A DNA stretch of 64,000 nt from an uncultured Anaerolineae bacterium (GTDB lineage: Bacteria; Chloroflexota; Anaerolineae; Anaerolineales; Villigracilaceae). Within the stretch, counting starts at the first letter, position 1; each line of letters starts with the position of its first letter. Shown here piece after piece: positions 1 through 64,000 of the stretch. The stretch covers positions 1 through 64,000 of the forward strand of contig CAIJPN010000002.1 in assembly GCA_903822545.1 (NCBI GenBank), in the 5' to 3' direction. The position numbers and the translations under genes were made by a program. The notes beneath the pieces are model-generated. The model did not search any database. It saw nothing but the letters and a program-made list of their open reading frames with translations, and had not been told where the DNA came from.

Positions 1-8
1 AGACTTTC

Positions 9-1085
9 ATGAAACGAATCTTGGCACTATGCCTGGTCTTTATGCTCAGCCTCAGCCTTGTCACACCCGCCGCGGCAGGGACCGAAGGCCCCGTCACCGG
101 CCGGTTCGGCACCAGCGCCGTGCCCACCGTCAACTCGATTGTGGTGTACACCGATGCCGCGCTGACCAGCCCGGCCACATCGCTCACTCCGCAGCAGACC
201 TACTGGGTCAAGGTCAGCGTCACCGATAATGACGGCATCGGCAACCTGAGCAAGATCTACACCCACCTGTGGTGGGACTCTGACACCACTTCGGGATCAG
301 CCTGGTCGGGGTATGGCGCTGGCAATACCCCGGAATTGGACATGGGATATACCTTCATCAATACCGCTGGCACCTGGAGTGATGCCTACACAAGCGGCAC
401 CACCTGGGCTTTCGCGCTGGTTTCCGCGCCCACCGTCGCACAAAGCAGCGATACCAACATCACCACCTTCGATTTTGTCTACTCGGTCAAAATCGGCAAG
501 GCTGCCCGTGAAACCACTGGTGTTGACCGATGGCAGTTGCCTGCGATCGCTGAAGACGCCCAGGCGCAAACAGCCCAAAATGCTGTTCTCCAAGGTAGTT
601 TATACGGTTTGTGGATGAACTGGTACGGCGAGGTGATTGTGCCCAGCAGCTACACCGTCGATTGGGGCATCGTCCCCTCTGGCATGAACTTCAACAGCGC
701 CAGCGCAGTGGAACAGATTACCCTCGCCGCGGGCGGCGTGAAATATATTGCTAATGGAGAGTGGCTCTGGCAATATAAAGCCGCCCCCACCTGGACGAAC
801 GGCGGCTCACAGACCTTCACCCTGAGCGCCTCTCCCACTACAGTCAATACTTTCTCATTAAAAGTCTGGCCCAGCGGGGTTTTGGGTGACCCCATAACCT
901 TAGGACTGGTACTGCCCGCTGGCGATACGTTTGTCGATGGCACAGCTGGCGGATGGACAGGCCAGCCCCGGACAGCCGAAATCGGAAATCCGACGGAGCC
1001 ATCCCTGTACTTGAAACTCAGCCCCACCGTCACCAACGGCGGCTACTTCACCGGCGCCATCACCTTTGGCATCCGCAACTACTAA
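9..1085 (+). CDS. Exported protein, paralogue of the next gene
   Basis: 358 aa. Residues 1-23 form a clear Sec signal peptide (basic start, Leu-rich core, AAA before the mature GTEGP). No transmembrane segment follows, so the product is probably secreted or surface-held. It is a paralogue of the protein at 1440-2522: both share an early DGIG motif, a central WYGEV motif, a DWG motif soon after, a KA-x2-TW motif and a C-terminal LSP-x-V plus ITF-x-I segment. The family was not recognised; the Ser/Thr/Gly-rich beta-type composition suggests an extracellular beta-sandwich protein. It lies 354 nt upstream of its paralogue, ahead of a membrane-anchored partner and a two-component pair. The start is near the window edge, so its promoter cannot be seen. 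Function unknown. Confidence 0.75.
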   Translation: MKRILALCLVFMLSLSLVTPAAAGTEGPVTGRFGTSAVPTVNSIVVYTDAALTSPATSLTPQQTYWVKVSVTDNDGIGNLSKIYTHLWWDSDTTSGSAWSGYGAGNTPELDMGYTFINTAGTWSDAYTSGTTWAFALVSAPTVAQSSDTNITTFDFVYSVKIGKAARETTGVDRWQLPAIAEDAQAQTAQNAVLQGSLYGLWMNWYGEVIVPSSYTVDWGIVPSGMNFNSASAVEQITLAAGGVKYIANGEWLWQYKAAPTWTNGGSQTFTLSASPTTVNTFSLKVWPSGVLGDPITLGLVLPAGDTFVDGTAGGWTGQPRTAEIGNPTEPSLYLKLSPTVTNGGYFTGAITFGIRNY

Positions 1086-1148
1086 GGGGATGTAAAAGTA
1101 TTACTCCGTAGATTAATTTTTTAACATTCGCAGGCAACCCCCTCCCGG

Positions 1149-1262
1149 CCTCCCCCAAATCCCCAAAAGCAGGGGATTTGGGGGAGGAGAAGCCCATTTT
1201 TTGCCAAGTTTCAGCTCCTTCCCCCAAATACGGACGCTCTCCAGTCCGTATTTGGGGGAAGG
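1149..1262. repeat. Two related perfect inverted repeats in the 1086-1439 gap
   Basis: The 354-nt gap holds two long hairpins and no convincing gene. The first pairs 1149-1164 with 1172-1187 (16 bp, 7-nt loop). The second pairs 1217-1235 with 1244-1262 (19 bp, 8-nt loop). Both contain the core CCCCCAAAT / ATTTGGGGG, so they look like two copies of one palindromic repeat. A similar core occurs in the hairpin at 59952-59982. Neither is followed by a T-run on the plus strand, so simple terminators are less likely than a dispersed palindromic repeat family. Confidence 0.7.
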
Positions 1263-1427
1263 CGGGGATGGGGCCAAACGTGGTATCCGAAAATGCGGAG
1301 TTATTCTTTTACAAAACCTAAATATTCCTGGCCCTGGCAGCGCGAATGTAAAACTCGCGCCGCTTTTCCCTGCAGGCTGTGACATTCACATGACATTGCA
1401 TACGCGGCCTGCGGGAATTTTTTGGAG

Positions 1428-1433
1428 TATCAT
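1428..1433 (+). promoter_or_regulatory. Candidate -10 box six nt before an ATG
   Basis: TATCAT lies exactly six nt upstream of the ATG at 1440, a spacing that would place the transcript start at the start codon. No convincing -35 box is seen. A GGAG at 1424-1427 is an alternative explanation as a ribosome binding site with a long (12 nt) spacer, so this call is weak. Confidence 0.3.
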
Positions 1434-1439
1434 TAACCT

Positions 1440-2522
1440 ATGCAACACAGCAAGGCAAACACCAATCGAGCAATGCTCCTCCTGTGCCTGGTGCTGGCCG
1501 CCGGATTTTTCCCATTCACCCCGGCACTGGCCGATGAAGAATCGCCCGCTACCGGGCAGTTTGGCTCCAGCGCCCCGCCCCAGGTTGATGCCATCAACAT
1601 CACTGCCGTAGCCGACGGCGGCATCCCGGCCTCGCTCAACCCCGCACAGGAATACGACATCAGCGTAACCGTCAGCGATGCAGATGGCATCGGCCAGCTC
1701 GAAAAACTGACCGTCAAGCTGTGGTACGACCCCAGCGGCACAGCCTTCACATCCGAAGCCTTTTCCAGCCAGGGCATCTTCGACCCCCAAACCCTGATGA
1801 CCGTGGAATGGACTCGCGCCGACAACTCGGTGTACGTGCCAGCCAACGGCAGCTGGCGCGCCTACGGCCTGTCCCTGCCCACCTCCGGCCAGCTAGCCAA
1901 CCCCGGCTATACCAGCCACACCTTTTACTTCCGCATAAAGATCGGCAAAGTAGCGCAAGAAACCACCGGCGGGAAATGGCAGGTGGCCGCCAAACTCAGC
2001 GATTCGGTGCCATACTCTGATTACGACTACTACCAGGCAGGCGGCCAGGCCGGGCTGCCCATGAACTGGTACGGCGAAGTCAGCCTGGCTGGCAGTGACT
2101 TCATCGACTGGGGCTACATCGCCAACGGCTTGCGCGCCGGGCAAAGCGGCTCCATCGCCGCCGTCACCGTATCTGGCGATGGCGTTTACTTCCTCTCCAA
2201 CGGCGATTTCCAACAAATGGTCAAAGCCAGCACAACCTGGTACAAAGTGGGCGACGCCTCCGAAACTGTTCAACTGAGCGCCGACGCCACCGAATCCAAC
2301 ACCTTTGCCCTGCGCGTTTCCAACAAAAAAGCCGCCGACCTTTCTGCCGCCATCGTCCTGCCCGCCGATGGCTCCTACGCCACCATCGATGCCAGCGGCC
2401 AGGCCACCGGCGAGAGCGGCATATACGAGAAAAATTATCACATCTGGCTGGCGCTCAGCCCCGAAGTCAGCGCCAACGGCCTGTATCGCGGCTCAATCAC
2501 CTTTTCCATTGCCAACCGGTGA
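1440..2522 (+). CDS. Exported protein, paralogue of the upstream gene
   Basis: 360 aa. The signal peptide covers about residues 1-31 and ends ALA before DEESPATG. The mature part matches the protein at 9-1085 along its whole length, including the DGIG, WYGEV, DWG and ITF-x-I positions, so the two arose by duplication. No anchor or sorting motif was recognised. The next gene, a membrane-anchored surface protein, begins 6 nt after the stop, so the two are probably co-transcribed. A pair of secreted paralogues beside a C-terminally anchored protein recalls the layout of surface-complex clusters such as WxL/DUF916 loci of Firmicutes, but sequence membership in those families is not shown. Function unknown. 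Confidence 0.75.
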   Translation: MQHSKANTNRAMLLLCLVLAAGFFPFTPALADEESPATGQFGSSAPPQVDAINITAVADGGIPASLNPAQEYDISVTVSDADGIGQLEKLTVKLWYDPSGTAFTSEAFSSQGIFDPQTLMTVEWTRADNSVYVPANGSWRAYGLSLPTSGQLANPGYTSHTFYFRIKIGKVAQETTGGKWQVAAKLSDSVPYSDYDYYQAGGQAGLPMNWYGEVSLAGSDFIDWGYIANGLRAGQSGSIAAVTVSGDGVYFLSNGDFQQMVKASTTWYKVGDASETVQLSADATESNTFALRVSNKKAADLSAAIVLPADGSYATIDASGQATGESGIYEKNYHIWLALSPEVSANGLYRGSITFSIANR

Positions 2523-2528
2523 AATAAC

Positions 2529-3665
2529 ATGGACTTTCCCCCTCCCAAGAGAATCCGAACCCTGGGCGTTTTCCTGTGCCTTTTGGTTTTACTGATCCCC
2601 GCCCCGGCGGCCCAGGCCCAAAGCACGGGCGGGATCGCCATCTCTGGCTCTTTCTACCGCCACCACTACAAAATGATCCCCGGCGAGAAAATGGAATCGT
2701 CACAAGCCGAGATCGTCGTCTACAACAACTACAACCTGGCCATCCAGGTCAAAATCACCGCCACCGCCCCCAAAGGCGTCGAGATCAACCTGGCCGACCA
2801 GGTTCTCGATATGCCCGCCAACACCAACCAGACCCTGCCGGTGCTCATCAACCTGGCAGAAGAGGTCGTGCCGGGCGAATATGAGATCAGGCTGGCGGCA
2901 GATGTCGTCCCCAGCAACGTCCAGGGCGTCAGCGTCGTCGGCTCAGCCGAACTGGTCACACACCTGACCATTTTTGGCGAATCTGGCAAAATAGCGGTCA
3001 ACACCATCACACCCGATAACCAACCATTCTACGGCCTACTGCGCCTCTTCCGCAAAGAAAACGAACAGCTTTCTCCCGCTGGCGAATTTACCGGCGGCGC
3101 GTTGGACGACCGTCTGGTTCCCGGCGATTACGTGCTGATCGAATACTATAATGGCGAAACCGTGGCCGAAACCCAGTTCACCATCGCCCCCGACGACGAC
3201 AAAAAAGTGACCCTGACCGCCCAGACACTTTTTGTAGATGGTCTGAGCGCCGTGCCGGTCATGCGCGAAGGCACACAAAACATCTCATCCGCGCGCATCG
3301 ACTACACCCTGCGCAATATCTTCGAAACCACCGCCCCGCTCACCCTCAAACTGGTTGTTTCATACAACGGCAGCCCGCTCGAAGAACTGGACATGGTGAC
3401 CATCCCGGGCATAGACCTCGGCACACAAAGCAATCGCTTCACCTACATCCCGCCCGAAGGCTGGAAAAACGGCAAATATAGCTTTGAAGTCCACGCCCTT
3501 TCGGGGGGCATCCTCTACGGCAAAAGCAAACCCAGCGAACTTGAGCTATCCACAGCCAACGGCGCAGATTGGTTATCTGGCAACGTCCCGTTATTTGGGG
3601 CCGCCGGGCTGGTCATCATGGTAATCCTCTACGTCCTCGCCCGAAAGCCGCTATTGAAAAAATAA
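2529..3665 (+). CDS. Membrane-anchored surface protein with N-terminal Ig-like region
   Basis: 378 aa. There is a signal peptide up to about residue 31 (PAAQAQ), a large extracytoplasmic part and a C-terminal transmembrane helix (about residues 352-370) followed by a short Lys/Arg tail, so the protein sits on the outer face of the membrane. The N-terminal half (IVVYNN, VKITATAPKG, LPVLINL, VPGEYEIRL) has the pattern of NEW3/DUF916-type beta-sandwich domains that rest on a membrane protein. It follows its upstream neighbour by 6 nt and precedes the histidine kinase by 17 nt, so the surface proteins and the two-component system look like one operon. It could scaffold or tether the two exported paralogues; this is inference. 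Confidence 0.65.
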   Translation: MDFPPPKRIRTLGVFLCLLVLLIPAPAAQAQSTGGIAISGSFYRHHYKMIPGEKMESSQAEIVVYNNYNLAIQVKITATAPKGVEINLADQVLDMPANTNQTLPVLINLAEEVVPGEYEIRLAADVVPSNVQGVSVVGSAELVTHLTIFGESGKIAVNTITPDNQPFYGLLRLFRKENEQLSPAGEFTGGALDDRLVPGDYVLIEYYNGETVAETQFTIAPDDDKKVTLTAQTLFVDGLSAVPVMREGTQNISSARIDYTLRNIFETTAPLTLKLVVSYNGSPLEELDMVTIPGIDLGTQSNRFTYIPPEGWKNGKYSFEVHALSGGILYGKSKPSELELSTANGADWLSGNVPLFGAAGLVIMVILYVLARKPLLKK

Positions 3666-3682
3666 AAAATTAAAAACCCCTT

Positions 3683-5596
3683 ATGGCCTGGAACATCGCC
3701 CCCGCCAACATCATTGACATTATCGCCGCAACTGTGACACTGGTGGCAGCGTTGGTCAATTTGATGCGCAGGCAGATACCCGGAATCCGGACCCTGGCCT
3801 ACGTAATGCTTGCCATCGCCCTGTGGTCGGTTTTCAGCGCCATGGAAGGTATGACATCTAACCTGGAAGCCAAAGTGCTGCTGCTCAACCTGCAATATGC
3901 CACCAGCAGGCTATTTTCCTTCCTGTTCCTCCTGTTCATCATCGATTACTACCAGCTTTGCCCCTGGCTGACCGTTTTCAGACGCTGGCAACTCGCGCTG
4001 GCATTGGGCGGATTGACACTTATCGCATTCACCAATCCCTGGCACCACCTGTTCTGGAAAAACTACACCCTCGGAAATGCCGGCCAGGGAGTAATATTCG
4101 AAAACGGCCCCTTTTCTGTGATCGCCACCCTGAGCCTGCTGGCGATCATGTTCTATTCTTACTATTTGCTCATAAACCGGGTAATACACCTGTCCGGTCC
4201 AGCCAGGAGCAAAGCCCTCTGGGTTTTGATCGCTGCGCTCCTGCCTATGGGGGCCTTTGCCCTATATCTCCTGCCCCCATTCATGACCCTGGGCGTAAAC
4301 CTGTTCCCGATCACCTTTTCCCTGACCGGCCTGCTCGTCACCTACATCACCTTCCAGGACATTAGCAACCAGCTCTTCGAGCGCGCCCGCGACCTCGAAG
4401 CATCGATTGAAAAGCTCAACGCAGAAATCGCAGAGCGCAAAACCCTCGAAAAAGAACTCCGCGAGGCGCAAGACTGGCTCTCAGATAAACTGGCCGAGCA
4501 AAGCCGAAAACTGACCGGGTTATACGACCTGCTCGTCGTCACAGGCAGCCAACACGCAGGTGACTTGCTGGATATTTCCCTAAAAAAAGTAAAAGCCACC
4601 CTGGAATGTGACGCCATCATCTTTTACCAGCGTAACCAGGAGCAACTTGCCCTGAAAACCTGCTACGGGTTAACCGGGCAGGGCCGCAGCACCCTGGGGC
4701 AGATTACACTTCCACCCGATTTGTGCGACCAGTACGACTACGTGCTGGTTCTCAACGAAAACAATACCAACCAGATTCCCCTCGGGCGGTCTGCCTCTGG
4801 CTACTTGGCCTGCGCCATGAAAAACATCGAAATCGGACAGCACGAATTCGGCGTGATCGCATATTTCTGGCAAGACACACACCTGTTCCGGATAGATGAG
4901 ATCGCCCTGATCGGTGCAATGACCGACCTGGTGGGGGTAGTGATGGAAAATGACCGGCTGCGGAGGGCTGCCAGTGAAGCCGCTAAAATGCAAGAACGGC
5001 GCAGGCTGGCCCGCGATCTGCACGATTCGGTCACCCAATCGCTGCACAGCCTGGTATATTCAGCAGAAACCGCCCAGCAGATTTACCAGACCCAACCCGA
5101 AAAACTGCCAGGTATCTTGAAGCACCTGATCACAAGTGCGTCTCAGGCTTTGAAAGAAATGCGTTTGATGTTGTTTGAACTGAGACTCTTGCCAATCCAA
5201 AACGTCAATATCGAAGACGCTCTCACCCTCCGGATGGATGCCGTGGAGCGGCGAGCTGGAATCGAAGCTGAGTTACTCATCGACCCACCAATTCAGTGGC
5301 CGCAAGAATGGCAGGGCGAACTCTACCCCATCACCATCGAAGCCCTGAACAATGCCTTGCGGCATGGGCGCGGCGGCAAAGTCAAGGTGCATTTTTCCCA
5401 ACCAAATGGACAATTTTGCCTGAGCATCCAAGATAATGGTCAGGGTTTCACCCCCGAACTGGTCGGCGAGGCTGGTATGGGCCTAAAAAACATGGCTGAA
5501 CGGGCTGCGCGCCTGGGCGGTAAACTGAACATCGCAACTGAACCTGGTAAAGGAACCACCATCCAACTCATTATTGCCCGGGAGAAAGCAAACTAA
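3683..5596 (+). CDS. 7TM sensor histidine kinase, NarL-type (HisKA_3)
   Basis: 637 aa. Residues 1 to about 225 form seven hydrophobic helices of the kind found in the histidine kinase N-terminal 7TM family. A short coiled coil (about 230-275) and a GAF-like domain (about 285-430) follow. The dimerisation domain is HisKA_3 type with ARDLHDSVTQSLHSL; the phospho-accepting His is residue 447. The C-terminal HATPase has EALNNALRHG (N box), DNGQGF and GMGLKNM. This architecture pairs with LuxR-type response regulators, and exactly such a regulator starts 2 nt after the stop. The stimulus is unknown, but the operon context with exported proteins suggests an envelope-related signal. Confidence 0.92.
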   Translation: MAWNIAPANIIDIIAATVTLVAALVNLMRRQIPGIRTLAYVMLAIALWSVFSAMEGMTSNLEAKVLLLNLQYATSRLFSFLFLLFIIDYYQLCPWLTVFRRWQLALALGGLTLIAFTNPWHHLFWKNYTLGNAGQGVIFENGPFSVIATLSLLAIMFYSYYLLINRVIHLSGPARSKALWVLIAALLPMGAFALYLLPPFMTLGVNLFPITFSLTGLLVTYITFQDISNQLFERARDLEASIEKLNAEIAERKTLEKELREAQDWLSDKLAEQSRKLTGLYDLLVVTGSQHAGDLLDISLKKVKATLECDAIIFYQRNQEQLALKTCYGLTGQGRSTLGQITLPPDLCDQYDYVLVLNENNTNQIPLGRSASGYLACAMKNIEIGQHEFGVIAYFWQDTHLFRIDEIALIGAMTDLVGVVMENDRLRRAASEAAKMQERRRLARDLHDSVTQSLHSLVYSAETAQQIYQTQPEKLPGILKHLITSASQALKEMRLMLFELRLLPIQNVNIEDALTLRMDAVERRAGIEAELLIDPPIQWPQEWQGELYPITIEALNNALRHGRGGKVKVHFSQPNGQFCLSIQDNGQGFTPELVGEAGMGLKNMAERAARLGGKLNIATEPGKGTTIQLIIAREKAN

Positions 5597-5598
5597 TC

Positions 5599-6261
5599 GT
5601 GGTAACCAATCAACCCATCCGTATTTTGATCGTAGATGACCACCCCATGTTCCGCGAAGCCCTTTGCACAGCCATCCTGGCAGAAAACGGCCTGGAAATC
5701 ATCGGGCAGGCATCTGATGGCGGCACCGCAGTAAAAGCTGCCCGCTCACTGCAGCCTGACCTGATCATTATGGACATCAACCTGCCCATCAAAAATGGCG
5801 TAGACGCCACCCGCGAAATCATCGCCAACGACCCCAACGCCCGTATCCTCGTCCTGACCAGCTCTGCTGACAGCGAAACCGTCCTGGCGGCGGTACAGGC
5901 TGGCGCAATGGGCTACATCTTGAAAGAAGCCACCCGGCCCCAGTTTATGGCGGGGTTGATGGCGGTGGCGCAGGGTAACCAGTTCCTGCCCGCAGAGATC
6001 ACCCGTAAACTGACCATCAGCCTGCTCCAGCAGCACTTTACCGAAAATACTGATAAACCTGCCTACGAGCTGTTATCCAAACGCGAAAAAGAAGTTTTGG
6101 GATGTCTTGGCAAGGGGCTATCGAACAAAGATATTGCCGAAACCCTGGTTTTGAGCGAGTCAACCGTGCGGGTACACATCTTCAATATCCTGGATAAGCT
6201 GCATCTCAAAAATCGCAACCAGGCAATTGTGTTTGCCCTGCAACAGGCAGCCAACCAATAA
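5599..6261 (+). CDS. NarL/LuxR-family response regulator
   Basis: 220 aa. The receiver domain has the acidic pair D13/D14, phospho-accepting D59 (IIMDINLP), a Thr/Ser switch in VLTSSA and the conserved Lys in YILKEA. The C-terminal LuxR-type helix-turn-helix runs from about residue 155 (SKREKEVLGCLGKG, NKDIAETL, STVRVHI). It uses a GTG start 2 nt after the kinase stop, so it is translated with the kinase and is its evident cognate regulator. A strong terminator follows at 6299-6319, closing the operon. Targets are unknown; the linked exported-protein genes are natural candidates. Confidence 0.93.
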   Translation: MVTNQPIRILIVDDHPMFREALCTAILAENGLEIIGQASDGGTAVKAARSLQPDLIIMDINLPIKNGVDATREIIANDPNARILVLTSSADSETVLAAVQAGAMGYILKEATRPQFMAGLMAVAQGNQFLPAEITRKLTISLLQQHFTENTDKPAYELLSKREKEVLGCLGKGLSNKDIAETLVLSESTVRVHIFNILDKLHLKNRNQAIVFALQQAANQ

Positions 6262-6298
6262 CCATCCCCATCAAAAACAACCCATACCTGTACAGCCT

Positions 6299-6319
6299 GG
6301 CGCAAAAATGCGCCTTTTT
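6299..6319 (+). terminator. Rho-independent terminator
   Basis: A perfect 6-bp stem GGCGCA/TGCGCC with an AAAA loop (6299-6314) is followed directly by TTTTT. It lies 38 nt after the response regulator stop and ends the first operon. The rest of the 6262-6608 gap holds only the cysS promoter. Confidence 0.85.
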
Positions 6320-6560
6320 ATCACTCCAGCCCATCCCCTGGCGGCACACCTTTCTCAAATTCAAAAATGCCAAACATCCAAGATATCCCAATTCACCAAC
6401 ATTTTGTTCTTCTTGGCGCTTTTCACTCAAAACAGCAAAATCGTTGTATCTTGGAAGTCACCCATGCCAAAATATCTCCACCTCATCTGTGCATTAGCGA
6501 ATAATGGGTCTTGGTCAACCTGGCAGCAAAAAAGCTGGCTAAAAGCCTATTCCCTATCAC

Positions 6561-6589
6561 TTTCCACTTCCCCCGTCACCCTTTATAAT
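6561..6589 (+). promoter_or_regulatory. Sigma70-type promoter of cysS
   Basis: A consensus -10 TATAAT (6584-6589) lies 17 nt after TTTCCA (6561-6566, 4 of 6 matches to TTGACA). Transcription would start near 6596, leaving a short leader with AGGAG at 6599-6603, five nt before the cysS ATG. No T-box structure fits in this leader. Confidence 0.65.
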
Positions 6590-6608
6590 CTGCCCACCAG
6601 GAGAACTT

Positions 6609-8006
6609 ATGATCCGCCTTTACAACACCCTCACCCGCAAAAAAGAAGACTTCCAGACCCACCAACCCGGTCTGGTGAAGATGTACGTTTGTGGCGTCAC
6701 CGTCTACAACGATGCGCACGTTGGGCACGCCATGTCATCACTGGTGTTTGACATTGTGCGCCGATATCTCGAATATCGCGGCTACAGCGTCAAACACGTC
6801 ATGAACTTCACCGATGTAGACGACAAAATCATCAACCGCGCCAACCAGCTTGGTATTCCACCGCTCGAACTCTCCAACAAATACATCGCCGACTACCGCC
6901 AAAACCTGCTGGACCTGAACATCCTGCCCGCCAGCGCCACCCCACAGGTCAGCAAAACCATGCCGCAAATCATCAGCTTCATCGAAGGCCTGATCGAACG
7001 CGGTTACGCCTACCCCGCCGCCAATGGCGATGTCTACTTCCGCGTCACCAAAGATGAAGATTACGGTCGCCTCTCTGCTCGCAAGATCGAAGACATGCAG
7101 GCCGGAGCGCGCATCGAAATCGAAGAGCAAAAAGAGCACCCCATGGACTTCGCCCTGTGGAAAGCCGCCAAACCCGGTGAAATCTCCTGGCAAAGCCCCT
7201 GGGGTCAGGGCCGCCCCGGCTGGCACATCGAATGCTCAGCCATGAACCTGGTCGAACTCGGCGAACAAATCGATATCCATGGCGGTGGCAATGACCTGAT
7301 CTTCCCGCACCATGAAAACGAAATCGCCCAGACCGAATGCTACACTGGCAAAGAATTTTCACGCTACTGGATGCACAATGGCATGTTGCAGCTCGGCGGC
7401 GAAAAAATGTCCAAAAGCCTCGGCAATATCATCAGCATAAAAGAATTCCTCTCCAAGCGCGATGCCGATGTAATGCGCATGCTGGTTTTGAATGGAAGCT
7501 ACCGCGCCCCGCTCGTTTTCAACGAAGAAACACTGGATGGCGCCGAAAAAGGCCTCGAGCGCATCAAATCTGCCCTGCGCCCTGCCAGCACAAAAGAAAC
7601 CGACTCCAACGCCGAATCTGTCACCGGCCTGCCTGCTGCCATGGACACCGTTAAAAAAGCTTTCATTGAAGCCATGGATGACGATTTCAACACTGCCGGC
7701 GCCCTGGGCGCCATCTTCGACTTTGTGCGCATCACCAACACCGCCCGCGATGCTGGCGCAACGGATGCCCAGCTTAAACCCGCCCAAGACACCATCCGTG
7801 AATTGACTGGCGTTTTGGGCTTGCGCCTGGCCGAAAAAACCGGCTCTGGCGACGCCGACAAATTTATCAACCTGCTGGTTGAAGTCCGCGCCGAAGTGCG
7901 CAAACAAAAACTATGGGCCATGTCTGACCTGATCCGTGACCGGCTCAAAGAACTGGGCGTCACCATCGAAGATGGTAAACAGGGCACCACCTGGCGGTTT
8001 TCATAA
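6609..8006 (+). CDS. cysS: Cysteinyl-tRNA synthetase
   Basis: 465 aa, the usual length. It charges tRNA-Cys with cysteine in the cytoplasm. Class I signatures are clear: the zinc-ligand C28 in YVCGVTVYN, the HIGH-type motif HVGH soon after, HIECSAM in the zinc/active-site region, HHENEIAQ, and KMSKS at residues 266-270 ([10 protein letters not shown]). The C-terminal DALR-like helical region is present. It has its own promoter and an AGGAG ribosome binding site. The neighbours are unrelated, so it is probably transcribed alone. Confidence 0.97.
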
Positions 8007-8018
8007 CGTTTTTTGTAA

Positions 8019-8069
8019 GGGCGCAGCGGGTCGGTTGTGCAATAAAATTCGGAACGATCCGCCGCGCCC
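8019..8069. repeat. Imperfect 15-bp inverted repeat
   Basis: GGGCGCAGCGGGTCG (8019-8033) pairs with 8055-8069 with two mismatches around a 21-nt AT-richer loop. It occupies most of the gap between cysS and the DUF3592 gene. It resembles the other GGGGCG-ended intergenic elements of this window in style but not closely in sequence. No T-run follows. Confidence 0.5.
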
Positions 8070-8080
8070 CAACAAATTCC

Positions 8081-8545
8081 ATGACAAAACCCGAACTCGG
8101 CCCAACCTTTCTCTCCTCCAACCTGCTGTATGCCGGGCTGTTGGGATGTATTTTCATGGCCAGCGTTTTCTTGACCGTTATCATGTTCGATAGCGGATTA
8201 TCGAACATTTATCATGGCGGGTACACTATCGGCGGTGGGTTAATGTTGTTGGGGTTGGTGGTATTTATCATCGGCGGTGGCATTTTCTTCCCGGCGGCGA
8301 TGCAGCTATGGGATGCTATCCAGCTTGAGCGGCGCGGGGAAATTATCAGCGCGGAAATCATCGAAAAGCGCCTTGAAAAAGATAAAAAAGGCCGCCATTA
8401 CTGTTTCATCGTCTATGCCTATGATGAGAATTTCACCATTAAACAGGCCATTCCCCAGGGCCAGTACCAAAGCCTGAAAATCGGCGATCAGGTCAATGTC
8501 CGCTGCCTGCCTGGGGCTTCAGAAATTGCCCGGTTGGAGCGATAA
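8081..8545 (+). CDS. DUF3592-like membrane protein
   Basis: 154 aa. Two hydrophobic helices (about residues 12-36 and 46-72) are followed by a soluble tail of about 75 residues with ERRGEIISAEIIEK and QGQYQSLKIGDQVNV, the pattern of DUF3592 proteins, in which a small beta domain is held at the membrane. The cellular role of that family is not known. It is followed 4 nt after its stop by the methyltransferase gene, so the two may be co-transcribed. Confidence 0.65.
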   Translation: MTKPELGPTFLSSNLLYAGLLGCIFMASVFLTVIMFDSGLSNIYHGGYTIGGGLMLLGLVVFIIGGGIFFPAAMQLWDAIQLERRGEIISAEIIEKRLEKDKKGRHYCFIVYAYDENFTIKQAIPQGQYQSLKIGDQVNVRCLPGASEIARLER

Positions 8546-8549
8546 ATCC

Positions 8550-9179
8550 ATGCTGGTAAACGACCCATTTCCCCCATCTGAATTTGACTCCTGGGCGGAG
8601 CATTACGATCAATCTACGCTGGAAAGCACGATTTTCCCGTTTAACGGCTACGAAAAAGTGCTCCAGACCGTACTTGGCCGTGCCGAATCTCGCCCCGGCC
8701 ATGCTGTGCTGGATTTGGGAACTGGCACCGGCAAGCTGGCCCTGCTCTTTGACAAAATCGGCTGCGAACTGTGGTGCAGCGATTTTTCGCCGCTTATGCT
8801 CGAAAAAGCTCGCGCCAAACTGCCTCACGCCCATTTTGCACTCCACGATCTGCGGCAGGCCTGGCCCTCGGAGTTTGAGCGCAGCTTCGATGTGATCGTC
8901 TCGGCGTATGTTTTCCACCACTTTGAACTGGCTCAAAAAGTCAGCATTTGCCGCGACCTGGTGGAGAATCGCCTGGTACCCGGTGGGAAGCTGGTGATCG
9001 CCGACCTGTCTTTTCCGGATAGAATTGCCATGAAGACTTTTGCCGCATCGATTGGTGATTTGTGGGATGAAGAGTTCTACTGGCTGGCAGATGAATCCCT
9101 TCCAGCGCTGCGCCAGGCCGGGTTGAGGGCAGAATATGAACAGGTTTCGGTTTGCGCCGGGGTATACACGCTTTGTTAA
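8550..9179 (+). CDS. Class I SAM-dependent methyltransferase
   Basis: 209 aa from the ATG at 8550; the frame is open farther upstream but that part overlaps the preceding gene. It has the Rossmann methyltransferase motif I VLDLGTGTGKLA, an acidic residue after the next strand (LWCSDFS), and the later VSAYVFHHF and LVPGGKLVIADLSF segments of the UbiE/YrrT-type methyltransferase group. The substrate cannot be read from the sequence. The N-terminal FDSWAEHYDQS is typical of YrrT-like putative AdoMet methyltransferases of Gram-positive bacteria, which act on small molecules. It starts 4 nt after the DUF3592 gene. Confidence 0.85.
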   Translation: MLVNDPFPPSEFDSWAEHYDQSTLESTIFPFNGYEKVLQTVLGRAESRPGHAVLDLGTGTGKLALLFDKIGCELWCSDFSPLMLEKARAKLPHAHFALHDLRQAWPSEFERSFDVIVSAYVFHHFELAQKVSICRDLVENRLVPGGKLVIADLSFPDRIAMKTFAASIGDLWDEEFYWLADESLPALRQAGLRAEYEQVSVCAGVYTLC

Positions 9180-9252
9180 GACATGGCGCAGTTCTATACC
9201 AATCCTTGTTTCCCAAGGCCTGGTTGAGCGATGAAACAATCCGCTGCGAAAG

Positions 9253-9261
9253 TGCTATAAT
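9253..9261 (+). promoter_or_regulatory. Extended -10 promoter of the small basic protein
   Basis: TGC-TATAAT is a consensus extended -10 element. The -35 region (9233-9238) is poor, as expected for extended -10 promoters. Transcription would start near 9268, just ahead of the AAAGGAG ribosome binding site. Confidence 0.6.
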
Positions 9262-9285
9262 GGATTTGAACAAAGGAGTATGACT

Positions 9286-9513
9286 ATGACTGAAAAAACC
9301 GAACGCGAGAGCAAATTCAAAAGCTACATTCCCGAAGAAGCCCGCGAACATTATAAAGCCGCTCGTGAAGAGATGCGCGCAGGCTTTGAAGCCCTGCTGC
9401 CCGATGGCCTGCGCGAACTGCGCGAACATCGCCGCAAAGCCAGGCGTGAAATGCTGTTGGCCTGGCGCAGTGTGCTCGACTCGGCTATCGAACGGTTCGA
9501 CAAGAAAGACTGA
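9286..9513 (+). CDS. Small charged helical protein
   Basis: 75 aa from the ATG at 9286. The alternative ATG at 9280 lies only one nt after the AAAGGAG site (9272-9278), whereas 9286 has a normal 7-nt spacing. The product is almost entirely helical and very rich in Arg, Glu and Lys (KAAREEMRAGFEALLP, RREMLLAWRSVLD). It has its own extended -10 promoter and a strong terminator, so it is a real, independently expressed gene. No family is certain; the composition suggests a small cytoplasmic, possibly protein- or nucleic-acid-associated factor. Function unknown. Confidence 0.7.
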   Translation: MTEKTERESKFKSYIPEEAREHYKAAREEMRAGFEALLPDGLRELREHRRKARREMLLAWRSVLDSAIERFDKKD

Positions 9514-9537
9514 ACTGGCTTCTTCCCAACCAATAAC

Positions 9538-9572
9538 AAAAACAGGATGGTTCATTGAACCATCCTGTTTTT
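9538..9572. terminator. Bidirectional Rho-independent terminator
   Basis: A perfect 16-bp stem (9538-9553 with 9557-9572, 3-nt loop) starts with AAAAA and ends with TTTTT, so it works on both strands. It separates the convergent small-protein gene and the UbiB-family gene. A partly palindromic GC-rich stretch (9590-9630) follows. Confidence 0.9.
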
Positions 9573-9638
9573 GTTCAGGAACGCGCCAATCCCAGCCCCC
9601 GGCCATCTCCCTGCGGGGGAAGGGGTAATTCCATAGGC

Positions 9639-11309
9639 TCAGCCGCGTTTCCTGGGGCTGAATATGACCCAGCCGAGCGAGAACAGCGCTGCTGTAAGCA
9701 GACTGCTGCCAAACAGCAGATTCCCAGACTGGTAGAGATACGTCCCGCTGCCGAGCAGCGCCGCAAAAACTACCGCACCGGAGAGCCGATCCACAGAGCG
9801 TTCCAGCGAGGCGATCTGGCGCGAAACCTGCGGGGCGCGCACCATCAGCCCCTCGCGTTCGGCCTGGCCCAGCACCCGGCTGGCCTGCCCCGGCAGCGCG
9901 ATCAGCACTTTGAACATCTCGGTCAGTTCGTTTAGGATGGTTTGCAGCCCGGAGCCTGATTCGCTTTCTACCAGTTTCATGGCATAGGGCGCTAACTGTT
10001 TCCACAGGTTGAAATCGGGGTCGAGACCGGTGCACATGCCCGAAAGGATGCCCACCGTGCGCGCCAGCATCAGCAGGTTGTTGGGCACCTGGAAGGGCAG
10101 TTCCAGCATTACATCGCGGATTTTGTGCCCCAGGTTGTGGTATTCCGAGATGTTTACGTTGCGTAGTTCGCTCATCGACATGCCCCAGAAGCGCGAAAAA
10201 ACCTCGTCTGAGGCTTGCTCGAGGGCGGCGGTGTCATAACCTGGCAGCAAAAAGCCCAGGGATTTGTAAGACTTGATCAGCCGGGCCGGGTCTTTTGTGC
10301 CAATGGCGATCAACATCTCGCGCAGCCCGGCGCGCATTTCATCTGAAATCCGCCCGACCATGCCAAAGTCAACAAAAGTCAACTGCCAGGGCGGGTTGGG
10401 GCCCTCTCCCAGTGGGGTGACAAATAAATTGCCGGGGTGTGGGTCAGCGTGGAAAAAGCCATCTTCAAAAATCTGCTTCAAATACACATCGAAAAGCCTG
10501 TTGGCCACAGCGGCCCGGCTGATGCCTGCCGCTGTGATGGCCTCGTAATCGGTGATTTTGATGGCAAAAACATCTTCCAGCGTTAGCACGCGCCGGGATG
10601 AGCGTGCAGGCACTACCCGCGGGACATGCACGCCCTTGTCATCTGCAAAAATCTCGGCAAAAACCCCGGCGCTTTTGGCTTCTTGGAGGTAGTCGATCTC
10701 CTCGTTGAGCGTGGACGAAAACTCCACCAGCAGCGCGGGCACATCGGCATGTTCGCGGATGGGTCGGTAGCGCATCAGCCAGCGCCCAACCACTCGCAGC
10801 GCGGCCAGGTCAACTTCCACAACTTGTTCGATGCCAGGTCTCAGGACTTTGATGACCACTTTTTGGAAGGAGACTCCTGTTTCGCCCTTTAGCCTGGCCC
10901 GGTGAACCTGTCCTAGCGAGGCGGCTGCCAGCGGGTTCGGGTCTACCCATTCGAAGTTTTCCATTAAGGGGGCTTGTAGTTCGCTTTCGGCCAGTTCTCG
11001 GATGGATGCAAAGCTCTCGGCTGGCACTTCGTCTTGCAAACCGGCCAGCTCGTCGGTGATTTCGGGGGGCAGCACATCCAGCCGGGAGGATAAAAACTGC
11101 CCGACTTTGATCATGACTCCGCCCATCTGGATGGCCAGGGCGCGAAAACGCACTGCCTCGCGCCGGAAACGCTCGGGGCGGTTGCGGCGCGCTACAGCGC
11201 GGAAGCCAATGCGGGCCAGGATTAATTCCCAAAAGATGAAACGGCTGATTACCCCGGCAAAAAATATCAATATGCGACGATAGCGTGTGCGTAATTGTGG
11301 TGAATTCAT
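9639..11309 (-). CDS. ABC1/UbiB (AarF) family atypical kinase
   Basis: 556 aa. This is a UbiB/ADCK protein-kinase-like ATPase, a family linked to quinone and isoprenoid lipid metabolism at the membrane. It has the family-specific KxGQ motif (MIKVGQFLSSR), the nucleotide-binding Lys in VVIKVLRPG, the catalytic-loop equivalent HADPHPGN and the metal-binding DFGMVG. The C-terminus has two hydrophobic helices (about residues 505-545), as usual for membrane-linked members. A GGAG ribosome binding site lies 5 nt before the ATG. The neighbours give no pathway, so the assignment stays at family level. Confidence 0.93.
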   Translation of the reverse strand: MNSPQLRTRYRRILIFFAGVISRFIFWELILARIGFRAVARRNRPERFRREAVRFRALAIQMGGVMIKVGQFLSSRLDVLPPEITDELAGLQDEVPAESFASIRELAESELQAPLMENFEWVDPNPLAAASLGQVHRARLKGETGVSFQKVVIKVLRPGIEQVVEVDLAALRVVGRWLMRYRPIREHADVPALLVEFSSTLNEEIDYLQEAKSAGVFAEIFADDKGVHVPRVVPARSSRRVLTLEDVFAIKITDYEAITAAGISRAAVANRLFDVYLKQIFEDGFFHADPHPGNLFVTPLGEGPNPPWQLTFVDFGMVGRISDEMRAGLREMLIAIGTKDPARLIKSYKSLGFLLPGYDTAALEQASDEVFSRFWGMSMSELRNVNISEYHNLGHKIRDVMLELPFQVPNNLLMLARTVGILSGMCTGLDPDFNLWKQLAPYAMKLVESESGSGLQTILNELTEMFKVLIALPGQASRVLGQAEREGLMVRAPQVSRQIASLERSVDRLSGAVVFAALLGSGTYLYQSGNLLFGSSLLTAALFSLGWVIFSPRKRG

Positions 11310-11327
11310 GCAAACTCCAATTGCCTG

Positions 11328-11336
11328 ATTGTATCA
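11328..11336 (-). promoter_or_regulatory. Extended -10 promoter of the UbiB-family gene
   Basis: On the minus strand TGA-TACAAT reads as an extended -10 element; the -35 region is poor. It lies 18 nt before the ATG, leaving room for the GGAG site. Confidence 0.45.
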
Positions 11337-11446
11337 CTGGCATTTACGTGATTTTGAATCGGCATCAAAGTGGATAATGGATAACGATCATTTTTCGCCC
11401 TGCGATTGTGCTGCATAAACCAAATGTGCCTGCACTCAAAGCAGAG

Positions 11447-11480
11447 AGCGCCAGGCTTTTTTCATAAAAAGCCTGGCGCT
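11447..11480. repeat. Perfect 15-bp hairpin after the hybrid kinase gene
   Basis: The arms 11447-11461 and 11466-11480 pair perfectly around a TCAT loop. It lies 45 nt after the hybrid kinase stop, so it probably ends or protects that transcript. The U-run falls inside the stem rather than after it, so it is not a canonical terminator. Confidence 0.6.
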
Positions 11481-11524
11481 CCTGGCGATGGTTATAAAAA
11501 ACTGTCATGTTTACCGGTGGGTAT

Positions 11525-14500
11525 TCACAGGCTTTGGAGTAAATTCAAGAGTTCCTTTAGTTTGAGTGGTTTACTGGTGTAGTAATTCGCGCCAGCCTCC
11601 AGGCATTTTTCCTTGTCTCCAACCATTGCAAGGGCGGTCACTGCGATGATGGGAACTGTGCTCAGGTGTGGGATCCCTGATGTGCGGATCTCTCGAATGG
11701 CTTGAAGCCCGTTCATGCCCGGCATTTGAATATCGGTCAGGATGACGGCTGGGTGCCTTGAACGGGCCAGTTCAACCAGTTCAGTTCCATCCTGTGCAGT
11801 GATGACATCATAACCATTTGCCAATAAGAAATCGTTGAGGATGGTCAAGTTTACCGCGTTGTCATCAGCCACCAGGACGGTGGTTTTTGGGGCAGACTCT
11901 GGGGTGTTGGCATCCCAGGCCGGGCGATCTATGCCAGTTCCACCCGAAACCGGTTGGACAACCTGGTGCGTGGGCAATGAAATGGTGAAGCGGCTGCCGT
12001 CGCCGACAGTGCTTTCGACGCTGATGCTGCCTCGGTGCAGTTCTGCCAGTTTGCTGACCAATGCCAACCCCAGCCCTGTGCCGTTATATTGCCTGGAGAG
12101 ACGTCCATCGATCTGCGTGAAGGGCTTGAATAGGCGTTCCATATCCTTCGGCGCAATGCCAATGCCCGCATCCCAGACTGTGATGTGGACGGCGTGTTCG
12201 TCGCCGTTTACTTCCACTCCCAGCTTGCCGCCATCGGGTGTGAATTTGATGGCGTTGCTCAGGAGGTTGACCAGCATTTGCTTCAAGCGCAGCGGGTCGG
12301 CGCTCACTACAGCCTGGGGTGCGTTGCTAGAAAAGTTGACGCTCTGGTTTTTGCGGTTTGCCAGTTCCTTTGTCAGTTGCAGGCTAGATTGACAGGCATC
12401 TGAAACCCGGCATGGCGCAAAATTTAAATCCAGTTTGTTGGCTTCGATGCGCGAAAGATCAAGGATATCGTTGATGATATCCAACAAGTGGCGACCGCTG
12501 TTTTCGATGTTTTTCAAGGCTTTGAGCTGTTTTTCGTTCAACGTGCCATACACTTGCATCTGCAACGATTCTGCCAGCCCCAAAACGCCCGTCAGCGGTG
12601 TGCGCAGTTCGTGACTCATGCTCGCCAGGAATTCATCTTTTAGCCGGTTGGCTTTTTCGAGGGCGATGTTGGTAGTCAAAAGCTCATCGCGGCTCTTGAT
12701 AACCGCATCTTCGGCCTTTTTCCGCTCGGTGAAGTCGATGGTGTAGCCAGCCAGCAGGTTGCGGTTGCCCTGGATAATGGGGAACTTAATGGTGGTGTAA
12801 TAGCGCCCGTTCAACTCTTCATCCAGGCTGATCATTTGGCCATTGGAAACCACCTTCCAGTCATCAGCGGTGATTTTTTGGGCGAATTCGAGCGGGAAGA
12901 GATCATACATGGTTTTTCCGACCATCTGTGAGCCGGGAATGCCAATCATATCGATAAAATTTTCGCTGGAAAACAGCACCAGGCTGCGGGCCGGGGTGAC
13001 ATCTTTGATGTAAGCGTAAACCGGCGAGTAGCGCATAAATTCATGGAACAGGTCGCTGTTGGCGCGGATCTCTTCTTCGGCCTGTTTGCGCCCGCTAATA
13101 TCACGCACCATACATTGCACCAGGCTCAGGTTGCCCTCAGCATCGCGCACCGGCGAAAGATTGATCTCAACGAATACTTTCCGGCCGTCTTTGGCGGTCA
13201 GGGTTTGTTCATATAACGGTACTTGCTCCCCGCGCAAAAGGGCCTGGATGTGTTGCTGGGTCTCCAGGCGTTGGTCGGCAGCCATGATGGTGTGATATTC
13301 CCCGCTGGTATAACCCAGCATTTCCACCGCGCGCTGGTTCGAGCGGTATTCTTCGCCGGAGGGGGTCAGCAGGAAGATGCCATCGTTGGAATTCTCAAAC
13401 AGGGCGCGATAAATCAATTCGCTCTGGCGCAATTCGGCGGTGCGTTCTTCCACACGTTTTTCAAGCTCAACATGCATCCGCGCGTTTTCAATAGCCAGCC
13501 CGGCGTACCCCGCAAAAAGCTGGAGGGCTTCCAAATCGGCAGGATTCATCTTCCGCTGCGTGATGATATTGTCGGCGGCGATGACCGCCACGGGGTGATC
13601 CCCGGCCCAGGCCGAGAGCGTCACATATTGCTTCAGGCCGTACATCTCACTTTCGGCTGGCCGGTTGAACTCAGTCTGGTAATCTTCCACCATAATCATG
13701 CCAGATGCAGTGTTCAAGGCCTTATACCAGGCCAGGTTATTGTCACCGCTTTCCGAAAACCAACTGGTATCTTCCACCTCGCCCTGGCGGCTGGTGCCAA
13801 ATGTGCCCCGAATGCTGTTGCTGGCCTGGTCATACAAAAACAGCCCCACCCGGTCAAACCCGATTTCATCCTTGATGCTGCGGTGGATTTCGCGCAGGCA
13901 GGTTCGCAAATCGGTGATGCCGGTCACATTTTTGCCCAGTTGGATGACCTTCTCCAGCAGTTTTTGCCGGTAAATGGCATTGGCCTCCGCCTGTTTCCTT
14001 TCCGTTATATCGGTAACAACGCCGGTGCAGCGGGTGCTATCCCCAACTGGATCTAACACCGGGAAACTGCGCTCCCACACCCAGCGGATGCTGCCATCGG
14101 GTCGCTGCACGCGATATTCAAACTCAACTTGCTCGCCACGGGCCTCCTGTTCCATCGCAGACTCTACTGCTGGCCGGTCGTCTGCCAGCACACCGTTGAG
14201 ATACTGCTGTTCATCCGCATATAAGCTTTCACAACTGCGTCCCCAGATTATCTCAAAAGCCGGGCTGGCGAAGATAAAGCGTTTTGCGCTGAGATCATAC
14301 ATCCAGAACATCTCTGGGATGATGCTGTTCAGTTGTTGAAAGCGCTGGTTACTTTCTTGCAGCTGCTGGTTGCTTATTTTGCGTTCGGTAATATCGCGGA
14401 AATTGTTGACCACAGCCTGGACACTCGGATCATCGAGCAAATTGGTAAAAGTTCCATCGATCCAGCGATGCTGACCATCTTTGTGCAGGTAGCGATATTC

Positions 14501-15352
14501 CATTGTAAAGCTGGAGTGGGCTGGGCTGTTCACCAGCCGGGCAAACCTGGCTTTCATCTCTCCCACATCTTGCGGGTGAACCATTTTCAGGGCCTGCATG
14601 CCGATGATCTCTTCTTCCGAGTAGCTAAAAATACGGTAGGCTGATGGGCTGCCAAAGGTGAATTTCCCTTTTGCATTGATCAGGCAAATGCCATCGGGCG
14701 CATTTTCAAACAGGGCGCGATATCGGCTTTCCAGCAGGCGTATGGCATCCTGGGCCTGCTTGCGTTCAACGATTTCCTGTCTCGTTTGTACCAGTATTTC
14801 GCGTGTGCTTGAGTTGGTATAAAAGCTCAACATGCCCGTAATTATAAACAGGCTGCTGTAGGTAACCCATTGGGTCAATGTGGTCGAGTAATCTGGCTGG
14901 GGCAGCATCCCGGCATTCTCGGCCAGGATCAACCCCAAGATTGCCAATGAACTGGCTGCGGTGGAAACAAAAATACCCATCCAGCCCGAAATGGCTCCCG
15001 CGATAATGATGACGGACAGGTAGGTTGCTGCTGCCGGCGTCCGAATGGTGCCCTGGCTGATGCATACTATGGTTATTGAGACAAATATCAGGGTTAACAG
15101 GCCAAACCCGGCCAGTGTGACCTTTCCGCGCATCAGCATGAATCGCAGGCACAAGATAACCACCAACGCTGCGATGTCAATCACCAGCATGCTGCTTTTG
15201 GCGCTCAAGTCGAGCAGGTAAACAGGGATTAGCAAAACCAGGTATCCCAACCCCAAAACCATGCTGAGATTAAGAAATCCGGCCTGGCGTGTTTTTTCTG
15301 CATCATCAGCAAAAGTGGGGTGCGAAAGCAAGTGCTTGAAGAATAGATTCAT
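11525..15352 (-). CDS. Hybrid sensor histidine kinase/response regulator
   Basis: 1275 aa from the ATG at 15352, which has AAAGAGA at a good distance. The frame stays open to a GTG at 15586 (78 more residues), but that start lacks a good ribosome binding site and the extension looks unstructured. Domains in order: about six membrane helices (28-185), two PAS domains (about 215-460), GAF (about 465-620), two more PAS domains (about 640-880), HisKA with MSHELRTPLTGVLG, HATPase with NAIKFTPDGG, DAGIGI and GTGLGLALV, and a C-terminal receiver (VLVADDN, VILTDIQMPGMNG). It would autophosphorylate and pass phosphate to its own receiver; no His-phosphotransfer protein or DNA-binding partner is adjacent. 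It lies head-to-tail with a second hybrid kinase. The 15353-15713 stretch holds only the open extension. Confidence 0.9.
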   Translation of the reverse strand: MNLFFKHLLSHPTFADDAEKTRQAGFLNLSMVLGLGYLVLLIPVYLLDLSAKSSMLVIDIAALVVILCLRFMLMRGKVTLAGFGLLTLIFVSITIVCISQGTIRTPAAATYLSVIIIAGAISGWMGIFVSTAASSLAILGLILAENAGMLPQPDYSTTLTQWVTYSSLFIITGMLSFYTNSSTREILVQTRQEIVERKQAQDAIRLLESRYRALFENAPDGICLINAKGKFTFGSPSAYRIFSYSEEEIIGMQALKMVHPQDVGEMKARFARLVNSPAHSSFTMEYRYLHKDGQHRWIDGTFTNLLDDPSVQAVVNNFRDITERKISNQQLQESNQRFQQLNSIIPEMFWMYDLSAKRFIFASPAFEIIWGRSCESLYADEQQYLNGVLADDRPAVESAMEQEARGEQVEFEYRVQRPDGSIRWVWERSFPVLDPVGDSTRCTGVVTDITERKQAEANAIYRQKLLEKVIQLGKNVTGITDLRTCLREIHRSIKDEIGFDRVGLFLYDQASNSIRGTFGTSRQGEVEDTSWFSESGDNNLAWYKALNTASGMIMVEDYQTEFNRPAESEMYGLKQYVTLSAWAGDHPVAVIAADNIITQRKMNPADLEALQLFAGYAGLAIENARMHVELEKRVEERTAELRQSELIYRALFENSNDGIFLLTPSGEEYRSNQRAVEMLGYTSGEYHTIMAADQRLETQQHIQALLRGEQVPLYEQTLTAKDGRKVFVEINLSPVRDAEGNLSLVQCMVRDISGRKQAEEEIRANSDLFHEFMRYSPVYAYIKDVTPARSLVLFSSENFIDMIGIPGSQMVGKTMYDLFPLEFAQKITADDWKVVSNGQMISLDEELNGRYYTTIKFPIIQGNRNLLAGYTIDFTERKKAEDAVIKSRDELLTTNIALEKANRLKDEFLASMSHELRTPLTGVLGLAESLQMQVYGTLNEKQLKALKNIENSGRHLLDIINDILDLSRIEANKLDLNFAPCRVSDACQSSLQLTKELANRKNQSVNFSSNAPQAVVSADPLRLKQMLVNLLSNAIKFTPDGGKLGVEVNGDEHAVHITVWDAGIGIAPKDMERLFKPFTQIDGRLSRQYNGTGLGLALVSKLAELHRGSISVESTVGDGSRFTISLPTHQVVQPVSGGTGIDRPAWDANTPESAPKTTVLVADDNAVNLTILNDFLLANGYDVITAQDGTELVELARSRHPAVILTDIQMPGMNGLQAIREIRTSGIPHLSTVPIIAVTALAMVGDKEKCLEAGANYYTSKPLKLKELLNLLQSL

Positions 15353-15713
15353 AAAATTCTCTTTAAATTCATTGATATTTGGGCCGGGAACTACGGGTGG
15401 ATGCGCCAATCCGGGCAAATCATCTTTGGTTTTGTCCGAATCGTAAAAGCCGATTTCGCCCATCATGTTAAAGGGGATGGGACTCCGAAATTCATCAGAT
15501 TTGTAACTGTCTAACCAGTTGGCTTCCCTGCCGGTTTTGCCGTTCACAGCAGTATCTTCACCAATTTTGCTGTTTTCCCATATCACCTTGGTTGAGTCCA
15601 GGCGGGGGTGTTATGAAGGGCGCTATATTGTAGCCAGCGGGATTTACCCCCCGCGAAGCCGGATGGCTGAAGGGTTATGTTGTGGACAAGAAAGCGCAGT
15701 TTGCGTTTATGGG

Positions 15714-18700
15714 CTATTCCTTTACGTTTTCCAGTAGTTTGCTAATTGCGTTACCAAGCTGTTTCAGGCTGACAGGTTTGCTGATATATTCATTGGCTCC
15801 GGCTGCCAGGCAGCGTTCCCGGTCACCGGGCATGGCCAGGGCGGTCAGGGCTATGATTGGGGTGCTGGCAAAGCGCGGGTTGTTGCGCAATTGGCGGGTC
15901 GCCTCCAGCCCATCCATAACAGGCAGCTGGATGTCCATCAGGATAATGTCTGGAGAGCTTTCTTCGGCTATTGAGATGGCTTCCTGTCCATTGCGGGCGA
16001 TTATCACTTGGTAGCCTATGCGTTCCAGGTATTCGTTGATGGTGATGATGTTGGTTTCACTGTCTTCGACTAGCAGCACTGTGCCGGGGCGTGCGGGGGT
16101 GTTATGGGTGAGGTAGTTATCGCGTGAGTTGGGGTCAATCTCAACCAGCATATTTTGGATGTACTGATTGTGCAGCCAGGGCAGGAAGATGGTGAATCGG
16201 CTGCCCTGGCCAATTGCACTGGTGACGCTAATGCCGCCGCCGTGCAGTTCTGCCAGGTTTTTAACCAGTACCAGTCCCAGTCCGGTGCCTTCGTGTTGGC
16301 GCGTCAGGCTGCTGTCTATCTGGGTAAATGGCGTGAACAGGCGCTGCAAATCTTCTGCCGAAATTCCCACGCCGGTATCACTGACAGAGAACTCGATGTG
16401 GTTCTGTTCCAGGTTGGCGTGTACTTCCAGGCTGATTTTACCGCCTGATGGTGTGAATTTAATGGCATTGCTCAGCAGGTTCACCAGCATTTGTTTCATG
16501 CGCAGCGGGTCAGCCATCATGTTGGATAGTCTCTTGTCGGGCCGGAACTCTATGCGGATCCCTTTCTTATGCCCCGGTTCTTTGATAAAAGCCAGGCTGG
16601 CCATGCAGATTTCGTTGATGTCGATCTTTTCCAGGTGCAGCTCAAGTTTGCCAGCTTCAACTTTGGAAAGGTCCAGGATGTCGTTGATCAGACTGAGCAG
16701 GTGTCGCCCGCTGGCGTCGATGTTGATTATATATTTGCGCTGGGCTTCGTTCAGCGGGCCGCGATAGCTATCCAGCAGGATTTCTGAAAGCCCCAGGATG
16801 CCGTTGAGCGGGGTGCGCAGTTCGTGACTCATGTTGGCAAGGAATTCGGTTTTGGCGCGCGAGGCTTTTTCGAGGGCGGCATTGGCGGCGCGCAGTTTGT
16901 CGCGGCTTTCGCGCAGGGCTTCTTCGGCTTTTTTGCGTTCGGTGATGTTGCGCACCACGCTCTGCACCAGGATCACGTTCCCATTGGGGTCGCGCACTGC
17001 CGAAAGGTTGACTTCTACATCGATTTTTTGCCCATCTTTGCGGGTGATTGTGCGCTCGTAAAGCGGCACATGCTCACCGCGCAAGACAGCTTCGAAGCGC
17101 GCATCCGAGTCATCGCGTTCTTCTGGCTGGATGATGAGCGGATTCTGGATGGTGTCTGTCAGGATTTTATATTCTTCCTGGCTGTACCCGATGATGTTGA
17201 ACGCTTGTTGGTTGGCGCTTAGCTCCTGCCCGGATGTGGAATACAGGAAAATCCCATCGTTCGAGTTCTCAAACAGGGCGCGGTAGGTGGCTTCGCTGCG
17301 GCGCATTTCGGCGGTGCGCTCTTCCACGCGTTTTTCCAGGTCTCGGTTTAGCTGTTCCAGTTCCAGTTGGGTGGTTTTAATTTCTGTGATGTCGAGCAGG
17401 GTGCCAGAAATACGAGCCGTTTGCCCGTTTTCGTTTTTGATCGGGTAAATGGTGAGTTGGAAGTAGCGAGTGGGTTCGCTATCTTTATTGAAACGGAACT
17501 CAATCGTGGCGGGCTGGCCGGTTTCATTCGCCCGCTTTCCCATCTCGTTTATGATTTGCTGGTCATCCGGGTGGATGGATTCGAGAAAAGCTGCGTTGGA
17601 TGGCGTCCCGAGCGCCGGATCGCGCCGCAGCAGGTTGAACATTTCTTTCGACCAGGAAACGCTACCCGTCTGGATGTTGATTTCCCAGTTGCCCAGGTGG
17701 GCAATTGCCTGGGCCATTTCCAGGCTGGCCTGGCTGTTGCGGAGCATTTCTTCAGCACGTTTGCGGTCGATGGCCGTGGCCACCTGCGATGAGACGAATT
17801 CCAGGATGCGTTGTTCGTGCCCGGTGTAGGCCTGGTCATCGTTGTAGTGCTGCACTGCCATCACGCCGATGGTTTTGTTTTGGGCGATCAGCGGCACGCC
17901 CAGCCAGACGGAGCATGTCTCGCCCAGGAGTTCCACTTCGGGTATCGGCTGGTTTGCATGGAATAACAGGGATTTGCCGGTGCGTAAAACATGTGCGGTC
18001 AGTCCCCTGGTTGGCGGGTTTGGATCGCGGGATGAAATTTTTTCATCTACCGAGTAGACACAATTTAGCAAGTTGCTGGTTTCATCATACAGGGCGATGT
18101 AGAAATTCTTGGCGTACATCACCCTGGAGATTTCCAGGTGGATCTGTTCGTAGAGTTTTTGGAGTGTTTCGGCTACCTGGGCTGATTCGGCGATCTTGTA
18201 AACGGTGTTTTGAAGCAGCGCCGCATGTTTGCGCTCGGTAATGTCGCTGGTGGTTCCCACCGCCTGGAATTTCCCGGCTGCATTGGTCACAATGGCAGCT
18301 GAAATTTCTGTGGTGATATAGGTGCCATCTTTGCGGCGCTGTTCTATTTCGCCGATGTATGGTTCGGAGTGGCCATGCGTTTTCTGGGCTTCTGTGCGGG
18401 CGGAAATTTCTGCCATTATTTGGGGTAAGTCTTCAGCCCTGAGAAAATCGGCTGCGGTTAGCTGGCTCATTTCTTGCAGGCTGTAGCCAAGCATTCGTCC
18501 CACTGGCGGGCTGACGTAACTAAAGCGCATGGTTTCCACATCCAATATCCAGGTAATGTCTTTGGAATTTTCAGAAACCAGGCTGTATTCAGCATCTTTC
18601 TTACGTAAAACTTCTTTCACCTGCTGCTGGTGGTTGACAAAAGCCAGGAAAACACCTGCCACACCCACCCCCATGAACAGGCTGGCCCAGGGTATCCAGG

Positions 18701-20204
18701 ATTCAACGCTGCGATTGTATCCCGGCCCTGGGCGGGTCACGATCAGCCAGGTGCGCCCGCCAACATTCAGTGCGCCGGTTTTGAAAACTCCAACTTCCAA
18801 TTCGCTCAGTGCGGGTTGGGTGCTGATGGTTTGTTCACCGCTCTGGGATGGATGAAATGACATGAAGGTTGCTGCGCCTGGGTAGTTTATATCGTACACA
18901 TATACTTCGATATTATGCGCCTTCATGTTCGCCAATGCATGATTCACCAGGTCATTTACCCGGAAAACGCCCAGGGTCAGGCCGATCAGGTTGGCGCGGC
19001 GTTCTTCGATGGTGTCGATGGGCATTCCGTGGCGGTAGACCGGCATGATGATGAGTATCCCGGTCTGACTGCCAGTATCTTGCACCAGGTGGATGGAGGC
19101 TGTGGCCGCCGGTTTGCCGCTGTCACGCGCCTGGGTTATGGTTGCGAGGCGCGTTGGGTTGGATGCCAGGTCGAAACCAAAAGCGGCTTTGTTGGGGGCG
19201 AACGGTTCGATCAGTGTGACGGGGAAGTATTCGGCGCGTGAATCGGCTGGCTGGTGATTTCCCTGGGCATCTTTTTCGTAAATTGAAAAATCTTCATATC
19301 CCTGGGCGCGGATGGCTTGCTCGAAGGCCGGGCGATCTGCCAGGCTGATGCGCGGGATCCACTCAAAACCGGCGGCTGCCGGAGAACTGTTCAGGAGTGG
19401 CGTGGTAAAGATTGCAAATTCCTGCGGAGTGACGGTCTCGGAGCTATCATAGAAGGCGCGAATGGCTGTCAGGGAGAGTATTTCCTGGTTGATGGTGGTT
19501 TGGAGTGCCTGGGCCAGTTCATGGGTGTCGTTTTCCAGGCTGCTGATCAGTTTTTGTCGTTCGGTGTTGTCGGTTACAAGGTAGGTGAACAGTGAGATGC
19601 CGATGATGAAACAGGTCAGCGGCCACAGGAATGGTTCGCTGACCTGACGCCCCCGGCGTATGACCCACAAGATGAATGGGGTTGGGGCAAATACCAGGAT
19701 GCCGGTCAGGTCGCCCAGCCACCAGGTGATTATGAGCCTGGAGAAGTTATCCCACCGCGCGATACCAGCCAGGCTAAGGCTGGTGACGCCTACCGATGCC
19801 GCCAGCAGGGTGCCGGCTACGGTCAGGCTAATTGCCAGGATGGTTTGCTGGATTGTTTCGGGGGGCAGGGTTTTGACGAAACGGCGCAGCAGGTAAACGA
19901 TAACCCAGGCCTGGAGGGTGGATCCAGCCGCGATGGCGGCAGCCACCGTCAGGGCGGCGCTGCCGCTCATCATCTGCCAGTTTACAACGAAAGAGCCGAT
20001 GAAAATCCCCAGGCTGGTGTGTGTGCCACTCGTCAAGATGGCGAGGATTGCCAGGCCAGATGGGGGCCACAGGGCGGTTACATTGCCGGGTGGCAGTGCA
20101 ATGAGAAAACCCAAACGGGCTGTGAGATAGTAGAGACAGGCTGCGATGGCAATTTCGGTCAGGATTTTGAGTGGTTTTGAAGTGCTCTTGTTATCCATAA
20201 TCAT
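15714..20204 (-). CDS. Hybrid histidine kinase with MASE1 and CHASE sensor
   Basis: 1496 aa (an ATG at 20198 is an equally possible start). The N-terminus is a MASE1-type block of about eight helices (1-215). An extracytoplasmic CHASE-like domain follows (about 220-480; SLENDTHELAQALQ, AIRAFYDSS, PAAAGFEWIPRI), then another helix. Next come a PAS domain, a GAF domain, two further PAS domains, HisKA (MSHELRTPLNGILGLSE), HATPase (NAIKFTPSGG, DTGVGI, GTGLGLVLV) and a receiver (VLLVEDSE, IILMDIQLPVMDG). CHASE domains bind small molecules, so an external ligand is likely. It lies upstream of and parallel to the other hybrid kinase, with the same PAS-HisKA-HATPase-REC core, which suggests duplication followed by sensor exchange. 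The output partner is not in the window. Confidence 0.9.
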   Translation of the reverse strand: MIMDNKSTSKPLKILTEIAIAACLYYLTARLGFLIALPPGNVTALWPPSGLAILAILTSGTHTSLGIFIGSFVVNWQMMSGSAALTVAAAIAAGSTLQAWVIVYLLRRFVKTLPPETIQQTILAISLTVAGTLLAASVGVTSLSLAGIARWDNFSRLIITWWLGDLTGILVFAPTPFILWVIRRGRQVSEPFLWPLTCFIIGISLFTYLVTDNTERQKLISSLENDTHELAQALQTTINQEILSLTAIRAFYDSSETVTPQEFAIFTTPLLNSSPAAAGFEWIPRISLADRPAFEQAIRAQGYEDFSIYEKDAQGNHQPADSRAEYFPVTLIEPFAPNKAAFGFDLASNPTRLATITQARDSGKPAATASIHLVQDTGSQTGILIIMPVYRHGMPIDTIEERRANLIGLTLGVFRVNDLVNHALANMKAHNIEVYVYDINYPGAATFMSFHPSQSGEQTISTQPALSELEVGVFKTGALNVGGRTWLIVTRPGPGYNRSVESWIPWASLFMGVGVAGVFLAFVNHQQQVKEVLRKKDAEYSLVSENSKDITWILDVETMRFSYVSPPVGRMLGYSLQEMSQLTAADFLRAEDLPQIMAEISARTEAQKTHGHSEPYIGEIEQRRKDGTYITTEISAAIVTNAAGKFQAVGTTSDITERKHAALLQNTVYKIAESAQVAETLQKLYEQIHLEISRVMYAKNFYIALYDETSNLLNCVYSVDEKISSRDPNPPTRGLTAHVLRTGKSLLFHANQPIPEVELLGETCSVWLGVPLIAQNKTIGVMAVQHYNDDQAYTGHEQRILEFVSSQVATAIDRKRAEEMLRNSQASLEMAQAIAHLGNWEINIQTGSVSWSKEMFNLLRRDPALGTPSNAAFLESIHPDDQQIINEMGKRANETGQPATIEFRFNKDSEPTRYFQLTIYPIKNENGQTARISGTLLDITEIKTTQLELEQLNRDLEKRVEERTAEMRRSEATYRALFENSNDGIFLYSTSGQELSANQQAFNIIGYSQEEYKILTDTIQNPLIIQPEERDDSDARFEAVLRGEHVPLYERTITRKDGQKIDVEVNLSAVRDPNGNVILVQSVVRNITERKKAEEALRESRDKLRAANAALEKASRAKTEFLANMSHELRTPLNGILGLSEILLDSYRGPLNEAQRKYIINIDASGRHLLSLINDILDLSKVEAGKLELHLEKIDINEICMASLAFIKEPGHKKGIRIEFRPDKRLSNMMADPLRMKQMLVNLLSNAIKFTPSGGKISLEVHANLEQNHIEFSVSDTGVGISAEDLQRLFTPFTQIDSSLTRQHEGTGLGLVLVKNLAELHGGGISVTSAIGQGSRFTIFLPWLHNQYIQNMLVEIDPNSRDNYLTHNTPARPGTVLLVEDSETNIITINEYLERIGYQVIIARNGQEAISIAEESSPDIILMDIQLPVMDGLEATRQLRNNPRFASTPIIALTALAMPGDRERCLAAGANEYISKPVSLKQLGNAISKLLENVKE

Positions 20205-20625
20205 GCGCAGTTTGAATGTTGAATAGTTATGCTGCTGATCAGCGTCCTACCGTGATCGTTATTATCTTAGACGTTTTACCAGCTTTGGCAATGGGTGATA
20301 ATCCGTACTTAGGTTTGATTTTGGCCGAATCATTTGCCAGCTGCGCGTGCGCCCTCCCAAACACAGGGCAAATCTACGGATTTGCCCTGCAGGGTTTTCT
20401 TTCGAAACTGCCAGGAATCCAGGATTTGCCAGGTTTTTTGTTTTTATTGGCGTTTTGTGCTATCCTGGTAACCCTGGCGGCAAAAAGCTGAATTTGAGAA
20501 AACCCTGATTGGCCCTACAAGAATTTTGGCGAAGGTCTTGTTTTAAGCTACAATAACTGCAATGTTGGGCAAGGTTTTACTGGCCTGGCTGCGCTGACCA
20601 GACTACCCAACCAGGAAATCATCAC
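20205..20625. other. Intergenic region with one hairpin
   Basis: This 421-nt gap lies between two divergent genes. An 11-bp perfect hairpin spans 20364-20389 (CAGGGCAAATC arm, TACG loop). The frame open from 20216 to 20491 has no coding character and crosses the hairpin. The promoter of the ThiF-rhodanese gene lies at the right end. Nothing else is recognised. Confidence 0.5.
20526..20554 (+). promoter_or_regulatory. Sigma70-type promoter of the ThiF-rhodanese gene
   Basis: TTGGCG (20526-20531, 4 of 6) and TACAAT (20549-20554, 5 of 6) are 17 nt apart. The leader would be about 65 nt; AGGA lies at 20613-20616 before the ATG at 20626. Confidence 0.5.
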
Positions 20626-21774
20626 ATGGAACTGACAAAAGAAGAAATCCTACGTTACTCGCGCCATCTGCTCATCCCCGAAGTGGGGCTGCATGGGCAG
20701 GAAAAACTCAAGGCCGCCTCTGTGCTGGTCATTGGCACCGGTGGGCTGGGCTCCCCCGTCTCGCTCTACCTGGCAGCGGCGGGCATTGGCCGCATTGGCC
20801 TGGTAGATTACGACACTGTCGATGAAACCAACCTCCAGCGCCAGATTGTGCATGGCACAGCCACCGTTGGCAGACTAAAGGTGGAAAGCGCCAAGGCCCG
20901 CCTGCTAGACCTAAATCCCGGCATCCAGGTGGATACGTATAACCAACCGTTCACATCTGCCAATGCCCTCGCAATTGCCAAAAACTACGATGTGCTTATC
21001 GACGGCACTGACAACTTTCCCACCCGCTACCTGAGCAACGATGTGGCCGTTTTCCTGGGCAAACCCAACGTATATGGCTCCATCTTCCGCTTTGATGGGC
21101 AGGCCAGCGTTTTTGACGCCCGCACCGGCCCGTGCTACCGCTGCCTTTTCCCCGAGCCACCCCCGCCTGGCATGGTTCCCACCTGCGCTGAGGGCGGTGT
21201 GCTGGGCATCCTGCCTGGCACCATCGGCACCATCCAGGCCACCGAAGCCATCAAACTCATCCTGGGCATCGGCGATAGTCTCGTTGGGCGGCTGCTGCTC
21301 TACAATGCGCTGGATATGTCGTTTGACTTTGTGAATCTCAAGAAAAACCCCAAATGCCGGGTATGCGGGCCTAACGCAGATATTCGGGAATTGATCGACT
21401 ACGAGGAATTTTGCGGTGTTCCGGGACATGATCATGAAACCGGTTCTGCCGGGGCCGATTGGGATATTACCGCCCCTGAGCTTGCATCCCGTTTAATGGG
21501 TAAAAATCCCCCGCTGCTGCTGGATGTGCGCGAACCACACGAACTGCAAATCTCTGCCATAGCGGGGGCCTTGAACATCCCGCTTGGCACGCTCGCGGCG
21601 CGCCTTTCTGAGCTGGATTCAGCCCGAGAAATGGTGCTCTTTTGCAAGGCTGGCACCCGCTCCACGCGCGCACTGGAACTGCTGGTCAGCGCCGGGTTCA
21701 AGCGGGTGAAAAACCTGCAAGGTGGCATCAACGCCTGGGCGCGGGATGTAGATACGGGGCTGCCGGTCTACTAG
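20626..21774 (+). CDS. moeZ: MoeZ/MoeB-like adenylyltransferase-sulfurtransferase
   Basis: 382 aa. It has an N-terminal ThiF/MoeB E1-like domain (1 to about 245) and a C-terminal rhodanese domain (about 275-380). Such proteins adenylate the C-terminus of a ubiquitin-like sulfur carrier (MoaD, ThiS or CysO type) and load sulfur onto it. The ATP site reads GTGGLGSPVS, the acidic strand end VDYDTVDETNLQRQ and the conserved Asp DGTDNF. Zinc is held by CYRC and CRVC. The rhodanese active-site Cys is C340 in FCKAGTRS. No sulfur-carrier gene is adjacent, so the pathway (molybdopterin, thiamine, cysteine) is open. Transcribed alone from its own promoter. Confidence 0.88.
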   Translation: MELTKEEILRYSRHLLIPEVGLHGQEKLKAASVLVIGTGGLGSPVSLYLAAAGIGRIGLVDYDTVDETNLQRQIVHGTATVGRLKVESAKARLLDLNPGIQVDTYNQPFTSANALAIAKNYDVLIDGTDNFPTRYLSNDVAVFLGKPNVYGSIFRFDGQASVFDARTGPCYRCLFPEPPPPGMVPTCAEGGVLGILPGTIGTIQATEAIKLILGIGDSLVGRLLLYNALDMSFDFVNLKKNPKCRVCGPNADIRELIDYEEFCGVPGHDHETGSAGADWDITAPELASRLMGKNPPLLLDVREPHELQISAIAGALNIPLGTLAARLSELDSAREMVLFCKAGTRSTRALELLVSAGFKRVKNLQGGINAWARDVDTGLPVY

Positions 21775-21800
21775 CAGGTTGAACCCGGGTTTGCTATTCA

Positions 21801-21847
21801 AAAAAACACAGCCGGGAAGTTTTTCACCTGAAAAACTTCCCGGCTGT
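21801..21847 (-). terminator. Strong terminator of the sensory operon
   Basis: A perfect 19-bp stem (21808-21826 with 21829-21847, 2-nt loop). On the minus strand it is followed by a G and a run of six Ts (21801-21806). It ends transcription of the long minus-strand operon and separates it from the convergent ThiF-rhodanese gene. Confidence 0.9.
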
Positions 21848-21892
21848 TGGTTGCTTGCTGTTCTACCAGGAAACCTGGGGGAGTTGCTGGTT

Positions 21893-23095
21893 CTATGTTG
21901 TGCGTATGCTGGCATTCAGGTATTTAAGCCCCGAGCCGGTGTTAAAGAGCACAATCGTCTCGTTGGGGCGAATCCATTTTTGCTGTATCAACTGATCCAA
22001 CGCGGCGATGGTGGCTGCGCCTTCGGGGGCGGCAAAAATTCCCTCGGTTTCGGCCAGTTGGTGCTGGGCGGCGAGAATGGATTCGTCACTGACGGCAACA
22101 GCGGTGCCGTTGCTTTCGTTCAGGGCGCGCAGGATGAGATGGTCGGCGAAACTTTTGGGTACGCGCAGGCCAGTGGCGATGGTGCGGGCGTTCAGCCAGA
22201 AATCGCAAAAGGCTTCGCCAATTTCAAAGGCTTTTACCACTGGGGCGCAGCCATCTGATTGTACTGCCACCATGCGTGGGCGTCTGGAATTTTCCAGCCA
22301 GCCCAGGGCGTCCATTTCAGCAAAGGCTTTCCACATGCCAACCAGCCCGGTGCCGCCGCCGGTTGGGTAAACGATCACATCGGGCAGTACCCAGCTAAAG
22401 AATTGGGCCAGTTCGTATCCAATGATTTTTTTGCCTTCCACGCGGTAAGGTTCTTTGAAGGTTGAAAGGTCAAACCAACCCTCAGCGCGGGCTTTTTCAC
22501 CGGCGATGCCGGCTGCTTCGCTGATAAGCCCATCAACCAGGTTGACTTCAGCGCCGGCCATGCGGCTTTCTTCGATGTTGGCGATGGGGGTATCTTTGGA
22601 CATGATGATGTGGGCTTTTAGGCCCGCGCGGGCGGCATAGGCGGCCATTGCGCCGCCTGCGTTGCCCACGGTGGGGATGATGACTTTGCGGACATCCAGC
22701 TCTTTGGCTTTGGAGATGGCTACTGCTATGCCGCGCGCTTTAAAAGAGCCGGTGGGGTTGGTGCTTTCATCCTTGATGAACAGGTGCGGGAGGCCGTATT
22801 TTTCTCCCAGGCGTGGCAGGTATAGCAGGGGGGTATCCCCTTCTCCCAGTGTTACACAATTGGCCGGGGATTGTACCGGCAAGAGTTCGTGCCAGCGCCA
22901 CATTCCCCAATGGCGTTTGGTGAAATCTTCGCGCCGCAGGTTCTGCCGCAGGCTCTGAAGATCGTAATTGGTCATTAGCGGGGCCTGGCAGTCGGGGCAA
23001 TAGGTGTTTACCTCGCTGGCTGAGAAGATTCTTCCGCAGTCAGCGCAGGTGAGGTTGGTAATATACGAATAAACTCTGGATGATCTGATGGACAT
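21893..23095 (-). CDS. Threonine-synthase-like PLP enzyme
   Basis: 400 aa. A fold-type II PLP enzyme of the threonine synthase group, which converts O-phosphohomoserine to threonine. It has an N-terminal zinc ribbon (C17, C20, C33, C36), the substrate-binding GEGDTPL, and the PLP lysine K119 in PTGSFKARG (Ala replaces the usual Asp of SFKDRG). Further motifs are TVGNAGGAMAAY and the phosphate-binding VYPTGGGTG. It is the last gene of the sensory operon, 27 nt after a receiver gene, and a second such enzyme fused to a receiver lies just upstream. It may be the genuine threonine synthase or a specialised paralogue making a related amino acid; the sequence alone does not decide. No other threonine pathway gene is adjacent. 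Confidence 0.8.
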   Translation of the reverse strand: MSIRSSRVYSYITNLTCADCGRIFSASEVNTYCPDCQAPLMTNYDLQSLRQNLRREDFTKRHWGMWRWHELLPVQSPANCVTLGEGDTPLLYLPRLGEKYGLPHLFIKDESTNPTGSFKARGIAVAISKAKELDVRKVIIPTVGNAGGAMAAYAARAGLKAHIIMSKDTPIANIEESRMAGAEVNLVDGLISEAAGIAGEKARAEGWFDLSTFKEPYRVEGKKIIGYELAQFFSWVLPDVIVYPTGGGTGLVGMWKAFAEMDALGWLENSRRPRMVAVQSDGCAPVVKAFEIGEAFCDFWLNARTIATGLRVPKSFADHLILRALNESNGTAVAVSDESILAAQHQLAETEGIFAAPEGAATIAALDQLIQQKWIRPNETIVLFNTGSGLKYLNASIRTT

Positions 23096-23122
23096 GGGGG
23101 ATGCCTGGGGTGTTCGGTCCGC

Positions 23123-23503
23123 TTATTTTGGAGATGGCAGCAGGGCTTCGACGCGTGCCCATAGCTCGCGAATGTTGATTGGTTTTGACATGTATACGTC
23201 ACAACCGGCATCGAGCGCTTTTTCAGCATCCCCTTTGAGCGCGTTGGCAGTAATGGCGATGATGGGAACGTGCAACAGTGCAGATTTTTTGCTGTGCCTG
23301 AGCCGCCGCGCTACTTCGTAGCCATCGATATCTGGCAGGTTGATATCCAGCAGGATTAAGTCAACCTCGTCCCGTTCAGCCATTTCAACCCCGGTCAACC
23401 CGTTCATTGCTTGAAACAGGATATAACCGCGCGATTCAAGAACGCGCCGGACTAACATCATGTTATCAGGATTATCTTCAATGTATAAGACGTTATATCC
23501 CAT
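23123..23503 (-). CDS. Stand-alone receiver (CheY-like) protein
   Basis: 126 aa, a single receiver domain with no output domain. The acidic pocket is E9/D10 in LYIEDN, the phospho-acceptor D53 (LLDINLPDIDG), the switch Thr in IIAITANAL and the Lys in YMSKPIN. This is the pattern of the receivers used after hybrid kinases. It sits between the enzyme-receiver fusion (13 nt upstream) and the second threonine-synthase-like gene (27 nt downstream). It may act as a phosphate sink, a shuttle, or a regulator of the second enzyme in trans; these roles are inference. Confidence 0.93.
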   Translation of the reverse strand: MGYNVLYIEDNPDNMMLVRRVLESRGYILFQAMNGLTGVEMAERDEVDLILLDINLPDIDGYEVARRLRHSKKSALLHVPIIAITANALKGDAEKALDAGCDVYMSKPINIRELWARVEALLPSPK

Positions 23504-23516
23504 AGTCTAGCCTCTT

Positions 23517-25157
23517 TTATTTCTTATCGTCTTCGATGACATGGACAACTTGTTCTACAAATTTGCGAGGTGGCAGCGAGCCTTTTTGGTACAGGGCTTC
23601 AATATTGCCACTCAGCCGTTTGCGCTCTTCTTCGGTAATGTCGCGCGCACTGACAACCACAATGGGGATGTTTTGGGTGCGCGGATCGAGTTTCAGCTCT
23701 TCGACCAGGCCAAACCCATCGATTCCGGGCATGGTCAAGTCACTGACGATAATATCGGGCAATTTTTGGCGGGCCTGGGCCAGGCCTTCCCAGCCATCTT
23801 TGGCATGGTAAACGCGATAGGCTTTCTTTGCTTCGAGCAGCCGCCGGATCAACAGGGCGTCATCCGCGTTGTCGTCGATCAACAGCACTGTGGTGGCTTT
23901 CTCATCCAGGTTTTCCAGTGCGGCTTGCAGCCCTTCGCGTGGTGCGGCTGCCTGGCCTTCGCTCAGGTGAACATCCACGGCCCACTGATCGCCCAAAACG
24001 TGTTTTTCTACCGGGAAAGTGTGCCCGGTGCAATTGACCACAACCAGTTCGTTCGGGTCAATTATGCCATTTTTTAGCATCTTTTCCAACCCTGCAAAAG
24101 CAACTGCTGTGGCGGGTTCTACAGCCATACCCTCGCTTTTGGCCAGCGCGCGCATGGCAGAAAAAGCCTCGGCATCTGTCACCGATTCCATCGTGCCGCC
24201 ATACTGCTGGGTCAATTTCCACAAGTAGGTGTAGGTTTTGCCCGGGTCGCCAGTGGAAAGGATGATGATGCAGGTGTCGGGGATGACCGCTTCGGCGGTA
24301 TCGGCCCCAGCCTTGAAGGCCTTTACCATTGGTGAGCAGCCCTCGGCCTGGATGACGGCCAGTTTGGGGATGTGGTCGATCAGCCCCATATCGAGGAGTT
24401 CTTTAAAACCCTGGTAAACGCCCATCGGGCCCATGCCGCCGCTAACAGCCTGGATGTACCAATCGGGGGAGCGCCAGCCGAGTTGTTCGACAATCTCATA
24501 GGCGATGGTTTTCATCGACTCTCGTGATGGGATTGCGCTTGAGCCACGATCCAGCAGCAGGTGGCGGCGCTGGGCGAATTGGGATGCGATTTGCTTCGTC
24601 TGGTCATAATTGCCGCTGACGCGAATCACTTCTGCGCCAAACAGGGCTGCCTCGCGCAATTTTTCCTGGGGGACGAGGCTGGTCATAAAAACCCACAGCT
24701 TGATGCCCGCCCTGGCGCAGGCCGCTGCAAAGGCCACGGCTGCATTCCCGGTGGATGCGATCACCGCTTCTTTGATACCGCCTTCGATCATGGCGGCCAC
24801 AGCTACCGCCGCCTGCCGGTCTTTGAAGGAGCTGGTCGGGCCGTAACGCTCATCTTTGATGTAGACATGCTGGTGTCCGAGCGCCGGGGCGTAACGTTTT
24901 GAGAGCCACAGCGGGGTGCCACCAGCCGGGTACATATCCAATTCGGCGATGTTGTTGATGGGCAGGACTTCCTGGTAGCGCCACAAGTTAAAAGCCCGGC
25001 CAGGTAACCCTCTCAAGATTTCACGCTTGAAGGCTGTGTAATCATATTGGGCTTCCATCCATTGCCCGCCACATTCTTTGCACACAGCTGCCACAAACGG
25101 TTCGTAGGGCTGCTGGTGACCGCAAATGGCGCATTGCAGATGGTGAAGAGTCGACAT
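23517..25157 (-). CDS. Threonine-synthase-like enzyme fused to a receiver domain
   Basis: 546 aa in one uninterrupted frame. Residues 1 to about 400 are a fold-type II PLP enzyme of the threonine synthase group: zinc ribbon C9, C12, C26, C29; AGGTPLW; PLP lysine K112 in TSSFKDRQ; IASTGNAAVAFA; and a Gly-rich loop SGGMGPMG at about 239-246. After a linker of about 20 residues a full receiver domain follows (about 423-540): D428/D429, phospho-acceptor D473 (IIVSDLTMPGIDG), S503 and K525. The residues needed for PLP catalysis and for phosphorylation all appear present, so phosphorylation could control the enzyme directly. It starts 3 nt after the histidine kinase stop, its obvious phospho-donor. 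The substrate is unknown: O-phosphohomoserine is the default, but this paralogue lacks the PTGSFK form. Confidence 0.88.
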   Translation of the reverse strand: MSTLHHLQCAICGHQQPYEPFVAAVCKECGGQWMEAQYDYTAFKREILRGLPGRAFNLWRYQEVLPINNIAELDMYPAGGTPLWLSKRYAPALGHQHVYIKDERYGPTSSFKDRQAAVAVAAMIEGGIKEAVIASTGNAAVAFAAACARAGIKLWVFMTSLVPQEKLREAALFGAEVIRVSGNYDQTKQIASQFAQRRHLLLDRGSSAIPSRESMKTIAYEIVEQLGWRSPDWYIQAVSGGMGPMGVYQGFKELLDMGLIDHIPKLAVIQAEGCSPMVKAFKAGADTAEAVIPDTCIIILSTGDPGKTYTYLWKLTQQYGGTMESVTDAEAFSAMRALAKSEGMAVEPATAVAFAGLEKMLKNGIIDPNELVVVNCTGHTFPVEKHVLGDQWAVDVHLSEGQAAAPREGLQAALENLDEKATTVLLIDDNADDALLIRRLLEAKKAYRVYHAKDGWEGLAQARQKLPDIIVSDLTMPGIDGFGLVEELKLDPRTQNIPIVVVSARDITEEERKRLSGNIEALYQKGSLPPRKFVEQVVHVIEDDKK

Positions 25158-25160
25158 GGA

Positions 25161-27050
25161 TTACTTCCTTGATGTTTTTTCGATAGCTTCGGCGATGTGT
25201 GCTTCGATGGGTAGGATAACGTACATTTGTGTGCCTTCACCATTTACACCGGTGCTTTCGGCCCACATGCGGCCACCGTGCATTTCTACCAACCGGCGGC
25301 TGATTGGCAGCCCCAGGCCGGTTCCGCCCACTTTGCGGGTGGTGGATGTATCAACCTGTGAGAATTCCTGGAAGATGGTTTCCAGGTGGTCTGCCGGGAT
25401 GCCAAGGCCGGTGTCGCGCACGGTAATTTTGACGTTTTCTGCGTCGAGCCGGTCAACACGCATCGATACTTTGCCTTTTTCGGTGAATTTGATCGAGTTG
25501 TTGACCAGGTTGATGACCACCTGCCGGATTCGGGTGACATCGGCGGTGACTTCGATTTCTTTGTCTGAATCTGGTTCGATAAACAGGGCCAGGTTTTTCT
25601 CGCTGGCAAGGGTGGATGTGATGCTGGTGACTTCGTCTAAAACGCTGTGAACTTTGAACTTCTCGGGGTGCAGGTTCATGCGGCCCGATTCGATCTTGGC
25701 CATGTCGAGCACATCGTTGATCAGGTGCAGCAGGTGTTGGCCGTTTTTCTGGATCAGTTTCAGGTCGTTTTCCATGTAATCGGTCAGCGGGCCATCAATG
25801 CCTTCGAGCATGACGTCTGAAAAGCCGAGGATGGAGTTGAGCGGGGTGCGCAGTTCATGGCTCATGTTTGCCAGGAAGGATGATTTCAGTCGTTCCAGTT
25901 CCTGCAATTCCAGGGCGCGCTTTTGCAGTTCTTCGTTCAGGCGCAGTGTTTCGAGGTGGATGCTGGCCTGGGTGGCAATGGCTGCCAGCATGGCTGCCTG
26001 GGATTCAGAAAAATCGGTTTTGTCGGTGAGGGCCAGTAATCCGATCGGTTCGCCATGCACGATCAGCGGTTCTGAAAGGGTGATGTTCTGGGGCATATCT
26101 TGCAGTGGTGTCACCTGGGCTGAATCGTACACAAACCCGAGGGTTTCTTCTGTGCGTTCTACGTAGGTTTTCCAACTGTCACGGGCCAGTTTGCGGGTGG
26201 CTTCTTCGGCTGCGGCCCGGGCGCGCGAGGCCTCTGCCAGGAGGCGCAGGTTTTCTACCTGCTGGGCTACCTGGCGGGCAACGGCGCTGGCCATGGCTTT
26301 GTCGGATTCTGTCAGCGGGCGGGATGGATCGGCCTCAAGGATTAACTTCCCAATGTGTTCATCGAGCACAGCAACTGTTTCTTCGAACGCTGCTTCAGGC
26401 GGGGCCAGGTTGGCGTAAGGTTCTACGGCTTCCTGGTCATAGCTGAAGCCGATGCGTTCGCTTTGGTGGATGGCATCGAGGAATGAATCCCAGCTTTCGT
26501 GGGTGAACCTGCGGGTGGCTGCCTGGGCTTCAGCGCGGGCGCGTTCAGCTGAAGCCAGCAAACGCAAGTTCTGGATTTGGAGTGAAACCTGCTGGGCCAC
26601 CGATTGGGCCAGGTTGGCGTCATCAGGAGACCAGGGGTGTTCTGGCGCTGGTTCAATGATCATCGAACCGATCGGCCGGCCTGTTTCAGTTAGCTGGGCC
26701 TTGATGGCATTTTTTGTATCCAATTTGGCGATGGCGGCAACTTGCATCGGTTCGAGCGTCTCCCCGGTGAAGGAGAAACCGACCAGTTCTTTCTCATAGA
26801 TGATGGCAGTGGAAGGTGAAACTGGTTCATTGGCCGGGGCGGCTGGTTCTACCGGTTTGGGGGCTTCAACCAGCGCGGCCGGGCGGTACTGCTGTTCCAG
26901 GAATTGGGTTTCCAGGTCAGCCACGCGTGCGCGCAACAGGTCAAGTTCATGGCGCAGTACTGCCGAGTCCAGGTTGGGCTGGGCGGCGATGCGATCCATG
27001 TCGTTGAACAGCTTTTTGAGCCGTTTTTGGAATTGATCGGGAGGAGCCAT
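25161..27050 (-). CDS. Soluble histidine kinase with GAF-like modules
   Basis: 629 aa with no membrane helix. An N-terminal coiled coil (about 1-55) leads into about three GAF-like sensor modules (about 75-370). Two of these begin with a shared motif, WDSFLDAIHQSERIGFSYD and WKTYVERTEETLGFVYD, which recurs in the membrane receptor upstream. The kinase core is complete: HisKA with MSHELRTPLNSILGFSD, HATPase with NSIKFTEKG, DTGLGI and GTGLGLPIS. There is no receiver. It is the only kinase among nine linked genes, so it probably serves the three kinase-less membrane receptors and phosphorylates both the enzyme-receiver fusion (3 nt downstream) and the free receiver. The ATG follows a 32-nt gap from the last receptor gene. 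Confidence 0.88.
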   Translation of the reverse strand: MAPPDQFQKRLKKLFNDMDRIAAQPNLDSAVLRHELDLLRARVADLETQFLEQQYRPAALVEAPKPVEPAAPANEPVSPSTAIIYEKELVGFSFTGETLEPMQVAAIAKLDTKNAIKAQLTETGRPIGSMIIEPAPEHPWSPDDANLAQSVAQQVSLQIQNLRLLASAERARAEAQAATRRFTHESWDSFLDAIHQSERIGFSYDQEAVEPYANLAPPEAAFEETVAVLDEHIGKLILEADPSRPLTESDKAMASAVARQVAQQVENLRLLAEASRARAAAEEATRKLARDSWKTYVERTEETLGFVYDSAQVTPLQDMPQNITLSEPLIVHGEPIGLLALTDKTDFSESQAAMLAAIATQASIHLETLRLNEELQKRALELQELERLKSSFLANMSHELRTPLNSILGFSDVMLEGIDGPLTDYMENDLKLIQKNGQHLLHLINDVLDMAKIESGRMNLHPEKFKVHSVLDEVTSITSTLASEKNLALFIEPDSDKEIEVTADVTRIRQVVINLVNNSIKFTEKGKVSMRVDRLDAENVKITVRDTGLGIPADHLETIFQEFSQVDTSTTRKVGGTGLGLPISRRLVEMHGGRMWAESTGVNGEGTQMYVILPIEAHIAEAIEKTSRK

Positions 27051-27082
27051 ATTGTTATGAATCTCCTGAATCCTGCTACTGA

Positions 27083-30000
27083 CTACTTTTCATCTTTTTT
27101 CATGCTTAATTGTGCGATGGTGCGTGGCGCGCCCAGGGCATGGCCTAGTTCGCGGGCGGCGATTTGCAACACGGCTTCTACGGTTGTGGCGCTCTGGATC
27201 TTCTGGCTGATGGTGTTGAGCATGGATTCGCGTTCAGCCTGTTGTTGGGCGCGAGCGAAGGAGTAAGCATTTTGGAGAGCGGTGGCTACCTGCGAGGCCA
27301 GTGTGGTGTAAATGCTGGCGTCTTCTGCCGAGAAGGCGTTCAACTGATCCGATTGTACATCCAGCACACCGAGTAGTTGCTCACCGATGACGAGCGGAAC
27401 GGCCATTTCAGATTTGGTTTCGGGCAACATTGGGTTGGGCAGCCAGCCGGGTTCAGTATGCACGTTGTTGGCAATCACGTATTCGCGGGAGCGTCCGGCT
27501 CGGGCTACCAGCGATTGCTCAGTTGCGAGCGGAATGATGGTGGTGCCGTGCGTGCCTTCGTTCTCATCACCTTCTTTCCAACCACAGGCTGTGATTACCA
27601 TGTTTTTGGCGCGTTCATCATAAGTGAACACGTGAGCATGGTACAGGCCAAACCGGCGCTGGGTGAGGAATACCACGGATTGGAGCATTTTCTGAATATC
27701 CAGTTCGCGGGATGACACGGTGCTGACTTCGGCCACTGCTGCGAGCTGGCGGGCGCGCTGGTCGAGTTCGAATTGGCCGCGTTTGGTTTCTTCGAACTGC
27801 CTGAGACTTTCGATATGGGCGCTGAGGCGTTCGGCTACATCGTTGATCAGGGAGATGGATTCTGTATCATCCTGGCTTAACCCGATCACCGAAAGTTTGC
27901 CGATGGATTCTTCACGGATCTTAATCGGCATTGTGGTGACCTGTTCTTCGGTTTCTGGGGTCGGGGCTGCATCTACAGGTTTGACCTCGCGCAGATCATA
28001 CATAAAACTGAGTTTTTCGGTTTCACGTGCTTGCAGGTATTGCCGCCACCCTTCAATGGTGGCGCGGCGGCTGGTTTGTTCTGCCTCGGCGCGGTAGCGG
28101 TTGGCGCTATCCAGCAGGCGCAGGTTTTCAACTTGTTGCGATACCTGGCGGGCGACGATGGTGATCAGTTCGGCTGTGCGTGGATTTGATTGCTGCGCAT
28201 CAATGGCAACTGCCAGCGAGCCGATCGGCTCACCGCTGATCGCGATGGGCGCTCTAACAGTGGGTGTTTCTTCAGACCACTGGGTTTCTTCGGTGATGGG
28301 TGTCACCTGGTTCTGTTCAAAGATGAAGCCGGCATGTTCTGGCTGGTGGATGGCATCCAGGTAATCTTCCCACCCGGCGCGGGCCAGGCGGCGGGCCTGC
28401 TTTTCCACTTCGGCGCGGGCTTCGTTGGTTTCGGCCAGCAGGTTGGCATTTTGAATGGCTACGGCCAATTGTCCGGCCAGGGCTTCGAAGGCTGAGAGCA
28501 TTTCCTGGTTCAGCGAACCAGGAACCCGGCTTTGCAGGTCGAGCACGCCTACCACGCGATCAGCTACCAGCAGGGGAACGGCCATTTCAGAACGGGTATC
28601 AGGCAGCAGCGGGTTGGGTTTGAAGGTTGGGCTGGATGCAGTATCGGCGATAACCACTGAGCGCCTTTCGATAGCTGCACGACCATTGATGGAGTTTGTG
28701 TTCAAGGGGAGTTTGTGCCCGCGGCCAACCAGTTCCACACCAACCGGGCCGGTACCGGCTTTCAGCAGCAGTTCTGTGCGGCTCGGGTTAGGTAGGTATA
28801 CCTGGGTATAGTAAAGATCGAAGCGTGAGCGGATGAGTTCTGTAGCATCGTGTAGCAGGATCTCGAGATCACGCACCTGGGAGACGGAGCGGCCGACTTC
28901 AGCTGCCAGTTCCAGGCTGTGGGTACGTTCTGCTACGCGGCCTTCCAGTGAACCAATGATTTCGCGCAACTGGGCGGTCATCGAGTTGAAAGCTCTGGAG
29001 AGCACGCCGATTTCATCTGAGCTTTGGGTTTCAACCATTAAGTTCAGGTTGCCTTCGGCAACTTTGGCAGCCGTACTGGTCAGGCTGATGATTGGGTTGA
29101 CGAAACTGGTGGCGAAGCGCGTACCAACCGAGACGGACAGGACGCCAATGATCAGCGCGGCCAGGCCAATGACCAGGCCCAGCGTGCCTGCCAACTGATT
29201 GACCGGGGCCAGGGATTCGGAAACATCAATTTTGGCAATGAGACCCCAGGTTTGCGCATCGGCGCGCGATGTGCTTGATTCTGTGATTTCTACCGGCGAC
29301 CACACTGCCATTACTTGAAGTCCACGGTAATCAGTGAAAGTCCCCTGACTTGATTCGCCTGCCAGCGCCGAGCGTGATGCAACCGTATCCACTTTGAATT
29401 TTGGATCCAGGATGGTCGATTCTACGCCCAGGTCTGCCAGGAAACGGGTTTCTGTGCGGCGGGTTTGGTCTTGCCCGACAATGAAGGTTTCACCCGTATT
29501 GCCCAGGCCGGTGGTTTCAGACATGATGTCTTGAATTTGGGCTTGTGATGCTTGTGCCACCACGATCATTTCAATTTCGTTTTTCTCATTCAGCAGGGGG
29601 ATGGCAAAGAAGCCAGCCGGTTTCCCTCCGGTGGGCGCGTAAGGTGCAAAATCTACAAATTCGAACGATTTGCTTTCTTTGACTTCACGAACCAGGGAAC
29701 CCAGGTTTGTATCTTTGTATTCCCCGGTGATGATGTTGGTCTGGTAATCAGCTTCTTTGGCGACAGAGTAGAAAATAAAACCATCAGCGCTGATCAGGAA
29801 AATATCGTAAAAGTCATAGTTTTCTTTGAAGTTGGTCAGGTAGTCTTTTTGGCGACCTTCCAACTGGGGCACAAAAACTTCATTGGCGAAAGAAGTTGTT
29901 GCAATGGCCCAGTTCAACCCCGGGATGTTCAGTGGGGCATATACGCTTAGTTCATACACTCCGGTGGTGCCAACTCTTAACTCTGAGCCTGTTTCGCCGG

Positions 30001-31015
30001 CCAGGGCTTTCTGACCATCCGTATCTGGTTTAGGATCACCGATTGCGCCCTGCTTGACAACGCGGTCGCTGCGTAATTGGATTTCGCCGCTCGCAGTGTT
30101 GCCAACCAGGAAGGATTCAGCCGAGGGGGTCAGGCCGGTGCGATCCTGGACGACGGCGTTGATTTCAGCCAGCGGTAGTTGGTAGACCAGCATCCCCACC
30201 AATACCTGGGCGTTATAGATGGGGGTCCCGATGAACATGGTCTGTTTGTCAAATATCAAGGCCGTATCGGCAATAACAGATTGGCCGACCGGGTTTTTTT
30301 TCAATGACTGGTATAGCCCGGCCAGGTTGCTGTCTTTGTAAGGCCCAGAAACAAGGTTGGTGCCAAATAGATCGGTTTTGAGGGTGCTGTAAACGATATT
30401 CCCGGTTGTGTCAATTAAGAAGGCATCTTCGTAGCCATGAATGGCTGTGTAGCCGCTAAAGAAACCATGCTGTTCCAGATGGACGGTGCTGTAAGCGCTA
30501 CCATCTGGAGCCATTTGGAGATCGCTCTTCCCCAGGTACAGGTCGCGCACCTGGGTGGCGCCACTCTCTTTGAATCCGGCTTCCAGGTCGAGAACACCAG
30601 AGATTACACCAGGGTCTGAGGCCACATCACGCACATCGGCATCCCATACTTGGAAAGCGTTGAAAATCTGGTCTCTTTTTAAGTTATTGATGGCTTCGAG
30701 TTTGGCAATGGCAGCCTGTCTTAGTGCAGCAGTGGTTTCGCGCAAAGTCACCATGTCACCTTGGCGTTCTGATAAGTAGTTTGTGACCTGGTTCACTTTG
30801 ATCTGCTGCACAGCTGCCAGCTTATCGAAAGCATCTTTTGTGAGTGCGTTACTAACCTGTACATAAGTAGCCCATCCCAAGACGATGCTGATCAGTACCA
30901 CCGGGATAATGGCCGCGCCAATCACGATGGCGGTCAGGCGGTTGCGAATGGATGCCTGTAAAAATCCAGACAAAGATGAGCCAAGATTTTTGGGGTTTAA
31001 GTTTGGTGTGCTCAT
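27083..31015 (-). CDS. Large membrane receptor (Cache-like, HAMP, GAF) without kinase
   Basis: 1310 aa. A membrane helix near residues 27-50, an unusually long extracytoplasmic part (about 50-605) that probably holds two Cache-like sensor regions (repeated phrases such as YKDSNL and YKDTNLG), a second helix and a HAMP domain (about 610-690). The cytoplasmic part has about four GAF-like modules, including WEDYLDAIHQPEHAGFIFE and WRQYLQARETEKLSFMYD, which match modules in the linked kinase. There is no HisKA, HATPase or chemoreceptor signalling hairpin. The C-terminal 45 residues (QKIQSATTVEAVLQ, ARELGHALGAPR) are shared with the two other receptors. It likely passes a signal to the kinase encoded 32 nt downstream by direct contact. 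Confidence 0.82.
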   Translation of the reverse strand: MSTPNLNPKNLGSSLSGFLQASIRNRLTAIVIGAAIIPVVLISIVLGWATYVQVSNALTKDAFDKLAAVQQIKVNQVTNYLSERQGDMVTLRETTAALRQAAIAKLEAINNLKRDQIFNAFQVWDADVRDVASDPGVISGVLDLEAGFKESGATQVRDLYLGKSDLQMAPDGSAYSTVHLEQHGFFSGYTAIHGYEDAFLIDTTGNIVYSTLKTDLFGTNLVSGPYKDSNLAGLYQSLKKNPVGQSVIADTALIFDKQTMFIGTPIYNAQVLVGMLVYQLPLAEINAVVQDRTGLTPSAESFLVGNTASGEIQLRSDRVVKQGAIGDPKPDTDGQKALAGETGSELRVGTTGVYELSVYAPLNIPGLNWAIATTSFANEVFVPQLEGRQKDYLTNFKENYDFYDIFLISADGFIFYSVAKEADYQTNIITGEYKDTNLGSLVREVKESKSFEFVDFAPYAPTGGKPAGFFAIPLLNEKNEIEMIVVAQASQAQIQDIMSETTGLGNTGETFIVGQDQTRRTETRFLADLGVESTILDPKFKVDTVASRSALAGESSQGTFTDYRGLQVMAVWSPVEITESSTSRADAQTWGLIAKIDVSESLAPVNQLAGTLGLVIGLAALIIGVLSVSVGTRFATSFVNPIISLTSTAAKVAEGNLNLMVETQSSDEIGVLSRAFNSMTAQLREIIGSLEGRVAERTHSLELAAEVGRSVSQVRDLEILLHDATELIRSRFDLYYTQVYLPNPSRTELLLKAGTGPVGVELVGRGHKLPLNTNSINGRAAIERRSVVIADTASSPTFKPNPLLPDTRSEMAVPLLVADRVVGVLDLQSRVPGSLNQEMLSAFEALAGQLAVAIQNANLLAETNEARAEVEKQARRLARAGWEDYLDAIHQPEHAGFIFEQNQVTPITEETQWSEETPTVRAPIAISGEPIGSLAVAIDAQQSNPRTAELITIVARQVSQQVENLRLLDSANRYRAEAEQTSRRATIEGWRQYLQARETEKLSFMYDLREVKPVDAAPTPETEEQVTTMPIKIREESIGKLSVIGLSQDDTESISLINDVAERLSAHIESLRQFEETKRGQFELDQRARQLAAVAEVSTVSSRELDIQKMLQSVVFLTQRRFGLYHAHVFTYDERAKNMVITACGWKEGDENEGTHGTTIIPLATEQSLVARAGRSREYVIANNVHTEPGWLPNPMLPETKSEMAVPLVIGEQLLGVLDVQSDQLNAFSAEDASIYTTLASQVATALQNAYSFARAQQQAERESMLNTISQKIQSATTVEAVLQIAARELGHALGAPRTIAQLSMKKDEK

Positions 31016-31101
31016 GGCACCTCCTGGTAGACAAAAAAGCGGGGTAACTTTCTAAAGAAGATCAGACAGGTAAAGAAAACCCGTTGGGGTTTCTTTCTGG
31101 G

Positions 31102-32979
31102 CTAGTTATTGCTTCCGGGCAGATCGTTTTTCTCACTATTTGCCTGGATCCTGGCGCTGACGCGAGGAGCGCCAAGAGCCAGCCCAAGCTCGCGAGCTGC
31201 AATCTGGAGGGTTTCTTCCACTGACGATGAGCGCTGGATTCTCTGGCCAATGGCGTTGACCATGGTTTCCAGTTCAGCCTGTGAGCGGGATTGTTCCAGT
31301 GAGCGAGCGTTTTGCAATGAGATGGCGACCTGACTGGCGAGGGATTGCAGCAACTCCACATCTTCTTCGCCTAGGCCATTGATCACGTTTTGCTGCACGT
31401 CCAGCACACCCAGCACCTGGTTACCCATCGAAATCGGGATGGCTGTTTCAGATTTGGTGTCGGGCAGCAGCGGGTTGGGCAGCCAGCCTTCAGCTTTGGT
31501 CACATCTTGCACCAACACCGGGGCGTTGCTATCAGCTGCGCGACCCACCAGGCCGCGCCCCTTGGGGATTTTATGCCCGCGTGCCAGCATGGTGGCCCCG
31601 GCTTCACCAGTACCGCCAGACATTACCAGGAATTCGTGCGCATCATCGAAGAAATAAATGTGGGCATGATAGTAGTGGAACGCGGCCTGCACCTGTTCCA
31701 CCACGTTGGTAGCCAGTTGTCGAGGGTTGGTGGCTGCCGAGAGACGGCGGCTGACTTCTGCCGAGGTTTGCACCGCCAGGGCGCGGCGGCGCACATCTTC
31801 GAAGGCCAGGCCTAGGCGGGCGGTCATCACATTGAACGTGTCTGCCAGCGCACCGATTTCATCTGCGGATGCCACATCCGCCTGGACATCAAACTTACCA
31901 CTGGAGATTTCCTGGGCGGTGGCTGTCAGCGCTACGATTGGGCGGGTCAACTGCCGCGCGATGGTGATCGAGAGCACAATGGCAAGCCCCATGGCGACTA
32001 CTACGATTGCCAGTGTAGCAGTGGTGACCAGTTGGGCGGTGGCCTGCGCCTGGGCAGTCTTTTCTGCACCGAGCCTGGTTCCCAGGTCCAGGATTTTGAG
32101 CGTCAGCGGCTCTACTGCGCGACCGGCTTCGATCAGGGCTGCATCATTTTCTGCAATTTGCTGGTCAATATCTACCAGCTGGTCAAAGGCTTTGATGTAG
32201 ATGTCAGCCTGGCGGTTCAGTTCCTGCTTCTTGGTTGTGGTGAGCGTTTCGCTGGCTGAAATTTGCTCTTTGAGCCGGGCAACCATGGTGTGAACGTTTT
32301 CATCGTATTGCGAGTCGCCACGCGCGATGAAGTCTTTTTCGTTGCGGCGAATTTCAAGGTAAGAGATTTCAAGCGCCTCCATGCCTGGTTTTCCAGCGAT
32401 TTCTGTTTCGATGATCCGGGCGGCGGCGCGGAATTCGCCCTGGAAGCCTGTGGTTTCGCTATAACCGCGCTGGCCATATGCATTTACCAGCGCATTAAAA
32501 ATGGATTCGTAATTATCCACATAGCCTTTCAGGGTGGCGATATCGTTTTCGTAGCCTGCCTGGGTGAATTCACCAGTAGAAAGGGTGGCCGCTACTGCGC
32601 CAAACTGATCCAGCGCATCAAGATTTTCGCGCATGGCTTTAACCGCTGTCGAGTATAGTGCGTAGTAGTTGCTATAAGCGGTATCATAGCCCTCGCTTTC
32701 CCAGCGCAGTTGGAAGTTCTTTTCAGCGCGGCGGGCGCGTAGCAGTTCAATATCTAACTGGTTGGCAAGACGGCGCATTTCCACGCCTTGTGACAACGTA
32801 TCTTGGAATTCAGTTTGCACCAGGTATAGACCGTACAAGGTCACGGCGGCGATGATGATAGTGAAAACGAACAATGCCCCAAACGCGAATAGCAGTTTTC
32901 GCCCCAGGGGCTGCCTGGCCCAAAAACCGAACTGCCTGATGCCGGTTGATGCGGATTGAGTGACTGGGCTTGTATTCAT
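31102..32979 (-). CDS. Membrane receptor (helical sensor, HAMP, GAF) without kinase
   Basis: 625 aa. A membrane helix (about 28-53), an extracytoplasmic helical region (about 54-315) of the kind seen in four-helix-bundle chemoreceptor sensors, a second helix (about 318-340), HAMP (about 340-395) and one GAF domain (about 415-560; FHYYHAHIYFFDDA, KSETAIPISMGNQVLGVLDVQ). It has no kinase or methyl-accepting domain. The C-terminal tail (QRIQRSSSVEETLQ, ARELGLALGAPR) is closely related to the tails of the receptors on each side. It starts 3 nt after the preceding receptor stop, and 86 nt separate it from the next gene, the widest gap within the operon core. Confidence 0.85.
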   Translation of the reverse strand: MNTSPVTQSASTGIRQFGFWARQPLGRKLLFAFGALFVFTIIIAAVTLYGLYLVQTEFQDTLSQGVEMRRLANQLDIELLRARRAEKNFQLRWESEGYDTAYSNYYALYSTAVKAMRENLDALDQFGAVAATLSTGEFTQAGYENDIATLKGYVDNYESIFNALVNAYGQRGYSETTGFQGEFRAAARIIETEIAGKPGMEALEISYLEIRRNEKDFIARGDSQYDENVHTMVARLKEQISASETLTTTKKQELNRQADIYIKAFDQLVDIDQQIAENDAALIEAGRAVEPLTLKILDLGTRLGAEKTAQAQATAQLVTTATLAIVVVAMGLAIVLSITIARQLTRPIVALTATAQEISSGKFDVQADVASADEIGALADTFNVMTARLGLAFEDVRRRALAVQTSAEVSRRLSAATNPRQLATNVVEQVQAAFHYYHAHIYFFDDAHEFLVMSGGTGEAGATMLARGHKIPKGRGLVGRAADSNAPVLVQDVTKAEGWLPNPLLPDTKSETAIPISMGNQVLGVLDVQQNVINGLGEEDVELLQSLASQVAISLQNARSLEQSRSQAELETMVNAIGQRIQRSSSVEETLQIAARELGLALGAPRVSARIQANSEKNDLPGSNN

Positions 32980-32982
32980 GCT

Positions 32983-35436
32983 CTACTCCTGAACAGCTTT
33001 GCGCTCACCAGAAAGGGCCGCCGGTTCCACTGATACCATTGTGGGCCGCATCCCCAGGGCGCGGCCAAGTTCGCGCGCCGCAGTCTGTAAAGCAATTTCC
33101 ACGGTCGGCGCGCTCTGGATCTTCTGGCTGATCTGGTTCAAAACGGCTTCGCGTTCGGCCTCCTGTTGGGCCTGTGCGAAAGAACGGGAATTTTGCAGGG
33201 CTACGGCCACTTGCGCGGCCAGTGTCGTCTTGATATTTACATCCACTTCAGTAAAACGGTTAACCTGTTCCGATTGCACATCCAGCACACCTACCACTTT
33301 GCCGCCCACCATCATCGGCACAGCCATTTCTGCGCGTGTATCTGGCAGCAATGGGTTGGGCAGGAAGTCTGGATCGAGGGTGACATCATTGACCACCACA
33401 CCAGCTTGCGAACGGGCGGCGCGGGCCACCAGCGATTGTTCGCGGTCGAATGGGATGGTGCGCCCTTCTGATACCATTTGCCGCCCGGTTTCACCTGCGC
33501 CAGCGGTGAGCACCAGGGTATCCCCGCTTTCATTGAGCAGGTAAATGTGCGCATGGTAAAGATTGAAAGATTTTTTGGCCAGGTCTACCACTTCTTGCAG
33601 CAGCTTCTGTGCTTCAGTGATGGTAGCGGTGGCGATACCTACGGTTGCCACCACGCCCAGGTCGTTCGCCATTTTTTGGGTGGTCTGGAACTGGCGGATG
33701 GTTTGGAGCGCGATCGCTACCTGGCTGGCGATGGAACTGATCAGGTCGGCGTCTTGCTGGCCCAGGCTATTCACTATGTTATTTTGTACATCCAGCACCC
33801 CCAGGGCCTTGTTACCGGCCAGGATTGGCACCGCGATTTCAGCTTTGGTTTCTGGAAGCAATGGGTTCGGCAGCCAGCCTTCAGCTTTGCTGGTATCTGG
33901 CACAAGCACGATCTCCCTTGATTCTGCTGCCCGGCCTACCAGGCCGCGTCCGTGCTGGATTTTGTGGCCGCGCTCCAGCAGGATCCGGCCCGCTTCGCCG
34001 GTACCGCCTGCCATCAGCAGGTTTTCCCCTGAGTCATCCAGCAGGTAAATGTGGGCATGGTAGTAATTGAAGGCAGACTGGAGCTGGTTCACCACTTCCA
34101 CGACCAGCTTTTGTTCATCAGTGATGGTGGAAATACGGCGGCTGACTTCGCCCGCCGTTGCCAGGGCTTTGGTGCGGTCGGCCACGCGCAATTCCAGCGT
34201 GGCGATGAAATCGCGCAACTGGGAGGTCATACGGTTGAAGGTGCCTGCCAGGGTACCGATTTCATCACTGCTTTCCACTTTGGCCTGGATGTTGATGTCA
34301 CCGGCGGCGATGGCTTCAGCGGTATGGGTAAGGCGGGTGATTGGCCCTGAGAGTGTGCGCGAAACAAACAGACCGACCAGGCCGACAATAAAGCCAATGC
34401 CCAACGTCAGCAGAATGTTGGATTGGGCCTGCTGGTTGATGGGGGCCAGGAATTGTGTCTGCGGTACAGCAAACACCACCAGCCAGTTTTGCGTGGTCAT
34501 GGATGTCACCGCCACTTGTTCCAGGTTACCATCAGTTGTTAGCTCCGCTGCAAAATAAGGCTGGCTGGCCGCATTTTGCAAGCCTGCTTCAAAATCGGGG
34601 CGGTTGGTTGCCAGTTCTTCTGGGGTTCCGGGTGGAAGCAAGCGTTTGGTCTGGAGGTCGGTTACCAGTTTGGCATCCAGCGGCACCACCGATTTATAGA
34701 TTGCGGCGACGTTGGCCCCATGCGCGAGACGCACGTGGTTTTCATCCAGGAGCACCGGGAAGGAGCCTGCGCCCACCAGGCCTTTTTGCGGGATCACATA
34801 CTCCATCAACACGGCTGCATCAAAACGTTTGCGGATGATGCCAATGATATTGCCGGCGGCATCATGCACCGGTGCGGCAAAGTAAATGGATGGTTTTTTG
34901 GTTGTACTATCGTATTCTACGGTTGATGCGTATGGCCGGTTGGTCAAGATAACTTCCTGGAAATAAACGCGGTCAGACCGATCTGTGCCGTTTGCGCTTG
35001 GTTCGGTGTCAATCAGGGTGATCCCCTTGGCATCCAGGATGGCGATGGAGTTCAAGTAAACCGGGTCTTTGCGGCTCGTGCCCGCCAGGAAGCGCAGGAG
35101 GCGGGATTCTTCCGGGCTGTTGGCGCGTTGCCCCTCAGGCAGGGTGATGTAGTCCACGATGGCGGCAAACTGGGCCTCCGCGCGCACTGCATGGGTGTTT
35201 TCTGCCATGAACGCATCCAGGATGGCTGCTGTTTGTTTCGCGCCTGCAAACAGCTTTTCATTAGCCTCGCTGGTCAGGGCTTGCTGGGTATTTTGGGTGT
35301 TGATGACTGCGATAATGACCAGCGGGATGATGGCCACTGCCAGCAGGGCTATAATCAATTTAGCGCCCAGGCTGAAATCACGCCAGCGTAAAGAAAAACC
35401 TGGTCGGGTAGATTGTACAGTTGTAGTTGTATTCAT
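32983..35436 (-). CDS. Membrane receptor (dCache-like, HAMP, two GAF) without kinase
   Basis: 817 aa. A membrane helix (about 25-47), an extracytoplasmic double-Cache-like domain (about 50-320; IAILDAKGITLIDTEPS, STVEYDSTTKKPSIYFA), a second helix (about 325-350), HAMP (about 350-400) and two GAF domains (about 425-570 and 610-760). Cache domains bind amino acids, organic acids or amines. No kinase or methyl-accepting region is present. The last 45 residues (QKIQSAPTVEIALQ, ARELGRALGMRP) match the tails of the two other receptors. It lies 19 nt after the solute-binding lipoprotein gene, which suggests the binding protein presents its ligand to this receptor. Confidence 0.86.
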   Translation of the reverse strand: MNTTTTVQSTRPGFSLRWRDFSLGAKLIIALLAVAIIPLVIIAVINTQNTQQALTSEANEKLFAGAKQTAAILDAFMAENTHAVRAEAQFAAIVDYITLPEGQRANSPEESRLLRFLAGTSRKDPVYLNSIAILDAKGITLIDTEPSANGTDRSDRVYFQEVILTNRPYASTVEYDSTTKKPSIYFAAPVHDAAGNIIGIIRKRFDAAVLMEYVIPQKGLVGAGSFPVLLDENHVRLAHGANVAAIYKSVVPLDAKLVTDLQTKRLLPPGTPEELATNRPDFEAGLQNAASQPYFAAELTTDGNLEQVAVTSMTTQNWLVVFAVPQTQFLAPINQQAQSNILLTLGIGFIVGLVGLFVSRTLSGPITRLTHTAEAIAAGDINIQAKVESSDEIGTLAGTFNRMTSQLRDFIATLELRVADRTKALATAGEVSRRISTITDEQKLVVEVVNQLQSAFNYYHAHIYLLDDSGENLLMAGGTGEAGRILLERGHKIQHGRGLVGRAAESREIVLVPDTSKAEGWLPNPLLPETKAEIAVPILAGNKALGVLDVQNNIVNSLGQQDADLISSIASQVAIALQTIRQFQTTQKMANDLGVVATVGIATATITEAQKLLQEVVDLAKKSFNLYHAHIYLLNESGDTLVLTAGAGETGRQMVSEGRTIPFDREQSLVARAARSQAGVVVNDVTLDPDFLPNPLLPDTRAEMAVPMMVGGKVVGVLDVQSEQVNRFTEVDVNIKTTLAAQVAVALQNSRSFAQAQQEAEREAVLNQISQKIQSAPTVEIALQTAARELGRALGMRPTMVSVEPAALSGERKAVQE

Positions 35437-35455
35437 CTTTTTCGCTCCTCTTCAT

Positions 35456-36427
35456 TCACGGTAGGAAGGAAGGGTTGAGAAAGTGTTCATCGATCTGGAT
35501 GGGGTATGAAATAATGCCCTTGTCGCTCAAAAACTGGAGTTCAGTTCGGGCCGGGTAATAGATGGAGGTTGTTTCGGTGCCTTTTTGGAACGCTGCTTTG
35601 TTATCTGCCAGGCCGTACAACTTTATCCCTTCCAGCGAAATATCTGTTACCTGTAAACCAAGCGCTCTTGCGATGATCTCATTCCCTTCAACCGGGTTGT
35701 CCTGCCAGAATTGCACTGCTTCGAGCCAGGCCGCAATAAAAGCCTTCACATCTTCAGGACGCTCATCCAGGACACTTGAACGGAAGGCAAACACATCCAA
35801 AAGCAAGCCGGGCGTATCGGCGCTGGTGAATATGGGATTGGCGCCTTTTTCGCGCGCCTGCCCTGCATAAGGCTCATAGGTATGGCCCGCATCGATTGTT
35901 CCGGGGATGGCATCTGGTATGGCTTCTACCGGAACTTCCACCAGGGTTATATCGCTTCGGGTCAGGCCATTCGCATCCAGCATTTTTTGTACCAGGATTT
36001 CCCCATACGTTCCGGCTTGCACACCGATACGCTTTCCGCGCAAATCTTTGGGGCTGGTAATTCCGGGGGCAGCCACAACCTGGTCTGCGCCATTTGATCC
36101 ATCGGTTACCAGCACAATATGGTTGTCTTCAGAAACGTCATCCAGCAGTACATCGCCAAGGGCTAACGCGCCGCCATCCAATAAACCTGACCCCAGGGCT
36201 GGCATAGTGTCTTTATAAGTTTCATAAAAAACAATTTCAACAACGACCCCGTGTTTTTCGAACAACCCCTTCTCCTGGGCGATCAGCATCGGGTACCAGC
36301 CTGGCCAAAGACTCCAGCCAACGCGCAAGGGTGGCTTTTCTGCCTGCGAAGTGGTCGGTGCGCAAGCGCTCAAAATGAACGCTGTTATCAGGATTACCGA
36401 AAAAATTCGTAACAATTTGGAGAGCAT
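35456..36427 (-). CDS. NitT/TauT-type solute-binding lipoprotein
   Basis: 323 aa. The lipobox LSAC puts the lipidated Cys at C22, so the protein is tethered outside the membrane. The mature part is an ABC-type periplasmic binding protein of the NitT/TauT/SsuA/THI5 group (LRVGWSLWPGWYPMLIAQEKGLF, GVQAGTYGEILV, GTIDAGHTYEPYA). Members bind nitrate, sulfonates, pyrimidines or amines. No permease or ATPase is near; all neighbours are sensory genes and it starts the tight part of the operon. It is therefore more likely a ligand-presenting co-receptor than a transport component. CAGGAG lies 7 nt before the ATG. The 88-nt gap upstream may hold a promoter, but none was convincing. Confidence 0.87.
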   Translation of the reverse strand: MLSKLLRIFSVILITAFILSACAPTTSQAEKPPLRVGWSLWPGWYPMLIAQEKGLFEKHGVVVEIVFYETYKDTMPALGSGLLDGGALALGDVLLDDVSEDNHIVLVTDGSNGADQVVAAPGITSPKDLRGKRIGVQAGTYGEILVQKMLDANGLTRSDITLVEVPVEAIPDAIPGTIDAGHTYEPYAGQAREKGANPIFTSADTPGLLLDVFAFRSSVLDERPEDVKAFIAAWLEAVQFWQDNPVEGNEIIARALGLQVTDISLEGIKLYGLADNKAAFQKGTETTSIYYPARTELQFLSDKGIISYPIQIDEHFLNPSFLP

Positions 36428-36515
36428 AGCGAAACTCCTGTTCTTCTTTAGACTAGCAAAAGATACCTTTCCTAATGTTTACAGGTGGGGAGCTTTTCGA
36501 TGATGTTTGCGCTCA

Positions 36516-38039
36516 TTAATCACCGGCATCTTCATCAATGGCTGCATTATTTTTCTGGGTTTTTTCAAACAGCAGGGCATTTTCGATACCGATCCCAACA
36601 TGGTCTGAAATGGATGATAACAGCGCCATCACCTCGGTTGTGAATTTTCCTTTGTCATCGGCAAAAAGGCTCAAAACCCCGCGCATCTCTCCACGCGACC
36701 GGATGGGAACGCCCGCATAACTGCAAGCTTCCACCTCGGTGTATGCCGGTTGATCGCGCAGGTCTTCCAGTACCAATTCCTTTTTCGTTTCGAGCACCTT
36801 ATAAGCCAGCACATCATGGAATGTTAGCTCTGGTTCTGGCACAACGCCCGGCGCGCGCCAGCGCAGCACAGCCGCTTGCAGTTTTTGTGGGTCGGATGAA
36901 TCCACTACATACAGAATCCCCTTATTGATGCTGATGGTTTCCATCGTCAGCAACAACGAAAATTCCAGGATATCGTTCAGCTTCCAGCTTTCAGCGATGA
37001 TCGTCATCAAGTTATAGAGCACTACCAGTTCCTGGCGGCGGCCTTCCACCCGTAATTCCAGCGTTTCCAATACGCCAATACGCTGGAGCGCCGTCCCGGC
37101 CATATCAGCGATGGTTGCCAGCATATTTTTCTCATCAGCCGCGATCGCATAGGCTGGGCGGGAAGCCACCAGCACCGAGCCATACAGCCCATCCGAAGAA
37201 TCCAGCATCAAAAGCTCAGTTGTTTCAAACCCGGGCACATTGTTGCGCGGGTTGTTCGTCTTCCCGCTCATCAGGGCCGCGGAGATAGCATCTTTTTGCG
37301 CAGCAGATAAGGTTTTTTCCAACCCCGGGCTATATTTGGTTACCCTATGTGGCACATCACGATACAAAATGCCCGCCACCAGCTCCGCATCGCACAAATC
37401 CTGGATTTCATCGGTAAGCATTTCCAGGAAATCGGTAGATTGCGTGGCCTGGCGTAGCGACAGGGAAACTTTGGCTAGTTTTTCCAGCTCCAAACGACGT
37501 TTTTGTTCGGCTTGCACAAGAGACTGCAATTCCCTTTCCACCCGCTTGCGAACCACAATTTCACTATTCAACTCAAGATTTGCTTGCTCCAATTCGGTTG
37601 TTCGTTGGCGTACCCGCTGCTCTAACTCTGTATTCAACCTGTAAATTGTCTCTTCAGTTTCCCTTCTCTTTGTTACATCTTGCGCGGTTCCCTCCAGGTA
37701 AAGTGCATCACCTTTTTCATCTTTTACTACACGGATATTAAGCTCACTAAAAAAGATTTCCCCATTTGCTTTTTTGAGCGCCACCTCGCGCACCGTCCTC
37801 CCCTTCTCGGTCAATATCTTGATGAGCGTCTGGCGGTCATCCGGGTTTACGTAAAGATCTTCTGCCACATTACGCACCCGTTTCATCAATTCCGCCGGTG
37901 ACTTATCACCAAAAAGTTCGGCAATGGATTGGTTGGCGTAGGCAATCTTTCCATCCAGGGTGGTACGGAATATGCCTGCCGGTAGGTGGTCGAAAAGTTC
38001 TTGGTAAATGCTGGTGTTATCTGCGGGGTTTGCCGACAT
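36516..38039 (-). CDS. Soluble PAS-GAF-GAF sensor protein without kinase
   Basis: 507 aa, no membrane helix. A PAS domain (about 10-130; FDHLPAGIFRTTLDGKIAYAN), a long coiled coil (about 130-190, Glu/Arg-rich) and two GAF-like domains (about 195-335 and 345-490). It ends in an acidic tail (IDEDAGD). No HisKA, HATPase, GGDEF or other output domain is visible. It is first in the direction of the sensory operon, 88 nt ahead of the solute-binding lipoprotein, and has AGGAGG before its ATG. It may contribute an intracellular input to the linked kinase. The 177 nt upstream are AT-rich and probably carry the operon promoter, but no -35/-10 pair stood out. Confidence 0.83.
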   Translation of the reverse strand: MSANPADNTSIYQELFDHLPAGIFRTTLDGKIAYANQSIAELFGDKSPAELMKRVRNVAEDLYVNPDDRQTLIKILTEKGRTVREVALKKANGEIFFSELNIRVVKDEKGDALYLEGTAQDVTKRRETEETIYRLNTELEQRVRQRTTELEQANLELNSEIVVRKRVERELQSLVQAEQKRRLELEKLAKVSLSLRQATQSTDFLEMLTDEIQDLCDAELVAGILYRDVPHRVTKYSPGLEKTLSAAQKDAISAALMSGKTNNPRNNVPGFETTELLMLDSSDGLYGSVLVASRPAYAIAADEKNMLATIADMAGTALQRIGVLETLELRVEGRRQELVVLYNLMTIIAESWKLNDILEFSLLLTMETISINKGILYVVDSSDPQKLQAAVLRWRAPGVVPEPELTFHDVLAYKVLETKKELVLEDLRDQPAYTEVEACSYAGVPIRSRGEMRGVLSLFADDKGKFTTEVMALLSSISDHVGIGIENALLFEKTQKNNAAIDEDAGD

Positions 38040-38216
38040 CCTGCCTCCTGAAAAACATTCATACTGCTCACTCTGTTAACAATTCTACATCACATTTAAC
38101 CTGTCTCATGCCATTTGATGGTTAATTCGATGTGAATAATTATTAGCATATCCCATTATCACAATATTCCAAAGCATTGAGCGTTGCAGATTGCTTGTTT
38201 GTTAAGAAATTGATAT

Positions 38217-40214
38217 TCATCCATCTCCCAGCACAAAAATATGCTCCTCCTTGGGGCCATGCACCCCGGTCGTCAGCGCCATCTCAATATCCCCGGTACG
38301 GCTTGGGCCGGTGATGATTTCCAGCATCGGCGCAGGTTTTAGGGCGGGCAGCGCCAGCGCCTCGTTCAGAGTCCGCACCAGGCTGGATTCATACAAAATA
38401 CAGATGTGGAAATCGGGCAGGAGCGAGGCACTCAGCGGCAGATTCGGCCCACCGAGCAGTACCAGTGACCCAGATTCGGCGATGCCGGTTACCGCCCCGG
38501 TTATGCCCGCCAAAGAGGATGGGTCGGGTGCCTGGCTGAATGGGATTCCCAGGCTGGCAGCCAGTTCTGCGCCCAGGCTGTCGCCGCTCACCCGCGCGAT
38601 GCCCCGCGCCCGAAGCCAGGTCGCCAACTCTGGGATGAGGCTCTGCGCGGTGATGCGGTACACCCTGGAGCCGGTGGAGGCTGCCACAGCCGCGAAAATC
38701 TCTCCCAGTGAACGAGAGTCCACTTCCGGGGCGGATTCGGCATCCTGTTTGTGTACGGCGGCCGGCTTTTCGAGCGGCTTTTCCCCAATATTTTGTCGAA
38801 TTTGTTTCCAGCGTTCGCGGAATGGCTTTTCGGCCATTTTGGGAAAATCCTTGCTGTAGCCCCAGCCCGTCCAGGCGGGCAGCGGCAGGTAGTTTTTGCC
38901 CGGCAAGACGATTTTTCCTGCCAGCGCCCCGGCCTTCTGCCCCAGCCCAAACATGGCCGGGGAGGTTGCCGTCGCGCCAAAAACCTTCAGCCCAAGTTTG
39001 AGCGGTGCGGGCAGCCCCACACCTGCCCCGGCTTTTTGGCCGACCTCGCCCGCCCGGACGCGTAGCAGCAGCTTGGGCAGGTCAATATCCACCGGGCAGG
39101 CCTCCTTGCAGGCCCCGCACAGCGAGGAGGCCTGGGCCAGCTGCCCAAAATTCTCGCAGCCGAACAGGCCCGGCGATACCACTGCGCCAATTGGCCCGGG
39201 ATAGGGCGCAAGCGAGCCATCCGCGCCGAGGTAAGCGTGCCCGCCGATCTCGCGGAAGACCGGGCAGGCGTTCAGGCACGAGCCGCAGCGCAGGCAGGCC
39301 AGCGCTTCAGCCAGCGGTGAGGCCTGCATGGCTGTGCGGCCATTATCGACGATGATCAGGTGACGTTCCGCCGGGCCATCGGCATCGCCGGGGCGGTGCG
39401 GCGCATTGATCAGTGTGGTGTAAACGCTCATGCGCTGCCCGATGGCGGCGGGCGGCAGCAGCGAAAGGAACAGCGCCAGGTCATCCAGTGTAGGCACCAG
39501 CCGCTCCATGCCCATCAGCGCCACATGTACCGGCGGGATGGTTGTCACCATGCGGCCATTGCCCTCGTTGGTTACCAGGCACAGCGTCCCGCTCTCGACC
39601 ACGCCAAAATTGACACCCGAAACGCCGATTTCCGCGGTCAGGAAGACCTCGCGCAGCACGCGCCGGGCTGTCGCCACCATCTCGGGGATGTCCTCGGTGT
39701 ACGGCACGCCCAGTTTTTCGTGGAAAAGCTGCCCCACCTGCTGCCGCCGCAGGTGCGCCGCCGGGGTCAGGATGTGGCTGGGGCGTTCACCGCGCAGCTG
39801 GACGATGTATTCGCCCAGGTCAGTCTCCACGGCGCGCAGCCCGGCGGCCTCCAGCCGGTGATTGAACTCGATTTCCTCCGTCACCATCGATTTTGACTTG
39901 GCGACCAGCTTCGCCCCGCGCTCCCGGGCAATTTGCAGGAAAATATCAATCGCCGCGCCCGCATCATTGGCGCGATGCACGCAGATGCCGTTTTCGGCCA
40001 CCCTGGCCGCAAACTGGCTCGCATATTCATCCAGGTGCGCAATGATTTCGGCTTTAATGGCGTGGGCGCGGGCGCGGCGCTGCTCATAATCGGGCAGGGC
40101 CGCAATGGCTTTCCTGCGCCCGGTGGTGCGCCGCAGCGCGTTGCCATCCAGCGCGATTTGCAGGTTTTCGTCTGCAAGCGCAAGTCGGATTTGCTGGTGG
40201 ATATTTTTTTTCAT
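38217..40214 (-). CDS. lutB: LutB-LutC fusion, iron-sulfur lactate-utilisation protein
   Basis: 665 aa, longer than the LutB subunit alone (about 470). Residues 1 to about 450 are LutB: the LUD domain followed by two 4Fe-4S motifs, CLRCGSCLNACP and CGACKEACP. After a linker (about 450-500) a second, LutC-like LUD part follows (about 510-665), ending GPSRTGDIEMALTTGVHGP. With LutA these form a non-flavin complex that oxidises L-lactate to pyruvate; related proteins act on other 2-hydroxy acids. It lies 51 nt after lutA on the same strand, so lutA and a fused lutBC give a complete two-gene system. No lactate permease or LutR is adjacent. Confidence 0.88.
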   Translation of the reverse strand: MKKNIHQQIRLALADENLQIALDGNALRRTTGRRKAIAALPDYEQRRARAHAIKAEIIAHLDEYASQFAARVAENGICVHRANDAGAAIDIFLQIARERGAKLVAKSKSMVTEEIEFNHRLEAAGLRAVETDLGEYIVQLRGERPSHILTPAAHLRRQQVGQLFHEKLGVPYTEDIPEMVATARRVLREVFLTAEIGVSGVNFGVVESGTLCLVTNEGNGRMVTTIPPVHVALMGMERLVPTLDDLALFLSLLPPAAIGQRMSVYTTLINAPHRPGDADGPAERHLIIVDNGRTAMQASPLAEALACLRCGSCLNACPVFREIGGHAYLGADGSLAPYPGPIGAVVSPGLFGCENFGQLAQASSLCGACKEACPVDIDLPKLLLRVRAGEVGQKAGAGVGLPAPLKLGLKVFGATATSPAMFGLGQKAGALAGKIVLPGKNYLPLPAWTGWGYSKDFPKMAEKPFRERWKQIRQNIGEKPLEKPAAVHKQDAESAPEVDSRSLGEIFAAVAASTGSRVYRITAQSLIPELATWLRARGIARVSGDSLGAELAASLGIPFSQAPDPSSLAGITGAVTGIAESGSLVLLGGPNLPLSASLLPDFHICILYESSLVRTLNEALALPALKPAPMLEIITGPSRTGDIEMALTTGVHGPKEEHIFVLGDG

Positions 40215-40226
40215 TGGGAATGATAA

Positions 40227-40255
40227 TCCCTAAAGGTTTTGGAAACCTTTAGGGA
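40227..40255. repeat. Hairpin between lutA and lutBC
   Basis: TCCCTAAAGGTTT (40227-40239) pairs perfectly with 40243-40255 around a TGG loop. It sits in the 51-nt gap inside the operon, 13 nt before the lutBC start codon, where it could affect mRNA stability or lutBC translation. No T-run follows on the minus strand. Confidence 0.6.
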
Positions 40256-40265
40256 CTTTACCTTT

Positions 40266-40994
40266 TCATCTGGAATTCAACACTTCGGCGATGTGCACCA
40301 CGCTGAGGGGTTTCCCCGTGCGATTCAATCCGCCCTGGAGGTGCATCAGGCAGCCCGTATCGCACACTACCATGGTAGGTGCGCCCGTGGCTGTGAAATT
40401 TGCCAGTTTCCGTTTCATCATCTCAGCCGAAAGTTCCGGGTGCTCCACCGAGAAGACTCCGCCAAAGCCGCAGCAATCTTCAGGTTCGGGCAAATCTACC
40501 AGTTCGGCCTCGCGGATGCGGGACAGTAATGCCCGGGGCTGGCGATCCACATTCAGGGCGCGCCGCAGGTGACAGGATGAGTGAAACGTCAATTTGCCCG
40601 GCCAACGTGCCCCCAGGTCGGTGATTCCCAGCACATCCACAAGATATTCGCTGAATTCATACGTCCGCGCCGCCAGTTTTTCGGCGCGCGGCAGCCAGAG
40701 CGGGTCGTCGCGGAAAAGTTCCAGGTAGCCATGCCGCACCATGGCCGCGCACGACCCGGACGGGATAATGACCGCCCCCCCGGCTTGCTCAAATACGCGG
40801 ATGGTGTGCTCGGCCAGCGGGCGGGCATCGGCGCGCAGCCCGGCATTGAAGGCCGGTTGGCCGCAGCAGGTTTGCGCCTGCGCAAATTCCACCCGCACCC
40901 CGGCCTGGTTCAGTACCCGCACAATCGCCTCGCCGACATGCGGGAAGAACGTATCCACGAGGCAGGTGACAAAGAGTTGGACGGTTTCGGGCAT
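40266..40994 (-). CDS. lutA: LutA, CCG-domain lactate-utilisation protein
   Basis: 242 aa, the usual LutA length. It carries two cysteine-rich CCG domains of the GlpC/HdrB type that bind iron-sulfur clusters: QTCCGQPAFNAG in the first half, and FHSSCHLRR with EDCCGFGGVFS in the second. LutA, LutB and LutC work together to oxidise lactate. It is the first gene of the lut operon and is followed by the fused lutBC. No clear ribosome binding site precedes the ATG; a perfect 16-nt palindrome lies 18 nt upstream. Confidence 0.92.
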   Translation of the reverse strand: MPETVQLFVTCLVDTFFPHVGEAIVRVLNQAGVRVEFAQAQTCCGQPAFNAGLRADARPLAEHTIRVFEQAGGAVIIPSGSCAAMVRHGYLELFRDDPLWLPRAEKLAARTYEFSEYLVDVLGITDLGARWPGKLTFHSSCHLRRALNVDRQPRALLSRIREAELVDLPEPEDCCGFGGVFSVEHPELSAEMMKRKLANFTATGAPTMVVCDTGCLMHLQGGLNRTGKPLSVVHIAEVLNSR

Positions 40995-41012
40995 GGGTTT
41001 ATGATGGAGTCT

Positions 41013-41028
41013 AAAGTCTCGAGACTTT
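41013..41028. promoter_or_regulatory. Perfect 16-nt palindrome upstream of lutA, possible operator
   Basis: AAAGTCTCGAGACTTT is fully self-complementary with no loop. It lies 18 nt before the lutA start codon, a position where a dimeric repressor could block transcription. lut operons are often repressed by LutR-type regulators, but no regulator gene is nearby and the site is not a known consensus to me. It could instead be a dispersed repeat. Confidence 0.4.
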
Positions 41029-41064
41029 GGGTGATGTTAACACCAGGAGATGTTGAACTCCGCA

Positions 41065-41955
41065 TCAAGCCGTTTTGGGGCGGATGCTGGCAGGCGGTTC
41101 GCCGCGCCACATTTCGATGCGGCGGAAGGATTCGACATAGCCCATCTGGTAAAAGGCGGGCAGGTGCGGGTCGTTGACCTGGATGTTTTCCAACTGCGTA
41201 TCCAGCCTGGGATACTGGTTGTGCAGGTGCGAGAGAAAGGCCAGGGCCATGACGACCGGGTCGCCGCTTTCGGTTTTGTAGGCAAAACGGGTCAGGGTGA
41301 ACTTCTGGCGCTGGTATACCAGCCAGCCACGGCTGCCATCGGCCAGGGTCAGCCGCAGGCCAGAGACATCCTGGGCGTTGAACAACGATTCGGACTGGTT
41401 GGTCCAGGGTTGGGTGCCCCGGTCGCGTCCGACCAGGTCGAGGGCTTCGGTGCGCTCCAGGCGTTCAGCATCTGCCACGATCGTATCGGGCGGGGAGATG
41501 GTTGGGGCGCGGCGCAGCACCAGCAGTTCACCGATCTCGTAAAATCCCAGTTTGAAGAAGAGTTGGTGGGCTGGTTCATTGTTTTTGATGACTTCCAGCA
41601 TGGTGAAGTCGATGCCCAGGCTGGCCGCCTGTTGCACCAGCCCGGAGGTGAGTGCGTAACCGGTTCCCATGTGACGGATGGTGGGGATGACGCCCAGGCG
41701 TGTGACCCAGGCGCGTTCAGTGCGCACGCCCAGCATGGCGACGCCCAGCATTTGTCCATCAACGGTTGTGGCAACCAGGGAATGTTCGAGGTCAACATCA
41801 TAAATGCGCACATATTCCGCCAGGCGGGCAGCGTTCATGGGCATAGGAACCAGGTAGTCAACACGTGTCTGGTTGTAGATGGCTGTCAGTTGTTCGATGC
41901 TGAACTGGCTGGCAGGGATTAATTGGATGTTGGGTTTGGGGGATGGAACAGCCAT
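41065..41955 (-). CDS. GNAT-family N-acetyltransferase (tandem GNAT-like)
   Basis: 296 aa. The N-terminal half (about 10-150) is a GNAT domain: VATTVDGQMLGVAMLG, VTRLGVIPTIRHMGTGYAL for the acetyl-CoA loop, and NNEPAHQLFFKLGFYEIG near its end. The C-terminal half (about 190-290) looks like a second, more divergent GNAT copy ending with AFYQMGYVESF. The substrate is unknown. It starts one nt after the stop of a stand-alone receiver gene, so the two are translationally linked. This suggests that receiver phosphorylation may act on this enzyme. Confidence 0.8.
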   Translation of the reverse strand: MAVPSPKPNIQLIPASQFSIEQLTAIYNQTRVDYLVPMPMNAARLAEYVRIYDVDLEHSLVATTVDGQMLGVAMLGVRTERAWVTRLGVIPTIRHMGTGYALTSGLVQQAASLGIDFTMLEVIKNNEPAHQLFFKLGFYEIGELLVLRRAPTISPPDTIVADAERLERTEALDLVGRDRGTQPWTNQSESLFNAQDVSGLRLTLADGSRGWLVYQRQKFTLTRFAYKTESGDPVVMALAFLSHLHNQYPRLDTQLENIQVNDPHLPAFYQMGYVESFRRIEMWRGEPPASIRPKTA

Positions 41956-41956
41956 T

Positions 41957-42328
41957 TCAGGACTTTTTCAGGAAAGCTGCAATCTTCGCAGTGAATTCGG
42001 TGATTTTGCCAATCGGCTTGCCAATGTAGCCAACACAGCCATAACTCATGGCCATCTGGCGGGCGGTTTCTTCGGGCCAGGCGGTGAAGGCCACCATGGG
42101 GATGTCGGTTGTCTCTGGCTCGGCGCGCAGCCAGCCGGCCAGGGTTTGCCCATCGTAGTCGGGCAGCCCCAGGTCGAGCAGGATCAGGTCGGGGTGTTCG
42201 GCGATTGCCATTTCCAGCCCAGACTCAGCATCCAGCGCGTGAACAATCTCGTAGCCAGCGTTGGTCAATATCCGCCGGACGAGTTCGGCATTATCGGGCA
42301 TATCTTCGATCATCAGGATTTTTGTCAT
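41957..42328 (-). CDS. Stand-alone receiver (CheY-like) protein
   Basis: 123 aa, one receiver domain and no output domain. It has MIEDMPDNAELVRR (acidic pocket), the phospho-acceptor Asp in LILLDLGLPDYDG, the switch Thr in MVAFTAW and Lys in GYIGKPIG. Its phosphodonor is not adjacent; the hybrid kinases or the sensory-operon kinase are possible. It is one nt from the downstream acetyltransferase gene. GAGGT precedes its ATG. Confidence 0.92.
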   Translation of the reverse strand: MTKILMIEDMPDNAELVRRILTNAGYEIVHALDAESGLEMAIAEHPDLILLDLGLPDYDGQTLAGWLRAEPETTDIPMVAFTAWPEETARQMAMSYGCVGYIGKPIGKITEFTAKIAAFLKKS

Positions 42329-42474
42329 GAATACCTCGGCGATTTTATGGGCGCATCTCTGACAGATAATCGGATTGTACTATCCTTCGCCCGATTGTGA
42401 TGACGGCTCTTTGGCTTTGTGCGCGGCTTCCAGTTTTGGTTGCAACCCGCTGCTGACAGCCCCTGCAACGAAAG

Positions 42475-42501
42475 AAAAGCCCCTCGATTGGAGGGGCTTT
42501 T
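42475..42501 (-). terminator. Rho-independent terminator of the PilZ gene
   Basis: An 11-bp perfect stem (AAAAGCCCCTC arm, GATTG loop); on the minus strand the right arm ends in TTTT and continues into a T-rich stretch. It lies right after the PilZ stop codon, so the PilZ gene is a single transcription unit. Confidence 0.85.
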
Positions 42502-42503
42502 GG

Positions 42504-42863
42504 TTAAATCTGGTGGCGGAAGTGGTATCTTTCGAGCAAGGCTCGGATGATTTTGTCGTTTTCAGGAGCCAGGTTGACAAATTCCAGGCCGATCTTAAAA
42601 GCATCGGGGCTTTCTTCATCGGGGGTGCAGCGCGCCACCCGGGCCTGGATTTTCATGCGCGTAACTGCTGTGCCGAACAGGTCACCGGGGAATTCAATCG
42701 CCAGCATTTCCATCTGGTCAATATCCAGCGGGCGCTGGCTGATGACCATCGCACCCTGCAAGGTCAGGTTGTCGAGATAACCAAGCAGCCTGCCCCGCTC
42801 TGAATCATAGGCCGGGGTGAAAGCCATCAGTTTCTTGCGTGATTCCCGTCTTCTTTCTTCCAT
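42504..42863 (-). CDS. PilZ-domain protein
   Basis: 119 aa. A single PilZ domain, the common c-di-GMP receptor. The N-terminal Arg cluster (RRRESRKK) fits the RxxxR binding motif, and NLTLQGAMV fits the (D/N)xSxxG motif with Thr for Ser. The latter part (KIGLEFVNL) is the typical closing strand. Such single-domain proteins act by binding partners when c-di-GMP is high. No GGDEF or EAL protein was recognised in the window. GGAGG lies 5 nt before the ATG, and a terminator follows at once. Confidence 0.85.
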   Translation of the reverse strand: MEERRRESRKKLMAFTPAYDSERGRLLGYLDNLTLQGAMVISQRPLDIDQMEMLAIEFPGDLFGTAVTRMKIQARVARCTPDEESPDAFKIGLEFVNLAPENDKIIRALLERYHFRHQI

Positions 42864-43212
42864 GAGAGCCTCCAGATTGTTACTTCAATCTCTTAAAATT
42901 ATACAGCATGTCCTCTATCCCATGTATTAAAGTTGTAGTGCGTCCAGCAGTTCCAAATTTGAAACCAATGGAATTAACGCAAAGACGCCAAGTTTTTTGA
43001 CTTATCCGCGCAAACCGGTAAAAAGACCGATTAGAGCAACGGTGAGGCCAAATTTTCTAAAAACCTTTGCGACTTTGCGCCCAGTTGTTAGGATTTTGGC
43101 CCTTTTGCCTGCGACTCGATTTTGAATTTGGAATTACTGGTGCGATGCACCCCTGGGCAAATCAGGTAACTAAAGTCACAGCACACTGGCAAAAATCCGT
43201 TATGATAAGAAC
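42864..43212. other. Intergenic region without a recognised gene
   Basis: This 349-nt gap lies between the divergent PilZ and DUF166 genes. It is AT-richer than its surroundings and contains degenerate phrases of the CGCAAAGACGCCAAG type, a common low-information intergenic sequence. Only the -10 box next to the DUF166 start is supported. Confidence 0.5.
43201..43206 (+). promoter_or_regulatory. -10 box giving a probably leaderless mRNA
   Basis: TATGAT is followed by six nt and then the ATG at 43213, so transcription should begin at or next to the start codon. No ribosome binding site is present, which supports a leaderless transcript. No clear -35 box is seen. Confidence 0.5.
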
Positions 43213-43977
43213 ATGCGAATCCTTGCGATTATTTCCGGTGAATATGGCGTCCGCCACGTCAACAACCTGCGGGAACACTGCCCGCCTGGCTGGACGATTG
43301 AAACATGGAAAGCGCCCGCTGCTTTCCCGCTGATTATCGATTACCCCGAAGATTTCCTTCCAGCCGAATTCCCCGCCAGCGACCTGGTGCTCTCGTTCGC
43401 TGAAACGAGGTCGGTTGCTGAACTGATTCCCGATATTGTCAAAATGTGCGGTGCGCGCGGCGTCGTGGTGGCGGTGGACAATGAGAACTGGCTGCCACGC
43501 GGGCTGGGGCGCCAGCTGCGCGGCTGGTTGGAGCGCATGAATGTGGGCTGCGCCACGCCCAAACCGCTCTGTTCGCTGACCGAAACCGATTACAAGGTGA
43601 CACGCCGCGAGCGCGAAAGCTACGATAACGCCGTGATTGCCGAGTTTGCGCGCTATTTCGGCCAGCCAAACATTCGCGTGACGGTGGATGAATCGACCCG
43701 CTGCATTGTCTCAGCCGAAGTACAGCGCGATGCGGTCTGCGGCTGCGCCCGGGCGGTGGCCGAAAAACTGGTCGGGATGTCTGCCGATGATGCGGAAGAA
43801 CGCGCCGGGCTGGCGCATCACCACTTCCCATGCCTGGCGAGTATGGTTAAGCTGAATGATTACAATCACGACACGCTGATGCACGAATCCGCTTACCTGA
43901 TGCAGGCCGTCCTGGCTGAGCAGTTGAAACCATACCGACAGGTGCGTACCATCACACCGGGGACGCTCAACGAGTAG
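43213..43977 (+). CDS. DUF166-family protein
   Basis: 254 aa. The start (MRILAIISGEYGVRH), TPKPLCSLTET and the closing CGCARAVAEKLVG region match the DUF166 family, which is best known from archaea, where some members carry doubtful thymidylate-synthase labels. Several Cys residues (CGCA, CATPKPLC, CIV) could bind a metal or cluster. The biochemical function is unknown. It is a lone gene with a probably leaderless start and a good terminator. Confidence 0.7.
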   Translation: MRILAIISGEYGVRHVNNLREHCPPGWTIETWKAPAAFPLIIDYPEDFLPAEFPASDLVLSFAETRSVAELIPDIVKMCGARGVVVAVDNENWLPRGLGRQLRGWLERMNVGCATPKPLCSLTETDYKVTRRERESYDNAVIAEFARYFGQPNIRVTVDESTRCIVSAEVQRDAVCGCARAVAEKLVGMSADDAEERAGLAHHHFPCLASMVKLNDYNHDTLMHESAYLMQAVLAEQLKPYRQVRTITPGTLNE

Positions 43978-43995
43978 GCTTTTACCGTTAAATTC

Positions 43996-44035
43996 AAGAC
44001 GCCAGGTTTGCACAAACCCGGCGTCTTTTGTTTTT
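43996..44035 (+). terminator. Rho-independent terminator
   Basis: A 15-position stem (AAGACGCCAGGTTTG arm, one A-C mismatch, short CA loop; 43996-44027) followed by TTTTGTTTTT. It ends the DUF166 transcript just before the convergent cyclophilin gene. Confidence 0.85.
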
Positions 44036-44050
44036 GGTTGATGGGTGCCG

Positions 44051-44728
44051 TTACTTTTCTTCGATGGTCACGCTCTCAATAACATCGCCGGTGAAGGTCG
44101 GGTTTTGGTCAGGGTCGCGGCGGGTGATGCCGTTGACCACATCCATGCCCTCGGTCACCTGCCCGAAGATGGTGTATCCGCCATTCAGGAACTCTGCCGG
44201 GCCAAAGGTGATGAAGAACTGGCTGCCGTTGGTGTCGCGCCCGGCATTCGCCATGGCAACCACACCGGCTTTGTCAAAGGTCAGGTCACTATCCTCGTTG
44301 ACGAATTCATAGCCGGGGCCGCCCGCGCCAGTTCCAGTGGGATCGCCGCCCTGGGCCATGAAGCCTTCCAAAACGCGGTGGAAAGTTGTTCCATCAAAAT
44401 AGCCCTCGCGCGCCAGGAAGACAAAGCTGTTGACGGTGATAGGTGCTTTATCAGGGAGCAGCTGGATGACAAATTGCCCGCCTTTTGCCAGTTTAACGGT
44501 GGCAAAATATTGTTTGGCCGCATCGATGCTCATGGGTGCAGCGGAATCATATTGTTTGGGCGAAGTTTGTGTGGGCTTGGCCGCTTCTTTGGGCCACATG
44601 AAATAGGCTACCGCCACGGCAATAACTGCGATCACCGCGATGGCGATATATTGGATGGTGCGGGCCGTTTGCTGGGCCTGCTTTTTTAGCTCGTTTTGTT
44701 TTTTCAATGTGTTCACTTTCTTAGCCAT
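44051..44728 (-). CDS. Membrane-anchored cyclophilin-type peptidyl-prolyl isomerase
   Basis: 225 aa. A Lys-rich cytoplasmic start, one membrane helix (about residues 26-46) and an extracytoplasmic cyclophilin domain (about 65-222). The domain keeps FHRVLEGFMAQGGDP, FVNED, VVAMANAGRDTNGSQFFIT and FGQVTEGMDVV, that is, the catalytic Arg and the substrate-binding Phe and Gln. It should catalyse cis-trans isomerisation at prolines in exported proteins. It follows the PF13769-like gene by 35 nt but has its own AGGAGAG site, so it may or may not belong to that operon. Confidence 0.92.
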   Translation of the reverse strand: MAKKVNTLKKQNELKKQAQQTARTIQYIAIAVIAVIAVAVAYFMWPKEAAKPTQTSPKQYDSAAPMSIDAAKQYFATVKLAKGGQFVIQLLPDKAPITVNSFVFLAREGYFDGTTFHRVLEGFMAQGGDPTGTGAGGPGYEFVNEDSDLTFDKAGVVAMANAGRDTNGSQFFITFGPAEFLNGGYTIFGQVTEGMDVVNGITRRDPDQNPTFTGDVIESVTIEEK

Positions 44729-44763
44729 GATTTCTCTCCTGGGATTTTTTGGATTGGTTACGT

Positions 44764-45048
44764 TTATCCCTGCTTGCGGGGAATTTCAACCTTCTTTTTG
44801 AATTCTTCTTCCAACTCTTTGGCTACCTGCGCGATAATTTCTTCCGGCGCGCCCTCGCGCTCGATCCACGGGCCGCGATGCCATTCGGCCATGTAGGCAT
44901 CAGTTCCGGTTAGACCTGCGGCCATGGCGTATGCGTCGATGGCGTTCTGGAAGCGCGCAGGCAGCTGGTGTTTGACCTCGCGCCCATCACCAGATGCAAC
45001 AATACCCGATGGGATGTGTTTCCAGTACAAGATGCGGTATTTGCTCAT
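44764..45048 (-). CDS. Small PF13769-like ('virulence factor' family) protein
   Basis: 94 aa. The pattern RILYWKHIPSGIVASG, LPARFQNAIDAYAM, GTDAYMAEWHRGPW and a helical acidic tail matches the short proteins collected as Virulence_fact (PF13769). The family name is historical and no biochemical role is established. Its start overlaps the stop of the ECF transporter T-component gene by 4 nt, so translation is coupled. As recalled, relatives in other bacteria often lie beside corrinoid or methyl-folate enzymes, which fits this cluster. It may be a small partner of the methyl-transfer system. Confidence 0.65.
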   Translation of the reverse strand: MSKYRILYWKHIPSGIVASGDGREVKHQLPARFQNAIDAYAMAAGLTGTDAYMAEWHRGPWIEREGAPEEIIAQVAKELEEEFKKKVEIPRKQG

Positions 45049-45827
45049 AAACCGAGAATTACCTTTTCCCAGTAAATCAGCCCGGCGCCCAGGCTCACAA
45101 AAAGGATAACCAGGATCATGCCGGTGGTGCTCCAGCGAAAGCCTTTGACATAGCTGCGGGTGGGATAAGCCCCAAAGCCGCGTGATTCAATTGCCAGGGC
45201 GGTGTTTTCGGCTTTCCGCAGGCCGTTGACGATGACTGTGAATAAATAGCGCTGCCAGAGCCGGAAGCGATGCGCCAGCGGGCTGCGGCTGGCCCGTCCG
45301 CGGATGGCGTGGGCCGCCTGTACTGCTTCCACTTCCTGCTGGACAATCGGCAGGAAGCGCAGCGCCATGAAAATGGCAAAAGCGTAACGGTACGGGATGC
45401 CGACGCTCACCAGCCCCACCATCAGTTCGCGGATATCTGTCGTCCAGATCAGCAGGAAGGAGGCTGTGACCATGATCGAGAGCCGGAAAAAGTATCCCAG
45501 CCCCTTTGCCAGCCCTTCCTGGGTGGCGCTCAGCGGCCCAATCGTGAACAAAACCTGTTGGCCGGGTGTCACAAACAGGTGGAACATCCCCAGCAGCAGT
45601 GCTACGCCAAAAATCAACGGGGAGGCCTTGAGCACACTTGCCAGCGGCACACGCGCAAAGATGATCGCCAGCATCAGCAGGCTGCTCAGCATGATGCCGC
45701 GCGCATCGTTACTGGTCAACTGGAAGGTGGTTACTACCACTACCAGCACCAGGATGAGCTTGCTCAACGCATCGGCGCGATGGACAAACGAGTTGTTGTC
45801 AACATATTGCAGGGTCTGTTCACTCAT
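45045..45827 (-). CDS. ECF transporter T component (EcfT/YkoC-like)
   Basis: 260 aa with about five to six membrane helices. This is the shared transmembrane coupling protein of ECF (energy-coupling factor) vitamin-type importers. It has the cytoplasmic coupling-helix motifs AIRGRAS and AIESRGFGAYPTRS (the Ala-Arg-Gly signatures that touch the ATPases). It starts with a 4-nt ATGA overlap after the double ATPase and overlaps the next gene likewise. Together with the double ATPase and the membrane protein upstream this gives a full YkoEDC-type importer. Confidence 0.92.
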   Translation of the reverse strand: MSEQTLQYVDNNSFVHRADALSKLILVLVVVVTTFQLTSNDARGIMLSSLLMLAIIFARVPLASVLKASPLIFGVALLLGMFHLFVTPGQQVLFTIGPLSATQEGLAKGLGYFFRLSIMVTASFLLIWTTDIRELMVGLVSVGIPYRYAFAIFMALRFLPIVQQEVEAVQAAHAIRGRASRSPLAHRFRLWQRYLFTVIVNGLRKAENTALAIESRGFGAYPTRSYVKGFRWSTTGMILVILFVSLGAGLIYWEKVILGL

Positions 45828-47554
45828 AGCATTTCCACCGCATCCACAAAAGCGTCCACCGTATTCAGTCCATCCGGGATGGAACAGCCCCCGGCGCGCA
45901 GCGCGTCGGTCAGCCGCCGCAGGGCGGTGGCGCGCAGCGAAGCCCGTTCCACCAGTTCCGGCGAGCGGAACAGGTCAGACGGCGCGCCATCGAAAATCTT
46001 CTCGCCGTTCGCCATCACGATCGCGCGCTCGATGTGCGCATCCACCAGCCGCATATCGTGGGTGATCATCAGCACCGTAATACCCTCGCGACGCAGCATG
46101 TTGATCAACTCCATCAGGCGCTCGGTCAGGCGCTTATCCTGGCCATAAGTCGGCTCATCCACAATCAACAGGCGCGCGCGCCCGCCCACCAGCATCGTTG
46201 CCACACCCAGGCGGCGTTTCGCGCCCGCGCTCAGCGAAAACGGATGACTTTCCGCTGTATCGGCAATATCCAGCCGATCCAGCATGGCCTTTACACGCTG
46301 CTGCACTTCCACCGAATCGACAATATCTTGCGCCAGCAGGCTATATTCCAACTCCTCGTGCACCGTATCGCACAAAAATTGGTGCTCAGGGTTCTGAAAA
46401 ACCAACGCCACATCATTCGCCAGGTCTTGCACATTCCAATCGCGCGCCTTGCGCCCAAACATGGTCAGCTCACCGCCGCTTGGCTTGAGCAGCCCCACCA
46501 GCAGCTTACTCAGGGTGCTCTTCCCGGCCCCATTCTGGCCCACAATCGCCACCAACTCGCCCTGGCGGATGTCAAACGAAACCCCGCGCAGCGCGCGCGT
46601 TTTGCGGCTGTAGCCAAATTGGATGGAGGACGCCCGAATCAGCACCTCGCCGGGAGTTTTCTTCTCGCCCCGGGCTTTTTCCTGCTTAAAGCGGATATTT
46701 TTCATCGCCCTGGCAGCTTCATCCACCGTAATCGGCGTTTCCCCGGCTGGAAGTTTGCCCTGCTGCCGCAGCCGCAAGCCAATCTCCGCCGGCTCCGGCA
46801 GCCAGATGCCCAACTCCAGCAATTCCGCGCCATGACGCTGGATCACCTCACGCGGCGTGCCCTGCGCTACCAGTTTGCCATTTGCCAGCACAATCATATC
46901 GTCAGCCTGAGACATGAACTCATCCAGGTCTTTAGTGACGAGCACCACCGTCTTGCCTTCATCGCGCAGCCGCAAAATCAACTCATGAACAGAATGGGTC
47001 GTGGCCGGGTCAAGATTGGCGGTCGGCTCGTCCAGCACAACCAGCGGAGGTTCCATGGCCAGCACCGCAGCCAGCCCCAGTTTTTGGATTTGCCCGCCAG
47101 ACAGTGCCCACACCAGGTTCTTGCGCAGCCCCGTCAGGTTGACATAATCCAGCGACTTTTCCACACTCTGGAGGATGTCTTCCGGCTTGCGCTGGAGATT
47201 TTCCGGCCCAAAAGCCACTTCATCTTCCACCCGCAGCGTTGCAAACATCCACTCCGGGTCCTGGAAGAGCATCCCGGTTGATTTTGCCAGTTCCTGCACC
47301 GGGGTTTTTGAGACATCCTGTCCATTGACTGTGACCGTACCCGCCAGTTTCCCACCCAACAGATTGGGAACGATGCCATTCAGCAGCATACAAAAAGTCG
47401 ATTTTCCCGAACCCGATGGGCCAACCAGCAGCGTGAAAGACCCGCGCTTGATGGAGATGTTAATATCCGCCAGCGCAGGGGCAGTTTTCCCATAGTGCTT
47501 ATATGTCACCCGATCAAATTGGACGAGCAGGTCGTTAGAAGGAGGCAGTGTCAA
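45824..47554 (-). CDS. ECF transporter double ATPase (YkoD-like)
   Basis: 576 aa: two ABC ATPase domains in one chain, about 8-250 and 300-545. The first has Walker A GPSGSGKST, signature ALSGGQIQK and Walker B LVVLDEPTANLD. The second has Walker A GQNGAGKST, a degenerate signature SLSAGAKRR and Walker B LLIVDEPT. Fused ATPases are typical of YkoD. It uses a TTG start with AAAGG 6 nt before it. A 157-nt gap with a 9-bp inverted repeat (47581-47589 / 47602-47610) separates it from the S-component gene; the T-component overlaps its stop by 4 nt. Confidence 0.93.
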   Translation of the reverse strand: MTLPPSNDLLVQFDRVTYKHYGKTAPALADINISIKRGSFTLLVGPSGSGKSTFCMLLNGIVPNLLGGKLAGTVTVNGQDVSKTPVQELAKSTGMLFQDPEWMFATLRVEDEVAFGPENLQRKPEDILQSVEKSLDYVNLTGLRKNLVWALSGGQIQKLGLAAVLAMEPPLVVLDEPTANLDPATTHSVHELILRLRDEGKTVVLVTKDLDEFMSQADDMIVLANGKLVAQGTPREVIQRHGAELLELGIWLPEPAEIGLRLRQQGKLPAGETPITVDEAARAMKNIRFKQEKARGEKKTPGEVLIRASSIQFGYSRKTRALRGVSFDIRQGELVAIVGQNGAGKSTLSKLLVGLLKPSGGELTMFGRKARDWNVQDLANDVALVFQNPEHQFLCDTVHEELEYSLLAQDIVDSVEVQQRVKAMLDRLDIADTAESHPFSLSAGAKRRLGVATMLVGGRARLLIVDEPTYGQDKRLTERLMELINMLRREGITVLMITHDMRLVDAHIERAIVMANGEKIFDGAPSDLFRSPELVERASLRATALRRLTDALRAGGCSIPDGLNTVDAFVDAVEML

Positions 47555-47711
47555 AGAGAACCTTTCGCAAAAAGCACAATTTCAGGGCAAGACATTCATC
47601 CTGCCCTGAATTATTTCACAAAAAACAAGCAAAAGATATGTTGATATTGTTTTGAACTATTATCTTTGGGCTGCCAAAAGCAGAGCTTTCGGAGTCCTAA
47701 AGTGCAAAAAA

Positions 47712-48374
47712 CTACTCGCGGCGGGTGGCGCGCAGCAGGTTGGTGCGTTCCACCATCTTGCCCAGCCAGAAGCCCAAAAGACCCGAGAGAATAGCGCCAG
47801 AAATCATGTTAATGGCCGCTGCCTGCCAGTATTGGGTTACGATTTCAGGGCTGCTGTCCCAACCGAACAGGTAGGCCGTCCAAACTGTGCCGAACTGGGA
47901 TGCAGCCGCGCCCGCCAGGGCAAACGCCAGCCAGCCGAAATTGCCGTACATGCAGAAAGCCATCACAGCTTCTGCGCCGATACCCTGGGTCAGACCCCAG
48001 CCAAGGGTGGATAGGCCAGATGGGTTGCCGAGCAGCGCCTCGATGCTGGTTTCCACCAACCCGACGATGAGCATTGTCCCCGGTTTGCGGATCAGGAAGA
48101 AGGCCAGCAGGTAAGCCCACATAAACGCGCCCTGCAGGGCTGCGCCCGCCAGCGGGCCGCCAGCCGAGTTGGCCGCATTCCAGACAATGCCGGTCCCGGT
48201 GTTGATGACGCCAGAGATCGCGCCGATGACGGCCAGGATAATCAAGTCGGAGGTGCTGTAATTGAAATTAAAGCCACCTTTGCCTTCGTCACCGCCAATT
48301 TTTACAAATCGGGCGATAAGACCAAGCACAGCCAGGATAACAATATTTACAACGAGCATTAGGGGCAGGGTCAT
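47712..48374 (-). CDS. ECF transporter S component (YkoE-like)
   Basis: 220 aa, about six hydrophobic helices. It fits the substrate-binding membrane subunit of an ECF importer: YkoE-type features are LIILAVIGAISGVINTG, GPLAGAALQGAFMWAY and GLVETSIEALLG. YkoE proteins are linked to thiamine or its pyrimidine, yet here the gene follows a corrinoid methyltransferase gene by 43 nt, so the substrate may be a methylated compound, a corrinoid or a thiamine-like molecule. AAAGGAG precedes the ATG. The substrate cannot be read from the sequence. Confidence 0.8.
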   Translation of the reverse strand: MTLPLMLVVNIVILAVLGLIARFVKIGGDEGKGGFNFNYSTSDLIILAVIGAISGVINTGTGIVWNAANSAGGPLAGAALQGAFMWAYLLAFFLIRKPGTMLIVGLVETSIEALLGNPSGLSTLGWGLTQGIGAEAVMAFCMYGNFGWLAFALAGAAASQFGTVWTAYLFGWDSSPEIVTQYWQAAAINMISGAILSGLLGFWLGKMVERTNLLRATRRE

Positions 48375-48417
48375 GATACATTCTCCTTTGGGGTATTTTT
48401 GCAGGCAGGGCCTGTCT

Positions 48418-49788
48418 TTACAAGTTTAAACCCATTTCTTTCAAATCCGTTTTGACTTCCTCATATATTTTAAGCCATTCATCCTTTGGTTGGATGCTTT
48501 TGGCATCATACAATTCATTAATAGGTTGGCCGGGATTGCCATTCTCCAGCCCAAAGACATGCTCATACTTGGGCAGCAGTTTCAAGACCCAGGCATTGGC
48601 TTCTTTCAAGCTCATCTTCATGCGATGCGAGGCCAGCGCCACTTCGGCCATCAGGCGGCCTTCCAGGCCGGTGCTGTTTGGTTTCAGGCCATCGGCAGCG
48701 CCCACACCTTCGAGATGGCCGCCAGCAACAGCGTTGACAATCGCATTGGCGGCGACTTCGTACAGCAGTTCTTTCGTCCCTGCCCCAGATTTGGGATAAA
48801 TATCCGCCACGATGATGGCCGGGGCGTTGCGCGCAAAGGCCTGGGCGGTGGCACTGATCACCCACAGCACGTCGCGTGTGGATGTCGCCACATGCCGGAC
48901 GTGGATCGGGTGCAGGATATGATAATCCGCCAGGCAGGTGATGTTCGCCACCAGGTACGAGGCCACATTCACAATGGCCGAACCCACCGGCCCTCCGCCC
49001 AGCCCGCCGACGATGACGCACGGTAGCGAGGCGTTGATCATGCCATATTCCAGCGAATTCACCGCCCGAGAGATGTTGCGGTGATCCATCTTCAATTCGT
49101 TCAGCAGCGGAACCAGGTGCGAATCACACGAGCGCAGGTATTTTGACTGCGCCGCAGCCAGGTCGCCCAACTCTGAGACCGAACTCTGCGCTGCCAGCAT
49201 CCCCATGCCGGGGCGTCCGACTCGTGTAAGCGCCTGGCGCATATACTGAAGCTCGCGCCGCGTCGAGACAATCTCAATCGGGTTGCCGGTGCGCACCACC
49301 CGCCCATCGATTTCCGTCAGCGTGCCGCAGGTCGCCAGATCGATCAGCGGCTCCTGCATGTACGACATCACATTCAGCATGAACAGATCTTCGGGCACGG
49401 GCGTGCCGGGGGTGCCGCCAAAAAACAAGGGGGCGCGTTCATCGCCGGGGCGGCGCGCATACAACGTGCGGGCGTCCTTGCCTTCGCCCATCACAATGCT
49501 CTGCGGCATATTGCGGATGCCGCTGTCGATTTCATCCTGCGAAAGCTGGATAATGCGCTCGGTTGAGCGGCTGTAGGCGCCCAACTCCACCGCCATCTCA
49601 TAACCGGCCTGCCAGATGGCGTCGATCAGCGCGCCATCGTCCACCACGATTTCTTCGCGGTTCCAGGCCAGCTTGTATTTTTTCACCAGCCGCTTGGCGG
49701 TCATCGAGACCTTTTCCAGGTCCCAGTTTTCTTCGGTCATATACGGGCCGTCGTTGGCCCGGTCGAGGATTTCGAGATAATTCAACAT
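48418..49788 (-). CDS. MtmB-family methyltransferase without pyrrolysine
   Basis: 456 aa, the length of methanogen monomethylamine methyltransferase MtmB (about 458). Collinear features include ENWDLEKVSM near the start, PEDLFMLNVMSYM, a VGRPGMGML motif, DSHLVPLLNELKMD and the C-terminal KDEWLKIYEEVK. In methanogens a pyrrolysine (UAG) lies a few residues before the DSH motif; here that position is Arg219 (CGC, 49132-49134), and the frame has no UAG. It should transfer a methyl group from a substrate, possibly an amine, to the corrinoid protein encoded just upstream. Without pyrrolysine the substrate may differ, as for MtgB in the MttB family. It is followed by the ECF importer genes. GGAG lies 6 nt before the ATG. 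Confidence 0.82.
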   Translation of the reverse strand: MLNYLEILDRANDGPYMTEENWDLEKVSMTAKRLVKKYKLAWNREEIVVDDGALIDAIWQAGYEMAVELGAYSRSTERIIQLSQDEIDSGIRNMPQSIVMGEGKDARTLYARRPGDERAPLFFGGTPGTPVPEDLFMLNVMSYMQEPLIDLATCGTLTEIDGRVVRTGNPIEIVSTRRELQYMRQALTRVGRPGMGMLAAQSSVSELGDLAAAQSKYLRSCDSHLVPLLNELKMDHRNISRAVNSLEYGMINASLPCVIVGGLGGGPVGSAIVNVASYLVANITCLADYHILHPIHVRHVATSTRDVLWVISATAQAFARNAPAIIVADIYPKSGAGTKELLYEVAANAIVNAVAGGHLEGVGAADGLKPNSTGLEGRLMAEVALASHRMKMSLKEANAWVLKLLPKYEHVFGLENGNPGQPINELYDAKSIQPKDEWLKIYEEVKTDLKEMGLNL

Positions 49789-49842
49789 TCAAACTCCAGC
49801 ATATCCAGAAAATTCAATTCGGCGTAATTCCCATCATCCCTA

Positions 49843-49893
49843 CCCTTCTCCCAAGGGGAGAAGGGATTAAGTCCCCTCCCCTACGGGGGAGGG
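49843..49893. repeat. Two GC-rich hairpins between the corrinoid and methyltransferase genes
   Basis: The first hairpin pairs 49843-49852 with 49856-49865 (10 bp, 3-nt loop). The second, at about 49873-49893, pairs CCCTCCCC with GGGGAGGG around a short loop. They fill most of the 119-nt gap inside the operon. They may set the ratio of corrinoid protein to methyltransferase, or simply be an inserted palindromic repeat like those near 1149 and 9590. Confidence 0.55.
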
Positions 49894-49907
49894 CAGAGGG
49901 TGAGGGC

Positions 49908-50564
49908 TTAGCTATTCATCAACTTGCGCGCCAGCTTCACCGCATCGGCGGCGTTGCGGGCCGTGCCGTCTGCGCCGATGCCTTTGGCCCAGGCTTCCGT
50001 CACCGAAGCGCCGCCCACCAGCACAATATATTTCTTCCGCAAGCCGCGCGCTTCCAGCAGGTCGATCAAATCCTTCATAAACGGCATCGAAGTCGTCAGC
50101 AGCGCCGAAAGCGAGATAACCTGTGCGCCAACTTCCTCGGCCTTGTCAATGATCGACTTGATCGGCACATCCACGCCCATATCGGTCACTTCAAACCCGG
50201 CGGCGGTCAGCATGGATGAAACGATGTTTTTGCCAATATCGTGGATATCGGTCTGCACCGTGGCAGATACCACCTTGCCTTTGACTTGCGAATCCGCCCC
50301 GGAATATTTCTCCAGCAAAACAGGTTTGACCACTTCCATGGCGGCTTTTAATGCGCGCCCTGCCAGCATCAACTCGGGCAGGAAGAATTCTCCCTGCTCG
50401 AACAGTTTCCCCACTTCATCCGCGCCGCTCATCAAGCCCTGATTCAGAACCAGCAGCGGGTCGATACCCGCATCCAGCGCCGCGTGGACAGATTCGGTGG
50501 CGGCATCCGTATCTCCATCGATCACAGCCTGGGCGATTGAATGAAAAAAATCCTGTTCAGCCAT
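49908..50564 (-). CDS. Corrinoid protein (MtmC/MttC type)
   Basis: 218 aa, the normal length for methylamine corrinoid proteins. An N-terminal helical cap (about 1-88) is followed by a B12-binding Rossmann domain with the base-off DxHxxG motif: D106, H108 (cobalt ligand) and G111. SLSALLTTSM and VGGASVTEAWAKGIGAD complete the binding site. It carries the methyl group between the MtmB-like enzyme and a downstream acceptor methyltransferase, which is not in the window. No RamA-type reactivase is adjacent either. It is the first gene of the operon, with a promoter at 50600-50628 and GAGGAG before the ATG. Confidence 0.92.
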   Translation of the reverse strand: MAEQDFFHSIAQAVIDGDTDAATESVHAALDAGIDPLLVLNQGLMSGADEVGKLFEQGEFFLPELMLAGRALKAAMEVVKPVLLEKYSGADSQVKGKVVSATVQTDIHDIGKNIVSSMLTAAGFEVTDMGVDVPIKSIIDKAEEVGAQVISLSALLTTSMPFMKDLIDLLEARGLRKKYIVLVGGASVTEAWAKGIGADGTARNAADAVKLARKLMNS

Positions 50565-50599
50565 GTTCTCTCCTCAAGTTTGACTAAAATATTCAAGTC

Positions 50600-50628
50600 A
50601 TTGTATGCGATAAGGTTCATGCGGTCAA
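50600..50628 (-). promoter_or_regulatory. Sigma70-type promoter of the methyltransferase operon
   Basis: On the minus strand TTGACC (50628-50623, 5 of 6) and TACAAT (50605-50600, 5 of 6) are 17 nt apart. Transcription would start near 50593, giving a leader of about 29 nt. That is too short for a cobalamin riboswitch. The gap also contains an interrupted inverted repeat (50677-50685 / 50707-50715). Confidence 0.7.
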
Positions 50629-50818
50629 CAACCCCAAAATAATCCCCCAAAAAACGCATCCTGCCCTTTTAAACCCCAAACCGCCTTCAAGCCGGCCCAG
50701 GCTCTTGGCGGTTTGTTTCGGAGAATGTAATTGTTATTATATGCAGCCAGTTTAGCCAAACCTGAATGAAACTTAAATACCAGATGAGAGTTTTTCAGGC
50801 CGGTGGCAGCTTTTGTCG

Positions 50819-50824
50819 TACAAT
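50819..50824 (+). promoter_or_regulatory. -10 box giving a probably leaderless mRNA
   Basis: TACAAT is followed by six nt and then the ATG at 50831. No ribosome binding site precedes the ATG. The same arrangement occurs at 43201-43213. Confidence 0.5.
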
Positions 50825-50830
50825 TTGCGC

Positions 50831-51376
50831 ATGGAAGCCTTTATCGATCCACCCAAATCTATTCCCTTTTTCCTGAAGCTGGGCATCTGGTTTGCCGAAA
50901 AAGTGACCGGACGCCGAATGCTCCCGGCGCGCATCCTGGCCTGGTATCCGAAGGCCGCCATTGGCTCTGGCGCATTGGAAGCGCTGGTGGCGCACCAGGA
51001 TGGCAAGCTGGATAAGCGCATGCTCCAACTGGTGCGCATGTCCGCCTCCTTTGCTGCCGCCTGCCCATTCTGCATCGACATGAACTCTTACGAGCACGAA
51101 GCGGCTGGCATCAGCGCGGATGAAGTACTGGCGCTGCGCGGGCAGCTTGCGCTTGAAGGTGTAGACTCTTTTTCGGTGCGGGAGCGGCTGGCAATTGCGT
51201 ATGCCCGGCTGGTGTCGCAAACCCCGCTCAAATTCCATCCCGATTTCATCGAGCAGGTAAAATCCCATTTCAACGAGCGCGAAATGGTCATCCTGGCATC
51301 CACCGCAGCCCAGGTCAACTACTGGGCGCGGCTGATCCAGGCGCTGGGCATCCCCCCGGCGGGATTTACAGAATAA
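50831..51376 (+). CDS. AhpD/carboxymuconolactone-decarboxylase-like protein
   Basis: 181 aa from the ATG at 50831; a TTG at 50813 is possible but lies across the -10 box. The all-helical AhpD-like fold is indicated by SFAAACPFCIDMNSYEHEAAG, with the redox CxxC and the following His. A second helix pair (ERLAIAYARLVSQTP, MVILASTAAQVNYWAR) matches the YciW/AhpD-like group. These proteins are small thiol peroxidase partners or enzymes of unknown substrate. The next gene on the strand is 151 nt away. Whether it links to the divergent methyltransferase operon is unclear. Confidence 0.82.
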   Translation: MEAFIDPPKSIPFFLKLGIWFAEKVTGRRMLPARILAWYPKAAIGSGALEALVAHQDGKLDKRMLQLVRMSASFAAACPFCIDMNSYEHEAAGISADEVLALRGQLALEGVDSFSVRERLAIAYARLVSQTPLKFHPDFIEQVKSHFNEREMVILASTAAQVNYWARLIQALGIPPAGFTE

Positions 51377-51527
51377 GAGTCCACCGTATTTGATCTAAAA
51401 AGCGTAAGAGCGACCCGCCCAGGCACAAGCAGATGTGTTTTTGCAGGAAACCTGGCACAAAATGGTGATTTTTTGTCCAAAAAGGGTCGCCCTATCATAC
51501 CTTGATACAAATCTCAAACGAGGAAAA

Positions 51528-52091
51528 ATGAAAACCGCACTCCTGATTATCGATATCCAAAACGATTACTTCCCCGGTGGCAAAATGGAACTGGAAGGTG
51601 CGCTCTCAGCCGGGTTGCAGGCCGGGGCGCTGCTGCAATGCTTCCGCGAACAGAAAGTCCTTCACGTTCATATCCAGCACGAAGCCCGCCGTCCCGGTGC
51701 AACCTTTTTCATCCCCGGCACAGACGGGATCCGCATCCACGACACAGTGGCGCACTTCGAGGGCGAACCCATCATCTACAAAAGTTTCCCCAACTCCTTC
51801 CGCGAAACCGACCTGCTCGACCTGCTCAAAAGCTGGGAGATCGAGCGCGTTATCATCTGCGGCATGATGACTCATATGTGCGTGGATGCCACCGTCCGTG
51901 CTGCCGCCGATTTCGGCTACCAGGTTATCGTTGCAGCCGATGCTTGCGCCACTCGCGCCCTAACCCACGGCGAGATGACTGTCCCGGCTGCGCATGTCCA
52001 CGCTGCACTGCTGGCGGCCTTCAAATCTTATGGCCAGGTGATGACCACCGAAGAAGTGATCACCATGCTCGCGGCCGAGAAAGCCCAATAA
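51528..52091 (+). CDS. Isochorismatase-like cysteine hydrolase
   Basis: 187 aa from the ATG at 51528, which has AGGA 4 nt upstream; the frame is open farther upstream without a good start. It has the catalytic triad elements of the isochorismatase/nicotinamidase superfamily: D9 in LIIDIQNDYF, and nucleophile C118 in GMMTHMCVDATVRAA with the usual preceding cis-peptide region. The substrate is an amide or ester of unknown kind; motifs do not point to nicotinamidase. The M48 protease starts one nt after its stop. Confidence 0.88.
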   Translation: MKTALLIIDIQNDYFPGGKMELEGALSAGLQAGALLQCFREQKVLHVHIQHEARRPGATFFIPGTDGIRIHDTVAHFEGEPIIYKSFPNSFRETDLLDLLKSWEIERVIICGMMTHMCVDATVRAAADFGYQVIVAADACATRALTHGEMTVPAAHVHAALLAAFKSYGQVMTTEEVITMLAAEKAQ

Positions 52092-52092
52092 C

Positions 52093-53214
52093 ATGACTAC
52101 GCTCGACCTTGAAAAACAAAAACAGGCCAAAGAATATGCCCGCATCAAACGCCGTTTCTGGTTCGTTGACCAGGCGCTGAACTTCGCCTACCTGGGCGCA
52201 TGGCTGGCCGCGGGTTGGTCGCTTGCGCTGCGTACCTGGCTGGGCGATTCCATCTCCAACCAGTGGCTGCTGCTGCCGGTTTTTGTGCTCATCTTTGGCG
52301 GCATCTACGCCCTCATCACCCTGCCGATTGGCTACTACACCGGCTTTGTCCTGCCGCATCGCTTCGGCCAATCCAACCAGCTTCTCAAAGATTGGCTGAT
52401 CGACGAACTCAAGGGGCTGGTGATCATCCTGCCCATTGGCCTGTTACTGCTTGAACTTCTCTACCTGGCCCTCTATGCCGCTGGGAGCCTGTGGTGGCTG
52501 TGGGCCGCCATTGGCCTGCTGGTTTTCCAGGTGCTGATGGTCAATCTGGCGCCCATCCTCATCATGCCCATCTTTAATAAATTCATCCCGCTGGGCCAAG
52601 AACACGCCGAACTGGCCGAGCGCCTGATGAACCTGGCGAAAAAAGCCAACACCAAAGTCCAGGGCGTCTTCAAATTCGATATGTCCAAACGCACCAAGGC
52701 TGCCAATGCCGCCCTCACCGGCCTGGGCAACACCCGCCGCATCGTGCTGGGCGATACGCTCATCAATGAATTTTCGTTGGATGAAATTGAAACCGTCCTC
52801 GCCCATGAGCTTGGTCACCACGTCCATAAGGATATCCCGCTCCTGATCGGATTCGGCACGCTGACCACCGCCCTGGGGCTGTACCTTGCATCCCTTGCAA
52901 TGGACTCGGCTGTAGCCTTCTTCGGGTTTAGCTCTGTTTCCGATGTGGCTGCCCTGCCCGCGCTGATGCTCATCCTGAGCATCTATGGCATTCTGACCAT
53001 GCCGCTCGAAAACAGCTTCTCCCGCTGGCGCGAAAACCTGGCAGATGACTACGCCCTGGCATCCACCGGCAAAAAAGAAGCCTTCGCCACCGCCTTCGTC
53101 CGCCTTGCCAACCAGAACCTCGGCGAGATCGACCCCGAAAAGTGGGTCGTCTGGCTTTTCTACAGCCACCCGCCGCTCAACGAGCGCATCGCCAAAGCCC
53201 AAAACTGGAAATAA
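52093..53214 (+). CDS. M48-family membrane metalloprotease (Ste24-like)
   Basis: 373 aa. A membrane protease with about four to six hydrophobic helices and the zinc site HELGHH at residues 238-243. The third ligand is probably the Glu in ENLADDYALAS. The pattern FKFDMSKRTKAANAALTGLG and the N-terminal helix block match the Ste24/CAAX-type M48A group rather than HtpX. It should cleave membrane or misfolded proteins at the cytoplasmic membrane. It is joined to the hydrolase gene by a 1-nt gap, and a strong terminator follows. Confidence 0.92.
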   Translation: MTTLDLEKQKQAKEYARIKRRFWFVDQALNFAYLGAWLAAGWSLALRTWLGDSISNQWLLLPVFVLIFGGIYALITLPIGYYTGFVLPHRFGQSNQLLKDWLIDELKGLVIILPIGLLLLELLYLALYAAGSLWWLWAAIGLLVFQVLMVNLAPILIMPIFNKFIPLGQEHAELAERLMNLAKKANTKVQGVFKFDMSKRTKAANAALTGLGNTRRIVLGDTLINEFSLDEIETVLAHELGHHVHKDIPLLIGFGTLTTALGLYLASLAMDSAVAFFGFSSVSDVAALPALMLILSIYGILTMPLENSFSRWRENLADDYALASTGKKEAFATAFVRLANQNLGEIDPEKWVVWLFYSHPPLNERIAKAQNWK

Positions 53215-53235
53215 ATCCTTCCCATCAGACAATAA

Positions 53236-53266
53236 AAAAGAGCGGGCCTTCTATGCCCGCTCTTTT
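53236..53266. terminator. Bidirectional Rho-independent terminator
   Basis: A 12-bp perfect stem (AAAAGAGCGGGC arm, 7-nt loop) with A-rich left and T-rich right flanks. It separates the convergent protease and repeat-protein genes. Confidence 0.9.
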
Positions 53267-53284
53267 GATTCCACTCATCACTGG

Positions 53285-54109
53285 TTAGGGTTTCTTCCCC
53301 CCGCCCTTACCACCACCACTATTTTCATTGCCATTGTTGCCATTATTCCCGTTGTTGCCGTTATTGCCATTATTTCCGTTGTTACCATTGTTGCCGTTAT
53401 TCCCGTTGTTGCCATTATTTCCGTTGTTGCCATTATTGCCGTTATTCCCGTTGTTACCATTGTTGCCAGTTCCATTCGCGGCATGGCCTGAAACAATCCC
53501 GCCCAGGTTCTTGGGATGGCCTTTCGTGATGAGAGCCTTTTTCAACTGGCCCCAATTGCTCACGGTTTGTCCATCTGGCAGGGTGATTTTGCTATAGTCA
53601 CCGGTTTGCTTGGCAGTCAAAATATCATCGCACAGGGATGCATCTTTGGCCAACTGCAAGGACATGTAGCAAGCCTGGGTAATGACACCATAACCAAACC
53701 CATCATCGTGGAGAGACTCAACGGTATAGTATTCCAAATCAAAGTATTCAGCAATCGCTGCTGCTACCGCGTTTTCCGTCCCATCAGACAGAATCAGGGC
53801 CGGGTCAAGGCTGAACGGCTGCCCAATCATGGCTTGCACAACAGTCACGTTCCCCGCGAGCGGGTCAACGGTAACCAGGCCCAAATTTGCAGCAGTATCT
53901 ACGCTAATATAGATCTTCTGCTCCGTGCCACTGGCATCAGCAAAAGTTACTTCCACTACGGTTGTCCCGCTGACAGGGTCTGTCGCCAATTGAATGTCAC
54001 TGATTGTGCCAGTGACGGGCGTCGTTGCCTGGGCAAAAGCGGGCATAACCTGTCCAAAAGTTATCGCCAGGATGAAAATTGAAGCTAGCAGCACTCTAAT
54101 CACACGCAT
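53285..54109 (-). CDS. Exported protein with a C-terminal (GNN)15 repeat
   Basis: 274 aa. A signal peptide (about 1-27, ending AFAQA) is followed by a short beta-rich domain (about 28-110; TGTISDIQL, TTVVEVTFADASG), a Cys-containing helical part (about 120-205) and then 15 Asn-Asn-Gly units. It ends in a GGGKGGGKKP tail. The repeat is probably an extended, disordered cell-surface or adhesive segment. The first domain and the later ITLPDGQTVSNWGQLK and GHPKNLGG phrases are not a family I can name. GAAGGA lies before the ATG. Function unknown. Confidence 0.8.
   Translation of the reverse strand: MRVIRVLLASIFILAITFGQVMPAFAQATTPVTGTISDIQLATDPVSGTTVVEVTFADASGTEQKIYISVDTAANLGLVTVDPLAGNVTVVQAMIGQPFSLDPALILSDGTENAVAAAIAEYFDLEYYTVESLHDDGFGYGVITQACYMSLQLAKDASLCDDILTAKQTGDYSKITLPDGQTVSNWGQLKKALITKGHPKNLGGIVSGHAANGTGNNGNNGNNGNNGNNGNNGNNGNNGNNGNNGNNGNNGNNGNNGNNGNENSGGGKGGGKKP
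53330..53464. repeat. 15 tandem 9-nt units encoding Asn-Asn-Gly
   Basis: 135 nt of imperfect 9-nt repeats. The units differ at third codon positions (AAC/AAT and different Gly codons), so the amino acid repeat is conserved more strictly than the DNA. Unit number could still vary by slippage. Confidence 0.9.
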
Positions 54110-54214
54110 GTCAATCGTCCTTCCACAAAAAGGTTCTGTCTACCCTTATTTTAGGTGACATGTCCGACAACTACAATGGTACTAAGGTAATGCCCCGGCT
54201 ACACACCCCATTAT

Positions 54215-54925
54215 TTATAAAGGTTTTTTTGCCGCGATTCCCGCTTTGCGTGGATAGGTTTTTGATGTTGCCGCGATTTTGTCGATGATGACCAGGTAGC
54301 GCTCATCGGCTACACCCGGAAGTTCAACTTTGACCAGCTGCCGCAGGTTGCCCCCCAGGATTTTAAACGCCTTTTCAGCCGATTGCGCTTCTGCCGGGCC
54401 GCTTTCCCCTTTTTGGGCCAGCATCGCCCCGCCGATTTTGACAAGCGGCAAGAGATATTCGGCCAGGATGGGCATGTTGGCCACGGCGCGCGCCACGGCC
54501 CAATCATATTTCTCGCGGTGGGCTGGCTGCTGGCCAATATCTTCTACGCGGGCGTGGAGAATCTCTACATCTTTGAGTTGCAGTGTATCGACGATGTGCT
54601 GGCAAAAATTAGCTTTTTTCCCAACTGATTCGACCAGGGTCAGGCGCAAGTTCGGGTAGAGCAGTTTGAGTACAATCCCGGGGAATCCAGCGCCCGTGCC
54701 CACATCTACCAGCCGCCGGGGTGGGTTTTCTTTCCAGGCCAGCACGCACGATATCGAGTCGAGAAAATGCTTGGCACGGATTCCTTCCACATCCCGGATG
54801 GCTGTGAGATTGAATTTGGCGTTCCAATCCAGCAATTTGCGCTCATAAAGCTCCAGCGCACCCACCTGCCGGGCTGTGAGGGTGATGTTGAATAATCGTT
54901 GGGTATCTTGAAGAAGTTTTTCCAT
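54215..54925 (-). CDS. rsmG: 16S rRNA (guanine-527-N7) methyltransferase
   Basis: 236 aa, typical for RsmG (GidB), which methylates N7 of G527 in 16S rRNA. It has WNAKFNLTAIRD near the start, motif I VDVGTGAGFPGIVLK, LVESVGKKANFCQ, and the later DWAVARAVANMPILAEYLLPLV. Loss of RsmG gives low-level streptomycin resistance in many bacteria. It is not next to parA/parB or mnmG here, unlike in many genomes. Confidence 0.95.
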   Translation of the reverse strand: MEKLLQDTQRLFNITLTARQVGALELYERKLLDWNAKFNLTAIRDVEGIRAKHFLDSISCVLAWKENPPRRLVDVGTGAGFPGIVLKLLYPNLRLTLVESVGKKANFCQHIVDTLQLKDVEILHARVEDIGQQPAHREKYDWAVARAVANMPILAEYLLPLVKIGGAMLAQKGESGPAEAQSAEKAFKILGGNLRQLVKVELPGVADERYLVIIDKIAATSKTYPRKAGIAAKKPL

Positions 54926-54942
54926 CGCTGTTGATTATATCG

Positions 54943-54971
54943 AAAAACCCCCTTCCCAACCGGGAAGGGGG
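54943..54971 (-). terminator. Rho-independent terminator of the DUF4349 gene
   Basis: A 10-bp stem CCCCCTTCCC/GGGAAGGGGG with an AACC loop; on the minus strand it runs into TTTTT (54947-54943). It lies between the DUF4349 gene and rsmG. Confidence 0.85.
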
Positions 54972-54981
54972 TGCTTGTGCA

Positions 54982-55992
54982 TCACTCTTTCTTTTCTTCT
55001 TCTTGCGTTGCTTTATTTTCCACTGGCTCAACCGGGGCCGCTTTTTTGGCTTTTCCGCGCCGGATTAGCCACAGGATGATTTTAATCACCAACCAGATCG
55101 GGATGGCAATGGTCAGCAGGCTGATCAGCAGCACCCAGAAGCCATACAGGAAGAAGCGGATCAGGCCATCGGTGAAATCTTGCAGGAAGTAAATGAGATC
55201 CTGGATGGCATCGCGTGCTACGCCTTGTGGTTTCCACCCGGCCACTTCCAAGGGTTGGATCGATTCTTCGGCGATCAGGCGCATTGAGATGGCCGAGAGC
55301 GCTGCGGATTCCTCGAAATACTGCATCTGGCCTTTGGTGACTTCGATTTGCTCGCGGTAATAAGCCAACTGCTGGAAGATGGCGACTACATCCTCCGACT
55401 TTTGGGCATTTTTCATCAATTCGGTCAGTTCGCGTTCGGCGGCTTCGTAGTTTTTCAGGCGCGATTTCAGGTCAGTGTATTGATCAGTGACATCCTGCCC
55501 CGAACGGTTCTCGTTTTGGATTTCGATGGCATCGCTTTTGATTTGTTTCAGCGCTTCATCCAGCTTTTCCACCGGCACACGGATGGTGACGGCGATCTCT
55601 GGCACTCTTTGCCCGCGCGGTGATTGTATTTGCGACATATTGGATGACACCACAAACCCGCCCATTTGCCCCGCCATCGCGATGATGGCTTCCAGTTTGG
55701 CCTGTGGGTCTTTTACCACAATCGACAGATCGGCGTTCTGGATGACCATGCGCTGTTGTGTTACTACGGCATTTGCCGCAGCATCATATGCTTTGGATTG
55801 ATCGGCAAATACAACCTGCTCACTGGAAGGGAGCAATTCCAACGTCATTGGCTGGTTGCCAGAATCATACATCGGCGCTGGGCTGCCGCTTGCGCCGCCC
55901 AGTCCAGAATTGACTTCACTAAAAACACTTTGAGTTGCACAAGCTGAAAGTACCAGTGTCGTGAGAACGAATATCAACACAATGCGTTTCAT
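54982..55992 (-). CDS. DUF4349-family lipoprotein
   Basis: 336 aa from the ATG at 55992, which follows AAAGGAGG by 5 nt; an upstream ATG at 56019 is not supported. The lipobox LSAC lipidates C18. The DUF4349 domain (about 85-285) shows MVIQNADLSIVVKD, VPEIAVTIRVP, RSGQDVTDQYTDL and a long coiled coil; a C-terminal membrane helix (about 285-318) and an acidic/basic tail follow. So it is held at both ends in the envelope. The family function is unknown. It has its own terminator. Confidence 0.88.
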   Translation of the reverse strand: MKRIVLIFVLTTLVLSACATQSVFSEVNSGLGGASGSPAPMYDSGNQPMTLELLPSSEQVVFADQSKAYDAAANAVVTQQRMVIQNADLSIVVKDPQAKLEAIIAMAGQMGGFVVSSNMSQIQSPRGQRVPEIAVTIRVPVEKLDEALKQIKSDAIEIQNENRSGQDVTDQYTDLKSRLKNYEAAERELTELMKNAQKSEDVVAIFQQLAYYREQIEVTKGQMQYFEESAALSAISMRLIAEESIQPLEVAGWKPQGVARDAIQDLIYFLQDFTDGLIRFFLYGFWVLLISLLTIAIPIWLVIKIILWLIRRGKAKKAAPVEPVENKATQEEEKKE

Positions 55993-56087
55993 GACTTCCT
56001 CCTTTGGGAATGCCAACAAGTGATTTCGCCCCTATAACGTCCGTTTCGATAAAAAAGTTCCCTGCAGACCATATAATGTTTGCCAGC

Positions 56088-56122
56088 AAAAAAAGTGGTG
56101 CAAGCTCGCAGCTTGCACCACT
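56088..56122 (-). terminator. Rho-independent terminator of the coaBC operon
   Basis: A 13-bp perfect stem (56094-56106 with 56110-56122, CGC loop). On the minus strand it is followed by a run of at least six Ts. Confidence 0.88.
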
Positions 56123-56132
56123 GATGCAATCA

Positions 56133-56864
56133 TTACCAGCCTTCTGACAGGCGGAGTGCGTGTTTTTCAGGCAGCCCGGCCTCGCGGATGCGTTTTTGCA
56201 CCGATTCAATATCGTATTCCACGCGGCGCGGCTCCCAGGTTTGCTCATCCGGGTCGAAAATTGCGTAAGCCGAGCGCGGGTCACGGTCACGCGGCTGGCC
56301 CACCGAACCGGGGTTCAGGATGGCGCGCGGCGTCAGCTTGTGAACATGATTGGGTTTCAGGACATCCAGTGAAATTCGGTCGCGGCGCATATCCAACTTG
56401 AACATGCACTGGATGTGCGAATGTCCCACAAAACAATATGATGTGGCAAATTCTTCAAAATTCAGGCGCGCCACCAGCGTATTCAAGATATATTCCCACA
56501 CCGGGTCACGCGGGCTGCCATGTGCCATGGTCACATCCCCACGCACCATCCCATTTTGCGGCAGGTTTTGCAAGAAGTTCAAATTGGCATCTGAAACCGA
56601 CTTAGCCTGCCACAAAAGAGACTTGCGCGCCTCAGGGTTAAAAACCGCCAGGTTCATCATCCCCAGCGCGGCCACATCGTGATTTCCCAGGATGCAGTTC
56701 AGGTTGGGAAGTTCCCGTAGCCGCTCAATAACATCATTTGGGTCAGGGCCATACCCGATCACATCGCCCAGGCACCAGACTTCGTCAAAATTGCCCGCGT
56801 CTGCAAGAACCGCATTCAGGGCGGTCAGGTTGGCATGAATATCAGAAAGAACGAGAACGCGCAT
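56133..56864 (-). CDS. Calcineurin-like metallophosphoesterase (YfcE/MJ0936-like)
   Basis: 243 aa. The metal-site motifs are in order: SDIHANLTAL, GDVIGYGPDP, GNHD, and a late GHSHIQ. RAILNPGSVGQPRDRDP is the typical YfcE-group segment. It should hydrolyse phosphodiesters or nucleotides with two metal ions. Its ATG overlaps the coaBC stop by one nt (TAATG), so translation is coupled, though no functional link is obvious. Confidence 0.92.
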   Translation of the reverse strand: MRVLVLSDIHANLTALNAVLADAGNFDEVWCLGDVIGYGPDPNDVIERLRELPNLNCILGNHDVAALGMMNLAVFNPEARKSLLWQAKSVSDANLNFLQNLPQNGMVRGDVTMAHGSPRDPVWEYILNTLVARLNFEEFATSYCFVGHSHIQCMFKLDMRRDRISLDVLKPNHVHKLTPRAILNPGSVGQPRDRDPRSAYAIFDPDEQTWEPRRVEYDIESVQKRIREAGLPEKHALRLSEGW

Positions 56865-58078
56865 TATCGCTCCACAAATTCTGCCGCCCGCGCAATAATT
56901 GCTCCGGCGGCCTCGGTTTTTGGCATCAGCGGCAGAATTTCATGGCGTCCATCGGCATAAAGCAGCGTGATGCGGTTATCGTCTACGGCAAACCCGGCAT
57001 CAGACGCCGAAATATCGTTGGCGGCGATTAAATCCAGCTTTTTGGATGTCAATTTGGATGTAGCATTTTCTAATAAATCGCGACTTTCTGCCGCGAATCC
57101 TACCACAACTTTGAGATTCGACCATCCGCCCCGGTGCCGGGCTACCGTACTCAAAACATCTGGCGCGGCTGTCAGTTCGATCTGCGGAATACCGTCCCGT
57201 TTCTTCAACTTGTGCTTCGCCACAGCTTTCACCCGAAAGTCTGCCACCGCCGCAGCCATCACCAGGCCATCGGCAGTTTCGCAGGCTGCCAGGACGGCAT
57301 CCAGCATCTCCTGCGCCGTGCGGACTTCCACCAGGTTCGCGCCAACAGGTGCAGTCAAACCGGTGGGGTGGCTGATGAGTGTCACTGCGGCCCCGGCATC
57401 CAGCGCAGCCTGGGCCAGCGCAAACCCCTGCTTGCCCGATGACCGATTGGTGATATAGCGCACCGGGTCAATCGGTTCCTGCGTGCCGCCAGCCGTGACC
57501 ACAAAATGCCTGCCAGCCAGCCGCCCTTTGCGCGCCAGCCCCAGCCGGATGTTGCCCAAAATCTCGGCAGGCTCCACCATACGGCCCCTGCCGCTCAGCC
57601 CGGAGGCCATGCGTCCTTCAGCCGGGCCGATGAAGCGTATGCCGCGCTCCACCAGCGTTTTGACATTGGCCTGGGTGGCCGGGTGCTCGTACATGCCCGC
57701 ATCCATGGCCGGGGCGACCATGATCGGGCAGTTGGCCGCCAGCGCGGTGATGGTCAGCAGCGTATCAGATAGTCCGTGCGCCAGCTTTGCCAGCGTGTTG
57801 GCTGTGCAGGGCGCAATAACCAGCAAATCGGCCTCGTGCCCCAGCCCAACGTGTAAAATATGCGCCTGCCCGCCCCACAGGTCGGCATCTGTATAGGTTT
57901 TGCGGCCTGTGACAGATTGAAATGTTAATGGGGTGATGAATTTTTCAGCCCCCGGCGTCAGGATGACATCCACTTCCGCGCCCTGTTGGGTCAACTTGGA
58001 GGCCAGGTCGGCGGCTTTGTAGGCGGCGATCGAGCCTGTGACGCCCAGGATGATGTGTTTGCCGGAGAAAATCGTCAT
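56864..58078 (-). CDS. coaBC: Bifunctional CoaBC (phosphopantothenoylcysteine synthase/decarboxylase)
   Basis: 404 aa from the ATG at 58078 (a GTG six nt upstream is possible). The N-terminal flavin decarboxylase CoaC (about 1-190) has GVTGSIAAYKAADL, APCTANTLAKLA and PAMDAGMYEHP; the C-terminal CTP-dependent synthetase CoaB (about 190-400) has GGTQEPIDPVRYITNRSSG and the KLKK lysine region. It makes 4'-phosphopantetheine on the way to CoA. A -10 box lies 8 nt before the ATG and no ribosome binding site is present, so the mRNA is nearly leaderless. The metallophosphoesterase gene overlaps its stop. Confidence 0.95.
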   Translation of the reverse strand: MTIFSGKHIILGVTGSIAAYKAADLASKLTQQGAEVDVILTPGAEKFITPLTFQSVTGRKTYTDADLWGGQAHILHVGLGHEADLLVIAPCTANTLAKLAHGLSDTLLTITALAANCPIMVAPAMDAGMYEHPATQANVKTLVERGIRFIGPAEGRMASGLSGRGRMVEPAEILGNIRLGLARKGRLAGRHFVVTAGGTQEPIDPVRYITNRSSGKQGFALAQAALDAGAAVTLISHPTGLTAPVGANLVEVRTAQEMLDAVLAACETADGLVMAAAVADFRVKAVAKHKLKKRDGIPQIELTAAPDVLSTVARHRGGWSNLKVVVGFAAESRDLLENATSKLTSKKLDLIAANDISASDAGFAVDDNRITLLYADGRHEILPLMPKTEAAGAIIARAAEFVER

Positions 58079-58086
58079 ATACACGT

Positions 58087-58092
58087 ATTATA
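58087..58092 (-). promoter_or_regulatory. -10 box of coaBC, near-leaderless
   Basis: A consensus TATAAT (minus strand) ends 8 nt before the ATG. A start 7-8 nt after the -10 would leave a leader of zero to two nt. No -35 box is evident. Confidence 0.55.
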
Positions 58093-58109
58093 CCCGCCTG
58101 TGCTATGTT

Positions 58110-58136
58110 GTAGGTCAGGCATCAAGCCTGACCTAC
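58110..58136. repeat. 11-bp hairpin
   Basis: GTAGGTCAGGC (58110-58120) pairs with 58126-58136 around an ATCAA loop. It lies between the lamin-tail gene end and coaBC start. No T-run follows, so it may be a palindromic repeat. Confidence 0.55.
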
Positions 58137-58184
58137 GTTTGGCGCAAGGATGTAAAGTAAATCTATAGGTTTGCTTTACAGTTT

Positions 58185-59213
58185 CTATTCGAAAGGCGCT
58201 TCGCCGGGGGTACCGTCGCGCACCTGCACCCAACTTTCTTGTGTGTCGGGGGCGGTGGGGCTGGCTCGTTCGGCAGATGTGCAGTCTTTCAGGTCGAGCG
58301 GGATCAGGTCGGTGCGGTTGTCGCGGATGTCTTGCGGGTAGTTGGTGATCGAGAGCGGGCTGCCGTAGGTGGAAATCACCTCGCGGATGGCGTTCTCGCC
58401 GCCGCTGTAGAGCACCAGCACATCGCGCCCATCCCCGTCGCCGATGATGCCGAAGATGTCGTCACCCAGCCGGTCGCCCTCGGCGATGGTCAGGATGGTG
58501 GTTTCATCGGGGAAGTGGTAGGGCATGTTGTGAGGGGGCATTCCCTCAGCGTAGATGGGCGATAGGATAACGGCGAAACCGCCTGCGGGGATGATGGTCG
58601 AGTTGGTGTATACGTTTCCCAGGGAAATGTTTGGGCGGCGATCATTCCACGAGACGAGCATATCCGCATGGTTATCGGGGCCGTTATCGGCCAGCCACCA
58701 TCCGCCCACATCCACTGGTTGGCTGCCGTAGTTGTAAAGTTCCACGTATTCGTTCCACTTTTTGTAATCCTCGTTACCGCACGGGTTGGACATCACTTCG
58801 CTGATTGTGACGGACAACGCGTTCGGCCCCAAAGATGTGGAAGTGGGCAGGAGCGCGGGCGCGGAGGGTGTTGGCGGTGGGTCGGTGTTCCCCGCCACCC
58901 GGCAGATGCGCGTGATTGGGCTGGATGGCGTCAGGTTGGTTGAGATGTAAACTGAGATTTGCACATCGCCGCCATCGGGTGGGGCGGTAAAGACGGCGTT
59001 GAGACCCTGGTTTTGGGCCAGTACAACCCCGCCGCTGGTGCTCCACTGGATGAGCGCATCGGACGGGATAACCCCGGTGAGCGATAGTGTGACCTGTTCG
59101 CCGGGGCTCAGGACGCAATCGCCGGGGGTGATGTCCACCTGGGCGACTGCGTTCGCGCCGCAGGCGGCCAGCAGCAAACTGGACAGGATGAGGAATGAAA
59201 TCAGTATTTTCAT
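58185..59213 (-). CDS. Lipoprotein with lamin-tail domain (LTD)
   Basis: 342 aa. The lipobox LAAC lipidates C18. A first Ig-like region (about 20-105) is followed by a Pro/Ser/Thr-rich linker and a lamin-tail domain (about 130-290): ISEVMSNPCG, WNEYVELYNYG and DVGGWWLADN are its hallmark. Bacterial LTD proteins sit at the surface and often pair with nucleases or other envelope proteins. Its ATG overlaps the stop of the upstream membrane protein gene by 4 nt, so the two are made together. Confidence 0.88.
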   Translation of the reverse strand: MKILISFLILSSLLLAACGANAVAQVDITPGDCVLSPGEQVTLSLTGVIPSDALIQWSTSGGVVLAQNQGLNAVFTAPPDGGDVQISVYISTNLTPSSPITRICRVAGNTDPPPTPSAPALLPTSTSLGPNALSVTISEVMSNPCGNEDYKKWNEYVELYNYGSQPVDVGGWWLADNGPDNHADMLVSWNDRRPNISLGNVYTNSTIIPAGGFAVILSPIYAEGMPPHNMPYHFPDETTILTIAEGDRLGDDIFGIIGDGDGRDVLVLYSGGENAIREVISTYGSPLSITNYPQDIRDNRTDLIPLDLKDCTSAERASPTAPDTQESWVQVRDGTPGEAPFE

Positions 59214-59854
59214 GGCGTCACCTCCACTTTTAGGGGAAAAATGGCACTCTGGGTGCAGAGATTTTGCCGGACAAGGACGGTCAGGAAGCCATCTGCGGCT
59301 TTATCGGCGAACTGGAGATTGATCTCGCACGGCCCGTTGGCATTGATTACGCTGGAGAAGGCTCCACCCGCCGATTGCCACTGACAGAAAAGATAGTCTC
59401 CTTCCTGTGAAGCGACCAGCCGCACCGAGGCGATTTCGCCGGGTTTTACGCTGAGAGTCTGGGCCGGGCTGAAAGTTCGCTGGCGGTTGACTTCAAAAAA
59501 GACGGTGGCGGGCGGCTGGCAGGTGGGCACCAGCAACAGGAATGCGAATGAAACTGCAAAGACGATGGCGATGAACCACAATGGCAGCCCGGTGAGATAA
59601 CTTTTCAGCCGCTCAGAGGCCATGATCGGCTGGAAGGGGCCAAATTCCACGCCCAGGCGGATTGCGCCGACCACCAGGCTGCTGACCAGTGCCGCGAAGG
59701 CGATCAGTGCCTGGAGTGGGTTCGGGCTGCGGCTGAGCCAGGCGATGATCTGGGTGGGCACACCCAACTGGATCTGTACCGCGCCGATGATGAGCACCCA
59801 TAAGACGACGAAAACTGCCAGTCCGCTGAGATATTTTTGAGGGGTTCGCTTCAT
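59210..59854 (-). CDS. Membrane protein with an extracytoplasmic Ig-like domain
   Basis: 214 aa. It has about three hydrophobic segments (about 10-32, 46-66 and 90-112) followed by a beta-rich domain of about 100 residues with several Cys (CQPPATVFFEV, YLFCQWQS, CEINLQF, CTQSAIFPL). The domain resembles the first region of the coupled lamin-tail lipoprotein (CQWQSAGG vs IQWSTSGG). It is translated with that gene (4-nt overlap). The pair may form one surface complex. Family not recognised. Confidence 0.72.
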   Translation of the reverse strand: MKRTPQKYLSGLAVFVVLWVLIIGAVQIQLGVPTQIIAWLSRSPNPLQALIAFAALVSSLVVGAIRLGVEFGPFQPIMASERLKSYLTGLPLWFIAIVFAVSFAFLLLVPTCQPPATVFFEVNRQRTFSPAQTLSVKPGEIASVRLVASQEGDYLFCQWQSAGGAFSSVINANGPCEINLQFADKAADGFLTVLVRQNLCTQSAIFPLKVEVTP

Positions 59855-59949
59855 AATTTCATCCTTGTCTACGTGTAGTTAATTATAGGTTTCACAAGTA
59901 TTTTGTGACTTTACAGGCAACCTACCGGGTAATGACATTTTTGTGGACG

Positions 59950-59982
59950 AAAAATCCCCCAAATGTGACTTTTGGGGGATTT
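59950..59982 (-). terminator. Rho-independent terminator of the Nudix gene
   Basis: A 12-bp stem AAATCCCCCAAA/TTTGGGGGATTT with a TGTGACT loop (59952-59982). On the minus strand it ends in TTTTT. Its core also resembles the hairpins near 1149-1262. The rest of the 59855-60121 gap holds the inverted-repeat element. Confidence 0.8.
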
Positions 59983-60031
59983 GATTGCGCATAATTCATT
60001 TTGGAGTGCAAAAGCTCGCTTTTGCTGCTGT

Positions 60032-60125
60032 GTAGGGGCGATCCTTTGGGGCCATCGAGCGTGCTGGTTATGCCAGTTTGCTTGCCTGGCAAACGGATTT
60101 TTATACCTGGGCGGGTCGCCCCTAC
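60032..60125. repeat. Inverted-repeat element A (MITE-like)
   Basis: GTAGGGGCGA (60032-60041) is the exact reverse complement of TCGCCCCTAC at 60116-60125, giving a 94-nt element with 10-bp terminal inverted repeats. Its right third matches element B at 62220-62280 (both read TTTTTA-x-AC-x3-GGGCGGGT-x-GCCCCTA with few changes). The terminal repeat provides the stop codon of the Nudix gene. Confidence 0.7.
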
Positions 60126-60580
60126 CCGTAAAAGTTGACTTCGTGCCCGAACATCTGGTCGCCGTGGAATTGGAAGCGGGCGTGGAAGTGGCGCGGCTGT
60201 TCCAGCCAGGGGAAGAAGATCAGGTCACTGGGCCAAAGATTCAGGGCGGGCAGTTGGGAATCAGGAATCCACTCCAGGCGGCCTTCAGATGAATCGATCA
60301 GATCGCCGCTGAAAGTATCCGCCGTGTAAACCCATACATACCAGTCATCACCCTTGAAATCGGCAAAAACCAGCAGCCCGCGCAGCCTGGGGGCGCGGAT
60401 TTCCAGCCCAGACTCTTCTTTCACCTCGCGGATGGCGCACTGCTCGGGGCTTTCTCCCGGCTCCAGCTTGCCGCCCAGCCCGTTCCATTTGCCTGCGTGG
60501 ATGTCGTTGGCTTTTTTGATGCGGTGCAGCATCAGCGTGTGACCGTTGTGTTTGAGGTAGACCAGCGTGGCGAGTTTCAT
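60122..60580 (-). CDS. Nudix hydrolase (MutT-like)
   Basis: 152 aa from the ATG at 60580; the frame extends farther but that part overlaps the esterase remnant. The Nudix box is complete: GGKLEPGESPEQCAIREVKEE-SGLEI matches GX5EX7REUXEEXGU. It hydrolyses nucleoside diphosphates linked to another group, for example 8-oxo-dGTP, to protect the nucleotide pool; the exact substrate is unknown. The ATG overlaps the stop of the esterase remnant (ATGA). The TAG stop at 60122-60124 lies inside an inverted-repeat element, so the C-terminus may have been trimmed or set by that insertion. Confidence 0.9.
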   Translation of the reverse strand: MKLATLVYLKHNGHTLMLHRIKKANDIHAGKWNGLGGKLEPGESPEQCAIREVKEESGLEIRAPRLRGLLVFADFKGDDWYVWVYTADTFSGDLIDSSEGRLEWIPDSQLPALNLWPSDLIFFPWLEQPRHFHARFQFHGDQMFGHEVNFYG

Positions 60581-60906
60581 GCGAATAGATGCTCCAGCGT
60601 CGGGATGCAGGCGTTGCGCCAGGTGGTGTAGTTGTGTGCGCCGCCGCTCTCGCGATAGGTGATGTCGTAGCCGTGTTCGCGCATGATTGCGGCCATGGCG
60701 CGGTTGGATGTGAGCAGGAAGTCCATCTGACCGCAATCCAGCCAGAATTTGACATTCGGGCGCGGCAGGTGGCGCACAAACTGGACTGCTACGGTTTCTG
60801 CATCTCACAGGTGGAAGGCCCCGGCCTGGCTGATGGCCCGCCCGAAACCCTGCGGAAGTCGCAGCGCGGTGTAAACAGACATGAGGCCGCCGCGAAGTGC
60901 GCCAAG
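60577..60906 (-). pseudogene. Remnant of a PF00756-type esterase
   Basis: The minus strand encodes about 110 residues of an esterase-like C-terminus: YTALRLPQGFGRAISQAGAF, then PRPNVKFWLDCGQMDF and ESGGAHNYTTWRNACIPTLE. The frame is broken by an in-frame TGA at about 60806-60808, just after GAFHL. The expected nucleophile motif GxSxGG reads GALRGG, so the catalytic Ser is lost. The N-terminal half is missing; the sequence decays at about 60906 and the YcaQ-like gene ends at 60956. The remnant still overlaps the Nudix start codon (ATGA), so the two genes were once coupled. Short translation products from 60777 are unlikely to be functional. Confidence 0.78.
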
Positions 60907-60955
60907 AAAAATCTTAAAAACTTCGCGCTTTTGGCGTTCTGCGCGGTTCGATGTC

Positions 60956-62188
60956 TTAGATTGCTCGCCCAAGTTTCTCGCCAAACTCAGCCGGGTTGCT
61001 GGTCTCGATGCTCAGGTCTTTGGCTTTGTGGAATTTCATAAAATCGCGCAGCGCGGCGGCCACATCGTCTACCAGTTCTTCGTCAGGCGCAACCCCTGGC
61101 TCGAGATGCAGGTTGCGCAGGCGCAGCAGGCCGGTTTTGCGTTCCATCTTGGGGTCGAGTCGCCCTACCAGCCGGTCTTTGTGCAAGATCGGCATCAGGT
61201 AATAGCCATAGATGCGCTTGGGCGGGGGCACATACAGCTCAATCACATGCTGGAAGCCGAAAATCGCCTCGTCGCGGTCTTGCGCCCACCAGAAACTATC
61301 CCACGGGTTCAGGAAAGTTGTGCGCTGCGGGCGGATCTCGCCGCTGGCGGCTTTTTCCAGCAGCGGCAGGTTGTCGCGGTGGATGACGAGCGTCTGCGGC
61401 CCGGTCACGGTCTCCCCGGAAATTTCCACCAGCGCCCCGGTCTTGATCAACTCTGCCACAATCGGGCGGCTGGATGTGATTTTCATCCAACTGTAATCGC
61501 CGGGGTTGCGGTGCAGCCCCACGCCAAGGGCCTGCGCGCCAAACTCCACCCAATGGCGGTCACGCTCGGCGGCTGTCGGCTCGGATGTATCCACATGCTC
61601 AGGCAGCACGCGCCCGGTCAGGTTGTAAACGCGCTGGAACTTCTCGCGCCGGTCAATCATCAGCTCGCCGTAGGCGTAGGCGTATTCCAGCGCCACTTTG
61701 GCGGGTTTCCAATCCCACCAACTGCTGCGTTCGCGTTTGGGATGCTCAAAATCGCTCACACGCAGCCCGCCCTCGGCGCGAATCCGTTCGATGACGGCAG
61801 TCACCATCTCGCGGTTGCCGGGGTCGTCAATCCATTGGGCGTACCAGTTGTGGCCGCGCTCGCGGATTTTGCGCTGGCGCGGCATCTGGTAGCGATACTC
61901 GTGGATGGGGATGTAACAGGCGGCGTGGAACCAATCTTCAAAGAGTTTGCGCTCTTTTGAGAACAAATCATCAAATATGGAAATGGGATAGTTTCCGTGC
62001 CTCGACCAGATTGCCAGGTAATGGGCACGGTGCACCATCTGGAGCGTGTCAATTTGAACCGCCCCGAGCTTGGCTACCGTTTCGTAAACGGAATCCAGGC
62101 TGGGAGCGGGTTCATTCCCGTTGGCTGTATCCAGTTTTTGGGTATGCAGCGCCAGGGCGCGGAGGGCATGATTCGGGTAGAGAGTCAT
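60956..62188 (-). CDS. YcaQ-like DNA glycosylase (HTH_42 family)
   Basis: 410 aa from the ATG at 62188; the longer open frame before it lies in element B and lacks a start context. The winged-helix YcaQ/AlkX family unhooks DNA interstrand crosslinks. The catalytic QxD motif is present as Q45-I-D47 (GAVQIDTLQMVHRAH). Other conserved parts are HACYIPIHEYRY, WWDWKPAK and YNLTGRVLPEHV. The esterase remnant follows in the same direction; element B lies between this gene and the EamA transporter. Confidence 0.88.
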   Translation of the reverse strand: MTLYPNHALRALALHTQKLDTANGNEPAPSLDSVYETVAKLGAVQIDTLQMVHRAHYLAIWSRHGNYPISIFDDLFSKERKLFEDWFHAACYIPIHEYRYQMPRQRKIRERGHNWYAQWIDDPGNREMVTAVIERIRAEGGLRVSDFEHPKRERSSWWDWKPAKVALEYAYAYGELMIDRREKFQRVYNLTGRVLPEHVDTSEPTAAERDRHWVEFGAQALGVGLHRNPGDYSWMKITSSRPIVAELIKTGALVEISGETVTGPQTLVIHRDNLPLLEKAASGEIRPQRTTFLNPWDSFWWAQDRDEAIFGFQHVIELYVPPPKRIYGYYLMPILHKDRLVGRLDPKMERKTGLLRLRNLHLEPGVAPDEELVDDVAAALRDFMKFHKAKDLSIETSNPAEFGEKLGRAI

Positions 62189-62219
62189 AAATGAATGGAT
62201 ATTGATACTTGTTGGTGGG

Positions 62220-62280
62220 GTAGGGGCGACTCGTCTGGGCATCACAGAACGCGTTTTTACACAGGGCGGGTTGCCCCTAG
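62220..62280. repeat. Inverted-repeat element B (MITE-like)
   Basis: A 60-nt relative of element A: the left end GTAGGGGCGA (62220-62229) and the right end TTGCCCCTA (62271-62279) are inverted with one mismatch. It fills most of the 94-nt gap between the EamA and YcaQ-like genes and ends 3 nt before the EamA stop codon. Confidence 0.65.
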
Positions 62281-62282
62281 TG

Positions 62283-63179
62283 TTAATGCAAAAACAACAA
62301 CGCCACACCGCCAATCGCCACCAGAGTCCCTGCCACCGATTGCCAGTTGAGCTTTTCCCTGTAGAAAAAGTAGCTGATGGGCAGCATGATGACCGGCGGC
62401 AGGGCCATGATGGTGCTGGCCACGCCCACTTCGGCGTGCTGGACGGCCAGAAGCGAGGCCGAAACGCCCATCACCGGGCCGAAAAACGCCCCGAAGATGG
62501 CCCAGTTTAGCCCAAGTGGGTTCTCGCGGATGGTTTGTACCGTCTTCGCGGCTTGCCCCTGGAATGCGGCCACAAGCCACAATGCCGAAACAGCCGCGAT
62601 CATGCGGATGAGCGTGCCAGCAAATGGCGAGAAGTCGCCGCCCATGCCTTGTTTGGAGAGTACCAATCCGGCGGCCTGCCCGAGCGCGGCCAGGATGCCA
62701 AACAGCACGCCGCGTTTGAGATCGTGATCTGTCTGCGAGTCATCGGTGGGGCGGGCGGCCACCACCCATGAGATGCCCGCCAGGGTGACGATCATGCCGC
62801 TGAGTTGCAGCAGCGTCAGGGTTTCGCGGAACAAGACCCAGGCGATGGCTGAGCCGAAGACCGGGGCCAGGCTCAGGAGCAGTAATCCCAGCCGTGGGCC
62901 GATGTGTTTGTAGGATGCGAAGAGAAAAGCGTCGCCCAGCGCCAGCCCGATCAACCCGGAAATGGTCAACCAGCCCCAGCGGTCGAGACCGGCATCCCAG
63001 GGGATGGGTTTGCCATAAAGCACGGTGTTGATGGCGATCAGCGCTACCATTGCCAGCACCACGCGCAGCCGGTTGGTGACCTGTGACCCCAGCCGGTTGG
63101 TGGAATTGCTGAAACCGACCGCGCTTAAGGCCCAGCAAAAGGATGTGAACAAGGCTGCAAACTCACCGAGAAATTTCAT
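62283..63179 (-). CDS. EamA/DMT-family transporter
   Basis: 298 aa from the ATG at 63179, which follows AGGAG; the longer open frame covers a hairpin. Ten predicted helices in two EamA halves (about 5-140 and 150-290), as in the drug/metabolite transporter superfamily (RhaT/YdcZ-like exporters of amino acids and other metabolites). The substrate is unknown. It is closely bounded by palindromic elements on both sides (63207-63239 and element B). Confidence 0.9.
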   Translation of the reverse strand: MKFLGEFAALFTSFCWALSAVGFSNSTNRLGSQVTNRLRVVLAMVALIAINTVLYGKPIPWDAGLDRWGWLTISGLIGLALGDAFLFASYKHIGPRLGLLLLSLAPVFGSAIAWVLFRETLTLLQLSGMIVTLAGISWVVAARPTDDSQTDHDLKRGVLFGILAALGQAAGLVLSKQGMGGDFSPFAGTLIRMIAAVSALWLVAAFQGQAAKTVQTIRENPLGLNWAIFGAFFGPVMGVSASLLAVQHAEVGVASTIMALPPVIMLPISYFFYREKLNWQSVAGTLVAIGGVALLFLH

Positions 63180-63206
63180 GTCGCTCCTGAAAAAATGCCT
63201 TCGCAT

Positions 63207-63239
63207 TCTGTGGGGCGGATTAGCAATCCGCCCCACAGA
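63207..63239. repeat. Perfect 15-bp hairpin
   Basis: TCTGTGGGGCGGATT (63207-63221) pairs with 63225-63239 around an AGC loop. It lies 28 nt before the EamA start, between two parallel genes, with no T-run. It looks like a palindromic intergenic repeat. Confidence 0.6.
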
Positions 63240-63305
63240 TCTGACGGGAAAATTTTGGCGAAGGGAATTGGAAAATGAACGGTTAACGCTTGCCTGCAAA
63301 AGTTG

Positions 63306-64000
63306 TTATGAAGATACAGGGAAAGGCTTATTGTCCAGCAGCCCGCTGATATTTTCCAGCACCAGGGTGGGATGCAGGCCGCTTTGGGCCAGTTTTTCGC
63401 GGGTGGCGTCGCCGGTTAGCACCAGGCAGGTGGACATCCCGGCGTCGATGCCCATCTGGATGTCGGTTTCGAGCCGGTCGCCGACCATGATGCACTCTTC
63501 CGGCGGCAGGTTGAGCAGCGAAAGGATCATCTCGATCATGATGGGAGATGGTTTGCCGACGATAGGCTCACATTTGACTTCGGTGCAGGCTTCGATGGCG
63601 GCGATGATGGCGGCACAATCGGGTTCGCCGCCGCCGGGGGTGGGGCAGTAACGATCCGGGTTGGTGGCTACCAGCCGCGCACCGGCCCGGATGGCGTCGA
63701 AGGCCACTTGCAGCTTGTGATAATCGAAGGCGCGATCAAATGACGCCACGACAATATCAATTTTCCTGGGCACTTCGGATGCAGGCCTGTCAGGGTATAG
63801 CTGGAATCCTGCCGCACGCAATTCCGCCTGGATCGGCGCTTCACCGATGACAAACAGGTGCGCGCCCGGCGCATTGCGCAAAAGCCATTGGGTCATAACA
63901 AACGACGAGTTGACGATGTCTTCCAGCGGGGTGGGGATGCCCATCGCGCCGAGTTTTGCGGCATATTGTTCGCGGGTTTTGGTGGGGTTGTTGGACAGGA
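63306..64000 (-). CDS. HAD-IIA family phosphatase (NagD/PGP-like), partial
   Basis: At least 230 aa; the N-terminus lies beyond the window edge, as the frame continues to base 64000 with the typical LSNNPTKTREQY before the ATG at 63944. It has the HAD-IIA cap region, KPSPIMIEMIL (Lys motif) and MVGDRLETDIQMG (motif IV Asp). The nucleophile Asp motif I lies outside the window. Members dephosphorylate nucleotides or small sugar phosphates such as phosphoglycolate. The gap before EamA is 126 nt and holds the 63207-63239 hairpin. Confidence 0.88.
   Translation of the reverse strand, partial: LSNNPTKTREQYAAKLGAMGIPTPLEDIVNSSFVMTQWLLRNAPGAHLFVIGEAPIQAELRAAGFQLYPDRPASEVPRKIDIVVASFDRAFDYHKLQVAFDAIRAGARLVATNPDRYCPTPGGGEPDCAAIIAAIEACTEVKCEPIVGKPSPIMIEMILSLLNLPPEECIMVGDRLETDIQMGIDAGMSTCLVLTGDATREKLAQSGLHPTLVLENISGLLDNKPFPVSS

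Follow-up and report, generated by a model that had tools for sequence, protein, structure and literature searches.

Enzyme-output response regulators, such as CheB, PleD (GGDEF), HD-GYP and PorX, are mostly cyclic-dinucleotide or chemotaxis enzymes that combine an enzyme with a complete receiver in one chain and have an adjoining histidine kinase. The locus described here shares this organization and departs from it in the nature and position of the output, namely an amino-acid-type fold-type II PLP enzyme that is N-terminal to the receiver. On the enzyme side, the closest described relatives are threonine synthases (ThrC, EC 4.2.3.1; TIGR00260 and NF006050; structures 2zsj, 1uim/1v7c, 2d1f and 2c2b), which have the fold and the PLP core in common with the fused protein; the latter differs by its C-terminal receiver, its link to a kinase and the loss of the canonical substrate signature. 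The N-terminal zinc ribbon of the fused protein is also found in NF006050-type relatives encoded in the same genome, and the plant enzyme is a known ThrC member that is switched allosterically, by S-adenosylmethionine. Cysteate synthase (TIGR03844; CapA2, PDB 9k3c) likewise has a ThrC-like fold; no receiver fusion of this enzyme is reported in the sources examined, and the protein described here scores far under the family cut-off.

An archaeal two-component census (PMC5847659, section on RRs with enzymatic output domains) states that bacteria have repeatedly been observed to have receivers on standard metabolic enzymes, and that such fusions are narrowly distributed in archaea; the examples that it names there do not include a PLP enzyme. 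The sequence-only reading of this locus had held that a biosynthetic PLP enzyme as output is not known as a described two-component class. Taken as a claim on metabolic outputs, this was too broad, receiver fusions with metabolic enzymes being on record in general terms in that census; what appears to be unreported is a PLP or ThrC-like output. A literature search found no description of ThrC or a PLP enzyme fused to a receiver, an earlier mention being possible.

The window, i.e., the whole analyzed stretch of 64,000 nucleotides from an uncultured Anaerolineae bacterium, contains a single unbroken frame of 546 aa that encodes this fusion, with the following parts (ORF reading, Pfam, alignment and AlphaFold2):

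23517..25157, minus strand: PALP-REC fusion gene (546 aa) for a response regulator whose N-terminal part is a threonine-synthase-like PLP output domain (ORF, Pfam, alignment)
25071..25133, minus strand: the four cysteines of the zinc ribbon (C9, C12, C26, C29; aa 9-29), without variation among the 67 members of the alignment
24024..24926, minus strand: fold-type II PLP domain (aa 78-378) with the PLP lysine K112; PF00291, E 6.9e-71; best structural matches to threonine synthases
23898..24017, minus strand: enzyme-receiver linker (aa 381-420), predicted to be disordered (pLDDT < 50)
23523..23891, minus strand: receiver domain (aa 423-545) with D428/D429, D473, S503 and K525; PF00072, E 1.9e-15, AlphaFold2 fold and alignment

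In the Pfam search that had been proposed for this pair of domains, both scored far above the respective cut-offs, with 239 bits for PF00291 at aa 78-378 (cut-off 35) and 57.4 bits for PF00072 at aa 424-512 (cut-off 30.2). The PF00072 match spans only positions 1-86 of the 111 positions of the model; the AlphaFold2 model, built with 55 relatives, contains ten of the ten elements of the (beta-alpha)5 fold at aa 423-545, with D473, S503 and K525 closing strands beta3, beta4 and beta5, respectively. The enzyme part of the model is complete (mean pLDDT of 82.5 for the fusion), and the placement of the receiver relative to the enzyme is left unfixed (pTM 0.69), the two being joined by the low-confidence linker of about 40 residues. 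All the expected functional residues are present, i.e., the Schiff-base Lys, the SxGN loop and the Gly-rich PLP-phosphate loop in the PF00291 domain, and the acidic pocket, phospho-acceptor Asp, Ser/Thr and Lys in the receiver. The ORF, Pfam and AlphaFold2 data therefore agree with the sequence-only reading of one frame with a complete PLP part and a complete receiver, and the zinc-ribbon cysteines, K112 and the five receiver residues each occupy the position that it gave. The receiver is not a textbook one because K-G replaces the usual K-P after the conserved Lys. All fused receivers have Q-K-G, or a similar sequence, at aa 524-526, and several of the adjacent hybrid kinases share this feature in their last receiver.

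Searches of Chloroflexota genomes recovered 176 fused proteins (120 distinct), including the one encoded at about 1409294-1410931 in the closed chromosome of an isolate, Herpetosiphon aurantiacus DSM 785 (CP000875.1; L172/L080). Given 120 distinct homologous fusions, one of them in a complete genome, an assembly artefact or frameshift is ruled out, and a chance long ORF is excluded as well, in addition by the domain scores and the invariant residues. An apparent giant fusion (open frames of 1157-1784 aa in genomes G179 and G523) was rejected given that the upstream part of locus L207 matches no domain and resembles a shadow frame.

The genome counts for the fusion come from samples. In the window genome and 60 relatives, matches were detected in 50 of the 61 genomes, nearly all of them full length, and belong to two paralogous types: type A, that of the window, is about 62-86% identical to the window fusion and type B about 48-53%, and the window genome itself carries one type B copy (contig C69) as well. 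In the class-wide sample, 78 of 249 genomes have a match at E <= 1e-120. Across the phylum sample, full-length matches come mostly from the class to which the window belongs, the family of Herpetosiphon and one further family, with only unfused relatives (33-39% identity) in other Chloroflexota. The best 80 of at least 577 relatives in a scan of named genomes are all from Chloroflexota, and a search of plasmids yielded three ThrC-like matches, in none of which the receiver was covered. A third architecture, PALP-REC-REC (about 700 aa), is present in several families; in these loci (L202-L212), tandem receivers follow the PLP domain, as in the protein of 714 aa encoded at L202:7690-9831.

In a phylogenetic tree, the PLP domains of the fusions group together in a single clade on a long stem (support 100/100). 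In the alignment of 67 members (66 non-redundant fused proteins and the window protein), C9, C12, C26, C29, K112, N138, K166, D429, D473 and K525 are invariant, position 428 is D or E, and position 503 is S or T. The identity between types A, B and C is approximately 0.58-0.60 in the PLP part and 0.44-0.52 in the receiver. This higher conservation of the PLP part would be expected from selection on catalysis or on ligand binding, and suggests one substrate or ligand shared by all three types. Taken at the sequence level, the data support a genuine fusion with both parts intact that is conserved and kinase-linked throughout a large clade. The spread through many families of one class, in two or three paralogous forms with strict kinase linkage, is unusual.

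The genome neighborhood of the window fusion contains the following:

25161..27050, minus strand: putative cognate histidine kinase (GAF, HisKA and HATPase_c; phospho-acceptor His398 within HELRTP), encoded 3 nt upstream of the fusion gene
27083..31015, minus strand: dCache-HAMP-GAF sensor protein without a kinase core, 32 nt upstream of the kinase gene (ORF, Pfam)
31102..32979, minus strand: HAMP-GAF membrane sensor protein (ORF, Pfam)
32983..35436, minus strand: Cache-HAMP-GAF-GAF membrane sensor protein (domain search, neighborhood comparison)
35456..36427, minus strand: NMT1/SsuA-like solute-binding protein that heads the sensor cluster and recurs in loci L076 and L091
23123..23503, minus strand: stand-alone receiver of 126 aa, encoded 13 nt downstream of the fusion and found repeatedly beside type A loci
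21893..23095, minus strand: stand-alone zinc-ribbon ThrC-like PLP enzyme, 400 aa (NF006050, 560 bits, cut-off 303)
21808..21847, minus strand: strong intrinsic-terminator-like hairpin, 18 pairs followed by a T-run, just past the ThrC-like gene

The kinase gene lies where the sequence-only reading had placed it. None of the three Cache/HAMP/GAF proteins upstream of it in the window has a kinase core. The solute-binding protein, whose gene has sensor genes directly downstream and lacks a neighboring gene for a transport permease, is possibly a ligand-presenting partner. Further upstream of the sensor cluster, at 38217-40994 on the minus strand, there are genes for a LUD/LutB-like iron-sulfur protein and a CCG (LutA-like) protein, of the lactate-utilization type. 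At the other end, the hairpin likely marks the end of the operon. The ThrC-like gene that precedes it is one of six cases in which a second enzyme of this kind is found downstream of a type A fusion; its product carries SFKAR in place of the SFKDR of the other sequences compared, along with a GGGTGL loop, and represents a further ThrC-like paralogue. A stand-alone receiver gene is often found downstream of type A and of PALP-REC-REC genes. It is absent from type B loci, which instead contain a transporter gene, with an EamA-family member just downstream of the fusion in 16 of 20 type B neighborhoods. In the same group of loci (L086-L103), a gene for a ParA/MinD-type ATPase of about 262 aa is often located just upstream of the type B PALP-REC gene, between two kinase/sensor genes (cluster c5, 11 loci).

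Elsewhere in the window, a gene at 48418-49788 (minus strand) encodes an MtmB-family protein (monomethylamine methyltransferase; 456 aa, PF05369, E 1.8e-102) and adjoins a gene for a corrinoid (B12-binding) protein at 49908-50564 (minus strand). MtmB is typical of methanogens, in which it contains pyrrolysine; the gene in the window has no in-frame TAG, and a TAG-less homologue in a Chloroflexota genome is possibly of interest. Another gene, at 53285-54109 (minus strand), encodes a protein that is predicted to be secreted and has, at its C-terminus, a tandem repeat of Asn/Gly type, which at the DNA level (53327-53468) has periods of 18, 27 and 45.

The association with a kinase is a general feature of the family. 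Among the 103 distinct loci with enough flanking sequence, 96 have a same-strand histidine kinase gene no more than 3 kb upstream of the fusion, at a distance of -20 to +100 nt in 88 of these; this holds for 84 of 86 PALP-REC loci and for 12 of 17 PALP-REC-REC loci. In the remaining 7 loci, mostly of the PALP-REC-REC form, no adjacent kinase was detected by a test based on sequence motifs, which kinases with variant motifs would escape. One of these exceptions, L159, shares a contig with L084, where the upstream gene has the ATPase motifs and lacks the standard His motif; loci L179, L183, L185, L203 and L204, which are among those encoding PALP-REC-REC proteins, have no kinase directly upstream. 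The kinases at type A loci are plain, and those at type B loci are hybrids with C-terminal receivers. Outside its own family, the fusion receiver is most similar to receivers of hybrid kinases. When all receivers of a genome were compared, the last receiver of the adjacent kinase was the top match to the fusion receiver in genome G242 and in G008 ranked second, behind the fusion itself; in G000, the receiver of the kinase beside the type B gene was outscored by a few that belong to other large proteins. A comparison of receivers within the neighborhood set revealed the same trend toward the receiver of the adjacent hybrid kinase. This likeness fits an origin of the fusion receiver from, or a shared origin with, that of the neighboring kinase and is the best sequence evidence for a partnership between the two proteins.

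Based on these observations, it appears probable that the kinase phosphorylates D473 and that the receiver then alters the activity or the oligomeric state of the PLP enzyme. In the proposed scheme, the upstream Cache/HAMP/GAF sensors and the solute-binding protein probably feed the adjacent GAF histidine kinase, which would pass phosphate to D473 of the fusion; the phosphorylated receiver would change the activity or assembly of the ThrC-fold enzyme via the flexible linker of 40 residues; and the enzyme most likely turns over an amino-acid-like substrate that is not O-phosphohomoserine. In type B operons, the EamA-type transporter gene behind the fusion suggests that the product, or a relative of it, is exported. 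Phosphotransfer, the direction of control, catalysis and export are all steps that we infer, and the direct gating of synthesis by a kinase, as put forward in the sequence-only reading, is a reasonable inference.

The flow of information might also be reversed, such that the PLP domain is a metabolite sensor in which an amino acid, bound as an aldimine, tunes the uptake or loss of phosphate by its own receiver, and the real outputs of the relay are other receivers, e.g., the stand-alone receiver encoded downstream. The conserved catalytic residues would likewise be expected in such a PLP-bound sensor, and the MocR regulators, which use aminotransferase-fold domains as sensors, make this role plausible. 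The stand-alone receiver gene that is frequently located behind genes of type A and of the PALP-REC-REC form would suit a pathway that continues beyond the fusion, and the presence of receivers within the type B kinases themselves is also compatible with a reversed flow. Nevertheless, we consider it unlikely, given that no partner output gene is common to all loci, that type B loci have the transporter gene and no stand-alone receiver, and that the ThrC-type active-site core is retained in its entirety.

Returning to the reading in which the PLP domain is the output, the question is which reaction it would catalyze. The solved relatives of the fused PLP domain are threonine synthases, with about 30% identity, and the top Foldseek matches of the fused enzyme are threonine synthases as well. 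For the enzyme part alone, the best VIA-align match is Arabidopsis ThrC with S-adenosylmethionine (2c2b; Z 44.6, rmsd 3.7, 396 aligned residues), followed by the cysteate synthase CapA2 (Z 39.6, rmsd 2.6, 367 aligned), with Z of 36-38 for bacterial ThrC. In comparison with Thermus ThrC, the fused sequences keep the S-T-G-N carboxylate loop and the PLP core, including the equivalents of K61, S84-N87, K116, E162, K165, T317 (T/S) and H319. Threonine synthases are the best curated matches, too. Among the NCBIfam profiles, TIGR00260 matches the window fusion with 171.2 bits, just above the cut-off of 167.1.

All this would be compatible with a phosphorylation-controlled isozyme of threonine synthase, or a bifunctional threonine synthase/deaminase, that makes threonine from O-phosphohomoserine when required. 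The two signatures of the canonical enzyme, NS.NP.R.EGQKT and GN.GN, are however absent from 21 of the 21 fused sequences compared, even though they are kept in Thermus, Aquifex, Mycobacterium and Bacillus ThrC and largely so in Arabidopsis, where the equivalent of the former is NS.NS.R.EGQKT. In the fusions, N154 of the first signature is replaced by G and there is no conserved Arg at R160; N154, S155 and R160 contact the substrate phosphate in the Thermus structure. The second signature is replaced by SGG[LM]GP in nearly all fused members (SG[GA][LM]GP overall). The type B paralogue, with 161.5 bits, falls below the TIGR00260 cut-off, and the NF006050 score of the fusion, 249.9 bits, is below the cut-off of 303; the cysteate synthase profile TIGR03844 matches over its full length (122.9 bits, E 1e-35) and its cut-off of 324.9 is not reached. 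Furthermore, the window genome encodes a separate canonical ThrC (L001; TIGR00260, 303.5 bits) that has both signatures, and at a strict threshold 41 of the 61 genomes were found to contain a canonical ThrC. Given the lost signatures and the separate canonical enzyme, a housekeeping threonine synthase was rejected as the main reading, and we regard the controlled isozyme as improbable. The enzyme is probably a ThrC-like one with an altered substrate; of the earlier description as threonine-synthase-like, the fold, the PLP core and the best matches hold, whereas threonine synthase activity is unlikely. A pseudoenzyme with PLP or a protein partner bound, serving as a scaffold or as an output by protein interaction, would be in line with the loss of the signature and with known non-catalytic PLP-fold proteins (CysK in the CdiA complex 8zyc is among the fold matches) but is very unlikely, considering that the PLP and carboxylate-site residues K112, S135-N138, K166 and G378-H379 are invariant among members that otherwise share only 45-60% identity.

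With a kinase-controlled, catalytically active PLP enzyme as the preferred reading, we tentatively propose, as one possibility, that the fusions constitute a lineage-wide two-component class of Chloroflexota in which a dedicated PLP enzyme, having departed from threonine synthesis, is itself the response regulator and which controls, in place of transcription, the production, combined in type B with EamA-dependent export, of an amino-acid-like metabolite that possibly acts extracellularly. If the proposed mechanism is correct, phosphorylation would directly determine how active a PLP enzyme of the amino-acid type is, so that sensing and metabolism are coupled within one protein. This would assign a function to a considerable number of enzymes that are likely labeled as threonine synthases in automatic annotation, and the cultured Herpetosiphon offers a tractable system for the family. 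Judging from their gene and domain organization, the cells that carry these fusions may use phosphorylation as a direct switch for an enzyme of amino-acid handling, in place of a gene regulator.
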